In this document: in pieces, positions 1-43,436 of the stretch
How the letters are laid out: the number at the start of each line of letters is the position of its first letter
Position numbering within the stretch: position 1 is the stretch's first letter
DNA from: Clostridium sp.
GTDB taxonomy: Bacteria > Bacillota > Clostridia > Lachnospirales > Lachnospiraceae
Assembly (NCBI GenBank): GCA_023663815.1
Contig: JAMPGS010000010.1
Span: 1 to 43,436, forward strand
DNA: 43,436 bases
Reading direction: 5' to 3'
The notes under the pieces: generated by a model
What the model was told of the DNA's origin: nothing
The model's input: only the letters and a program-made list of their open reading frames with translations
Databases searched by the model: none
Position numbers and translations under genes: made by a program

Positions 1-63
1 ATACAGTCCTTGGAGAGGGACTATAAACATTACTACTTTATAATACGAGGAATGATGACAAAT

Positions 64-1467
64 ATGAAAAAGGGACAAGTATTGACCGGAATTGTGAGAA
101 GGGTGGATTTTCCCAATAAAGGCCTTGTGGAGACGGAGGAGGGAAACTGCATTGTAAAAAACGTCCTCCCCGGACAGAAGGTGACTTTTGCGGTGCAAAA
201 AAAGAGAAACGGCCGGGCGGAAGGGCGGCTTTTGCAGGTGGAAGAAAGCTCGGAGCTGGAAATTCAAAGTCCTTGTCAGCATTTTGGAGAGTGCGGCGGC
301 TGTATTTATCTTTCCCTTCCTTATAAAGAGCAGCTTACCATCAAAGAGAGACAGGTAAAAAGGCTTTTGGACAGCGTATTGGACAGGCAGGCCGAGAGCT
401 GGGAATTTGAGGGGATTAAGGAAAGCCCCGTGCAGTTTGGCTATCGGAACAAGATGGAATTTTCCTTTGGCGACGAGTTTAAGGGCGGGCCGCTTTCCCT
501 TGGGATGCACAAGAGAGGCAGCTTTTATGATATTGTCACCGTGGATAACTGCCGGATTGTGGGGGAGGATTACCGCAGAATATTGAATTTTACGCGGAAT
601 TATTTTGAGGGGTGCAGCTTTTACCATAAGCTTCGGCATGAGGGGTATCTGCGGCACCTCCTAATTCGCAAGGCCGCCAAAACGGGGGAGATTTTGATTG
701 CCTTAGTGACGACCTCCCAGCAGGATGCAGGCGCGGCGAAAATAGAGGGCTGGAAGGAAGAATTGCTGAAAATGAAGCTGGAAGGGAAAATCGCGGGGAT
801 TCTTCACATTACCAATGATTCCTTGGCGGACGTGGTTCAAAGCGACAGTACCAAGATTTTATATGGGCAGGACTTTTTTTATGAGGAACTGTTTGGATTA
901 AAATTTAAAATTTCCGTTTTTTCCTTTTTCCAGACAAACACGCTGGGGGCCGAGGTTTTGTATGAGACCGCAAGGGAATATATAGGAGATTTGGGAAAGG
1001 ATGCGGCAGGCGGAAAAACCGGGAAAACGGTGTTTGATTTATACAGCGGAACGGGAACCATCGCGCAGCTTATGGCCCCGGCGGCGGAGAAGGTAATCGG
1101 GGTGGAAATTGTGGAGGAGGCCGTGGAGGCGGCTAGAAAGAACGCGGAGCTAAACGGCCTGCATAACTGCGAGTTCATTGCGGGGGATGTATTGAAGGTT
1201 TTGGATGAGATTGAGGAAAAGCCGGATTTTATCATTTTGGACCCGCCAAGAGATGGTATTCACCCAAAGGCTTTGAAAAAGATAATCGGCTATGGGATTG
1301 ACAAGCTGGTGTATATTTCTTGTAAGCCCACTAGTTTGGCGCGGGATTTGGAGGTTTTTCTGGATAACGGGTATGTGGTGGAGAGAGGGGCGGCGGTAGA
1401 TATGTTTCCTTGGACGGGGAATGTGGAGACTATCGTGTCGCTACACTATGATTACCAAAACAAGTAA
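64..1467 (+). CDS. rlmD: 23S rRNA (uracil-C5)-methyltransferase, RlmD/RumA family
   Basis: Predicted to methylate C5 of a uracil in 23S rRNA using S-adenosylmethionine (SAM). The N-terminus looks like a TRAM RNA-binding domain (KKGQVLTGIVRRVDF). A cluster-type cysteine set follows (CQHFGECGGC, with a further Cys in VDNCRIV), as in the [4Fe-4S]-binding RlmD proteins. The C-terminal Rossmann methyltransferase domain shows VFDLYSGTGT (SAM loop), FIILDPPRDG and LVYISCKPTSLARD, which holds the catalytic Cys. About 467 residues is normal for the family. The open frame reaches back to a TTG at 10; I chose ATG 64 because the TRAM domain starts there and GAGG lies 13 bases upstream. ATG 52 or 55 are alternatives. 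RlmCD or TrmA-like specificity cannot be separated by eye. Confidence 0.85.
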   Translation: MKKGQVLTGIVRRVDFPNKGLVETEEGNCIVKNVLPGQKVTFAVQKKRNGRAEGRLLQVEESSELEIQSPCQHFGECGGCIYLSLPYKEQLTIKERQVKRLLDSVLDRQAESWEFEGIKESPVQFGYRNKMEFSFGDEFKGGPLSLGMHKRGSFYDIVTVDNCRIVGEDYRRILNFTRNYFEGCSFYHKLRHEGYLRHLLIRKAAKTGEILIALVTTSQQDAGAAKIEGWKEELLKMKLEGKIAGILHITNDSLADVVQSDSTKILYGQDFFYEELFGLKFKISVFSFFQTNTLGAEVLYETAREYIGDLGKDAAGGKTGKTVFDLYSGTGTIAQLMAPAAEKVIGVEIVEEAVEAARKNAELNGLHNCEFIAGDVLKVLDEIEEKPDFIILDPPRDGIHPKALKKIIGYGIDKLVYISCKPTSLARDLEVFLDNGYVVERGAAVDMFPWTGNVETIVSLHYDYQNK

Positions 1468-1524
1468 AATGATAAAAAACTATAAATAAACAATATTCCA
1501 ACCACTTCAAAGGAGAACGAAAGA

Positions 1525-3303
1525 ATGGGAAAAGAATTATTCGACAATATACCCAGCAGGGTTGCGGATTTATTGTCTGATGTAAAGAACGGACGTATCG
1601 GTTTACCGGATCTTCAGCGGCCTTTTGTATGGCAGGATAATAAAGTGCGCGAGCTGCTGGATTCGATGATGAAGGGATATCCTATCGGGTATGTTATGCT
1701 TTGGGCTTCGCCGGATGACTATGAGAATACCGGTTATATTGGTAAAAATGATAAGCTGTACAGGCGTCCAGATGATTTAGTAATCGACGGTCAGCAGCGT
1801 TTAACGGCGCTGCTGGCTGCAATGTATGGCGTAGCGATTAAGGATAAGAACTACAAGGAAAGAAAAATTCGTATTTCTTTTAATCCCCTCACCCGTGAAT
1901 TTGCCGTGTGGACGCAGGCCTTTGAGCGTAACCCGGAATGGATTAGCGAGATTAGCAGCGTGTTTGCGGCAGACCAAGAGCACAATATTTCAAAGTACAG
2001 AAAAGCGTTTATTAAAACCGCAAATGAAGGCCGCGCAAAGAACAGTCAGCCGGAGCTTACGGAGGATGAAGAAGATTTGATTGAAGAGAATATCAAAGAT
2101 TTGCTGAATCTTGGTATTTATTCGCTGCCAACCTTGAAAATTAATTCCAAAGCGGACGAAGAGGATGTCGCGGATATTTTTGTTCGGGTTAATTCCGGCG
2201 GACAGAATCTAACGGAGAAAAATTTTATTGAGACTTTGATTGCGGTTTACGATAATGAAGTGCATGATAAAATCAATAAATTCTGCGCTGAATCAAGGAT
2301 ACCTGCCAACGGAACTTCTTACAACCCAATTTTACAGGTTGACCCGTCTCATCTTATTAGAATGTCGGTTGGCGTAGGTTTTAGAAGGGCGCGTCTGCGT
2401 TATGCGTACATGCTGCTGCGCGGTAAAAATCTTAAAACCGGTGAAATTACTCAAAATGTCCGCGAAGAAAATTTAGCAATTTTTAAGAATTCTCTTGCCG
2501 TGGTAACGAATCTCAATAATTGGCACGCTTTTATGAATCTTTTTGCATCAGCCGGTTATTTGAAGGGCAGTCTTGTGGCTTCATCGAACGCTGTGGTATT
2601 TAGCTATGTGTTGTACTTGATTGGCAAGAATCACTTTAAGGTTCCGTCGGTGGAGCTTCAAAAGATTATCCGTAAATGGATATTCATGTCTACTATTACA
2701 GGTTTTTATACCAGTTCCACGGAATCGGAAGTTGAAAAGCAGTTTGCCGATTTGAGAGACGTTCACAATGCGGGGGAGTTTGTCGCTTATCTTGATTCTG
2801 CTATTTCAAACAGATTTACAGACGACTATTTTACATACTCCTTACCGAGCGAGCTGAACAGCTCTTCCGCCACATCGCCGGCGTGGTATGGTTATGTAGC
2901 GGCAGTCAATGTTTTAGGTACTCCCATGTTGTTTAGCACGGCGCCTTTGTCACAGTATTTTGTTTTGGGTACGAGCGGAGATAAAAACTCCGTGGACAAG
3001 CACCATATTTTCCCCAAACATTATCTTGAGGAAATTGGATATGACAGCGACCGTGACAGAAACCAGATTGCAAACTTTACCTATTTGGATTATGCAACAA
3101 ACATTGACATTTCCGATGCGCCTCCCGCCGAGTATGTAGGGCGCTATCGGGAAAAGCTTGGAGAGGAAGGATACAAATTGACCTGCGCGCAAAATGCGTT
3201 GCCGGAAAATTTTGAGCGGTTATCCTACCCGGAATTTCTAAGCAAGCGTAGATTGCTGATGGCGCAGATTGTAAAGAAGGCATACATTGAGCTTGGCAAA
3301 TAA
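1525..3303 (+). CDS. GmrSD-type DUF262/DUF1524 (HNH) restriction-like protein
   Basis: Single-chain protein of 592 residues resembling fused GmrS and GmrD, the type IV enzyme that cleaves DNA with modified cytosines. The N-terminal DUF262 (ParB/sulfiredoxin-like) part has LQRPFVW at 30-36 and the nucleotide-binding signature DGQQRLTAL from residue 88. The C-terminal DUF1524 part carries the HNH-type motif DKHHIFPKHYL around residues 491-501, where His493/His494 would be catalytic. AAAGGAG lies about 10 bases before ATG 1525. It stands alone, with no methyltransferase or partner beside it, as is usual for modification-dependent systems. A role in phage defence is inferred from the family; substrate is unknown. 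Confidence 0.8.
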   Translation: MGKELFDNIPSRVADLLSDVKNGRIGLPDLQRPFVWQDNKVRELLDSMMKGYPIGYVMLWASPDDYENTGYIGKNDKLYRRPDDLVIDGQQRLTALLAAMYGVAIKDKNYKERKIRISFNPLTREFAVWTQAFERNPEWISEISSVFAADQEHNISKYRKAFIKTANEGRAKNSQPELTEDEEDLIEENIKDLLNLGIYSLPTLKINSKADEEDVADIFVRVNSGGQNLTEKNFIETLIAVYDNEVHDKINKFCAESRIPANGTSYNPILQVDPSHLIRMSVGVGFRRARLRYAYMLLRGKNLKTGEITQNVREENLAIFKNSLAVVTNLNNWHAFMNLFASAGYLKGSLVASSNAVVFSYVLYLIGKNHFKVPSVELQKIIRKWIFMSTITGFYTSSTESEVEKQFADLRDVHNAGEFVAYLDSAISNRFTDDYFTYSLPSELNSSSATSPAWYGYVAAVNVLGTPMLFSTAPLSQYFVLGTSGDKNSVDKHHIFPKHYLEEIGYDSDRDRNQIANFTYLDYATNIDISDAPPAEYVGRYREKLGEEGYKLTCAQNALPENFERLSYPEFLSKRRLLMAQIVKKAYIELGK

Positions 3304-3584
3304 AGTTGGACCATGTTTTAGTTGATAAAACTTGTTGCAAGAAAAGGTGGGTGTGAAGCTTATAATACTGTAAAGTAGCAGGGCATTAGGTCCCTTGTCG
3401 GGGCAGTATCAACGCTTCTTCAAAGAACAGATAGGTTTCATAGCAGTTGTCATGATTCACTTATCATGGGAATAAAAATAATGAAAGTCCCGGCCCTTCT
3501 TAAAATAATCAACAAAACCGCGCACAAAAGGATAGGAAATATAAATCAAATTAAGATATCCTTAAGCAGCGGGAGGATAAAACA
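3304..3584. other. Intergenic region, no gene recognised
   Basis: 281 bases between the GmrSD-like gene and the C45 gene. No open frame with a credible ribosome site was found on either strand. A TATAAT-like hexamer occurs near 3361 without a well-spaced -35, so promoter placement for the C45 gene is uncertain. Confidence 0.4.
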
Positions 3585-4634
3585 ATGTATCATTTAAGAT
3601 TAAAGGGCAGCCACTATGAAATGGGGATAAAGCGGGGGAAGATTTTGGGGAGAAGCCGCATATCTTTTCCGCTTCGGCTGGATGCCTTTCAGCTTGAGCA
3701 TGGAAGGCGGAGCGAGGAGGTATTGCGGGGTTTTTTCCCGGAGGTGTGCGAGGAGATAAGGGGCGTCAGCGACGCCATAGGAGCGGACTATCTGCGGTTT
3801 GTTTCATGGATGCTGTGTATGGGTTGCTGCATGTACAATCTGGAGGACAATATTCCCGTGGAAATTCGGGGATGCACAGCCTTTGCCTATTCAAAGGGCG
3901 GCAGGGTGATGTATGGAAGAAATAACGATTTGCCGCCTTATCTGCGAAAGGGCAGTAAAAGCGAGCTTTACGCCCCGGAAAAGGGAAATAAATTTAATAT
4001 CACAACTTCCTCTTTTATTAACGGGGAGGAGGGGCTGAACGAGCACGGCCTTGCCGTTGCGATGACCTTTGTAATGACCGGCCTTGACAAGATACGGGAG
4101 GGCTTTAATTCATGCTTTATTGTGCGGTATCTGCTTGAAAAAGCGGAAAATACAGAGCAGGCAATCACGCGGCTTTTTGATTTGCCTGTCGCTTCTAACT
4201 GCAACATTTTGCTTGCGGACAAGAGCGGAAAGATGGCGGTGGTTGAATGTACGCCGTCCATGAAAAGAATCCGGGAGGCGGAAGCTTTTGCGGAGGACCG
4301 CATAGTCTGTGCGGTCAATAGTTTTACCTCCGATGAAATGAAAGCATACGACGCTGCCCACGGAAAGGATTACGATTCCTACAAGCGGTATCAGACAGTT
4401 ATGGACAGTTTTTTCAAGGGGAAAATAAGGGAGGATTATGTTGAGACGACGGAGCGGCTCTTAAAAGGCGAGTATGGATTTATGTGTCAATATGATGAGG
4501 AGCCGGATTTCGAGACGGTTTGGAGCTCTGTCTTTGATTTAAAAAGTTTGATGATTTATCGGGCGGAGGGCGACCCAAGGAAAAAGAAATTTGCTGCAGA
4601 CGGGAGGCTGAAAGATTTGGTAACGGGAGACTGA
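3585..4634 (+). CDS. C45 family autoproteolytic acyltransferase/hydrolase
   Basis: Ntn-hydrolase related to acyl-CoA:6-aminopenicillanate acyltransferase (peptidase family C45), 349 residues. Family features are the N-terminal G-S-H-Y-E-M-G motif and the sequence RGCTAF; the Cys of RGC would become the N-terminal nucleophile after self-cleavage. Further family-like segments are GRNNDLPP, NEHGLAVAMTF and the CAVNSF region. The substrate in gut Firmicutes is generally unknown; amide hydrolysis or acyl transfer is the safe statement. A strong GGGAGGAT site precedes ATG 3585. The last ten codons lie inside the first two copies of a 23-bp tandem repeat that runs on past the stop codon, so the C-terminus (LKDLVTGD) is probably repeat-derived. 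Confidence 0.8.
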   Translation: MYHLRLKGSHYEMGIKRGKILGRSRISFPLRLDAFQLEHGRRSEEVLRGFFPEVCEEIRGVSDAIGADYLRFVSWMLCMGCCMYNLEDNIPVEIRGCTAFAYSKGGRVMYGRNNDLPPYLRKGSKSELYAPEKGNKFNITTSSFINGEEGLNEHGLAVAMTFVMTGLDKIREGFNSCFIVRYLLEKAENTEQAITRLFDLPVASNCNILLADKSGKMAVVECTPSMKRIREAEAFAEDRIVCAVNSFTSDEMKAYDAAHGKDYDSYKRYQTVMDSFFKGKIREDYVETTERLLKGEYGFMCQYDEEPDFETVWSSVFDLKSLMIYRAEGDPRKKKFAADGRLKDLVTGD

Positions 4635-4714
4635 AAGATTTAGTAACGGGAGACTGAAAGATTTGGCAACGGGCAACTGAAAGATTTAGCAATAGGAGGC
4701 TGAGAGATTTGCCC
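4600..4714. repeat. 23-bp tandem repeat, five copies, across the C45 stop codon
   Basis: Five consecutive 23-base units start at 4600, 4623, 4646, 4669 and 4692. Each reads roughly ACGGGAGACTGAAAGATTT plus a variable T/G-A-G-C-A end; the last unit is the most diverged. Units 1 and 2 encode the C-terminus of the C45 protein and its TGA stop lies in unit 2. Confidence 0.9.
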
Positions 4715-4741
4715 GCGCCCCTATCCCAAAAGAAAAAACTG

Positions 4742-4750
4742 TGGTACAAT
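4742..4750 (+). promoter_or_regulatory. Extended -10 promoter for the MFS gene
   Basis: TGGTACAAT at 4742-4750 is a TGn-extended -10 element about 95 bases before the MFS start. No good -35 is seen at the expected distance, as is common for extended -10 promoters. Confidence 0.45.
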
Positions 4751-4845
4751 AAGAAACAGCAGAGCGCGCCATAATCAAAGGTGGGCTTACGAGTAGTCAC
4801 AGTGCGCTGCATGAAAATAGGCAGCAAAAAGAAAGAGGGCAGTAA

Positions 4846-6255
4846 ATGAAATTAAATTACAGGAGAACATTTTTTATCGGGCTGGCGTTTTTATCTATCT
4901 CTGCTTTTTGGCAGATGTACGATAATATTATACCGCTTATTTTGCAGGGAACCTTCGGCGTTGGGGAAACGGTTACAGGCATGATTATGGCGGCGGACAA
5001 TGTGCTGGCCCTGTTTCTTTTGCCGCTGTTTGGCAGTTTGTCGGACAGGGCGGATACGAAGGCCGGGAAGAGGATGCCTTTTATTGTGGGGGGAACCCTG
5101 CTTGCGGTGGCGTTTTTGCTGTTGCTTCCCGTGGCGGATAAAAACGAGAATTTGATACTTTTTGTGGCGGGGCTGTTTGCCCTTTTAGTTTCCATGGGAC
5201 TGTACCGTTCCCCGGCGGTTGCGTTGATGCCGGATTTGACGCCCAACAAGCTGCGGAGTAAGGGAAACGCCGTCATTAACCTGATGGGGGCCGTGGGCGG
5301 CGTTTACACGCTGATTATGATAAAACTGCTTGTCGGCGGCGGGCAGCGGCCCGATTATATGCCGTTATTTATAAGCGTGGCGGCGTTGATGATTCTTTCG
5401 GTGGGGATTCTTGTTATTACCATCAATGAAAAAAAGGTCAAGGCGCAGGTGGAAGCGGAAATGAAAGCCTGCGGGGAGATGGAAGCAGAAACGAAAGCTT
5501 GCGGGGAGATAGAAGCGGAAACGAAAGCCTGCGGGGAGGTGGAAGCGGAAATGAAAGCTTGCGGCGAGATGGAAGCGGAAACGAAAGCCTGCGAGGAGAC
5601 AGAAATAGAAGCGGAGGCGGTCATAGAAGAAAAAACCGCTATGCCAAGGGAGGTAAAGCGAAGCATGATATTTCTTTTGGCGTCAATTTTCCTTTGGTTT
5701 ACGGCCTACAATGCGGTCACAACCGCTTTTTCCCGCTATACGAAGGTGGTTTGGAAGCTGGAGGGCGGCGGCTTTGCGGATTGCCTGATGGTTGCCACCG
5801 TGGCGGCAATTATCAGCTATATTCCTATTGGAAATATTGCAAGCAGAATCGGCAGGAAAAAGACGATTATGGGCGGGATTGTGCTTATGAGCGCATGCTA
5901 TTTGGCCGCCATTTTTGCAAACGCCTATCACCCGGCGATTAACATTGCCTTTGCGGCAATCGGCGTCGGCTGGGCGGCAATCAATGTGAATTCTTATCCG
6001 ATGATTGTGGAGATGGGCAGAGGCCGCGATATTGGGAAATTCACGGGAACCTACTACACCTTTTCCATGGCGGCGCAGATTTTTACTCCGGTGTTGTCCG
6101 GCTTTCTTCTGGAAAATATTTCCTACAGGACGCTGTTTCCCTATGCCTTTGTATTCTCCACGCTGGCCTTTTTCACTATGTGGCAGGTGCGTCACGGGGA
6201 CGTGAAGCCGGAAAAGAAAAAGAGTGTGCTGGAAAATTTTGATGTGGACGACTAA
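4846..6255 (+). CDS. MFS transporter (SLC45/GPH-like) with a repeat-expanded central loop
   Basis: Twelve-helix major facilitator of 469 residues. The first half has the hallmark loop LFGSLSDRADTKAGKRMP after helix 2 and resembles sugar-type SLC45/GPH carriers (N-terminal FWQMYDNIIPLIL). The second half repeats the theme at ASRIGRKKTIMGG. The cytoplasmic loop between helices 6 and 7 (about residues 202-251) is made of five 10-residue acidic units of the type EAETKACGEM, so each brings a Cys. Such a loop is dispensable in the fold and looks like tandem duplication. AGAGGG lies 7 bases before ATG 4846. The next gene starts 5 bases after the stop, suggesting an operon. Substrate unknown. Confidence 0.8.
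   Translation: MKLNYRRTFFIGLAFLSISAFWQMYDNIIPLILQGTFGVGETVTGMIMAADNVLALFLLPLFGSLSDRADTKAGKRMPFIVGGTLLAVAFLLLLPVADKNENLILFVAGLFALLVSMGLYRSPAVALMPDLTPNKLRSKGNAVINLMGAVGGVYTLIMIKLLVGGGQRPDYMPLFISVAALMILSVGILVITINEKKVKAQVEAEMKACGEMEAETKACGEIEAETKACGEVEAEMKACGEMEAETKACEETEIEAEAVIEEKTAMPREVKRSMIFLLASIFLWFTAYNAVTTAFSRYTKVVWKLEGGGFADCLMVATVAAIISYIPIGNIASRIGRKKTIMGGIVLMSACYLAAIFANAYHPAINIAFAAIGVGWAAINVNSYPMIVEMGRGRDIGKFTGTYYTFSMAAQIFTPVLSGFLLENISYRTLFPYAFVFSTLAFFTMWQVRHGDVKPEKKKSVLENFDVDD
5449..5598. repeat. 30-bp tandem repeat inside the MFS gene, five copies
   Basis: Units start at 5449, 5479, 5509, 5539 and 5569. Each encodes (V/M/I)EAE(M/T)KACGE. Differences are few and mostly in the first codon and in ATG versus ACG, which points to recent duplication. 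Confidence 0.92.
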
Positions 6256-6259
6256 AGTG

Positions 6260-7114
6260 ATGATAGGATACATTGTGATAATTGGAGCGGCGGCTTTGGC
6301 GGTGCTTTATTTGCTGGCGATTATGCCGCGGCTGGGAAACAGAAAAAAGCGGCGGGATTTTTTAAAGGTTTATTACGCCCATCGGGGGTTGCATGACAAC
6401 GCATCGCAGGCGCCGGAAAATTCCATGGCGGCCTTTCAGAAAGCGGTTGACGCGGGATATGGAATTGAGATGGACGTGCAGATGTCCTCCGACGGCGTTC
6501 CTGTGGTGTTTCATGATTTTACCCTTGAGAGAATCTGCGGGAGAGAGGGAAAAGTGTGCGACTACACATGGCGGGAACTGAAAACCTTCCGGCTCTGCGG
6601 CAGCAGGGAGACGATTCCCAAATTTGAAGAGGCGCTGGACAGGATAGGGGGAAGGGTTCCCCTGATTGTGGAATTGAAGGTAGAGCGGCTTGACTTGTCC
6701 GTCTGTTCGGCGGCGGACGCGCTGCTTGCAAAATATCCGGGGCTTTACTGTATTGAATCCTTTAACCCGCTGGTTCTTCGGTGGTATAAGAAAAACCGCG
6801 GCGGCGTGGTGAGGGGACAGCTCTCCGATGGTTTTCTCAAGTCTGGGGAGTTTGAAGGCCTGCTGTATTTTCTCCTGCAAAATTTATTGATGAACTGGCT
6901 GACAAAGCCTGATTTTGTCGCTTATAATCACAGGTACGAGGGGATTTTGTCAAGAAAAATCTGCCGGAGCTTTTACAGAAATATGGCGGCGGCATGGACC
7001 ATTAAGAGCCAAGGCGAGCTTGACAGGGTTAAAGATAAATTTGATATTTTCATTTTTGATTCTTTTATACCTGATGAAAAGAGAACGGGAGATTCACATG
7101 GAATCGGAAATTAA
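6260..7114 (+). CDS. Glycerophosphodiester phosphodiesterase, membrane-anchored
   Basis: Hydrolyses glycerophosphodiesters to glycerol-3-phosphate and an alcohol. It has one N-terminal membrane helix (IGYIVIIGAAALAVLYLLAI), then a GDPD TIM-barrel: HRGLHDN with the catalytic His, ENSMAAF, and EMDVQMSSDGVPVVFHD, which supplies Glu/Asp metal ligands and the second His. LIVELKVE and CIESFNPLVLRWYK are the later conserved strands. I chose ATG 6260 rather than an upstream start inside the MFS gene. Ribosome binding is weak, so translation may be coupled to the MFS gene. The end overlaps the next recombinase gene by 17 bases. Confidence 0.82.
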   Translation: MIGYIVIIGAAALAVLYLLAIMPRLGNRKKRRDFLKVYYAHRGLHDNASQAPENSMAAFQKAVDAGYGIEMDVQMSSDGVPVVFHDFTLERICGREGKVCDYTWRELKTFRLCGSRETIPKFEEALDRIGGRVPLIVELKVERLDLSVCSAADALLAKYPGLYCIESFNPLVLRWYKKNRGGVVRGQLSDGFLKSGEFEGLLYFLLQNLLMNWLTKPDFVAYNHRYEGILSRKICRSFYRNMAAAWTIKSQGELDRVKDKFDIFIFDSFIPDEKRTGDSHGIGN

Positions 7115-7982
7115 CGGATTCATACTTTATTTGCGCGGCAGCAAAAAAATCTCTGAAAATACGGAAATGTCTTACCGCGGGGACTTGATGAAGGTAAAAC
7201 GCTATTTGGAACAGCAGAATATCAGCGATGTGCGGAAGGTTACATTGACTAACTTAAATTCGTATATTCTGTATCTGGAAAAAAATAAATTTTCAACCGC
7301 AACCATTTCAAGGAACATTGCGTCGCTGAAGGCTTTTTATCATTATCTGTATAAAGAGGGCATTGTAAAGGAGAACGCGGCGGAAATGCTTCACGCGCCT
7401 AGAATTGAAAAGAAATTGCCCGAAATTCTTTCTATGAACGAGGTGGTAAGGCTTTTGGAGCAGCCTTCCGGGGACAATCCAAAGGAAATCCGGGACAAGG
7501 CCATGCTGGAGCTCTTGTACGCCACGGGAATCAGGGTGACGGAGCTTATTACCCTGCAGACGGGCGACGTGAATCTGCAGATGGGCTATGTGGTCTGCAG
7601 GGACGGGGAGAGGGAGCGGATTATTCCCTTTGGCAGCGCGGCGCGGCAGGCGCTTTCCCGGTATCTCGACGGGATTCGGGGAAAAATGGTCTCCAATACG
7701 GGGGCGGAGCATTTATTTGTGAATTGTTCAGGGCGGGCCATGAGCCGTCAGGGCTTTTGGAAGCTGGTGAAATTTTATGCGGCGAAGGCGGACATTACCA
7801 TGGATATCACGCCCCATACCCTGCGCCACTCCTTTGCGGCCCACCTTGTGGAAAACGGGGCGGATTTGCGGAGCGTTCAGGAGATGATGGGGCACTCGGA
7901 TATTGCAACCACGCAGGTTTACGCCAACTTAAACCAGCATAAAATCAGGGAGGTTTATGCTAAAACCCATCCAAGGTATTAG
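7098..7982 (+). CDS. XerC/XerD-type site-specific tyrosine recombinase
   Basis: 294 residues, the usual Xer length. It has an N-terminal SAM-like core-binding domain (FILYLRGSKKISENTEMSYRG) and a catalytic domain with the Arg of GIRVTEL, the HTLRHSFAAHL box (His-x-x-Arg), the GHSDIATTQVYA box (second His) and catalytic Tyr in QVYAN. It is most like XerD, which resolves chromosome dimers at dif with XerC, but the window cannot show which Xer it is. ATG 7098 is preceded by ACGGGAGA and fits family length; an open frame runs upstream to 6915 but would bury the GDPD gene. Not associated with a mobile element here. Confidence 0.82.
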   Translation: MESEINGFILYLRGSKKISENTEMSYRGDLMKVKRYLEQQNISDVRKVTLTNLNSYILYLEKNKFSTATISRNIASLKAFYHYLYKEGIVKENAAEMLHAPRIEKKLPEILSMNEVVRLLEQPSGDNPKEIRDKAMLELLYATGIRVTELITLQTGDVNLQMGYVVCRDGERERIIPFGSAARQALSRYLDGIRGKMVSNTGAEHLFVNCSGRAMSRQGFWKLVKFYAAKADITMDITPHTLRHSFAAHLVENGADLRSVQEMMGHSDIATTQVYANLNQHKIREVYAKTHPRY

Positions 7983-8005
7983 CGCGGAGAGCGGAAAGGG
8001 AAAAA

Positions 8006-8926
8006 ATGTACAATCCTCAACTAGAAACCTTTATACGGGCGGCGGATGCAGGGAGCTTTAACAAGGCGGCGGAGGAAGCTTACATCACGCCCACGGCGGT
8101 CATTAAGCAGATTAACCTGCTGGAAGAGGCTTTGGAGGTAAAATTATTTGAGCGGACCCATAGGGGCCTGCGCCTCACGAAAGCGGGAAAATCCTTATAT
8201 CAGGACGCGAAGTATATTATTCAATATTGCAGGGATTCCGTTATCAGGGCAAAAAACGCTATGCAGGAGGACACAAATATTATCCGAATTGGAGCTTCGC
8301 CCATGACGCCCGCGCAGCTTTTGGTGCAGCTATGGCCGAAAATTCAGCTTTATTGCCCCGACATCAAATTTCAAATTGTCCCATTTGAGAATACGCCGGA
8401 AAACGCCAGAGAAATTTTGGGGAATCTTGGAAGGAATATCGACGTGGTAGGAGGCATTTTTGACGATACCATGCTGGATTTGCGCAGTTGCGCGGGGCTG
8501 GAGCTTTCGCGGGAGCCTTTTTGCTGCGCAGTTTCCATTCATCACAGGCTGGCGGTAAAGGATAAGCTATGTGTGGAGGATTTGTACGGGGAAAATCTGC
8601 TGCTCATGCGCCGGGACTGGAGCCACTATGTGGATAGGCTGCGGGACGATATCTGGCAGAATCACCGTGAAATTCACATTATAGATTTTGATTTTTACAG
8701 CATGAATGTTTTTAACCGCTGTGAGAACGGCAACGACGTGCTGCTGGCAATTCCGGGGTGGGCCAATGTCCATCCGCTTTTAAAGGTGATTCCGGTGGAG
8801 TGGGAGCACAGTATTCCTTACGGGCTGCTCCATGCCCCGCAGCCCTCCGAGACGGTAAAGCGTTTCTTGGAGGCCGCGAAAGCGGCGGTAATTGCGGAAA
8901 CGGCGGAGGCTGAAGCGGAAACATAG
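8006..8926 (+). CDS. LysR-family transcriptional regulator
   Basis: 306 residues. The N-terminal winged helix is typical: LETFIRAADAGSFNKAAEEAYITPTAVIKQI, then LEEALEVKLFERTHRGLRLTKAGK. The C-terminal part looks like a periplasmic-binding-type effector domain (IRIGASPMTPAQLL onward). It begins 23 bases after the Xer gene stop with GGAAAGGG before ATG 8006. Effector and targets are not visible; PTS enzyme I follows on the same strand. The C-terminal tail is Ala/Glu rich (AAKAAVIAETAEAEAET). Confidence 0.85.
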   Translation: MYNPQLETFIRAADAGSFNKAAEEAYITPTAVIKQINLLEEALEVKLFERTHRGLRLTKAGKSLYQDAKYIIQYCRDSVIRAKNAMQEDTNIIRIGASPMTPAQLLVQLWPKIQLYCPDIKFQIVPFENTPENAREILGNLGRNIDVVGGIFDDTMLDLRSCAGLELSREPFCCAVSIHHRLAVKDKLCVEDLYGENLLLMRRDWSHYVDRLRDDIWQNHREIHIIDFDFYSMNVFNRCENGNDVLLAIPGWANVHPLLKVIPVEWEHSIPYGLLHAPQPSETVKRFLEAAKAAVIAETAEAEAET

Positions 8927-8999
8927 GGTTTTCGGTTTTAAAAATTTAACCTTTGGATTTGACGTTATTTTAAATAGGAAGAAATAAAGGAAATAAGTG

Positions 9000-10622
9000 A
9001 TGCGTTTTTTGGGGAAATCCGTCTGCAGGGGAATTGCCGAAGGGCCGGTTGCAGCGCTGAAAAAGCGGGATATTTTTGTGGAGCGGAGAAGAATAAGTGA
9101 TGCGGAGGCCGAAATTGAGAAAGTCAAGGCGGCTGGGATAAGGGCGAAAGAACAATTGCAGGAATTGTATGTTAAGGCCGCGAAGGAAGCAGGAAAAGCC
9201 GACGCGGCTATTTTTGAAGCGCACAAGATGCTGCTCTCGGACGAGAAGTATCTGGATTTTATTTACAGTACAATCCGCACGGAAATGGTAAACGCGTCCT
9301 ATGCGGTTGCCGCGGCAGGGGAGAGGTTTTCAAAACTGTTTGCGGACATGGAGGACGATTATCTGCAGGCGCGAGCGGCGGACATTCAGGATATTTCCAG
9401 ACGGCTAATCCGCATATTGGAGGGAAAGGAAGAGAGAAAATATTTTCTTACGGAACCCTCCATTATTGTAGCGGAGGATTTAAGCCCCAGCGAGGCGGCG
9501 GGGCTTGACAGGGAAAAAGTCCTTGGCATTGTGACCCTGCGTGGGTCGGTCAATTCCCATACCGCCATTTTGGCGCGCACGATGAATATTCCGGCCCTTG
9601 TTGAGGTGTCTTTAAATCTTGAAGAAATCCATACGGGAATGACCGCTATCGTGGACGGTTTTAGCGGGGAGGTGATTTTTGAGCCGGACGGGGAGGAGCG
9701 CGCTCTGGCGGAAAAGAAAATGGACAGGGAGCGGGAGAGACTGCGCCTGTTAAAGAGCCTGAAAGGAAAAGAAAGCGTGACGAAGGCCGGAAGAAAGCTT
9801 CCCGTCTATGCAAACGTTGGAAGCTTGGACGATATTAAGTACGCATTGGAGAATGGCGCGGAGGGAGTGGGGCTGTTTCGGAGCGAGTTTTTGTATCTGG
9901 GCAGGGACAGTGAGCCCACGGAGGAAGAGCAGTTTAAGGTCTATAAGCAGGCGGCGCAGATGATGGACGGAAAAAAAATCATTATCCGAACGCTGGATAT
10001 CGGCGCGGACAAGCAGGTTAATTATTTAAATTTGGAAAAAGAGGATAATCCGGCCATGGGATACCGGGCTATCCGCATCTGTTTAAAGCAGCCGGAGATT
10101 TTTAAGACGCAGCTTCGCGCGCTTTTGCGGGCGGCTGTGTTTGGGAATCTTTCCATTCTATATCCAATGATTACGGCGGAGGAGGAAGTACGGCGGATTT
10201 TTGAAATGGTGGAGGAAGCGCGGAGCGAGCTGGAAAAAGAGGGAATCCCCTATAGACGCCCGGCTCAGGGGATTATGATTGAGACCCCCGCGGCGGTTAT
10301 GATAAGCGGCGAGCTGGCTGGGCTTGCGGATTTTTTCAGCATTGGAACCAACGATTTAACGCAGTATACGCTGGCTCTTGACAGACAGAACGGAAGGCTT
10401 GCGGATTTTTATAATCCACGTCATAAAGCAGTTTTACGGATGATTAAAATGGTAGTGGAAAACGCGCACAGGTATCGGAAGCGGGTGGGAATTTGCGGCG
10501 AGCTAGGAGCAAATTTAAGCCTCACGGAAGCGTTCGCGCGGATGGGAATCGACGAGCTTTCGGTTGCACCGGGGATGGTGCTGGAGGTCAGGAGGGTGAT
10601 TCGAGAGCTGGAGGTTGTTTAA
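9000..10622 (+). CDS. ptsI: Phosphoenolpyruvate-protein phosphotransferase (PTS enzyme I)
   Basis: Enzyme I transfers phosphate from phosphoenolpyruvate to HPr, the first step of PTS sugar uptake. The N-terminal domain holds the phospho-acceptor His187 in RGSVNSHTAILART; the usual GGxTSH is slightly changed here. The C-terminal PEP-binding barrel shows GVGLFRSEFLYL, RTLDIGADKQ, IMIETPAAVM, FSIGTNDLTQYTLALDR and the catalytic Cys499 in GICGELG. 540 residues is slightly shorter than the usual 570. ATG 9000 follows AAAGGA by 8 bases; GTG 8997 is an alternative. No HPr gene is adjacent, so it must act with an HPr encoded elsewhere. A hairpin terminator follows the stop directly. Confidence 0.92.
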   Translation: MRFLGKSVCRGIAEGPVAALKKRDIFVERRRISDAEAEIEKVKAAGIRAKEQLQELYVKAAKEAGKADAAIFEAHKMLLSDEKYLDFIYSTIRTEMVNASYAVAAAGERFSKLFADMEDDYLQARAADIQDISRRLIRILEGKEERKYFLTEPSIIVAEDLSPSEAAGLDREKVLGIVTLRGSVNSHTAILARTMNIPALVEVSLNLEEIHTGMTAIVDGFSGEVIFEPDGEERALAEKKMDRERERLRLLKSLKGKESVTKAGRKLPVYANVGSLDDIKYALENGAEGVGLFRSEFLYLGRDSEPTEEEQFKVYKQAAQMMDGKKIIIRTLDIGADKQVNYLNLEKEDNPAMGYRAIRICLKQPEIFKTQLRALLRAAVFGNLSILYPMITAEEEVRRIFEMVEEARSELEKEGIPYRRPAQGIMIETPAAVMISGELAGLADFFSIGTNDLTQYTLALDRQNGRLADFYNPRHKAVLRMIKMVVENAHRYRKRVGICGELGANLSLTEAFARMGIDELSVAPGMVLEVRRVIRELEVV

Positions 10623-10623
10623 T

Positions 10624-10667
10624 TTCCCCTTGTTTGCCCTCGCAAGCCAAAACAAGGGGAATTTTTT
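10624..10667 (+). terminator. Rho-independent terminator after ptsI
   Basis: TTCCCCTTGTTT (10624-10635) pairs perfectly with AAACAAGGGGAA (10650-10661), followed by six T. The 12-bp stem ends transcription of ptsI before the convergent kinase gene. Confidence 0.9.
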
Positions 10668-10720
10668 CCATTTTTGTCTTTTGAGCATCAATAGAGCGTT
10701 ACTTTGCCTTGGTCACATGT

Positions 10721-13700
10721 TTATTTCCTGCGGCTGCCTAACACCCGCCGAATTTCCTGACAAAGCTTGTCCATATCCACAGGTTTGGCGGCATGGCCGT
10801 CCATGCCGGCGGCAAGGCAGGCGGTGATGTCCTCGGCAAAAGCGTCCGCCGTCATTGCAATAATAGGAATATTTTTTACATAATCGCGCGATGATTTGCG
10901 TATTTCCATCGTTGCATCCCTGCCGTTCATAATGGGCATCTGCACGTCCATCAGTATAACGTCGTATGTACCCTTCGGCGCATTTTCCATCATTTCCACG
11001 GCGTACTTTCCGTTTTCGGCATGATCGGTCTTCATCCCATACATAGCAAGCAGCTCGCTGATAACCTCCCAATTGAGATCGTTATCCTCAGCCACAAGTA
11101 CATGCAGTCCCTTGAGGTCGTCGTTTTTAGCCTCCGCGGTAATTTTTTCTCCTTTTTCAATTTTAAGCGCGCTTCCAATCCTTTCGGACAAATAGGACTT
11201 AAACAAAGGCTTGCATATGAATCCGTCTGCGCCGCTGCTATTTGCTTCCTCCTCAATATCCGACCAATCATAGGCGGTTACAAGTATGATAGCTGTATTT
11301 TCGCCCACAATATCGCGCATGGCGCGTACAGTCTGCGCGCCGCTCATTTCCGGCATTTTCCAATCGACCATGGCGACGGCGTAATCGCTGCCTGCTTCGT
11401 GCCGTTTTTTGACGAGCTCAAGAGCTTTTTCGCCGCTGCAGGCTGTTTCCGCTTTTGCGCCCATCTCTTTTATAACGTGATCCGTAATGGTAAGGAATAT
11501 TTCATCATCATCCACAAGCAGGATATCTATAGGCGGAAGCGTGTAGACAAGACCGTCGTCCTCGCCTATGGGCAGTTCAAGCTTTACCGTAAACGTCGTC
11601 CCTTCATCCGGTTTGCTTTCGCAGTCAATCGTGCCGTTCATAAGCGTGACCATTTGTTTTACGATTGCCAGTCCAAGCCCCGTGCCCTGTATTTTGTTGG
11701 TACGGCTGTCGTCGGCGCGGGTAAACGCATCAAACATATGCTCCATATATTCATGGCTCATGCCGATTCCGTTGTCCTTGACAATATAGGTAAGCCGTAT
11801 CGTTTGATGGTCCGTGTGCTCCTCGTACAAGTCAAGTATGATTTTGCCGCCCTCCGGCGTATATTTGACCGCATTGCTCAAAATATTGATAAACACCTGA
11901 CTGATGCGCAGCTCGTCGCCGTACAGTATCTCGCAGTCTATGCTGTGAATATGCACATCGAATTCCTGAGCCTTGGACTTTATCATAGGGCGCACAATAT
12001 TGACAAGATTTTCCACTATTTTGCGCAGTGAAAAGTTAATCGGGGCAAGGGTGAATTTGCCGCTTTCTATTTTGGAAATGTCAAGGACGTCGTTTATGAG
12101 CGTTAAAAGATGCTGGCTTGACAGCGTTATTTTATCAAGGCAGTCGTCTAATTTTTCCTTGTCGTCCGTGTGTTTTTTGGCAATATCCGTCATTCCCACA
12201 ATGGCGTTCATGGGGGTGCGGATATCATGGCTCATGCTCGACAAAAAGTTTGTCTTTGCTTTATTTGCAGAATCCGCCATATCAAGGGCATTTTTAAGCG
12301 AAACCTGCATTTGGGCCTGCTGCCGGTTGTATGCGCGGGATTTTTTTATGTAAAAAGCAAAGGTCAGCGCAAGCACGGCAAAAAATACAACAAGCACGAT
12401 TACAAAAAGATAGGCGTACCGCTTAAAAAAATCCATAAATGTAAGCGCGTGTCTGTCAATGCTTGCGTATTGCAGCAGCGTACCCGTTATCACTTCATTG
12501 TTCATCTGTTCTATCATTTTGTCCAGTATGACGGCTAAAATGCTGTTATCCTGATTGACTAACAGACAAAGCTCCTCGGTTTTATCGAGATAGCTTATAT
12601 TAAGTTCATTGGTATCGTCATAACCGCTGAGGATACGCTGTAATATACTTGAATATCCTATGATACACTTTTCTCTGCCGGAGCGCACGGCATCTATCGC
12701 CGCATCAAAAGTCTCGTATTCCGTTATAACGGAAGAGGGATAGTTATTTGCTAAATATTCCTGCAGTCCAAGGGATGTTTTGGAAACGGACATACGGGAG
12801 GTGAGATTGTTTGTATATTCGCCATGATAAATAATCATCATCCGATCCGCAACAATGGGCTCGGTCTGGCGCAAGCCCTTATTTTCGACAAGCCATAAAT
12901 CGGCGTACATTGGAAAACCGATATCCACGGTCTTATTTTTCAAAGCCTCCTCTAAATCCGCGGTATAATCGAAACAAACAGGAACAACTTCTATATCTGT
13001 AAATTCCTCAATGGAGCGTACAAGCTCGCCTGCAAGCCCGATGGGATTGCCGTCCCCGTCTTGGCCTGAAAACGGCAGGTGGTGGCGCGTATACCCGAAT
13101 ATCAGCGTGTTTTTTCCAATTAACCACTGTTCCTCGCGCTCAGATAAAGATAGGAGGGACGATTTAGTGTAATATTTTTGATATAATTCAAGGGTAAATG
13201 TCGGAAACAACGTGTCAATTTGCTCCATTGCATAATTTAATTCGTTGAGCAGCGAGGTATTGGACTTCGCGACGGCAAAGTACCTGTTGTCGTCAAGCCC
13301 CATGTCCGCTGCTGAGAAATTAACTTTATCGGCAAGGACGCCGGAGGTTTTATACGCGCCTGCCATGATATCCACGTCGCCGTCCATAAGCATTTGGCAT
13401 ATTTCCTCTTTACTTCCGTACACATACTCGTATTTCCATCCCGCAAAGGAAGCCAGCATTTGATAGTAATCGTATGCGTATCCCGATTTACGCACGTCGT
13501 CGGAAAAACCGTTTTGAAATGCGGGTTCGTTGCCGTCATAGTATCCGACGCGCACCGTTCTTGCCGTTGTGTCGAGAATCGCGTCAAAATCGTTGTAGGC
13601 GTCCGTGTTGTCTTGGGTTACAAGGGTTACGCCCGTATCGTCCTGCCTCAGTTCCTCTTTGGCTTTTGCTGCATAAGACGCGTTGACTGCGCCGGTGGTA

Positions 13701-13831
13701 AACAAAGCCGTGGTATTTGGATTGCTTTCGAGCATTGCTTTATCGGCGGCAACAGCGGGCATTTTAAAAAAGGTAATACCCGTTATGAAGCAAAGGATAA
13801 AAGCAATGCTTTGTATTATAAATTTTTTCAT
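10721..13831 (-). CDS. EvgS-like hybrid sensor histidine kinase with two SBP_bac_3 domains and two receivers
   Basis: 1036 residues. An export signal (FIIQSIAFILCFITGITFF) leads into two solute-binding-like (SBP_bac_3) domains, roughly 70-220 (VRVGYYDGNEPAFQN) and 235-460 (LIFGYTRHHLPFSGQ). One membrane helix follows at 472-495. The HisKA domain has phospho-His535 (SMSHDIRTPMNAI). The HATPase domain has NAVKYTPEGG, DNGIGM and GTGLGLAIVKQM. Two receiver domains end the protein, with Asp823 (VDWKMPEMSG) and Asp962 (MDVQMPIMNG). No HPt domain is present, so a separate HPt or direct output is expected. The binding domains suggest sensing of an amino-acid-like ligand as in BvgS/EvgS. A strong AGGGGGG lies before the start. 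No cognate regulator is adjacent. Confidence 0.9.
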   Translation of the reverse strand: MKKFIIQSIAFILCFITGITFFKMPAVAADKAMLESNPNTTALFTTGAVNASYAAKAKEELRQDDTGVTLVTQDNTDAYNDFDAILDTTARTVRVGYYDGNEPAFQNGFSDDVRKSGYAYDYYQMLASFAGWKYEYVYGSKEEICQMLMDGDVDIMAGAYKTSGVLADKVNFSAADMGLDDNRYFAVAKSNTSLLNELNYAMEQIDTLFPTFTLELYQKYYTKSSLLSLSEREEQWLIGKNTLIFGYTRHHLPFSGQDGDGNPIGLAGELVRSIEEFTDIEVVPVCFDYTADLEEALKNKTVDIGFPMYADLWLVENKGLRQTEPIVADRMMIIYHGEYTNNLTSRMSVSKTSLGLQEYLANNYPSSVITEYETFDAAIDAVRSGREKCIIGYSSILQRILSGYDDTNELNISYLDKTEELCLLVNQDNSILAVILDKMIEQMNNEVITGTLLQYASIDRHALTFMDFFKRYAYLFVIVLVVFFAVLALTFAFYIKKSRAYNRQQAQMQVSLKNALDMADSANKAKTNFLSSMSHDIRTPMNAIVGMTDIAKKHTDDKEKLDDCLDKITLSSQHLLTLINDVLDISKIESGKFTLAPINFSLRKIVENLVNIVRPMIKSKAQEFDVHIHSIDCEILYGDELRISQVFINILSNAVKYTPEGGKIILDLYEEHTDHQTIRLTYIVKDNGIGMSHEYMEHMFDAFTRADDSRTNKIQGTGLGLAIVKQMVTLMNGTIDCESKPDEGTTFTVKLELPIGEDDGLVYTLPPIDILLVDDDEIFLTITDHVIKEMGAKAETACSGEKALELVKKRHEAGSDYAVAMVDWKMPEMSGAQTVRAMRDIVGENTAIILVTAYDWSDIEEEANSSGADGFICKPLFKSYLSERIGSALKIEKGEKITAEAKNDDLKGLHVLVAEDNDLNWEVISELLAMYGMKTDHAENGKYAVEMMENAPKGTYDVILMDVQMPIMNGRDATMEIRKSSRDYVKNIPIIAMTADAFAEDITACLAAGMDGHAAKPVDMDKLCQEIRRVLGSRRK

Positions 13832-14041
13832 AAACTTACCCCCCTAATACGTTATACTTTATTTTCAGGCAGCCGTTTCCCGGATAAATTTGCCGTCTCT
13901 GTATTGGGAATTATTTTTATAAAGTATATGCCTGTATTATGCCATAGACGGAGGTTTTTCGCAAGAAGCATGAAGGATTTTTGAATTCATTGCTGATAGT
14001 GCAGAGCTGCCTTTGGCTTGGCAATGGAGAATTGTTTTGGC

Positions 14042-14070
14042 TTGAAAGGGCAAAAGGATTATGGTACGAT
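14042..14070 (+). promoter_or_regulatory. Sigma-A-type promoter for the Rpn nuclease gene
   Basis: TTGAAA at 14042-14047 and TACGAT at 14065-14070 are separated by 17 bases, with TGG just before the -10 as an extended element. The gene starts 38 bases after the -10. Confidence 0.6.
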
Positions 14071-14107
14071 AAAGATACCAAAATAAAGAGGAAAGCAGGT
14101 AGGGAAA

Positions 14108-14911
14108 TTGGCGGCAACACAGCGGTTAGACCAAAAGCATCAGGAAGATTTACAGCGGTTGCAGGGCTTCCGCCTGCTTGACGACGATTTTCTCACAAAA
14201 TGCTTTGAGGAAGATACGGCAAGCATAGAGCTGGTATTGCAGATTGTGCTGGAAAAGGCGGATTTAAAAGTATTAAATGTGCGCACGCAGGTATTTGTGG
14301 AGAACCTTTTGAACCGTTCCGTGCGGTTTGATATTCTGGCCACGGACAGTACCGGGGCAAAGCTGAATGTGGAAATACAGCGTTCCGATAAGGGAGCCGG
14401 AAGAAAAAGAGCGAGATATAACAGCAGCATGATGGATATAAACCTTTTGAGAAAAGGGGAAGATTTTGATAAGCTGCCAGAAACATGGGTGATTTTTATT
14501 ACGGAAAATGATATCATGGGAAAAGGCCTGCCGCTTTACCCGATTGAGCGCTGCTTTTTAGGAACCGGTGAAAAATTTGAGGATGGTTCGCATATACTGT
14601 ATGTCAACGGCGCTTACCGCGGGGATACGCCAATCGGAAAGCTAATGCATGACTTTTCCTGCACAAACGCGGACGATATGTATTACGGAACCTTGGCGGA
14701 TAGGGTGAGATTTTTCAAAGAGAGTAAGGAGGGAATTGAAATTATGTGCCGGGCTATGGAAGATATGAGGAATCAGACGTTGAAAGAAGGAGCAATAATT
14801 TCCGCAAAAAGGATGCTGACGGACGGTATATTGACGCTTGAAAAAATTGCTGAATATGCCGGGCTTCCTCTCGAAGAGGTCAAACAACTGAAAATGGACA
14901 AAAACGCATAA
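14108..14911 (+). CDS. Rpn-family PD-(D/E)XK nuclease (transposase_31 / PDDEXK_2-like)
   Basis: 267 residues, recombination-promoting-nuclease type. The nuclease core is RFDILATDSTGAKLNVEIQRSD: the Asp of FDIL and the E-x-Q of VEIQR match the family's active site. YNSSMMDINLLRKGEDFDKLPETWVIFITEND and the later LYVNGAY segment are also typical. The C-terminus has a small helical region (KIAEYAGLPLEEVKQL), often seen in these proteins. The start is TTG 14108 with AGGTAGGG four bases upstream and a good promoter. Such genes are abundant, often annotated as putative transposases, and act in genome rearrangement or defence; function here is unproven. Confidence 0.8.
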   Translation: MAATQRLDQKHQEDLQRLQGFRLLDDDFLTKCFEEDTASIELVLQIVLEKADLKVLNVRTQVFVENLLNRSVRFDILATDSTGAKLNVEIQRSDKGAGRKRARYNSSMMDINLLRKGEDFDKLPETWVIFITENDIMGKGLPLYPIERCFLGTGEKFEDGSHILYVNGAYRGDTPIGKLMHDFSCTNADDMYYGTLADRVRFFKESKEGIEIMCRAMEDMRNQTLKEGAIISAKRMLTDGILTLEKIAEYAGLPLEEVKQLKMDKNA

Positions 14912-14962
14912 ATGCATAAACACAAAAACGAATCAGCTTAATCAGCCGGGCGTCCCAAGCGG

Positions 14963-15071
14963 TCACCTGGCTCTATTTTTGCTTTTAACAATTCATTCCC
15001 ACATAACGAGAGTTCATTCCATTTCCCTGATTTATAAAATATTTCTGCCGATATAAAAAACAGCCAGGTGA
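14963..15071. repeat. Imperfectly spaced 10-bp inverted repeat (TCACCTGGCT / AGCCAGGTGA)
   Basis: TCACCTGGCT at 14963-14972 and its exact complement AGCCAGGTGA at 15062-15071 enclose 89 bases with no gene. They could form a long stem downstream of the Rpn gene. A further hairpin, TGGCTC/GAGCCA, lies at about 15098-15118. Confidence 0.6.
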
Positions 15072-15146
15072 TGTTTTGTAATATATTGATGCGCGTTGGC
15101 TCAGCAAAGCAGAGCCATAAAAGCGGCGCGGAAACGAGGGAAGGAA

Positions 15147-15869
15147 ATGGATTTAAATATGCTGGGACTATGGAACGGACTAGGCCTTTACAACGGGTTA
15201 GGCTCGTACAACGGGTTAGGCTCGTATAACGGGCTGGGCTCCTATAGCGGGTTGGGCATGTATAGCGGTTTAAGCCCATATGGCACGGGGACTTTAGGAA
15301 TGACCGGGAGCACGGGCAGCCTGCCTTTTTCCAATATTTTTTCGCAGGTGAGCGGAGTTGGAGGAATGGCCGCGAGCAACGCGCTGGCCTCCGCCTTTTA
15401 CAAAAAGTACGCGGGAACCGGAACTAAAAGTTTGTCGGGAACCAGTGCGGCGGCGGGTAATACGGCAGCCGGAAACTTGACGGGCAGGTGGAGCGCATGG
15501 CGGAAGAGCGGAAGTCTGTCAAACGCGGCGGCGCAGGCAGGCGGCACAACGCGCGAAAATAGCGTGACAGCGGGCAAAAACGGTATAGCGGACGAGAGCA
15601 GCGCATCGCAAAGTAGTGCAGCGGCAAGCGAAAGCCAGTTTGGCGGCATGGTGGTAGTTATTCCCGAAAAGCTGCAGCAGAAAATGGACGCCGACCCGGA
15701 GTATAAAAAAGAAATCATGGATAAGGTTCAGTCATGGAAAAGTAATTACGACAAGGTAAACAATATCCTTGCGGCTTCCTACGGATACAATCCTATGCTG
15801 TACCAAATGACGAGAAGCTGCTGCGTCCAATTGGACGAAAACGGGAATATTGGAACTATAAAGGGTTAA
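15147..15869 (+). CDS. GLGSYN-repeat protein of unknown function
   Basis: 240 residues, not recognised. No signal peptide or membrane segment is seen. The N-terminus has six 6-residue repeats of the form G(L/S/M)YNGL (residues 7-42), then a long Gly/Ala/Ser-rich region (about 50-170). A more ordered C-terminus carries VVVIPEKLQQKMDADPEY, a helical KVQSWKSNYDKVNNILAASYG and LYQMTRSCCVQLDENGNIG. The conserved-looking C-terminus beside a low-complexity N-terminus suggests a small domain on a flexible linker. ATG 15147 has GAGGGAAGGA before it; an open frame upstream to 15096 has no ribosome site. It lies between an Rpn nuclease and a MATE transporter, which gives no functional clue. Confidence 0.65.
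   Translation: MDLNMLGLWNGLGLYNGLGSYNGLGSYNGLGSYSGLGMYSGLSPYGTGTLGMTGSTGSLPFSNIFSQVSGVGGMAASNALASAFYKKYAGTGTKSLSGTSAAAGNTAAGNLTGRWSAWRKSGSLSNAAAQAGGTTRENSVTAGKNGIADESSASQSSAAASESQFGGMVVVIPEKLQQKMDADPEYKKEIMDKVQSWKSNYDKVNNILAASYGYNPMLYQMTRSCCVQLDENGNIGTIKG
15165..15272. repeat. 18-bp tandem repeat, six copies, in the GLGSYN protein
   Basis: Six 18-base units encode G-L-W-N-G-L, G-L-Y-N-G-L, G-S-Y-N-G-L twice, G-S-Y-S-G-L and G-M-Y-S-G-L. The middle copies are nearly identical in DNA. Confidence 0.9.
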
Positions 15870-15958
15870 ATAAGAGCCCCACGGAAATTTTTTAAAGAAG
15901 TTAAAAAAATAAAAGTTTAAAAGAAATAATTCAGTAGCTTTTATTTGAGAAAAGGAGT

Positions 15959-16023
15959 ATATTGGGTTAAGCAAGGAAAAGCCTTAAAAAATCTTTTCAG
16001 AGGAAAGAAGGACATCCCAATAT
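15959..16023 (+). promoter_or_regulatory. Leader stem that would pair with the MATE start codon
   Basis: ATATTGGG at 15959-15966 is exactly complementary to CCCAATAT at 16016-16023, and the last two bases are part of the ATG at 16022. An AAGG/CCTT mini-hairpin lies inside. The MATE ribosome site falls in the enclosed loop. A translational switch is possible but not proven. Confidence 0.35.
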
Positions 16024-17401
16024 GCATACGTCAAAAAATATCGATATGACGAAGGGCCCCATTATGAAGCTGGTGGCGCTGTTTGCCCTGCCAATCTGCA
16101 TTGGAAACATCTTGCAGCAGCTTTATAATACGGTTGATACGCTTGTCATCGGCAATTTCTGTAATTCAGTATCGCTGGCGGCCGTGGGCACAAGCGCGCA
16201 GCCCGTGGAGGTGTTTCTGTGCATTTTTCTTGGAATCGGAACCGGCGTGTCCATTCTGGTGTCCCAGTACACCGGAAGCGGCGATGCAAAGAGCCTGAAA
16301 AGGCTGGTGGATACGTCCTCCGCGTTCCTTTTTTTGTGCGCAGTTCCGCTGACAATAGCGGGCTTTGTTCTTGGGCCTTTTCTTTTGCGGTTCATGCAGG
16401 CGCCGGAGGACGCCTTTGGGCTTTCGGTGTCCTATCTGCGCATTATCTTTTTCGGTACGCTGGGAAATATGGGTTATAATATGAATGCGGGGATTTTGCG
16501 GGGAGTGGGAGACAGCCGCGCTTCCCTGCTGTTTTTGATGATATCCTGCGTGATAAATATTATATTGGATATTGTCTTTGTGGCGGGGCTTGGCATGGAC
16601 GTGGCCGGGGCGGCGCTGGCGACAATTCTGGCGATGTACTGTTCATGGGTTTTCAGTATTTTTTATATCAAAAAAAAGTATCCTGAGCTGGAATACAATC
16701 CGCTGCCGAAACGGCTTGACAGGGACATGCTGCACTCCATTATCCGAGTGGGTCTGCCCCTTGGGCTTAACAATTCCATTTATTCCGTGGGTCATGTGCT
16801 GATGCAGTCCATGATAAACGCTCAGGGCTCCACCTTTATGGCGGCCTGCTCCGTGGCAACCAAGGTTACGGGAATTGGAAACGTTGCAATCAGCTCCTTC
16901 TCCTCGGCGGCAACCACTTTTTCCGGGCAGAATCTTGGAAGCAGGAACTATGAGAGGCTGAAAAGGGGAGCAAAAATAATTCCTTTTTATTCCGGCCTCT
17001 GTACCCTGATTTTGGGGCTGGTTGTGACGTTTTTCTGCCGCCCGATTTTGGGATTTTTCACAAAGGACGCGGCGGTGCTGGATTTGGCGGCCCTCTATAT
17101 TCAGGTGGTATTGCCTTCCATTTGGGCTTTTGCAGTGTTTAACGGCATTATCAGCTTTGTAAACGGCATGGGGGAGGTAAAGTATCCCACTATCGTCAAC
17201 ATTATGATGCTGTGGGTGGTGCGTATACCCAGCGCCTATTTGATTGGGCGGTTTATCAACGGAACTTATATTATGGCCTGCTTCCCCATCAGCTTTACCT
17301 TTGGGATGGTTTGTATGCTGGCTTACTTTTTCACGAAAAAATGGAAAAGGATTATGCGGGCGGCGGACACGGCTGGGGAGGCTTTGGGGTCAGCTTCTTA
17401 A
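16022..17401 (+). CDS. MATE-family efflux transporter
   Basis: 459 residues with the twelve-helix pattern of MatE proteins. The start MTKGPIMKLVALFALPICIGNILQQLYNTVDTLVIG is diagnostic, with GIGTGVSILVSQYTG in helix 2/3 and the internal duplication at NNSIYSVGHVLMQSMINAQG and SGQNLGSRNYERLKRG. It exports cationic compounds by Na+ or H+ antiport in the family. AGAGGAAAGAAGGA precedes ATG 16022. Its last codons (SAS stop) overlap the first 11-bp unit of the VanR-like operator of the following van cluster, so the two transcription units abut with no gap. Confidence 0.9.
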   Translation: MHTSKNIDMTKGPIMKLVALFALPICIGNILQQLYNTVDTLVIGNFCNSVSLAAVGTSAQPVEVFLCIFLGIGTGVSILVSQYTGSGDAKSLKRLVDTSSAFLFLCAVPLTIAGFVLGPFLLRFMQAPEDAFGLSVSYLRIIFFGTLGNMGYNMNAGILRGVGDSRASLLFLMISCVINIILDIVFVAGLGMDVAGAALATILAMYCSWVFSIFYIKKKYPELEYNPLPKRLDRDMLHSIIRVGLPLGLNNSIYSVGHVLMQSMINAQGSTFMAACSVATKVTGIGNVAISSFSSAATTFSGQNLGSRNYERLKRGAKIIPFYSGLCTLILGLVVTFFCRPILGFFTKDAAVLDLAALYIQVVLPSIWAFAVFNGIISFVNGMGEVKYPTIVNIMMLWVVRIPSAYLIGRFINGTYIMACFPISFTFGMVCMLAYFFTKKWKRIMRAADTAGEALGSAS

Positions 17402-17450
17402 GAAAATCGTAAGAAAATCCGTGGAAAAACAGAGGAATACTTTAAGAACA
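17396..17450 (+). promoter_or_regulatory. VanR-like operator upstream of vanR
   Basis: Three 11-base direct repeats run head to tail: TCTTAAGAAAA (17396), TCGTAAGAAAA (17407) and TCCGTGGAAAA (17418). A related CTTTAAGAACA sits two periods later at 17440. An 11-base period places sites on one face of the helix, as bound by OmpR-family dimers. The second unit resembles the TCGTA-N-GAAA box I recall for VanR in VanA-type enterococci. The -10 TAAAAT at 17479-17484 lies 83 bases from the first repeat; there is no good -35. Confidence 0.65.
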
Positions 17451-17478
17451 AATGAATAAACGGCGGTTCTGCTTCCGG

Positions 17479-17484
17479 TAAAAT
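17479..17484 (+). promoter_or_regulatory. -10 element of the vanRS promoter
   Basis: TAAAAT, 25 bases before vanR. The -35 position (about 17456) reads ATAAAC, far from consensus, as expected for an activator-dependent promoter. Confidence 0.5.
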
Positions 17485-17508
17485 AGAAATGATAGCAAGG
17501 AGCGGAAA

Positions 17509-18210
17509 ATGAACGAACGTATCTTAATTGTGGACGATGAAAAAGAGATAGCCGATTTGGTGGAGCTTTATCTAAAAAATGACGGATATGCAGTGTACAA
17601 GTATTATAATGGAAGGGACGCCTTGAAATGTATCGAGGAGACGGAGCTGGACTTGGTGATACTGGACGTGATGCTTCCTGATATGGACGGTTTTTATATC
17701 TGTCGGAAAATCAGGGAAAAATTTTATTATCCGGTGATTATGCTCACCGCCAAGGGGGAGGACGTGGATAAAATCATGGGCCTTGCCATCGGCGCGGACG
17801 ACTATATCACAAAGCCCTTTAACCCTTTGGAGGTGGCCGCCAGAGTGAAAACGCAGCTTCGGCGGTATACGCGCTACAACCATTCTGCGGAGAGCGGCGC
17901 GGATAAGTCCGGCGAGTTTGATATCAGGGGGCTTACAATCAATCGGGAAAACCATAAGTGCAGTTTGTTTGGAAAAGAGCTGCAACTGACGCCTATCGAG
18001 TTTTCTATTCTCTGGTATTTGTGCGAGCATCAGGGGACGGTGGTTTCATCGGAGGAATTATTTGAGAATGTGTGGGGCGAAAAATATTTAAACGGCAATA
18101 ACACGGTTATGGCCTATATCGGCAGGCTGCGCGAAAAGATGAAGGAGCCCGCCAAGAATCCAAAGTTTATAAAAACCGTGTGGGGAGTGGGGTATACCAT
18201 TGAAAAATAA
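17509..18210 (+). CDS. vanR: VanR-type response regulator (OmpR family)
   Basis: 233 residues. The receiver domain has DD at 9-10, phospho-acceptor Asp53 (LVILDVMLPDMDG), Thr in MLTAKGE and Lys in ITKPF. The OmpR winged helix covers about residues 135-233 (LTPIEFSILWYLCEHQG; NTVMAYIGRLREKM; KTVWGVGYTI). It sits directly before a VanS-like kinase and the vanG-vanXY-vanT genes, which it is inferred to activate through the 11-bp repeats found before vanR and vanG. AAGGAGCGG lies before ATG 17509. By sequence alone it is a generic OmpR regulator; the name comes from context. Confidence 0.85.
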   Translation: MNERILIVDDEKEIADLVELYLKNDGYAVYKYYNGRDALKCIEETELDLVILDVMLPDMDGFYICRKIREKFYYPVIMLTAKGEDVDKIMGLAIGADDYITKPFNPLEVAARVKTQLRRYTRYNHSAESGADKSGEFDIRGLTINRENHKCSLFGKELQLTPIEFSILWYLCEHQGTVVSSEELFENVWGEKYLNGNNTVMAYIGRLREKMKEPAKNPKFIKTVWGVGYTIEK

Positions 18211-19333
18211 CGCGTTTCGCAAAGGAAAAGAATTTCAGCAGTTTCGGACAAAAATTTTTATGCACACCGTTCTCATGGGGCTGATAGGAGTTTCAGCTCC
18301 TTTTTTGATTTATAATTTTCTGTTGAGCGGGAAGCTTGCCGAGGGAACGATATTCTTTTTTCAAAAAGCGCTTAGGATAGATTATGAGGCGGCCTTTAAG
18401 CTTTATATAAATACCGTCCGCAGGTATCAGGAACCCATTATACTGCTTGTGATTGCTCTGGTATTTTTGATTATCTTTCAGATATATCTCAAGTGGTTTA
18501 CAAGATATTTTGAGGAAATCAACGGGGGGCTTGACAGGCTTTTGGAGGATAATTCGGGGGAGATATCCTTGTCCGATGAGATGTTTCCCCTAGAAAGAAA
18601 AATGAATACTGTTAAGCATACCATCGAGCGGCAGAAAAATGATATGCTGGCGGCAGAAAAACGTAAAAATGATTTGATTATGTACCTTGCCCACGATTTA
18701 AAGACGCCCCTTGCTGCCGTGATAGGGTATCTCAATCTTTTGTGCGACGAAAAGCAGATATCGGAGGAGCTTCGGGAAAAATACCTTGCCATTTCTCTTG
18801 GCAAAGCGGAGCGGCTTGAGGAGCTGATTAACGAGTTTTTTGAGATTGCAAAGTTTAACTTGTCCGATATTACCCTGCAGTACGGCAAAGTCAACCTCAC
18901 CCGTATGCTTCAGCAGACGATTTACGAGTTCGGGCCTATGCTGAAGGAAAAAAATTTGGACTGCAGGCTTGAGGCAAAAGAGGAGATTATGCTGAAATGC
19001 GACGGGGACAAGCTCCAGCGGGTCTTTGACAACCTTCTGCGCAATGCGGCGCTTTACAGCTACCCAGACACAGAAATTTTTGTAGCGGCGGATTTGCAGG
19101 GGGAAAAGGCGGTCGTCCGCTTTAAAAATCATGGAGATACCATACCGGCGGACAAGCTGGAACGGATATTTGAGCAGTTTTACAGGCTGGACAGCTCCCG
19201 CGGAACGGGCGGCGGAGGCGCGGGGCTTGGGCTTGCAATCGCAAGGCAGATTGTGACGCTCCACGGAGGAACCATCGCGGCGGAGAGCAAGGAGGAAGTG
19301 ACGGAGTTTACGGTAACCCTTCCTATCTCTTAG
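18200..19333 (+). CDS. vanS: VanS-type sensor histidine kinase
   Basis: 377 residues. Two membrane helices (about 20-45 and 72-95) bracket a short external loop of some 30 residues. A HAMP-like linker is followed by HisKA with His165 (YLAHDLKTPLAAVIGYL). The ATPase domain has N-box NLLRNAALYSYP and GGGGAGLGLAIARQIV. The start is TTG 18200, overlapping the vanR end by 11 bases, with GGAGTGGGG upstream; this keeps the cytoplasmic N-terminus whole. The short sensor loop resembles other VanG/VanC-type kinases; the inducing signal (glycopeptide or precursor) is inferred from the family. Confidence 0.85.
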   Translation: MKNNAFRKGKEFQQFRTKIFMHTVLMGLIGVSAPFLIYNFLLSGKLAEGTIFFFQKALRIDYEAAFKLYINTVRRYQEPIILLVIALVFLIIFQIYLKWFTRYFEEINGGLDRLLEDNSGEISLSDEMFPLERKMNTVKHTIERQKNDMLAAEKRKNDLIMYLAHDLKTPLAAVIGYLNLLCDEKQISEELREKYLAISLGKAERLEELINEFFEIAKFNLSDITLQYGKVNLTRMLQQTIYEFGPMLKEKNLDCRLEAKEEIMLKCDGDKLQRVFDNLLRNAALYSYPDTEIFVAADLQGEKAVVRFKNHGDTIPADKLERIFEQFYRLDSSRGTGGGGAGLGLAIARQIVTLHGGTIAAESKEEVTEFTVTLPIS

Positions 19334-19379
19334 GAAAATCGTAAGAATTTCCGCGGGAAAATAACGGAATCTTTTAAGA
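19328..19379 (+). promoter_or_regulatory. Second VanR-like operator, upstream of vanG
   Basis: A near copy of the operator at 17396: TCTTAGGAAAA (19328), TCGTAAGAATT (19339), TCCGCGGGAAA (19350), then a matching GGAATCTTTTAAGA block at 19366-19379. Its partner GGAATACTTTAAGA sits at the same +38 offset in the first operator. The first unit overlaps the vanS stop codon. The -10 TACAAT at 19411 lies 83 bases from the first repeat, the same distance as before vanR. Confidence 0.68.
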
Positions 19380-19410
19380 GGAAAGAGAGAAAGAACGCTT
19401 TTGTTTTGGA

Positions 19411-19416
19411 TACAAT
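19411..19416 (+). promoter_or_regulatory. -10 element of the vanG-vanXY-vanT promoter
   Basis: TACAAT with no recognisable -35 at the right distance. Transcription would start near 19423, giving an untranslated leader of about 220 bases before vanG. Confidence 0.5.
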
Positions 19417-19422
19417 GATTGT

Positions 19423-19641
19423 ATGCAAAGCAGGGGCGTTTTTTTGTGCGGAGCGCGCAGAAGAATTTGTGTGAAGCGCGCTCTCTGTGGCAGTAGGGGA
19501 AGCTGTTGTTTGCTGTTTGTTTTTGCTTGCTTCTTTGTTTTTTGTTTGTTTTTGCTGTTGCTTTTGTTCCTTTACTTGCTTTTTTACTTGCTCTTTACTT
19601 GTTTGCAAGTGATTACAAGGCGTCGATTGAAAGGAGATATT
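19423..19641 (+). other. T-rich vanG leader, open in frame with vanG
   Basis: 219 bases between the inferred transcription start and the vanG ATG. From about 19500 to 19605 it is a low-complexity run of TTTG/CTTG-type words. The vanG frame is open back to an ATG at 19423 and would encode a hydrophobic stretch (LLFVFACFFVFCLFLLLLLF). No ribosome site can precede that ATG because it sits at the transcription start, so an extended membrane-anchored VanG is unlikely but not excluded. Confidence 0.4.
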
Positions 19642-20862
19642 ATGAGGAAAAAGAAAATCGCCGTCCTTTTTGGCGGAAATTCCACGGAGTACGAGGTGTC
19701 GCTGCAGTCCGCCGCCGCGGTGCTGGAAAATATAAACAGGGATATGTTTGATATTCTTCCCATTGGAATTACAAGAAGCGGAAAGTGGTATCACTACGGC
19801 GGGGCCTGCGGGAATATTTCAGAGGGAACGTGGGCGGAGGATAAAGAAAACCTGCGGCCCGTCGCCTTTTCCTTAAATCCTGAGAGGAGAGGCTTTCTGT
19901 TCCCTATGGGGAATGAGCGTGGCTTTGCGGGGAATGAGCGTGGCTTTGCGGGGAATGAGCGTGGCTTTACAAGGAATGGGCACGGCTTTGCGAGGAATGA
20001 GCGTGGCTTTACAAGGAATGAGCATGGCTTTGTGGGAAATGGGCACGGCTTTATGCGGGATGGTTATGGCTCTATAGGGGACGGGCATGGCTTTATGGAA
20101 GTGGATTTGGTTTTCCCCGTGCTTCACGGAAAAAACGGGGAGGACGGGACGGTGCAGGGCATGTTTGAGCTGGCGGGAATTCCGGTGATAGGGTGCGGCG
20201 CGCTCTCTTCCGCCCTTTGTATGGACAAGGACAGGGCCCATAGGCTGGTAAGCCTTGCGGGAATTTCCGTTCCTAAATCCGTAACGTTTGGCAGGTTTGG
20301 GAAGGAAAAGGCTTTGCGGGAAGCGGAAGAAAAGCTTTCCTATCCGCTGTTTGTAAAGCCTGTGCGGTCGGGCTCCTCCTTTGGGATAACCAAGGTAAAG
20401 GAGCGGCAAGGGCTTGAGGCCGCCATAGAGCTGGCTTTTGCCCACGACGAGGAAGTGATTTTGGAGGAAGCTGTGGAGGGGTTTGAGGTGGGCTGCGCCA
20501 TCTTTGGAAGGGAAGAGCTGACCGTTGGCCGAGTGGACGAGATTGAGCTATCCAAAGGATTTTTTGATTACACTGAAAAGTACACCCTCCAGTCCTCAAA
20601 AATCCATATGCCTGCGAGGATTGACGGGGATACGGAAAGGCGGATAAGAGAAGCGGCGGTAATCATATATAGGACGCTGGGGTGTTCGGGCTTTGCCAGA
20701 GTGGATATGTTTTTGACCCCGTCGGGAGAGATTGTCTTTAACGAGGTAAACACGATTCCCGGTTTTACCGCTCACAGTCGTTACCCAAATATGATGAAAG
20801 GAATCGGCTTGTCCTTCCCGGAAATGTTGGACAAGCTGATAGGATTATATGCAAATGAGTGA
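19642..20862 (+). CDS. vanG: D-alanine-D-serine ligase VanG with a repeat insertion
   Basis: ATP-grasp ligase of the Ddl/VanC/VanE/VanG branch; makes D-Ala-D-Ser so that peptidoglycan precursors bind vancomycin poorly. Conserved parts are VLFGGNSTEYEVSLQSA, VFPVLHGKNGEDGTVQG, KPVRSGSSFGI, EEAVEGFEVGCAIFG, EKYTLQSSKIHMPA, GFARVDMFL and NEVNTIPGFTAHSRYP. EKYTLxSxKI at the omega loop is the D-Ser-ligase form. 406 residues is about 55-60 longer than usual; the excess is a block of nine 7-residue repeats at about 90-152 in the N-terminal domain just before the conserved VFPVLHGKNGEDG. ATG 19642 follows AAAGGAGAT. Overlaps vanXY. Confidence 0.88.
   Translation: MRKKKIAVLFGGNSTEYEVSLQSAAAVLENINRDMFDILPIGITRSGKWYHYGGACGNISEGTWAEDKENLRPVAFSLNPERRGFLFPMGNERGFAGNERGFAGNERGFTRNGHGFARNERGFTRNEHGFVGNGHGFMRDGYGSIGDGHGFMEVDLVFPVLHGKNGEDGTVQGMFELAGIPVIGCGALSSALCMDKDRAHRLVSLAGISVPKSVTFGRFGKEKALREAEEKLSYPLFVKPVRSGSSFGITKVKERQGLEAAIELAFAHDEEVILEEAVEGFEVGCAIFGREELTVGRVDEIELSKGFFDYTEKYTLQSSKIHMPARIDGDTERRIREAAVIIYRTLGCSGFARVDMFLTPSGEIVFNEVNTIPGFTAHSRYPNMMKGIGLSFPEMLDKLIGLYANE
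19908..20096. repeat. 21-bp tandem repeat inside vanG, nine copies
   Basis: Nine head-to-tail 21-base units (19908, 19929, 19950 and every 21 bases to 20076) encode GNERGFA-like heptads. The first three are almost identical; later ones drift to GNGHGFA, RDGYGSI and GDGHGFM. The array stays in frame throughout. Confidence 0.95.
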
Positions 20863-21694
20863 AAAAATTGTCCTTGAGAGGAATAAAATTTACTATGGGA
20901 ATCTGCTGCTGGTGAACGCGGACTTTCCATTAAAGGAGGAAATGGAATCGGGGTTTGTTCCGGCAGACAGCCTTTTCCCGAAAATTCTCATGAGCCACGA
21001 TGCGGCGAACGCCCTGCGGCATATTTTGAAAAAAATCGCGTCGGAAAATCTGATAGTGCCCGTGAGCGGCTACCGCTCGCTGAAAGAGCAGACCGCCATA
21101 TACCGGGATTCCCTAAAGGAAAATGGGGAGGAGTTTACAAAAAAATACGTGGCGCTTCCCAACCACAGCGAGCACCAGACGGGGCTTGCCATTGATTTGG
21201 GGCTGAATTTAAAGAAAATTGATTTTATCCGTCCCGCTTTTCCCTATGAGGGGATTTGCGGAAGCTTTAGGAGGGAGGCCCCCAATTACGGGTTTGTGGA
21301 GCGTTACACGAAGGAAAAAGAGGCGGTAACGGGAATCGCGCAGGAACCTTGGCATTTCCGCTATGTGGGCTATCCCCATTCTAAAATCATGGCGGAGCGG
21401 GGCCTTTCGCTGGAAGAGTACACGGAATTTATCAAGGCTTACCGGGAGGGAAACCGGCTGATTTACAGGCGGGATAAGGGAGCGGGAATTGAAATTTACT
21501 ATGTCCCGGCGGAGGGGGAGCAGACCCGAATAACGATGCCGGAAAAGGAAATTTACCAGATTTCCGGTAACAATTTGGATGGATTTGTTGTGACGATTTG
21601 GAAGAAAAGGAATAGCAATTTGGAAGGAATAGCGGAACAACAATTTGGAGGGAAAACGGATGAGCGGCAGAGAAAAATCTTATACGGGCATTGA
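20849..21694 (+). CDS. vanXY: VanXY-type D,D-dipeptidase/D,D-carboxypeptidase
   Basis: Zinc peptidase of the VanY/VanXY (M15) family, 281 residues. It removes D-Ala-D-Ala dipeptide and the terminal D-Ala of existing precursors, so that VanG products prevail. Visible motifs are SGYRS, the zinc motif SEHQTGLAIDL with His109 and Asp116, and EPWHFRY with catalytic Glu166 and zinc ligand His169. No signal peptide or membrane helix, which favours the cytoplasmic VanXY over VanY. ATG 20849 overlaps the vanG end by 14 bases; ATG 20855 fits the AGGA site about as well. The C-terminal 80 residues are more variable. Confidence 0.85.
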   Translation: MQMSEKIVLERNKIYYGNLLLVNADFPLKEEMESGFVPADSLFPKILMSHDAANALRHILKKIASENLIVPVSGYRSLKEQTAIYRDSLKENGEEFTKKYVALPNHSEHQTGLAIDLGLNLKKIDFIRPAFPYEGICGSFRREAPNYGFVERYTKEKEAVTGIAQEPWHFRYVGYPHSKIMAERGLSLEEYTEFIKAYREGNRLIYRRDKGAGIEIYYVPAEGEQTRITMPEKEIYQISGNNLDGFVVTIWKKRNSNLEGIAEQQFGGKTDERQRKILYGH

Positions 21695-23981
21695 TTACTT
21701 TAGGCTGATTGCGGCTTTTTTGATTGTGGCGATTCACACCTCGCCCCTTGGGTCTTTCAGCCCTACGGGAGACTTTATCTTAACGCGGATTATCGCCCGC
21801 GTTGGCGTTCCCTTCTTTTTTATGACGTCGGGCTTTTTCCTGATTTCCAGATATACCCGCGACAACAAAAAGCTGGCGGATTTCGAGACAAAAACGGTAA
21901 AGCTCTACGGGGCGGCGATGCTGATTTATCTGCCGATTAATTTATATAACGGCTACTTTCAAAAGGAAAATTTTTTGCCCAATTTGATAAAGGATATTGT
22001 GTTTGAAGGCACGCTGTATCATTTGTGGTATCTTCCGGCGTCCATGGCGGGCGGGGCGGTTGCTTGGTATCTGGTAAAGCGGCTTGGTTATAGGAAAGCG
22101 TTGGCAGCGACGGCCCTTTTGTACCTTGTGGGGCTTTTTGGGGACAGCTACTATGGGATTGCAGAAAAAATTCCCGTTCTGCGGGAGTTTTACGGATTGC
22201 TGTTTCAGATATGCGATTACACAAGGAATGGGATTTTCTTTGCGCCTGTGTTTTTTGTTTTGGGCGGGAGGATTGCGGAGGAGGTCGGGTCAAGCGGTAG
22301 CAAAAGAAAAGCTGACTGCAGAAAAAATTTAACGCCGGTAAGCAGTTTCTGCGGCTTTGGAATAAGCCTTGCATTGATGTTCGCGGAAGCTATGGTTTTG
22401 CACAACGCCGGCGTGCAGCGTCACGACAGTATGTATGTTTTTCTGCCGCCCTGCCTGTATTTCTTATTTCATTTTCTGCTGTGCTTTAGGGGAAAAAGGC
22501 GGAGGAACATCAGAACCTTGTCGCTGTCGATTTATATTATCCATCCGATGATGATTGTGGCGGTGCGGCTTTTTGCAAAGCTGGCCCACCTAGAGGGGCT
22601 TTTGGTGGAAAACAGTCTTGCGCATTATCTTGCGGTTTGTGTGGCTTCTGTGGTGTTTGGCGCGCTAGTTGCCGCTTTGTGGGACAAGCCCGCAGGAAAA
22701 AGAAAGCGGCGTCAGGCTGAAACAGACAGGGCTTATGTGGAGATAAATCTGAAAAATCTGGAGCACAACGTAAGGCGGCTGCAGGAAATGATGCCGGAGG
22801 GATGCAAAATGATGGCCGTGGTAAAAACTGAGGCTTACGGACACGGAGCCTTTGAAATTGCCACCCATTTGGACAGAATGGGAATCAGAGCCTATGCGGC
22901 GGCGACGATTGACGAGGGGATACGGCTTCGGAAATACGGCGTCAGGGGCGAGATATTGATTTTGGGATACACCGCGGTTCACCGGGCGGCGGAGCTGAAA
23001 AAGTACAATTTGACCCAGACGCTTATAAGCTTTGAGTACGCCTCTCTTTTAAATAAGCAAAAAACTGCCGTGAAGGCTCACATTAAAATTGATACGGGGA
23101 TGCATCGGCTTGGAATTGGCTGGGAGGAGCACTCCAAGGTGAAGAAAATTTTTTCCATGAAAAATATAAAAGTGCGTGGAATTTTTACCCACTTAAGCTG
23201 CAGCGACGGAAGTGCGGCGGAGGATGCAGCTTTTACCAAAAAGCAGATAGAGAGATTTTACAGTCTCATAGATTGGCTTGAAAAGGAGGGGATTGACATA
23301 CCGGCCCTGCATATTCAAAGCAGCTACGGCCTTTTAAATTATCCTGAAATTTCCTGCGATTACGTGCGGATTGGAATTGCCATGTACGGGGCGATTGACA
23401 TGGCGGAGGAGATAACGGGAAATTCCACAGAAAGTTTTTTGGAAAGCTTTGCAGAAAATCCTATGGAAAATTCTATGGAGTTTCCTATAGAAAAGGGCGT
23501 TTTGATAAAGCCGGATTTGCGGCCTGTGCTTTCCTTAAAGAGCCGGGTTATCCTTGTGCGTTCCATAAAAAAAGGGGATTATGTGGGATACGGAAGGGCG
23601 TATCAGGCGGAGCGGGACGGAAAAATGGCCGTTCTCCCGGTGGGATACGGCGACGGATTTCCAAGAGGCTTATCCGGAAAGGATTGCAGGGTTTTTCTGA
23701 ACGGGAAGCTGGTTCCGATTATTGGCCGTATTTGTATGGACCATGTGACCGTCGATGTGACCGACGCGCCGGACACAGCCTGCGGGGACGTAGCGACGCT
23801 AATTGGAACGGGGGAGGAGACGGAGGAAGGAATTAAGGAAGAAGTCAAGGAAGAAATTGAAAAAGAAAATGTTGGAGAAATTTTGTCCGCTCCTTTTATA
23901 GCGCGGCAGGCGGACAGCATCAGCAACGAGCTGCTTTGCAGGCTGGGGGCGAGACTGCCAGTGGTGACGAAGGAAGCTTAA
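21660..23981 (+). CDS. vanT: VanT-type membrane-bound serine/alanine racemase
   Basis: 773 residues: an N-terminal acyltransferase-3-like membrane domain (about 10-340, starting GIDYFRLIAAFLIVAIHTSPLG) fused to a PLP-dependent alanine racemase domain. The PLP Lys is Lys389 in AVVKTEAYGHG. Other signatures are KIDTGMHRLG, HIQSSYGLLNYP, VGYGRAYQAE (second catalytic Tyr region), LPVGYGDGFPRG and GRICMDHVTVDVTD. It supplies D-Ser to VanG. Two non-family inserts stand out: an E/S/F/M-rich block at about residues 590-615 and an E/K-rich block near 720-740. The start is ATG 21660 with GGAGGG upstream; it overlaps vanXY by 35 bases. Confidence 0.88.
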   Translation: MSGREKSYTGIDYFRLIAAFLIVAIHTSPLGSFSPTGDFILTRIIARVGVPFFFMTSGFFLISRYTRDNKKLADFETKTVKLYGAAMLIYLPINLYNGYFQKENFLPNLIKDIVFEGTLYHLWYLPASMAGGAVAWYLVKRLGYRKALAATALLYLVGLFGDSYYGIAEKIPVLREFYGLLFQICDYTRNGIFFAPVFFVLGGRIAEEVGSSGSKRKADCRKNLTPVSSFCGFGISLALMFAEAMVLHNAGVQRHDSMYVFLPPCLYFLFHFLLCFRGKRRRNIRTLSLSIYIIHPMMIVAVRLFAKLAHLEGLLVENSLAHYLAVCVASVVFGALVAALWDKPAGKRKRRQAETDRAYVEINLKNLEHNVRRLQEMMPEGCKMMAVVKTEAYGHGAFEIATHLDRMGIRAYAAATIDEGIRLRKYGVRGEILILGYTAVHRAAELKKYNLTQTLISFEYASLLNKQKTAVKAHIKIDTGMHRLGIGWEEHSKVKKIFSMKNIKVRGIFTHLSCSDGSAAEDAAFTKKQIERFYSLIDWLEKEGIDIPALHIQSSYGLLNYPEISCDYVRIGIAMYGAIDMAEEITGNSTESFLESFAENPMENSMEFPIEKGVLIKPDLRPVLSLKSRVILVRSIKKGDYVGYGRAYQAERDGKMAVLPVGYGDGFPRGLSGKDCRVFLNGKLVPIIGRICMDHVTVDVTDAPDTACGDVATLIGTGEETEEGIKEEVKEEIEKENVGEILSAPFIARQADSISNELLCRLGARLPVVTKEA

Positions 23982-24051
23982 ATTTCTTGCTGGACATTCC
24001 GTCAAGGGTGCTGTATGCTGAATCTGGATAAAGTTTAGCGGCTAAAAGGAG

Positions 24052-24172
24052 GAGAGTGAAAGATAAATCTTTCACTCCGAAGAGTTTGTGTCTGCGCTGC
24101 ATCCACAAACTCCGTTATGCGCAATATTTCAGCAAAGCTGAAATATAAAAAAGCAGCGCAGAAATGAGGAGG
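24052..24172. repeat. Hairpin-rich intergenic element, copy A
   Basis: Three consecutive hairpins: AGTGAAAGAT/ATCTTTCACT (24055-24076), GAGTTTGTG/CACAAACTC (24082-24112) and ATATTTCAGC/GCTGAAATAT (24124-24146). CTGCGCTGC in the second loop (24092-24100) is exactly complementary to GCAGCGCAG at 24153-24161, which could form a pseudoknot. A related copy lies at about 32560-32680. Copy A lies directly before the YbaK gene and ends at its ribosome site. Confidence 0.7.
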
Positions 24173-24176
24173 AATC

Positions 24177-24641
24177 ATGTCCATCGAAAGAGTAAAAGCA
24201 TATTTTGAGAAATACGGAATACAAGATAAGATACAGGAATTTGACGTATCCAGCGCTACGGTGGAGCTGGCCGCCGCGGCCCTTTGCTGCGAGCCCCAGA
24301 GGATTGCAAAAACCCTTTCTTTTATGGCGGGCGAGCAGGTGGTTTTAATTTGTATGGCAGGGGATGCTAAAATAGACAATCACAAATATAAGGAGCGGTT
24401 TCACACAAAGGCTAAAATGCTTTCTCACGATAATGTAGAGGAGCTGACGGGCCACGGCGTGGGAGGTGTGTGCCCTTTTGCGGTGAAGGAGGGCGTGAAG
24501 GTGTATCTGGACGTGTCCTTAAAACGTTTTGAGACGGTTTATCCCGCCTGCGGCAGCTCTAACAGCGCAATAGAGCTTACAATACCGGAGCTGGAGAAGT
24601 ACGCCGGGGAGGCGGAATGGGTGGATGTGTGCAAGGTGTAA
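24177..24641 (+). CDS. ybaK: YbaK/EbsC-family aminoacyl-tRNA deacylase
   Basis: 154 residues, full length for the YbaK/ProX editing fold. The family hydrolyses wrongly charged tRNA such as Cys-tRNA(Pro). Visible features are IQEFDVSSATVELAAAALCCEPQRIAKTL with the conserved Lys, HTKAKMLSHDNVEELTGHGVGGVCPFA and the late CGSSNSAIEL loop. GAGGAGGAA lies 5 bases before ATG 24177. It is preceded by a structured repeat element that could act as a leader. Exact tRNA substrate is not predictable from sequence. Confidence 0.82.
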   Translation: MSIERVKAYFEKYGIQDKIQEFDVSSATVELAAAALCCEPQRIAKTLSFMAGEQVVLICMAGDAKIDNHKYKERFHTKAKMLSHDNVEELTGHGVGGVCPFAVKEGVKVYLDVSLKRFETVYPACGSSNSAIELTIPELEKYAGEAEWVDVCKV

Positions 24642-24697
24642 AGATTTAAAAGTATAAAAATAAAATATAAAATCTAAATTTCACATCAAAAATCAGT

Positions 24698-24744
24698 CGT
24701 TCCACAACATTCCATCATTCCCTGCTCGCAAAATGTGATATGCT
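24698..24744 (+). promoter_or_regulatory. Promoter with direct TTCC repeats before the LytTR operon
   Basis: CGTTCCACAACATTCC followed by ATCATTCC (24698-24721) repeats a TTCC word with spacing of 10 and 8 bases and overlaps the -35 position of TATGCT (24739-24744, extended by TG). LytTR regulators bind spaced direct repeats, so self-activation is plausible. A perfect palindrome TTGCCGCGCGGCAA lies downstream at 24790-24803. Confidence 0.35.
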
Positions 24745-24886
24745 GGTAGAAAGATAAGAAAGTCTTTCAAGGGAAACATTCAAGCGGCTTTGCCGCGCGG
24801 CAAGTTGCTGTCGTTAGTTTTCCGCAGCGTTTTTGACTGTGTATCCCGCGAAAGAACAAAAGTTGAAGATGGAAAAGGAAACAAAA

Positions 24887-25615
24887 ATGCGGATAGCAAT
24901 TTGCGATGACGAAAAGGAAATAAGAGATTTACTTTCGGTGAAAATAAAGAAGCTGTACCCGGAAGCAAATCTCTGTTTTTATGCGGACGGGGAGGAACTG
25001 CTCTCGTCAGGCGAAGAGCCGGATATTTTGTTTTTGGATATTCAAATGCCGGGAATAGGCGGGATGGAGGCGGCACGCAGGCTGCGCGCTTACAGTGAAA
25101 GGACGATTCTCATTTTTGTGACGGCCTTGGAGGATTATGTGTTTCAGGCTTTTGACGTGGGCGCCTTTCACTATCTGGTGAAGCCCTTTACCGATGAAAA
25201 ATTTGCGGAAGTGACAAGCCGGGCGGTGGAGCAATATCGGAAGCAGAATAGCATTTTTGAGGAAAATCCATCGGAGCGGAAGGAAAATTATTTGCTGATA
25301 AAGTCGGGAAGTATTCATATAAAGGTATCCTGCGGGGATATTGTCTATGCCGAGGTCTTTAACCGGAAGCTTGTGCTTCACACGACGGAGGAAGAGATTG
25401 AATGTTATGGAAGAATGGCCGATTTAGAAAAACGTTTGGGGCAGGATTTTTTTCGCTGTCATAGGGCCTACCTGATTCATTTTAAGTATGTGTTGAAATA
25501 CGACGCCTCGACGGTTTTTTTGGAAAAGGGAACGGCTCTTATCGCAAAGAAAAAATATACGGAATTTGTAAAACAGTATTTGAGATATAACCAGAGGAAA
25601 GCTGACGGAAATTAA
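24887..25615 (+). CDS. LytTR-family response regulator (AgrA/LytR-like)
   Basis: 242 residues. The receiver domain has CDDEKE, phospho-acceptor Asp51 (ILFLDIQMPGIGG), FVTALEDYVF and LVKPF. The LytTR DNA-binding domain spans about 140-240 (YLLIKSGSIHIKVSCGDIVYAEVFNRKLVLHT; FFRCHRAYLIHFKYV). The open frame reaches upstream, but ATG 24887 with AAAGGA and the receiver start is preferred; ATG 24869 is an alternative. The next gene, a GHKL kinase, starts 2 bases after the stop. Such pairs often control peptide or bacteriocin-type traits; the targets here are unknown. Confidence 0.85.
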   Translation: MRIAICDDEKEIRDLLSVKIKKLYPEANLCFYADGEELLSSGEEPDILFLDIQMPGIGGMEAARRLRAYSERTILIFVTALEDYVFQAFDVGAFHYLVKPFTDEKFAEVTSRAVEQYRKQNSIFEENPSERKENYLLIKSGSIHIKVSCGDIVYAEVFNRKLVLHTTEEEIECYGRMADLEKRLGQDFFRCHRAYLIHFKYVLKYDASTVFLEKGTALIAKKKYTEFVKQYLRYNQRKADGN

Positions 25616-25617
25616 AA

Positions 25618-27057
25618 GTGGCGGATATGGAGAAATATTGGGCGATAATATCATGGATATCGGGAATGGCGCACATCGTGCTTGCCAGCTGTTTGTTTTG
25701 CCGATTTGCAAAGCCTTATTTAAATAACAGAAGTTATGTAAAAATATTAGGTATCGCTTACTTTGCGGTAATGGCGGCGCTTTACTGCGTTCCATGGGAG
25801 ATGGACGGCACAATTGCATATGGAATCGGCGCGTTGGCGGCGCTTATGGTTATGTGTTTTGTTGACCGCCGCAATCGAAGGCAAAAGCTGTTTCTTGTGA
25901 TAACCATGTTCCTCTTGGATTGGGCGGCGGCCGGGGTAGCCAATATTTTCAGATTTTTTATATTTGAAAAAACCGTATATCAGCCTTATGTCCAGAGGCG
26001 TCATTGGCTGCAGTTAGGAGTATTTGCGGGAACGGAGCTTTTGTACGCGGTTTTATATTTTGCGATTATGTCGGCCCTTATTGGGGCGGTAAATAAGGTG
26101 TATGTCGGCAAAAAGGAAAACATGACCGGGAAAGAGCTGGCTCTTATGCTGGCGACACCGCTACTGGTTTTTACAGGATATTGGGCCTTTCAATTTTTTT
26201 CCAACGCATGGCTGGGAACCTTTGAGCATTATATTTGGAATGTTTATTCCCAATACCTGTGGCTAAAAGCTTTATATCAGGCGGCGGTCTGTCCGGCGGT
26301 GATTACCACGGTTATTTTATACCAGAAAATTAAGGAAGGTTATCGGCGGGAAAAAGAAAACGCGGTTTTGGCAGGTCAGATGGAGGACATGAAAAAGCAT
26401 ATCGGCCAGTTGGAAGCCGTTTACAGCGATATTCGGGGGTTAAAGCATGATATAGGCAATCATATTTTGACGCTGGAAGCCCTCCTGCATAAAAACGAGC
26501 GTCAACAGGCGGAGGAATACCTGCTAAAATTTAAGGAAAAGCTGCGTGAAAGCAGCGATGAAATAAAGACAGGCAATCCAGTAACGGATGTTATTTTAAC
26601 AGAAAAGAAAAAGGAAGCGCAGAAAATGGGTGTTGATTTCCTTTGTGATTTTCATTATCCCGAAGGGACGGGAATCAACGCCTTCGACGTCAGCGTTATC
26701 TTAAATAATGGAATCGACAACGCATTGGAGGCAGCGGGAAACGCCGCGAAAGAAACAATTGCAGAGAATGGCGGGCATGGCAGCAGGCCCTATGTCCGCA
26801 TAAGGTCATGGCGGCAGAAAAACGCTTATATGATAGAAATTACAAATCCTTTTGCGGGAAGCTTGTCTTTGAACAGGGAGAGCGGCTTGCCGGAAAGCTC
26901 CAAGGTTAGGGGCGGGCATGGCTTTGGGCTGGTAAATATCCGAAAGGTAGCGCAGCAGTATTTAGGTGAAATTGATGTTTTACAGAGGGAAAATATTTTT
27001 GTTTTAAGTGTGATGCTTATGATAAAGGAGGATAAAAAATGCAGATTCAAGGAGTAA
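25618..27057 (+). CDS. GHKL-type sensor histidine kinase (AgrC-like)
   Basis: 479 residues. The N-terminal half has about six membrane helices (WISGMAHIVLASCLF through YQAAVCPAVITTVILY). The kinase part has the H-box DIRGLKHDIGNHILTLEALL, typical of the HPK10/AgrC class, and a GHKL ATPase with NNGIDNALEAAGN and GHGFGLVNIRKVAQQY. GTG 25618 begins 2 bases after the regulator gene; ATG 25627 is an alternative. No peptide precursor gene was found nearby, so the ligand is unknown. Confidence 0.85.
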   Translation: MADMEKYWAIISWISGMAHIVLASCLFCRFAKPYLNNRSYVKILGIAYFAVMAALYCVPWEMDGTIAYGIGALAALMVMCFVDRRNRRQKLFLVITMFLLDWAAAGVANIFRFFIFEKTVYQPYVQRRHWLQLGVFAGTELLYAVLYFAIMSALIGAVNKVYVGKKENMTGKELALMLATPLLVFTGYWAFQFFSNAWLGTFEHYIWNVYSQYLWLKALYQAAVCPAVITTVILYQKIKEGYRREKENAVLAGQMEDMKKHIGQLEAVYSDIRGLKHDIGNHILTLEALLHKNERQQAEEYLLKFKEKLRESSDEIKTGNPVTDVILTEKKKEAQKMGVDFLCDFHYPEGTGINAFDVSVILNNGIDNALEAAGNAAKETIAENGGHGSRPYVRIRSWRQKNAYMIEITNPFAGSLSLNRESGLPESSKVRGGHGFGLVNIRKVAQQYLGEIDVLQRENIFVLSVMLMIKEDKKCRFKE

Positions 27058-27353
27058 ACGGAGCAGCACAGGGCGGAAATATGGGAATGGAGCAAGTTTC
27101 CGACGCATATAGCAGAAAGCTTCAAAAGCAGATTGCCGATGCGCAGAAAAAATTGCAGGAGGTTTCCACGGACGACGAGCTTAGCTCGGAGGAAAAAATG
27201 AAAAAGCGGCAGGAGCTTTTGCGGAAGATAAACGAATTAAATATTCAACTGCAACAGCACCAGAGAGAACTCCGCAGGAAAAAAGAGAATGAAGAAAAAG
27301 GAGAAAAAGAGAATGACACAAAAACACAAAAAGAGAATGACATAAAAGCATAA
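27039..27353 (+). CDS. FlxA-like small coiled-coil protein
   Basis: 104 residues, mostly helical and charged. The core KLQKQIADAQKKLQEVSTDDELSSEEKMKKRQELLRKINELNIQLQQHQ matches the FlxA-like pattern (PF14282), whose role is unclear. The C-terminal 25 residues are a repetitive K/E/N stretch (KENEEKGEKENDTKTQKEND), which looks like repeat expansion. ATG 27039 has a strong AAAGGAGGAT and overlaps the kinase gene by 19 bases, so it belongs to the same transcript. Confidence 0.7.
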   Translation: MQIQGVNGAAQGGNMGMEQVSDAYSRKLQKQIADAQKKLQEVSTDDELSSEEKMKKRQELLRKINELNIQLQQHQRELRRKKENEEKGEKENDTKTQKENDIKA

Positions 27354-27464
27354 AGCCTAAATGCTGCAAAGAATGATGCCAAACGCACAAAGACTGTGCA
27401 AAGCGAAAAACAAAAAGCGGCGCAGAGCGGGAAACAAAGCATGATGCAGAGCGCAAAATCTCTG

Positions 27465-27493
27465 ATGACTTTCCTCTTTATCTGTGCTATACT
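27465..27493 (+). promoter_or_regulatory. Promoter for the second MFS gene
   Basis: ATGACT at 27465-27470 and TATACT at 27488-27493 are 17 bases apart, with TG one base before the -10 (TGCTATACT). The MFS start is 35 bases downstream. Confidence 0.55.
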
Positions 27494-27527
27494 CTTACCA
27501 GTACAGGAGAGGATAAGGTGTTAAATC

Positions 27528-28730
27528 ATGATTAAATTTTTAGATAAGGAGAAAAAGAAGCCGTTTCTTTTCAGCTATGGGGCGTTTTTAATTAACGGAA
27601 TGTTGGCTCTGTCTATCGGCTCGCTGCTTCCTTTTATTAGGGAGGCGAAAGGGCTGGATTATGCCTTTAGCGGCCTGCTTGTGAGCATCCATTCCGTGGG
27701 GAATTTGGCGGCCGGTTTTTTAGCGGGGGTACTTGCCGTTAGGGTAGGGAGAAAGCGGAGTATTCTCTTGTTTGAAAGTTTGTTTTTCATATCTTTTTGT
27801 ATCATGATATTTGGTAAAAATCGTCCGGCGTTGCTTCTGGCTTTCCTTTTAACCGGACTTGCAAGAGGGGCTTCCAGCAATTTTAATAACACGAATATTA
27901 ACGGCTTAGCGCCCGGCAAGGCGTGGGCAATCAACGGGCTCCACGCTATGTTTGCAACAGGGGCTTTTCTGTTTCCTCTGTTGCTGACGCTGGCAACCTC
28001 GTTTAATGCGGAGTATTGGATTTATATTTGCTATTTCATGCTGGCAATGGGAATTCTCGTGTGGCTGCTTTACTTTTTTATGCCTATAAAAAATGAAGAA
28101 GCAGAAAAAATAAAAAAGATGAAAAAGGCGGAAAAGAGAGAAAAAACCGGAGGGGAATACCAGTTTTTCAAGGAGCCGCTTTTTTTGTTGTGCACGGCGG
28201 TTTTGTTTGTCTATCTGTGCGCGGAACAGGGAGTAATCGGCTGGCTGATTACATATTTTGAGGATTCAGGCCTTTTGAGCCCGGCTCTTTCCCAGATTAT
28301 GGCGAGCGTGCTTTGGATTATGATTTTGGCGGGCAGGCTGACCGTTGCGTGGCTGTCAACCAAGGTAAAAAAAGAAAATATGCTGGTTGTCATGGGAATT
28401 GGTTTCGCGCTGTTTTTCTTTGTGCTTCTTTTTGGGAAAAGCGCGGGGATGATAGTCGTAGGCATTATGGGATTTGGCTTCAGCATGGCGGGCATTTATC
28501 CCACAACGGTCTCCGTTGCAGGCTATATTATCCAAAAGTATCAGCTTGCGTGGAGCTTTATGCTCACCCTTGCAAGCTTTGGCTCCATCATCATGCCCAC
28601 CGTAATAGGCAAAATTGCCCAGCAAGCCGGGATTGTCTATGGAATGTGGTCGGTGGTGGTTGCGGTGGTAATTGATTTAGCGCTGCTTATTGGACTTAAG
28701 ATTTACCTGCCGCGTCTGCAGAAAGATTGA
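27528..28730 (+). CDS. MFS transporter
   Basis: 400 residues, twelve predicted helices. Features include FLINGMLALSIGSLLPFIREAKGL at the N-terminus, the helix 2-3 loop VLAVRVGRKRSI, and a Lys/Glu-rich central loop (EEAEKIKKMKKAEKREKTGG). The second half has a Gly-rich MGFGFSMAGIYPTTVSVAGY helix. It resembles FucP/ProP-like or drug-type carriers of unknown substrate. Located just before the rhamnose mutarotase gene on the same strand, which allows, but does not prove, a sugar role. Confidence 0.8.
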   Translation: MIKFLDKEKKKPFLFSYGAFLINGMLALSIGSLLPFIREAKGLDYAFSGLLVSIHSVGNLAAGFLAGVLAVRVGRKRSILLFESLFFISFCIMIFGKNRPALLLAFLLTGLARGASSNFNNTNINGLAPGKAWAINGLHAMFATGAFLFPLLLTLATSFNAEYWIYICYFMLAMGILVWLLYFFMPIKNEEAEKIKKMKKAEKREKTGGEYQFFKEPLFLLCTAVLFVYLCAEQGVIGWLITYFEDSGLLSPALSQIMASVLWIMILAGRLTVAWLSTKVKKENMLVVMGIGFALFFFVLLFGKSAGMIVVGIMGFGFSMAGIYPTTVSVAGYIIQKYQLAWSFMLTLASFGSIIMPTVIGKIAQQAGIVYGMWSVVVAVVIDLALLIGLKIYLPRLQKD

Positions 28731-28922
28731 GAAGTATGCCTGCAAAAGATTGAGAGTATTTGCTTGCCATGGAGAAATAATTTTGATAAGCTGGATAGTG
28801 ATAAAACGTATGGCAATAGCTCTTTTTTAAAGAGCGGATAGGCCATGCGCCAGTTGAAAAATGGCCGTAAACAGCCGCAGATTGCTGCTTGCGGGAATAA
28901 AAAGAAAGGTGGGATTACGAAA

Positions 28923-29234
28923 ATGATTAAAGGATTTAAAATGAAGTTATATCCGGGAATGGAAGCCGAGTATGAAAAGAGGCATAACCAGCTTTGGCCG
29001 GAAATGAAAGACATGATTCATGAGCACGGGGGAAAAAATTATTCTATTTTTCTCGACAGGGATACGCTGACCTTGTTCGGGTACATTGAGATTGAGGACG
29101 AGGCTCTTTGGAGCGCGGGAGCGGACACGGCAATCAACCGGAAATGGTGGGATTTTATGGCCGATATTATGGAGACAAACCCGGACAACAGCCCGGTTTC
29201 CATTGATTTGCAGCCGGTGTTTCATTTGGATTGA
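28923..29234 (+). CDS. rhaM: L-rhamnose mutarotase
   Basis: 103 residues, the normal size. It interconverts the alpha and beta anomers of L-rhamnose. The motif KLYPGMEAEYEKRHNQLWPEM holds the catalytic His; later WWDFMADIMETNPDNSP and LQPVFHL are typical. ATG 28923 is preceded by AAAGGTGGG at 28905-28913; an open frame upstream to 28845 has no ribosome site. No other rhamnose genes are in the window, so it is an orphan here. The 192-base upstream gap contains a two-part hairpin (ATGGC/GCCAT enclosing GCTCTTT/AAAGAGC, about 28810-28854). Confidence 0.85.
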   Translation: MIKGFKMKLYPGMEAEYEKRHNQLWPEMKDMIHEHGGKNYSIFLDRDTLTLFGYIEIEDEALWSAGADTAINRKWWDFMADIMETNPDNSPVSIDLQPVFHLD

Positions 29235-29286
29235 AAAAAGAAGCGGAACGGCTTGGCAGAGGCTGCTGCGGAAGTAAAACCTACAT

Positions 29287-29315
29287 TTGACTTATTTCAT
29301 TTCAATCATTATAAT
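29287..29315 (+). promoter_or_regulatory. Near-consensus promoter for the CobW operon
   Basis: TTGACT at 29287-29292 and TATAAT at 29310-29315 are exactly 17 bases apart. The gene starts 51 bases later, leaving room for a repressor site, but no clear palindrome such as a Zur box was seen. Confidence 0.75.
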
Positions 29316-29365
29316 ATATGCGGAGCAAAAAAGAACATATATTTTTAAGGAAAGAAGGAATTGCA

Positions 29366-30637
29366 ATGACAAAAATTGATATCGTATCAGGATTTTTAGG
29401 TGCGGGGAAAACGACATTGATTAAAAAGCTTCTGGCGGAAGCTCTGAGCGATACGAAGGTTGTTTTGATTGAAAATGAATTTGGGGAAATAGGGATTGAC
29501 GGCGGCTTTTTAAAGGAAGCCGGTATTGAGATTAAGGAAATGAATTCCGGTTGCATTTGCTGCTCGCTGGTGGGAGATTTCGGGACTTCTCTCAAAGAGG
29601 TTATGCACACCTACGAGCCCGAAAGAATCTTGATTGAGCCCTCCGGCGTGGGAAAACTTTCGGATGTAATGAAAGCGGTGCAGGATGTGATAGACACAAA
29701 AGAGGTTGCGCTCAACAGCGCCGTTGCGGTTGTGGACGCCGCTAAATGTAAAATGTACATTAAAAATTTCGGCGAATTTTTTATAAACCAAATTGCTCAT
29801 GCGGGCACCATTATTTTAAGCCGGACGGGTAATATATCCGAGGAAAAATTAAATAAATGTATAGAGCTGATTCGGGAACACAATGAAAAAGCTACGATTG
29901 TTACCACCCCATGGGACGAATTGGACGGAAAAGATATTTTGGCCGCTATTGAAGGCGCGAAAGACTTGGAAGCGGAAATGATGGCCGAGCTGCAGGCAAA
30001 CCGGAACAGAGAGGAAGAGGAACATCACCATCATCATCACGGCGAGGAGTGCGACTGTGAACACCATCGCCATGGTGCGGAGGAGCACGAACAGCATCAT
30101 CATGATGAAGAAGAGCATGAACATCATCACCATCATGACGAGGAAGAACACGGCCACCACCATCACGACGAAGAAGAGCATGAGCATCATCATGACGAGG
30201 AGGGACACGACCATCACCATCATGAAGAGTATGAGCACGGACATCATCACGACGAAGAAGAGCACAGCCATCACCATCACGGCGAAGAAGAACATGAGCA
30301 TCATCATCACCACGACGAGGAGTGCGGCTGCGGGCATCATCACGAACACGGCCACCATCATGCGGATGAAGTGTTCACAAGCTGGGGAATGGAGACACCG
30401 AAGGCCTATACAAAGGAAGGAATTTCCGATATTTTGGAAGAGCTTGAAAAGGAGAGCAAATATGGGTTTGTGCTTCGGGCAAAGGGTATGGTTGCCGGGG
30501 CGGAAGGCGGATGGATTTATTTTGACTATGTGCCGGGAGAAAGTAATGTGCGCGAGGGTAAGCCTGACGTGACCGGTAAATTCTGCGTGATTGGTTCCGA
30601 GCTTAAAGAGGACGCGCTTGGAGAGCTTTTCAGTTAA
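29366..30637 (+). CDS. CobW/COG0523-family metal GTPase with large His-rich domain
   Basis: 423 residues. GTPase signatures: SGFLGAGKTTLIKK (P-loop), ENEFGEIGIDG (switch), the metal motif CICC at 63-66 and LIEPSGVG (Walker B region). The C-terminal CobW domain is near 335-423. Between them, about residues 219-335, is a His/Glu/Asp-rich block with dozens of His in runs such as HHHHHDEEEH, plus CGCG. The family loads zinc, cobalt or nickel onto target enzymes and His-rich loops store or deliver the metal. AAAGAAGGA precedes ATG 29366. First of three genes in a likely operon. Confidence 0.88.
   Translation: MTKIDIVSGFLGAGKTTLIKKLLAEALSDTKVVLIENEFGEIGIDGGFLKEAGIEIKEMNSGCICCSLVGDFGTSLKEVMHTYEPERILIEPSGVGKLSDVMKAVQDVIDTKEVALNSAVAVVDAAKCKMYIKNFGEFFINQIAHAGTIILSRTGNISEEKLNKCIELIREHNEKATIVTTPWDELDGKDILAAIEGAKDLEAEMMAELQANRNREEEEHHHHHHGEECDCEHHRHGAEEHEQHHHDEEEHEHHHHHDEEEHGHHHHDEEEHEHHHDEEGHDHHHHEEYEHGHHHDEEEHSHHHHGEEEHEHHHHHDEECGCGHHHEHGHHHADEVFTSWGMETPKAYTKEGISDILEELEKESKYGFVLRAKGMVAGAEGGWIYFDYVPGESNVREGKPDVTGKFCVIGSELKEDALGELFS
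30025..30365. repeat. His/Glu codon repeat block in the CobW gene
   Basis: Low-complexity coding DNA made of CAT/CAC and GAA/GAG/GAC codons, with repeating HHHHDEEEHEHHH-like units of irregular length. It stays in frame. Confidence 0.85.
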
Positions 30638-30682
30638 AATTATCGTCGGGTTATTTTATGCAAGGCAGAAAGAAGGGATAGC

Positions 30683-31612
30683 ATGAAGCCGGTTTACGTT
30701 ATTAACGGTTTTTTGGAAAGCGGGAAAACAGAATTTATTTCCTTTACGCTGGCACAGCCTTATTTTCAGGTGAAGGGAAAAACCCTTTTAATCGTCTGTG
30801 AGGAAGGGGAAAACGAATACGAGGAGGCGCTTTTAAAAAAGAGCCGCACCGAGCTTGTTCTGATTGAGGAGGAGGAAGAGTTTACGCCCGCTCATTTGAC
30901 GGAGCTTGAAAAAAAATACAAACCGGAGCGCATCATTATAGAATACAACGGCATGTGGAATTTTAAAAATATGAAGCTTCCGCCCCGCTGGACGATTGAG
31001 CAGCAGATTACAACCATAGATGCCTCCACTTTTCCCATGTATTTTACAAATATGAAGTCTCTGCTGGCGGAAATGCTTCGGAAGTCGGAAATGATTATTT
31101 TTAACCGCTGCGATAACGTGGAAGATTTGAGCGTTTACAAAAGAAATGTAAAGGCGATTAACCAGCAGGCGGATATTATTTTTGAGGACGCGCAGGGAGA
31201 AATAAATCAGATTTTCGAGGATGACCTGCCTTATAGTCTGGATGCGCCTGTTATTGAATTAGATAACGAGGGTTATGGAATCTGGTATCTGGATAGCCTT
31301 GATAATTTGGAACGATATATTGGAAAAACAATCCAATTTACGGCGATGGTGCTGAAGCCTAGGGAATTTCCTAAAGGGTATTTTGTGCCCGGACGCATGG
31401 CAATGACCTGCTGTGCGGAGGATATGGCGTTTCTCGGCTTTGCCTGCGAGTATGACAAGTGCGGCGAGCTTGCGGAAAAACAGTGGATAAAAGTGACCGC
31501 CAAGGTGGCGGAAGAATATTTTGAGGATTACGGGGGGAAAGGCCCGATTCTCAAAGCCCTCAGTATTGAGAAAACAAAAACTCCAAAGGAGCCGATTATT
31601 AGTTTTATGTAA
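30683..31612 (+). CDS. CobW-like P-loop GTPase fused to a TIGR03943/DUF1980-like domain
   Basis: 309 residues. The N-terminal part is a CobW-type fold with P-loop NGFLESGKTEFI and RIIIEYNGMWN in place of the usual E(P/T)(S/T)G. The CxCC metal motif is absent, so it is a divergent member. From about residue 212 the sequence (YIGKTIQFTAMVLKPREFPKGYFVPGRMAMTCCAED, then LGFACEY) resembles the OB-like domain of the YcgQ/TIGR03943 family, usually a separate protein beside the YcgR permease and zinc CobW genes. The fusion joins two parts of a known gene neighbourhood. Starts 45 bases after the His-rich GTPase. Confidence 0.72.
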   Translation: MKPVYVINGFLESGKTEFISFTLAQPYFQVKGKTLLIVCEEGENEYEEALLKKSRTELVLIEEEEEFTPAHLTELEKKYKPERIIIEYNGMWNFKNMKLPPRWTIEQQITTIDASTFPMYFTNMKSLLAEMLRKSEMIIFNRCDNVEDLSVYKRNVKAINQQADIIFEDAQGEINQIFEDDLPYSLDAPVIELDNEGYGIWYLDSLDNLERYIGKTIQFTAMVLKPREFPKGYFVPGRMAMTCCAEDMAFLGFACEYDKCGELAEKQWIKVTAKVAEEYFEDYGGKGPILKALSIEKTKTPKEPIISFM

Positions 31613-31630
31613 AAAAGGAGGGAAATCACA

Positions 31631-32545
31631 ATGTATCAGTATTCCATCATTCAATGGTTATTTTTCTTTTATTTATATTGCTTTTTCGGTTGGATATTTG
31701 AATCTACATTTGTTTCTGTAAAGAGCAGAAAGTTTGTGAACCGTGGTTTTATGCGGGGGCCTTTTCTGCCGATATATGGAAGCGGTGCGATTATGATGCT
31801 TGTGGTTTCTATGCCTTTTCAGGATAACATTTTTTTCACATATATTGCCGGGTGTATCGGCGCTACCGCGCTGGAGCTGGTGACGGGTGAGCTTATGGAA
31901 GCGCTCTTTAAGGTGCGCTATTGGGATTACTCCAATCAGCGGTTTAACTATAAAGGGCATATCTGCTTATCCTCCACTGTGGCGTGGGGTTTTTTAACAA
32001 TATTGATGACGGAATTTCTTCATAAAGGCGTCGAGCGGATTTTGTATATACTGCCGTCTGCAGTGGTCACGGTGCTTACAGTTTTTACAAGTCTTTACAT
32101 AGTCGTTGACTTTACGCTTTCCTTCAAGGCGGCTCTGGAACTGCGGGATGTGCTTGTCGGGCTGGAAAAGGCGCGGCAGGAGATGGAGCGGATTCAAAAG
32201 CGGCTGGATGTTATTATTGCGGTTGCCAGCGATGAGATTGAGGCCCGCAGGCAGGAAAACAGCGTGAGGGCGGAAGAGCTTATGGAAAGCATCGAGGCGA
32301 AATTCGGTTCTTTAAAAGAACGCCTGAGAATCAACCCGTCGGAATTTGTCGATGAGGTGAGGGAAGAAATTATAGAGCTGCGCAGTAAATACGGTATAGA
32401 AAAAGAACACCGTATGCAGTTTAGAAGATTAAAGAGTTTTTATCAGAGAAATTTGATTAAAGGAAATCCCACCATGCACTCCGTGCACTTTAGCGAGGCG
32501 TTGGAGGAGTTAAAGAAGGCGGCGAATGAGAAAAGGCGGCGGTGA
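31631..32545 (+). CDS. PF06541-family membrane protein (putative ABC transporter permease, CmpB-like)
   Basis: 304 residues. The first 165 or so carry about five membrane helices with the family motif YCFFGWIFESTFVSVKSRKFVNRGFMRGPFLPIYGSGA and WDYSNQRFNYKGHICLSSTVAWG. The C-terminal 130 residues are a cytosolic coiled-coil-like region (LEKARQEMERIQKRLDVIIA; EELMESIEAKFGSLKERL). The biochemical role is unknown; the ABC label comes from the family name. AAAAGGAGGGAAATCACA precedes ATG 31631, 18 bases after the GTPase fusion gene, so it is probably in the same operon. Confidence 0.78.
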   Translation: MYQYSIIQWLFFFYLYCFFGWIFESTFVSVKSRKFVNRGFMRGPFLPIYGSGAIMMLVVSMPFQDNIFFTYIAGCIGATALELVTGELMEALFKVRYWDYSNQRFNYKGHICLSSTVAWGFLTILMTEFLHKGVERILYILPSAVVTVLTVFTSLYIVVDFTLSFKAALELRDVLVGLEKARQEMERIQKRLDVIIAVASDEIEARRQENSVRAEELMESIEAKFGSLKERLRINPSEFVDEVREEIIELRSKYGIEKEHRMQFRRLKSFYQRNLIKGNPTMHSVHFSEALEELKKAANEKRRR

Positions 32546-32559
32546 AATAAGAGTTGATA

Positions 32560-32680
32560 AGAGTAGAAGGTAAAGCTTTCAATCCGAAAGGTTTGCGTTG
32601 GCATCGTGTCTACAAGCTCCATTTATGCGCATTGCTTAATAAAGCTGAAAGATAAAAGCAATGCAGAAATAAGGGAAAAT
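32560..32680. repeat. Hairpin-rich intergenic element, copy B
   Basis: Diverged copy of the element at 24052-24172. Shared words in order include CTTTCA-x-TCCGAA, GTTTG, CTCC, TTATGCGCA, AAAGCTGAAA and GCAGAAAT. It has GAAGG/CTTTC near the start and a perfect GCATTGCTT/AAGCAATGC stem (32629-32664). Stem positions are partly shifted relative to copy A. It lies between the PF06541 gene and the tRNA promoter. Confidence 0.65.
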
Positions 32681-32706
32681 AATAAAGAAAAATAATGAAA
32701 AAAGGC

Positions 32707-32735
32707 TTGCATTATTTGTAGAGTTGTACTAAAAT
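32707..32735 (+). promoter_or_regulatory. Likely promoter of tRNA-Glu
   Basis: TTGCAT at 32707-32712 and TAAAAT at 32730-32735 are 17 bases apart, 52 bases before the mature tRNA. The -35 matches consensus only partly. Confidence 0.45.
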
Positions 32736-32787
32736 ATGTAAGTGTGATGTGCAATTAATGTTGAATTGGAGCATTGCGCTACTGAAT

Positions 32788-32859
32788 GGCTCGTTGGTCA
32801 AGCGGTTAAGACGCCGCCCTCTCACGGCGGAAACAGGGGTTCGATTCCCCTACGAGCTG
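32788..32859 (+). tRNA. tRNA-Glu (anticodon CTC)
   Basis: 72 bases fold as a cloverleaf: acceptor GGCTCGT pairs with ACGAGCT (the first pair is G-T), the anticodon arm is CCGCC/GGCGG with loop CTCTCAC (anticodon CTC at 32821-32823), and the T arm is AGGGG-TTCGATT-CCCCT. Discriminator G at 32859; the CCA is not encoded. The AT-rich phage DNA begins right after it, so it probably served as the integration site. Confidence 0.93.
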
Positions 32860-32887
32860 TTATTTTAATTGAATAGCTTAACCCTTG

Positions 32888-32931
32888 AAAACGCTGAAAA
32901 TGCTGTAAATATGGCATATAGAGCGTTTTTT
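32888..32931 (+). terminator. Terminator after tRNA-Glu
   Basis: AAAACGCT (32888-32895) pairs with AGCGTTTT (32922-32929), with an inner ATGC/GCAT stem, and continues into a T run. Confidence 0.75.
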
Positions 32932-32954
32932 TATTTTAAACATCATTCAGTATA

Positions 32955-33019
32955 GGCCGTTTTAGACCGTTTCAGACCGTTTCAGAACAAAGTGGTGTGG
33001 GTATTTTTGTGGGTATATG
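32955..33019. repeat. Direct repeats at the prophage left edge
   Basis: Three 10-base units (GGCCGTTTTA, GACCGTTTCA, GACCGTTTCA; 32955-32984) are followed by two 12-base units (TGTGGGTATTTT, TGTGGGTATATG; 32996-33019). They lie just past the tRNA and resemble recombinase arm-type sites or an att remnant. Confidence 0.55.
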
Positions 33020-33107
33020 GAAACCAATCAGAAGAAGGAATTCTAATTATTTAAAGTAAGTATAGAATTATAAGATTGTAAAATTGTTTTATATTTGTAT
33101 AGTTATT

Positions 33108-33121
33108 TTAAATAATAATTT
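33108..33121 (+). repeat. Inversion site S1
   Basis: TTAAATAATAATTT, followed by GACGCAG. Encodes Leu-Asn-Asn-Asn-Leu in frame with the cassette that follows. Confidence 0.75.
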
Positions 33122-33515
33122 GACGCAGTTAAAAGGCGGCGGGCAAATCATAGATTTTCATGTCGGTGACGATGGAAAACCTTATATTACATACGAGGCA
33201 GGTGCTGATACAGTCGTAAAAAAATTGGGTAGCGGCATTGATGCTGATTACTTGAATTCTCTTAACTGGATGTATACAGGGGCACAAGGTACTATTTCCG
33301 TCGAAAGTGGAAAAACCTATTTGATTTTTGCAGTATCTTCAGGTGCCGATCCGGCCTTTAAAAGTGGCGGTACAAGTTTGTTTTCATTTAGCGGCGGCGT
33401 GAGAGGATATTCCTTACGCCTTTATTTAATCAAAACCACTTCATCAACACTGCTTTTTGCCTCGCCTCCTGCGGGTGCCGACCATGACGAATTTATATAT
33501 ACAGTAATAGATTAA
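33108..33515 (+). CDS. Silent tail-fibre C-terminal cassette 1 (no start codon of its own)
   Basis: 135 codons open from the S1 site to TAA 33513. It reads NNNLTQLKGGGQIIDFHVGDDGKPYITYEAGADTVVKKLG, then a variable domain ending FASPPAGADHDEFIYTVID. The GADTV linker is shared with cassettes 2 and 3. An upstream in-frame TTG at 33084 has no ribosome site, so as placed it should not be translated. It would be expressed only if recombination joined S1 to the N-terminal segment at 36696-36917, giving a fibre of about 209 residues. The variable part probably forms the receptor-binding tip. Confidence 0.7.
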   Translation, partial: LNNNLTQLKGGGQIIDFHVGDDGKPYITYEAGADTVVKKLGSGIDADYLNSLNWMYTGAQGTISVESGKTYLIFAVSSGADPAFKSGGTSLFSFSGGVRGYSLRLYLIKTTSSTLLFASPPAGADHDEFIYTVID

Positions 33516-33517
33516 AT

Positions 33518-33901
33518 TTATTCAAAAAAGAGTATTGAAGCACTCTTATATGTACTAGTTCTCGACGCAATAAGAGTAGTTTTCTCAGTCCATGACACAA
33601 CATTAATGACATCATCATCGGTTTTAAATGTCACAGTGTCCCCTACCGCTCGAAGAATTCCTGACCGCTCGTTGATATTTTGGCCCATAACAAGCTCTGG
33701 TTCGCTAGAGATACAAACAATTGTAGTTGTCCCATCTGGGACGGAAACAATTTTAGACCTAGAATCAAAAAATATAAAACCAGTTAAATTTTGTCTGCTA
33801 AAAGGGAAAACTGTATCAGCACCTCCGGGAGTTTTATAGCCGGTTATTTTACCATCAGCGTCATAAACATACTCTGGCTGCTGCGCTAATTTATTATTTA
33901 A
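33518..33901 (-). CDS. Silent tail-fibre C-terminal cassette 2 (no start codon of its own)
   Basis: 127 codons open on the minus strand from site S2 to TAA 33518. It reads LNNKLAQQPEYVYDADGKITGYK, then TPGGADTVFPFSRQNLTGFIFFDSRS, and ends TSTYKSASILFFE. The first 35 codons are nearly identical in DNA to cassette 3; the remainder is unrelated. It is convergent with cassette 1 and their stops are 2 bases apart. A terminator separates it from the recombinase gene upstream, and it has no ribosome site, so it is silent as placed. Confidence 0.7.
   Translation of the reverse strand, partial: LNNKLAQQPEYVYDADGKITGYKTPGGADTVFPFSRQNLTGFIFFDSRSKIVSVPDGTTTIVCISSEPELVMGQNINERSGILRAVGDTVTFKTDDDVINVVSWTEKTTLIASRTSTYKSASILFFE
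33888..33901 (-). repeat. Inversion site S2
   Basis: On the minus strand TTAAATAATAAATT followed by AGCGCAG; one base differs from S3. Encodes Leu-Asn-Asn-Lys-Leu. TTTGAG lies just upstream, as it does before S4. Confidence 0.75.
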
Positions 33902-33913
33902 AGCTCAAAATCG

Positions 33914-33953
33914 TAAAAAAATAGGGACTGCCACTTAAAAGTAGTAGTCCCTA
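33914..33953 (-). terminator. Terminator after the recombinase gene
   Basis: TAGGGACT (33922-33929) pairs with AGTCCCTA (33946-33953); on the minus strand the stem is followed by seven T. It would stop recombinase transcripts before silent cassette 2. Confidence 0.8.
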
Positions 33954-33957
33954 AAAA

Positions 33958-34971
33958 TCACCCTGCATATACATTGTGTATATATGCTATTTTGTCATAA
34001 GACTTTGATAAATAATGCTTTTGTGTTGTTTCAAATGAAGCATGTCCTAAAATTTCTTGAATTATAGTTGGATCAACACTTTTCTTATTCAAATCACTTG
34101 CCAGCCATCGCCTAAAACAATGTACAGTAATGTTAGAAAGTCCTATTCTTTCACCAACAGTTCTAACTATCTTATTTATTGTTCCTGTACCCAATTTATG
34201 ATATGGCTTTTTATAAGTGCAAAAAAGATAATCGCTTATTTTTCCACGCTCTAATAGATATTCTTGTAAATGCTTTTTGCATCGCACTGTAAAGGGTACA
34301 ATTCTGTCTTTATCACCCTTACCATGTATGATTATCGTTCTTGATTCCCAATTGATTTCAGATAATAAAATATTGCTAACTTCACTTACTCTCAACCCAG
34401 AAGATATTAATAAATCAATTAATGCTAATTCGCGTTTATTCACACATGCATCTCTCATAGATTCAATTTCGAGATCAGTGTAAAATCGCTTATATTTCTT
34501 TCCCTCTTTTATTTTAGGAATTTTTTTAACAGGATTCTTAGGTATATATTCCTCGTTTTCCATAAATTGAAAAAACACATTTAAGTTTCTACGACAATTA
34601 TTAGCAGTTGCTTTACATACTGTCTTTTCATAACTTAAAAGAAATCTCCTGATATCATCTGTTGTTATATTCACTAAGTCTTTATTACAAAATTTTAATA
34701 AAGATGAGATACTGTAAATATATTGTTCTATGCTGCTATCTTTTATTCCTCCCATCTTTTTACATCCCATAAAATTTTTGATAATAGTTGGATTGTAGCT
34801 TTTGTCAACTGATAACATATTTTGTGAGGATACAAAATCTATACCAGCAAATACATTAGTAAGAATGTTGATGGATTTTTGCATTTGCAAATCACTAAAA
34901 TGCATTTCATCACCAATCATTCTTACCGTTACTTTAAATAAATAATCTTTGTCAATCTTTTGCACTGTCAT
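33958..34971 (-). CDS. Tyrosine recombinase, candidate tail-fibre invertase (Rci-like role)
   Basis: 337 residues. The N-terminal core-binding domain (about 55-160) includes QYIYSISSLLKFCNKDLVNITTDDIRRFL. The catalytic domain has Arg194 (SGLRVSEV), Lys in GKGDKDRIVPF, His284 and Arg287 (HCFRRW), His310 (LGHASFETTQ) and nucleophile Tyr320 (KHYLSK). All five key residues are present, so it should be active. I chose ATG 34971 because AAGGAGGC lies 8 bases upstream; the longer frame to 35082 has no such site. Lying between two pairs of convergent tail-fibre cassettes, it is inferred to invert them. It could instead be, or also be, the prophage integrase. Confidence 0.82.
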   Translation of the reverse strand: MTVQKIDKDYLFKVTVRMIGDEMHFSDLQMQKSINILTNVFAGIDFVSSQNMLSVDKSYNPTIIKNFMGCKKMGGIKDSSIEQYIYSISSLLKFCNKDLVNITTDDIRRFLLSYEKTVCKATANNCRRNLNVFFQFMENEEYIPKNPVKKIPKIKEGKKYKRFYTDLEIESMRDACVNKRELALIDLLISSGLRVSEVSNILLSEINWESRTIIIHGKGDKDRIVPFTVRCKKHLQEYLLERGKISDYLFCTYKKPYHKLGTGTINKIVRTVGERIGLSNITVHCFRRWLASDLNKKSVDPTIIQEILGHASFETTQKHYLSKSYDKIAYIHNVYAG

Positions 34972-35082
34972 ATTATAATAGCCTCCTTCATTGAATTTGT
35001 AGTAAATAATTCTTTTCATAATTAATATTCTATAAACGCTATGTATTTTTTTCGGATTTAAAATATTTACAGAAAATAACAT

Positions 35083-35173
35083 TATTTACTATATGTGTGT
35101 ATGTAAAGACCATTATAATACGAACATATATTCTAATCACAAGTCAATGTTAGACTAATTTACGACGATTTGA
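35083..35173. other. Gap upstream of the recombinase gene
   Basis: No gene. On the minus strand TATAAT (35112-35117) and TTGACT (35142-35147) occur, but the 24-base gap between them is too long for one promoter. Confidence 0.3.
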
Positions 35174-35878
35174 TTATGAAATATTACTATAATCAATTAG
35201 AATATTATCTAATTCGTCTTGTGTAATACATTTGTAAATGTTTTCCTCTACATGTTGCTGATAAGATACAAGAGGATATACATAAGTCTTGATTTCAAGT
35301 ATAAGTTGCAAAAATTCGTCTTCCGTCCATTCTTCACATGACTTGCCCGTCTCATTCCAAGTTAATTTCGCATTTGAATCTATTGATTTTTCAATTTGAT
35401 ATGTCATATATTGACTCATCATAAGATTCTGCTTATCACTTGTAACAGAGTAAACACCATTTTTGTTACCATGAGCAGTAGAATGAATTGGATTATTTTC
35501 TAAATACTCAGCAAGCATTATTTTTGACAAAGCTATTTTATTATTTTTATTCTGCTTAAATATCTCTTCAAGTTCTTCGGGGGTAGGTACATAAGGTTCT
35601 GGTTCTTCTGGCTCTATAACGATAGGAGGAACATATATACTGCCATTGTTGGATAATTCGATTAACATATTATTATCTTCATATGTTCTATATATAGTTG
35701 TATATGCTGTATAATTACCTTGTACAAGGCCATTATTTTCATTGAGCAATTCAAATCCATTAGTTAAAATATTCTGAGGCGGAATGGTTTCAGAAAAAGT
35801 AATTGTTATTATATTACCATGGACAGAAACATTTCCATTATAAACAGAAGGATAATTTAAAAAACGTATTTTTTCCAT
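35174..35878 (-). CDS. Phage tail-associated protein, unknown
   Basis: 234 residues. The N-terminal half is beta-rich (GNVSVHGNIITITFSETIPPQNILTNGFELLNENNG). A Pro/Glu hinge follows (VIEPEEPEPYVPTPEELEEIF). The C-terminal half is helical with LTWNETGKSCEEWTEDEFLQLILEIKTYVYPLVSYQQHVEE, similar to proteins encoded after tail fibres in Firmicute phages. A fibre-assembly or accessory role is inferred from position. CGAGGAAAAT precedes ATG 35878. It lies between the two cassette pairs, so an S1-S4 or S2-S3 inversion would flip it together with the recombinase and separate it from its normal upstream transcript. Confidence 0.6.
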   Translation of the reverse strand: MEKIRFLNYPSVYNGNVSVHGNIITITFSETIPPQNILTNGFELLNENNGLVQGNYTAYTTIYRTYEDNNMLIELSNNGSIYVPPIVIEPEEPEPYVPTPEELEEIFKQNKNNKIALSKIMLAEYLENNPIHSTAHGNKNGVYSVTSDKQNLMMSQYMTYQIEKSIDSNAKLTWNETGKSCEEWTEDEFLQLILEIKTYVYPLVSYQQHVEENIYKCITQDELDNILIDYSNIS

Positions 35879-35911
35879 TTTATTTTCCTCGTCTTTCTAT
35901 AAAAAATGAAA

Positions 35912-35934
35912 ACAGGAGAAAAAGATTCTCCTGT
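35912..35934 (-). terminator. Terminator between cassette pair 2 and the 35878 gene
   Basis: ACAGGAGAA (35912-35920) pairs with TTCTCCTGT (35926-35934); on the minus strand TTTTCATTTTTT follows. It isolates the 35878 gene from tail-fibre transcription. Confidence 0.75.
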
Positions 35935-35986
35935 CAGTAAAAGTTATAATTTTGTTGTTGTAATTTCGATAAAATAAGCAAGTTAA

Positions 35987-36000
35987 TTAAATAATAATTT
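35987..36000 (+). repeat. Inversion site S3
   Basis: TTAAATAATAATTT followed by AGCGCAG. Encodes Leu-Asn-Asn-Asn-Leu in frame with cassette 3. It faces S4 as an inverted copy 681 bases away. Confidence 0.78.
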
Positions 36001-36364
36001 AGCGCAGCAGCCAGAGTATGTTTATGATGCTGATGGTAAAATAACCGGCTATAAAACTCCCGGAGGTGCTGATACAGTCTTCCCTTTTAGCAATTACCAA
36101 ATAAAAAATTCTGAAATACTTTCATTTCCATCAACATCAACTGGAAGCACTAGAGGATATACAGTTACTTTTGACTTCCCTAATGGCGTGGATGGAATTG
36201 TTGGTATATTTGATACTAATGGGAACCCGGACATGTTTCTGGGTTCAAGTGCAGTATTGCATGGATTTGCAATTGATGGCAATACTGTAAACTTTAGCAT
36301 TTATCGAGCTGGAACTACTAATACAAATACGGGCAAGTTTGTTTTTAGGGTTATCGGGCACTGA
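35987..36364 (+). CDS. Silent tail-fibre C-terminal cassette 3 (no start codon of its own)
   Basis: 125 codons open from S3 to TGA 36362. It reads LNNNLAQQPEYVYDADGK, ITGYKTPGGADTVFPFSNYQ, then a beta-rich variable tip (GYTVTFDFPNGVDGIVGIF) ending FVFRVIGH. Its first 35 codons match cassette 2 almost exactly. Its stop and the stop of the active fibre gene on the other strand are one base apart. Inverting 35987-36694 would exchange it with the currently expressed tip and give a fibre of about 199 residues. Confidence 0.75.
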   Translation, partial: LNNNLAQQPEYVYDADGKITGYKTPGGADTVFPFSNYQIKNSEILSFPSTSTGSTRGYTVTFDFPNGVDGIVGIFDTNGNPDMFLGSSAVLHGFAIDGNTVNFSIYRAGTTNTNTGKFVFRVIGH

Positions 36365-36365
36365 T

Positions 36366-36917
36366 TTATCCAATACCATATATTGCAACTTTTATATTCC
36401 CATAACTTCCACTTGAATTTATAAGTTTGATAGATGTATCGGAAATATATTGTATATCGGCCTCATAATGAAATACTGAGCTTGCGTAATAGGCTAAAGA
36501 TACATGCGGTAACGATTTAAATATACCAACTGGCATCATAAAACTATCAACAGCACGATAGTTTTCATTAATAGCCGAAAAGTATCCTAAAAGGTGCTTA
36601 TAACTACTTATATCTTTTACTTCAACCGTTAAATTGCTCCCTTTATTAACTACAGTGTCAGTTAATAATTCATACCTACTTAAATTATTATTTACCAGAC
36701 TCAAAGCCTTAGCAGAAGCAGCAATATTAGATGAAGTGCTCACCAAACTATCTGTAATTCCGTCAATAGCGCCTACTTTTGTTTCTGCGGTTTTACCGTC
36801 ATCAAATTCACAATCACTTGCCTTATGCCAGAAAGAAATTCTCTGCCATTTTTTGTTTACCACATCAATTAGTTTTCTAAATTTTCTACCAGTTACAATT
36901 TCTTCATTAACTGCCAT
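36366..36917 (-). CDS. Expressed tail-fibre gene with switchable C-terminus
   Basis: 183 residues. The constant part is residues 1-74 (MAVNEEIVTGRKFRKLIDVVNKKWQRISFWHKASDCEF onward to the helical DSLVSTSSNIAASAKAL). Site S4 encodes VNNNL at 75-79. The variable tip is residues 80-183 (SRYELLTDTVVNKG; SYKHLLGYFSAINENYRAVDSF; ending KVAIYGIG). The present tip lacks the GADTV linker found in the three silent cassettes. ATG 36917 has AAAGGAGT 9 bases upstream. Position at the end of the tail genes and the beta-rich tips suggest host-receptor binding; that is inference. Confidence 0.75.
   Translation of the reverse strand: MAVNEEIVTGRKFRKLIDVVNKKWQRISFWHKASDCEFDDGKTAETKVGAIDGITDSLVSTSSNIAASAKALSLVNNNLSRYELLTDTVVNKGSNLTVEVKDISSYKHLLGYFSAINENYRAVDSFMMPVGIFKSLPHVSLAYYASSVFHYEADIQYISDTSIKLINSSGSYGNIKVAIYGIG
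36681..36694 (-). repeat. Inversion site S4 (in the expressed gene)
   Basis: On the minus strand TAAATAATAATTTA preceded by G. Shares TAAATAATAATTT with S1 and S3. Its 3' flank AGTAGG differs from the GCGCAG of the others. Confidence 0.75.
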
Positions 36918-36942
36918 TTGAAATACTCCTTTCATCGCCAAT

Positions 36943-36966
36943 AAAAAAACACCTTAAGGGGTGCTT
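36943..36966 (-). terminator. Weak terminator upstream of the tail-fibre gene
   Basis: CACC/GGTG around TTAAGG (36950-36963), followed on the minus strand by six to seven T. The stem is short, so partial read-through into the fibre gene is possible. Confidence 0.45.
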
Positions 36967-36996
36967 TTGGCATTTTGTATTTTATTGTTATTTATT

Positions 36997-37458
36997 TTAA
37001 ATCCATATTGTACTTTCGTCCGCGCCGGGAGGCTCAGCTTCTTCACCCGTAAAAGTACAGACATTTTCTATGGATTCTTCTTCGTCATTATCTGAAAATA
37101 ATGAGATATCTGCTAAATTTTCCTCATCCTCAGTATCATTAAAAATATGAAGCTCGTCTATGGGATAATATACTTCTTCATCATAATAAATAAATGGCTG
37201 CTTTTTTGGAGGCTTCTTTAACAAATATTCTTGCAAAGTATAAATGCGGTTTTCTATAAGATTCAAAAAATCGGCGAAAAATCCATAAACATTTTCCTGC
37301 TGATTAATGTAGTCGCTTGCTTCGCTATATTTACCCTGTGTAATTAAAGCATTGTAATGATTTATGATTTCTATTTTTTCAAGGTTATTGTCTTGGAAAA
37401 AGGTCATTTCATCAATTTTATTTGGATAGTATGATACTGAATTACATAACAATATCAA
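36997..37458 (-). CDS. Phage tail-region protein, unknown
   Basis: 153 residues, not recognised. The first half is helical (NNLEKIEIINHYNALITQGKYSEASDYINQQ; FLNLIENRIYTLQEYLLKK), the second half is acidic and disordered-looking (DTEDEENLADISLFSDNDEEESIE) and ends STIWI. It resembles the preceding 110-residue protein in its I-N-x-L-x-x-x-G-x-Y-x-x-A pattern, so the two may be diverged duplicates. The start is uncertain: TTG 37458 touches the upstream stop, while TTG 37452 has better spacing from GGAGGTGA. Confidence 0.6.
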   Translation of the reverse strand: MILLCNSVSYYPNKIDEMTFFQDNNLEKIEIINHYNALITQGKYSEASDYINQQENVYGFFADFLNLIENRIYTLQEYLLKKPPKKQPFIYYDEEVYYPIDELHIFNDTEDEENLADISLFSDNDEEESIENVCTFTGEEAEPPGADESTIWI

Positions 37459-37787
37459 TCACCTCCAACCCATATGTCACCTTCAATACAATCAGCATCC
37501 TCCTCAGAATCATCGAAATATATAGATTGTTGTTTTTGTCTTGCATATATTTGAGTATTATAAATTTCTTCTTCCCATGTGCGGAAAGTAATTGCGTCTA
37601 CAATATAATGTGAAAGCACATCAAAATTCTGTTGCACAATGCGTGTTGCTTGGTTATATAATCCTTGTAGACGCAATTCATTAATTTGATTGATTATAGA
37701 TGCAATAGTATCGTCTACATTTTTAAAATCATGCCTGACAATCTTTTTTTCGGGGAAACAACTAAATTCCCGTTCAAAATCTGCCAT
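37455..37787 (-). CDS. Small phage tail-region protein, unknown
   Basis: 110 residues. A helical N-terminus (DDTIASIINQINELRLQGLYNQATRIVQQNF) is followed by an acidic C-terminus ending CIEGDIWVGGD. The last codons GGA-GGT-GAT double as the ribosome site of the next gene, indicating translational coupling. ATG 37787 has AAAGGAGGGAAACA upstream. Function unknown. Confidence 0.65.
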   Translation of the reverse strand: MADFEREFSCFPEKKIVRHDFKNVDDTIASIINQINELRLQGLYNQATRIVQQNFDVLSHYIVDAITFRTWEEEIYNTQIYARQKQQSIYFDDSEEDADCIEGDIWVGGD

Positions 37788-37802
37788 AATTGTTTCCCTC
37801 CT

Positions 37803-38864
37803 TTAATTTCCTATCCATGTCATTCCATCGGTTAAGTCCGTAGGCTCTGCATTACTATATTTAATTCCATCGCCCCCAGAAGGCGTAGCCCAAGTTCCGT
37901 CACTTCTTAAGTATTTAGAAGTACTACCATCTCTTTTAGGGCATAGGCCGTTTGCAGTAGTGGATACTACATCATAAACAGTATTAGCGTCGTCCCTCCA
38001 TGCGGGGTTCCCGTTAGCATCTGTTTTCCATACTTTGTTTGCTTGATTTTGGCCGGAAGAAACATAACCTTCACTGGAAGACGTATTTGCTTTCCAAGTA
38101 TTTGTGTTTGCAGACGGCGGTGTGTATCCTAAAGCGGCAGTGACATTTTCCTTGGTTATTTCTTCCCGGATAGCTGCAGAAGATTTATTCTCCACATTGC
38201 CTAATCCAATGTCATTTTTGGTTAAAGAAGCAATCATTTCTTTTAAAATCCTGCCTTGATTAGCTGACAATGGCTTATTTGTCAAAGTGGAAGTAAGATT
38301 ATCAATAATATCCGATACATTTACCTTACTTGTTGTAATGCCATCTATTAAATCTTTATTATTTTTAATGTAGGCAACAATTTCACTCAACTGGTCAAGA
38401 GTAATATCATCGCTATCTGCCAAAGCGTTTAATCTTGCAGTAAGACCAGAAATTAAATCACGTATATCACTATGAGCGGATATAGATATATCATGGTTAG
38501 ATATGGATAAATCTATTGCATTTTGCTGCGCAGTAGAAACAGGTTTGTCAATGTCGGCTGTATTATCAACATTGCCTAAACCTAATTGCTCGGAGGTTAC
38601 CTTGTGAGGATTTAATTCATTTGCGATATGTTCAGATAAGTTTTTTTGGATATGATTTTCTACTGCAGTAGCTCTTGATGTTTCAGAATTTAATGATTCT
38701 TTTGTTGCAAGTAAGTCATCTTGGCTTTGATTTTTTATATCTATTCGATTTAACGCAGAATCTATTAAATCCATGTTTGTGTTAAAAATATGTATATTGT
38801 ACTTCTCCTCAGAAGTCGGTTTTTGAAGAGAATATATTGAACTATAATTGATATTTACCACCAC
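37803..38864 (-). CDS. Phage tail fibre / appendage protein
   Basis: 353 residues. A long helical N-terminus leads to the fibre motif HKVTSEQLGLGNVDNTADIDKPVSTAQQNAI, a second GLGNVENKSS and ALGYTPPSA, all common in trimeric tail fibres. The C-terminus reads YLRSDGTWATPSGGDG and ends DGMTWIGN. The start is GTG 38864 (the first of two GTG codons), close behind the baseplate gene. It probably forms the main shaft, and the shorter switchable protein may be a tip or second fibre. No inversion site occurs in it. Confidence 0.75.
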   Translation of the reverse strand: MVVNINYSSIYSLQKPTSEEKYNIHIFNTNMDLIDSALNRIDIKNQSQDDLLATKESLNSETSRATAVENHIQKNLSEHIANELNPHKVTSEQLGLGNVDNTADIDKPVSTAQQNAIDLSISNHDISISAHSDIRDLISGLTARLNALADSDDITLDQLSEIVAYIKNNKDLIDGITTSKVNVSDIIDNLTSTLTNKPLSANQGRILKEMIASLTKNDIGLGNVENKSSAAIREEITKENVTAALGYTPPSANTNTWKANTSSSEGYVSSGQNQANKVWKTDANGNPAWRDDANTVYDVVSTTANGLCPKRDGSTSKYLRSDGTWATPSGGDGIKYSNAEPTDLTDGMTWIGN

Positions 38865-38872
38865 CTGTCATT

Positions 38873-40642
38873 TTATAATTCCTCTCCGCTAATAACAGTA
38901 GCAAGTTCTTCATGAGTATATTTACTGAGAACACCATGACTAAATTCAGACAATGCCTTATGAGTACCGGCTTCTTTAAGCAGCATTTCATACAATGGAT
39001 AAAAACGGTACATGGTGATTGTTGTTGTGAATCCAGAAAAGTCGTGGGATATTGAAGAAATTATGTATTGGTGTTCCCTATCGGAATCACTTCGCCTGTA
39101 AGACACCTTTTTGTTTACATCAAGAAACGGCAGGAGAGCAGTAGTAATTGTAATATTATCTGTCAATCTACAGTTCTTCCAATTTTCCCATTTTGCCCGG
39201 TCTGCCGCTAAATCATCTGAAGTAATATTTTCAAATTCCCCGCTTATTTTTATATCAGGAATTTCCCCTAGCTTTTCTATTGTGAATGGCGAATTAGCTA
39301 TAATCGTAAAATCAACACGTTCACAATTATAAAATTTTTTAAAGTATTCTTTAGAATATAATTCATATTCTTCACCGTCAGAGCTTGTTACAAATTTGCC
39401 GCTTTTCTTTCCATTAGTTAAAACATTTATGGCGTGTACCTGCCATTGCCCTAATAAATATGCTTTGATTACATCTTGCTTATCAACGCGCTTTTTCTTG
39501 ATTTTGAAAGCGTATACATTATTTGCTTTTAGTTCCCCGGCTTTAATCGGTTCCTCATTCGCTTCGTTATATATCCCAATAGAGCCAAAACCATTTATGT
39601 TTATCTGTGCGCCTGCTTGATTAGCAGCAGGAATTTTCAAACCAATAGAATCACCGTTAAAGTAGTCATCCTCGTATCCAGCGATGGTAGCAGTATAGGT
39701 ATTATCAGCATAAGAACATTCTTCACTATAGAAATCTACTTCTATGACCTTTCCCCATACTTCACAGATATTTCGCACAGTAGTCATGTCCACAGAAGTA
39801 TTTTCAGAGATTAAAACTTTTTGTATAAAAGCATTATCTAAAAAAATATCATCCTCATAGCACATGGGTTTTAACTGGCATATGAAAGTATTATTTTCCA
39901 TATCAAAAAACATTTCATAATTAGGGTATAAATCACGAAAAGTTGTTAAGATAGAAAGAACGCTGCACCCAGCGGAGAATTCCTGATCAAAAGGAATCGT
40001 ATTCCATATATTTACATTTTCCTCGCGGTACTTTTCCCATTCATCATTATATTCTGGGATTCCTTTATATTCACCAATATCATCAACCCTATGATTTGTT
40101 ATCCGTGCTAATTTTTCTAAGGTTTCAATAACTGCATTTCTGATAATATTGTACTCAATAGGCTCTCCGGTTTCTTCATTTTCCTTATAAGCTGGATAAC
40201 TAATAATTAATGCGCCTAATTGCCCATTTTTTGTGCCGTCTAATTTTTTCATAAAATCAGCACAGTTAATAGTTAAACTGTTAGTAGCAGCATCATAAGT
40301 GCCCGACGTATCAGTATAAACATAATATCCAAGAGGATAATATTTATATTGTTTTGTTCTGCAATTGTATAATCCGATGAACATTCGTAAATCTTTATTA
40401 AGCCATAACAAACTATCTTCAGTAAGCTTTAAATGTTCTGTTAATGTTGGCTGTACAACAATATTCGCAGTACGCCTTATATCGGATTCACTATTTATAG
40501 ACATACTGCCGCTTACAACCCCGTAAATTGTTCCTATTATTTTTCCGGCAGAATCTAATACTTCAACTTTTAAATCAAGTTTTGGAGATGCAGATTGAGA
40601 AAGTACAAGTATTAAATCTTCCTGCGTAATAATATCGGCCAT
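38873..40642 (-). CDS. Phage baseplate/tail-hub protein (DUF5048-like)
   Basis: 589 residues. The N-terminus (KLDLKVEVLDSAGKIIGTIYGVVSGSMSINSESDIRRTANIVVQP) and the C-terminus (HQYIISSISHDFSGFTTTITMYRFYPLYE) match Firmicute phage proteins at the baseplate-hub position. The middle has INCADFMKKLDGTKNG and a long region of unknown fold. I chose ATG 40642, which overlaps the upstream stop as TAATG with GGTGGA 7 bases before; a frame from 40657 is also open. Function by family position only. Confidence 0.7.
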   Translation of the reverse strand: MADIITQEDLILVLSQSASPKLDLKVEVLDSAGKIIGTIYGVVSGSMSINSESDIRRTANIVVQPTLTEHLKLTEDSLLWLNKDLRMFIGLYNCRTKQYKYYPLGYYVYTDTSGTYDAATNSLTINCADFMKKLDGTKNGQLGALIISYPAYKENEETGEPIEYNIIRNAVIETLEKLARITNHRVDDIGEYKGIPEYNDEWEKYREENVNIWNTIPFDQEFSAGCSVLSILTTFRDLYPNYEMFFDMENNTFICQLKPMCYEDDIFLDNAFIQKVLISENTSVDMTTVRNICEVWGKVIEVDFYSEECSYADNTYTATIAGYEDDYFNGDSIGLKIPAANQAGAQININGFGSIGIYNEANEEPIKAGELKANNVYAFKIKKKRVDKQDVIKAYLLGQWQVHAINVLTNGKKSGKFVTSSDGEEYELYSKEYFKKFYNCERVDFTIIANSPFTIEKLGEIPDIKISGEFENITSDDLAADRAKWENWKNCRLTDNITITTALLPFLDVNKKVSYRRSDSDREHQYIISSISHDFSGFTTTITMYRFYPLYEMLLKEAGTHKALSEFSHGVLSKYTHEELATVISGEEL

Positions 40643-41571
40643 TATTGATTCCACCATTCTGGCGATACGTCGGATAGCCCTAAATAGTATAAATCTTCCT
40701 CTGAATTGACATCTCCAATTTCAACCCAAGACCATGTTATTTCACGATTGTTATACATCTGATTTGCAGTATCTGTAGGATTAGGCGTTACCTGTACGAT
40801 CCACATCCTTCCATCAGGCAATTTTAGAATTTTCGGAACACCGTCAGAAATAAAATCCATAAATCCTTTTTGATATTGAATACGCTGATAATCATACTGT
40901 TCATTAAAAGCCAATTCACAGCTTTCCTCGTCTACCAAGGGGACAAAAGAACCTTTACAATTTCCAGTGTCGTAATTTGCAATAGTGTTTCTCACGAAAA
41001 TAGGGTATTTACTATTTAATAATTCAACAGTAGAAGAGGGGATATTGCGTGTTGTGTCGCAAAACCCGTCTGTAATATCCGTTCCCCACACCACGTCGTT
41101 TTCAATCAAAAACATTTTGCTGAATTTCGGCGTTATTTTGGTTGTAGAATAATTTCCCTCAGACCCATTTAAGACGTTTACTACTGCATATTCAACAGTC
41201 TGCCCAGACGCAATAAAATAGTCGGGGTAATTAATAATAAAATCATCAATGGTATTTACTTCTTTAACGGCTATCGTCTTCCACTGGAATTCGCCATCAC
41301 TCCTGCTTTTTAGGATAATATGGGAAGTGGTTTCCAAAGTCCAATCTACATTACCTGCATTTGCATCCCCATTAAATTTAGCCCATAACACTGTGTCAAA
41401 ATCCCATTCGTCGGGACATTGGTTTGTCAATTCAAAATTAGTTGCATTGGATATATATAAATCATCATATATTCCATTTTTTAATTCAACGTAATTAATA
41501 TTATCAATATTTGTCGGAGTGATAGCGCACGCTAATGCGCCCCCAACAAAATTGCTTCCACATATAAACAT
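40642..41571 (-). CDS. Phage tail protein, distal-tail-like
   Basis: 309 residues, not firmly recognised. The start is cysteine- and glycine-rich (MFICGSNFVGGALACAITPTN), the middle has WDFDTVLWAKFNGDANAGN, which resembles ligand-binding tail modules, and the end has ILKLPDGRMWIVQVTPNPTDTANQ, typical of phage proteins replaced in tail assembly. GGAGGTGATTAA of the upstream gene provides its ribosome site. Placed between a tail fibre-like protein and the baseplate gene. Confidence 0.6.
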   Translation of the reverse strand: MFICGSNFVGGALACAITPTNIDNINYVELKNGIYDDLYISNATNFELTNQCPDEWDFDTVLWAKFNGDANAGNVDWTLETTSHIILKSRSDGEFQWKTIAVKEVNTIDDFIINYPDYFIASGQTVEYAVVNVLNGSEGNYSTTKITPKFSKMFLIENDVVWGTDITDGFCDTTRNIPSSTVELLNSKYPIFVRNTIANYDTGNCKGSFVPLVDEESCELAFNEQYDYQRIQYQKGFMDFISDGVPKILKLPDGRMWIVQVTPNPTDTANQMYNNREITWSWVEIGDVNSEEDLYYLGLSDVSPEWWNQ

Positions 41572-41576
41572 GCGCG

Positions 41577-42804
41577 TTAATCACCTCCAAGCCATATGTC
41601 GTTTAATGTTACTTCTAGCGGTTCAGACTTATCTAAAAATGTTGAAAAATTATCTTTGTTTACAACATAAATATTACCGTCGGTATCAATCCATTTATCG
41701 TATTGTTCGGATACTTTTGGGTTAGGCCGTTGTGTTCCGTACCACATATTACCATCTGGGGAAAATCCTAGCTCGACAAAGACTTTTAATTGATATATGT
41801 TATTTTTCCTTCGGATAGCAATAGTAATCATATCTTCATTTTCAAATACCTGCTCCTCGGAATATAACAGATAACTATTTACGCCATTAGGCACAACCAA
41901 TTTAAAACGTAATTTTCCTCCGCTGTAAATGTGGGAACTTAATGTTAATCCTAGATTTCCATTGCTCATTTTAAGTAAATCGGCATTTTGCCAAAGGTTT
42001 ATCCCCCGGATTAACACCGTAAAATCATCTTCAATTAAAAATCCTTCGTCGTAGTATATTGTCTTGTCACGTAAATCAATCATACCGTCTGGGTATTCAA
42101 AAGTGTCGGTTCCATTATATTGGATTATTATAAGATTAGTTGCAACCTGCACGCAGCCCTGTGATGGGATAGCAGTACTATAGATTCTTGAATAGGCATT
42201 GGGATTTTCATACTTGACTGTAATTTCAACAAAGCCAGTATCTAATTCCATTCCATTAACAGTTACGCCAATACACCTAATATAATAGACCGTATTGTTT
42301 TCAAGCCCACGGTATGTATAGCTGATATCAAAAGAATCAGTGAGAGAATTGCTTTCTAATAATTGTTTTTTAGTGGAATCATACAAATAGAATTTATAAG
42401 TGCTGATATCTTCCCAGTCAGACGAGTAATAATAAATAGAAACTGCAAATGAAGCGTTTGTTATTTTCCCATTTTCGGGAATATTATTGAAATAAAAATC
42501 GGGTGTTTCAAAGGTATAAAATAAAACTTTATCCGATAATGGCGATGCTATATTTTCAACGTCATAGGTTTGGGATTGTATAACATATTTTTTGCCGTTG
42601 CTTAATGTATAAGCTGGTATTGTGTGCTTTAATGCAAATGTGGATACCGTATCATCAAATACAAGCTTATTTGTCTCGTTATCATATATTAAAATCCTAT
42701 TTGCATGGGCGCGGTTGCCAGTCCATGAAAGAGCTATTTCATAATCTTTATTTGCATCAAAAGGAGTTATTTTCTTTATAATTGGTTTTGCTATTTTTTA
42801 TCAC
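41577..42804 (-). CDS. Phage tail protein with fibronectin-like repeats; apparent frameshift near start
   Basis: Open for 406 codons from 42797 to 41577, but with no ATG, GTG or TTG before 42386. A GTG at 42804 with GAGG 6 bases upstream starts in another frame and meets a stop after 15 codons. A run of six A at 42794-42799 lies between; one A less would join the GTG to the long frame, giving about 408 residues. The N-terminal part (KPIIKKITPFDANKDYEIALSWTGNRAHANRILIYD) looks like a fibronectin-III strand pattern; a second follows at SYTYRGLENNTVYYIRCIGVTVNG. It ends NDIWLGGD. Sequencing error, true mutation and slippage are all possible. Confidence 0.6.
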
Positions 42805-42820
42805 CCCTTTCCTCATAAAG

Positions 42821-43039
42821 TCAATATTCAAATAACTTTAAATTGCCGCCGACAATGCATTTAGCGGCCGCCTTCATACTTGCAGCACGTTCTCTTTGGT
42901 TCTGGCGTATTTTAGGCGCAATTGTTTTATTCAATTTGGCAATATCAATACGGGAGATGGCACGCACTATATTTTTATTATGTTGTATAGATGAAGGTTT
43001 TTTTGCAAAAGAATGAATTTTTGTTTCTATTAATGACAT
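42821..43039 (-). CDS. Small phage protein, unknown
   Basis: 72 residues, basic and helical (NKNIVRAISRIDIAKLNKTIAPKIRQNQRERAASMKAAAK). GAGGAATT precedes ATG 43039. Size and place between a small gene and the tail protein suggest a structural accessory; no homology recognised. Confidence 0.6.
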   Translation of the reverse strand: MSLIETKIHSFAKKPSSIQHNKNIVRAISRIDIAKLNKTIAPKIRQNQRERAASMKAAAKCIVGGNLKLFEY

Positions 43040-43117
43040 AATGAATTCCTCAGTAGTTATTATAAAAATGGTTTTTTATAATCGTAATTTATATTTGCTA
43101 TTCAAATACCGTTACTT

Positions 43118-43405
43118 TTACTTTCCAATTACACCACAGATATGTAAGTCATTCAGCCGTCCCATTGGTTCTTTGACCCACACGCTCTGCATTACTTTTA
43201 ATTCTAGTCCGGGTATGCAGCATTGTACTGTGCGTTCGTTTCCTGACTCATCTAAAATCACATATCCCTTTTTGGTAATTTGTTTGATGACGGTTTTATA
43301 AGTACGGTCACAATTCACAGATTTTCCTTTTATGGCCTTAACAATTTCTTTGACTAATATGTCTATAGCTTCCTTGTCTTCTTTATTAATAGAGCTTTGA
43401 TACAT
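43118..43405 (-). CDS. Small phage protein, unknown (possible OB-like fold)
   Basis: 95 residues. The N-terminus is helical (KEAIDILVKEIVKAIKGK), followed by a beta-like stretch KKGYVILDESGNERTVQCCIPGLELKVMQSVWVKEPMGRLNDLHICGVIGK. The VxVxxP-x(3)-LNDLxIxGVIG ending recalls small phage proteins near the tail module; function unknown. AAAGGAGAT lies about 11 bases before ATG 43405. Confidence 0.6.
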   Translation of the reverse strand: MYQSSINKEDKEAIDILVKEIVKAIKGKSVNCDRTYKTVIKQITKKGYVILDESGNERTVQCCIPGLELKVMQSVWVKEPMGRLNDLHICGVIGK

Positions 43406-43436
43406 TTATTTTCATTATCTCCTTTATAGAATGAAC

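Follow-up and report, generated by a model that had tools for sequence, protein, structure and literature searches.

A candidate four-cassette tail-fibre shufflon around a tyrosine recombinase in a Lachnospiraceae genome

Why should one tail-fibre gene be accompanied by three further cassettes that begin at the same short site as its own tip? The question is raised by a contig of Clostridium sp. (JAMPGS010000010.1, assembly GCA_023663815.1), of which we analysed a stretch of 43,436 nucleotides, here called the window. We conclude that the locus is very probably (about 0.88) a four-cassette tail-fibre shufflon, in which tips would be swapped by recombinase-driven DNA inversion. The original prediction of a shufflon-like fibre-tip switch worked by a tyrosine recombinase is thus upheld, on the basis of the cassette frames, a plan conserved in relatives, and rearranged states in more distant loci.

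The tail-fibre gene (36366..36917, minus strand) encodes 183 aa, and its ATG is preceded by GAAAGGAG. Residues 1-74 (36696-36917) form a constant part that is 67% identical in L009 and 77% identical in G003. This part is joined to tip S4 through the 14-base S4 site, TAAATAATAATTTA, at 36681-36694 (minus strand, by pattern scan, as for the other sites). Silent cassette S3 (35987..36364, plus strand, 125 codons; site at 35988-36001, plus strand) forms a tail-to-tail pair with the fibre gene. A second tail-to-tail pair consists of silent cassettes S1 (33108..33515, plus strand, 135 codons; site at 33109-33122, plus strand) and S2 (33518..33901, minus strand, 127 codons; site at 33887-33900, minus strand). 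The two pairs flank the tyrosine recombinase, with one base between the stops of S3 and S4 and two between those of S1 and S2, as had been described. Adding the frames to the 74 constant residues reproduces the predicted fibre lengths of 183, 199, 201, and 209. That the silent cassettes lack starts holds for S2 and S3, which have no in-frame ATG, GTG, or TTG upstream, and nearly so for S1, which has an in-frame TTG 8 codons upstream and no visible ribosome site.

The common site was found four times in the window, versus a mean of 0.17 in 100 dinucleotide shuffles, none of which contained four copies; the pattern was derived from the four window sites themselves, so this figure is after the fact. 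With one mismatch allowed, the window has no match beyond S1 to S4. A freer scan, which accepted any middle and one mismatch in the ends over 4.5 kb on each side, showed four sites in the window, and shuffles of this AT-rich stretch gave up to 3 (mean 1.35); L009 also has four sites, versus a shuffle maximum of 3. The open frames are stronger evidence than the site counts. In the phase in which the site encodes LNNNL, frames of 109 (S4), 125 (S3), 127 (S2), and 135 (S1) codons follow the sites; the other two phases give 0-1. The claim of four cassettes opening at one site in one phase is borne out by both measures.

The frames also bear on whether the array is a former shufflon, now fixed in one order with its silent cassettes reduced to pseudogenes. 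The one assembly of this genome shows a single cassette order, and the S1 and S2 sites each carry one mismatch to TAAATAATAATTTA; both points favour decay. Yet all four frames are open up to their tail-to-tail stops, the middle TAATAA is identical in all four sites, and the recombinase frame, adjacent to the cassettes, is intact. We therefore regard a locked, decayed array as very unlikely.

The recombinase (PF00589) lies on the minus strand at 33958..34971. The open frame extends to 35082 and would encode 374 aa; the protein probably has 337 aa, because GAAGGAGG, a ribosome site, precedes the ATG at 34971. In agreement with the prediction that all catalytic residues are present, R231, H321, R324, and H347 (374-aa numbering) are identical in all seven aligned recombinases, and Y357 in six; the exception, L045, has a Tyr one column earlier. 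The enzyme is uncommon: at E <= 1e-80, it was detected in 2 of 37 genomes of the genus and, among the candidates scored, in this genome only of 397 drawn from the family. It is presumably active in this genome.

We propose that strand exchange by the recombinase takes place between LNNNL-coding 14-bp sites in inverted orientation. Inversion between S3 and S4, or between S1 and S4, would join the 74 constant residues to another tip. The original prediction that each inversion yields a different tip applies to these two pairs and fails for the others, which leave the expressed tip unchanged: S1-S2 inversion would change which outer tip comes next, and S2-S3 inversion would turn around the central segment, in which the recombinase lies with an accessory tail gene. 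One inversion thus reaches only two other tips from the present S4 state. Because the S2 and S4 sites share an orientation, direct recombination between these two would remove the recombinase by deletion.

Relatives whose recombinases are 72-87% identical have this device too, with 3, 4, and 7 tips. In the window, L009, L010, and L012 (the loci with close recombinases and sufficient flanking DNA), every one of the 18 sites heads a 90-141-codon frame in LNxNL phase, and other phases reach at most 20. An in-frame start occurs 6-50 codons upstream of 5 of the 14 silent cassettes in these four loci. Alignment of the 18 sites revealed kept positions TAAA.A...A.TT, a middle that varies between loci, and flanks that are not conserved. 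Kept ends with a locus-specific middle fit ends that are bound by protein and a middle that must match its partner. In favour of rearrangement, recombinase and fibre gene point the same way in the window, L009, and L012 but opposite ways in G003/L010.

Rearrangement might instead be driven by homologous recombination. The site-proximal ends of S2 and S3 form an inverted repeat of 106 nt with 97% identity (33796..33901, minus strand; other arm 35987-36092), which starts at the site and stops after GADTVFPFS, and PsrA-independent hsdS inversions, less frequent, are mentioned in excerpts of PMC7096588. However, S3 and S4, a pair that would change the tip, have only 14 nt in common, and the 18 sites in the four loci all head frames though most tips are unlike. 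Homologous recombination through the repeat is extremely improbable as the driver, and we retain site-specific inversion.

A wider application of the freer scan covered 72 loci, of which 35 had a candidate site in two orientations; 20 of the 35 had at least three sites, and 13 were kept. L066 was dropped as the same DNA as L010, L083 because it lies at a contig end and shuffles gave as many sites, and L091, L095, L098, L102, and L116 because shuffle counts were equal or higher. Three tail-fibre loci whose recombinases are 33-35% identical to that of the window show the alternative cassette orders that had been sought among relatives. Their slot orders are A, B, recombinase, C, E (L107); B, A, recombinase, C, D (L110); and D, C, recombinase, A, B (L111). 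Between these loci, identity is 99.3-99.7% for cassette A, 99.7-100% for B, 98.5% for D, and 81.5-88.5% for C. L107 and L110 differ by one inversion of the A-B pair, and L110 and L111 by at least two inversions, judged by orientation. The same cassettes in different slots are natural evidence of inversion, as read from these sequences. At the DNA level, L107 shares 79-82% identity with L108, L110, and L111 across the recombinase region, and 99.7% with L110 across the A-B block; a diverged recombinase region beside a near-identical block indicates cassette transfer between elements mixed with inversion. L070 and L071 were considered as an inversion pair and rejected, as their shared cassette sequence stops after the first 106 nt. 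The contig of L043, an IMG/VR relative, breaks off at the expected start of the shufflon, as might be the case in a mixed state.

In the central segment, a tail-fibre-like gene (35174..35878, minus strand; phrog_1348, E 5e-8; no Pfam match) adjoins the recombinase and has weak relatives in L009 and L011. Upstream of the fibre gene and in the same direction (36997..42386, minus strand) are genes at 36997, 37455, 37803, 38873, 40642, and 41577, with homologues in the same order in G003. Tail families were matched by 37803 (PF22337, fibre repeat) and 38873 (phrog_1887 tail protein, DUF5048); 36997, 37455, 40642, and 41577 matched no family of known function. The contig of this putative prophage stops at 43436, within tail genes, and the RNA polymerase, 267-aa structural protein, and tape measure of the relatives were not found elsewhere in this genome. 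The tail clusters of G003 and G037 suggest a tailocin, with phrog_2729 as one contrary label, and no terminase or portal was recognised in the part of the frames scanned in the tail clusters of two relatives. A DNA search with 35174-36917 gave no match in 50,697 phage records, and the exact S3 site with linker was absent from the viral contigs searched. The constant part of the fibre matched one viral contig, which is the same G003 region.

At the other side, tRNA-Glu(CTC) (32787..32860, plus strand) has its 3' end toward the element and probably marks its attachment side. A tRNA or tmRNA also lies near the element end in L011, L012, and L013, and the PHROGs label of the recombinase is integrase, so the enzyme might be the integrase of the element, with repeats that are incidental or derived from cassette duplication. 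But the neighbours differ (Glu, Leu, Met/Val, tmRNA) despite recombinases in L011, L012, and L013 that are 70-74% identical to that of the window, and the tRNA lacks the site, which in the window is confined to the four cassettes. L070, which has a 50% identical recombinase by a fibre gene, also has an integrase-like gene elsewhere on its contig (a Pfam match at cut-off), and Terrisporobacter phage TPELB_ph1 (recombinase 33% identical) contains two further genes with an integrase annotation. An integrase role thus appears most improbable, and tip inversion is the reading we carry forward.

The original prediction compared the locus to the R64 PilV shufflon and its enzyme Rci. The two work alike, with multiple inverted sites and swapped C-terminal tips of an adhesin, but kinship of the enzymes is not supported: the R64 'site-specific integrase' beside PilV (L129), which we take to be Rci, has no significant similarity to the window recombinase (blastp E 0.9 over 48 residues). 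The R64 site, CCGGATTGGCAC (7 copies), also differs, and its cargo is a pilus (the PilV adhesin) rather than a tail. Gin, Cin, and Min invert tail fibres by means of serine recombinases, unlike the PF00589 tyrosine recombinase of the window. Carotovoricin is reportedly a tailocin with fibre inversion by a serine recombinase. Excerpts of PMC13195805 describe carotovoricin tailocins, and those of PMC6109161 name Gin/Cin/Min tail-fibre inversion.

A tail shufflon with a tyrosine recombinase has already been published, and the window locus is a variant of that kind. This is Rin, from Bifidobacterium prophages, whose inversions were seen in reads according to excerpts of Mavrich et al. 2018 (PMC6109161). 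As excerpted there, the Rin system likewise uses a tyrosine recombinase and short asymmetric sites to supply one receptor-binding protein with several C-terminal tips. The Rin site (rix) is TTCCCTAACCC rather than TAAATAATAATTTA, and its cassettes are enclosed by the constant gene on one side and the recombinase on the other, whereas the window has a tail-to-tail pair on either side of a segment with the recombinase and a tail gene. The window locus is set apart from Rin by site and layout as described. Our literature search on invertible phage tail-like elements in Lachnospiraceae found no paper. Programmed inversions were reportedly surveyed by Milman et al. in 2023 (NAR).

Inversion of HsdS genes by tyrosine recombinases such as PsrA is described in excerpts of PMC7096588 and PMC4948785. 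The recombinases found beside type I restriction HsdS genes belong to the same broad family as that of the window, with 32-38% identity in the three compared. Of the nine HsdS loci kept, eight have the + - [recombinase] + - plan of the window, and all carry sites of the form TAAAYNNNAATTTA in LNxNL phase, with at most one end mismatch. The HsdS screen was seeded with sequences from these same loci; in all three loci tested, HsdS was confirmed by Pfam. The cargo differs, being a DNA-recognition domain in HsdS and a tail-fibre tip in the window. In a quick tree of 51 of the 72 recombinases (21 duplicates, fragments, and weak matches left out), the window recombinase falls in a group of 9 (support 100), apart from the HsdS group, which has 18 members (support 88). 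The window enzyme is outside the HsdS-associated clade, and it scores 194.9 bits against NF040815 (XerA-like), below the cut-off of 220.

We tentatively suggest, while considering it doubtful, that the recombinase and its LNxNL-coding 14-bp site are a portable tip-swapping module common to HsdS specificity subunits and tail fibres, which are unrelated families. In some Lachnospiraceae this module may be part of phage-tail-like clusters that lack heads and encode a YonO/RdRP-like RNA polymerase of their own; DNA inversion would then alter the target range of the resulting tailocins. One short site, with the same five-residue linker, is used with both cargos and makes tips and DNA-recognition domains comparable as parts of one exchange mechanism. 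The locus offers a compact, testable tail-fibre shufflon of a kind present in Lachnospiraceae and in viral contigs; related loci have 2 to 7 tips. The tips presumably bind receptors, and switching targets would then bring a benefit; a clonal population would produce tail particles with up to four tips. If the headless reading is true, these particles would be tailocins with a tyrosine-recombinase switch.

Each of the four recombination sites in the window (S1-S4) heads a tail-fibre tip cassette, with S4 lying inside the expressed fibre gene. At up to one mismatch, the pattern TAAATAATAATTTA, picked from the window sites themselves before the shuffle count, occurs four times in the window versus 0.17 expected, and none of 100 shuffles reached four copies. 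The frames that follow the sites run for 109, 125, 127, and 135 codons in one common phase versus 0-1 codons in the other phases, bearing out the original prediction of four cassettes that begin at one type of site in the same frame. The predicted arrangement as two tail-to-tail pairs around a tyrosine recombinase also holds, with stops one and two bases apart. Between the pairs lie the recombinase (PF00589, E 2.6e-30) and a tail-fibre-like gene (phrog_1348), both in the same direction as the fibre gene. Separately, short direct repeats GACCGTTTCAGA and TGTGGGTAT occur at 32960-33020, between tRNA-Glu and S1; we take them to resemble integrase arm sites. The gene at 41577-42386 seems to extend upstream to an ATA codon at ~42794, where its homologue in L043, a related locus, starts with TTG.

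One scan of genome contigs yielded seven loci, five with recombinases 70-87% identical to that of the window. L009 (87%) follows the plan of the window with a different set of four tips, three sites occur in L010 (78%), whose recombinase is reversed relative to the window's, and L012 (72%) has seven sites. L011 is cut by a contig end within an apparent cassette, and in L013 the recombinase is present just as a C-terminal fragment of 168 aa. Across the window, L009, L010, and L012, all 18 sites are followed by a frame of 90-141 codons in the phase that encodes LNxNL; only TAAA.A...A.TT(A) is conserved in the site alignment, and the flanks vary. The L012 shufflon (7122-11086) has six silent cassettes, in a less regular order than the four-site plan.

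Could the recombinase be the integrase of the element? The tRNA or tmRNA genes beside the element vary among relatives, the shufflon site is absent at the tRNA in the window, and L070 has an integrase-like gene separate from its recombinase, all of which argue against this role. As for a shufflon recombinase of the Rci type, the R64 enzyme that we took as Rci gives no significant match to that of the window (E 0.9).

A profile scan of viral contigs recovered 62 loci. Reading of neighbours, which leaves 33 without a class, assigned 12 to tail fibres (L066-L072 and L107-L111) and 17 to an HsdS-like frame, which in L095 lies 1.8 kb away. Pfam confirmed HsdS, the type I restriction specificity subunit, in all three loci tested (PF01420 in L076, L085, and L088), and close matches on Ligilactobacillus plasmids cover genes annotated as recombinase that adjoin restriction subunit S. 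All nine HsdS loci kept have the same site form, and eight have the plan + - [rec] + -. Over the 13 loci kept, HsdS loci included, at least 70 codons are open in the LNxNL phase at 37 of 55 sites, versus 1 and 0 in the other phases. In a quickly built tree of 51 sequences, the HsdS-associated recombinases form one group (n=18, support 88) and the tail-fibre recombinases two, each with support 100: that of the window (eight plus L067) and L107-L111; deeper joins are unsure because of long branches. L067, tagged 'other' in the tree, is a two-site shufflon, with inverted sites containing GACAGTTTA at 5146 and 5686, at the fibre and at one silent tip; its adjoining recombinase is 52% identical.

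A tail shufflon of this kind is already known, given the published passage on Rin in Bifidobacterium prophages (PMC6109161). As far as our searches show, in a literature that excludes Milman et al. 2023, the recombinase lineage, the site form common to HsdS loci, and the plan are new.

In G003 (Lachnospiraceae 10-1, which carries L010) and G037, the shufflon is the end of a tail cluster. This cluster has tail-tip genes, a GH25 lysozyme, a long tape-measure-like gene with a weak or no PHROG match, a protein of the RdRP family (phrog_8308) that passes the Pfam cut-off for PF05183, and a sigma-like gene whose Pfam scores fall short of the cut-offs. No terminase or portal was recognised among the part of the frames scanned in these clusters; one G037 protein matches phrog_2729, filed by PHROGs under head and packaging. 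By eye, G003:C1:496015-536791 is a prophage-like stretch on the opposite strand with a serine recombinase (PF00239); it lies inside the cluster and parts the tape-measure-like gene from the tail tip. The phrog_8308 RNA polymerase, which we liken to YonO, lies upstream of tail clusters ending in or at the shufflon at G003:C1:482437-484839, G037:C1:1440307-1442988, and G041:C1:14760-17330, in G041 with a tape-measure relative on a contig that ends at the shufflon. phrog_8308 also matches in the Bacillus subtilis control. It occurs in four of the seven genomes or records searched, in G038 on contigs other than the recombinase's, which argues against a general link to the shufflon. Among the seven, it was not found in G000 (the genome of the window, 214 contigs), G039 (that of the closest relative), or G040; a search of G000 for phrog_8308 and tape-measure relatives gave no matches.

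Alternative cassette orders, which the original prediction proposed to seek in relatives, were found in L107, L110, and L111, and they are evidence of inversion there. These three loci are IMG/VR viral contigs, with baseplate J and Mu gp48 genes adjoining L110. Their recombinases are only 33-35% identical to that of the window, so inference to the window rests on the common plan and the broad family. The orders are A,B,[rec],C,E in L107; B,A,[rec],C,D in L110; and D,C,[rec],A,B in L111, and the boundaries of the exchanged blocks fall at most a few bases from the sites. Between loci, cassettes are 99.3-99.7% (A), 99.7-100% (B), 98.5% (D), and 81.5-88.5% (C) identical. L107 to L110 needs one inversion, and L110 to L111 at least two. 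The L107 recombinase region shows 79-82% identity to its counterparts in L108, L110, and L111, but the A-B block of L107 is 99.7% identical to that of L110, indicating that cassettes also move between elements. At cassette starts, 106 nt beginning at the site are common to S2 and S3 (33796-33901 and 35987-36092; 97% identity), and 106 nt are likewise common to L070:5047-5152 and L071:768-873. In both pairs, which belong to two element groups, the tips diverge directly after a GADT..PFS motif, and these shared starts suggest that homologous recombination in the linker may exchange tips.
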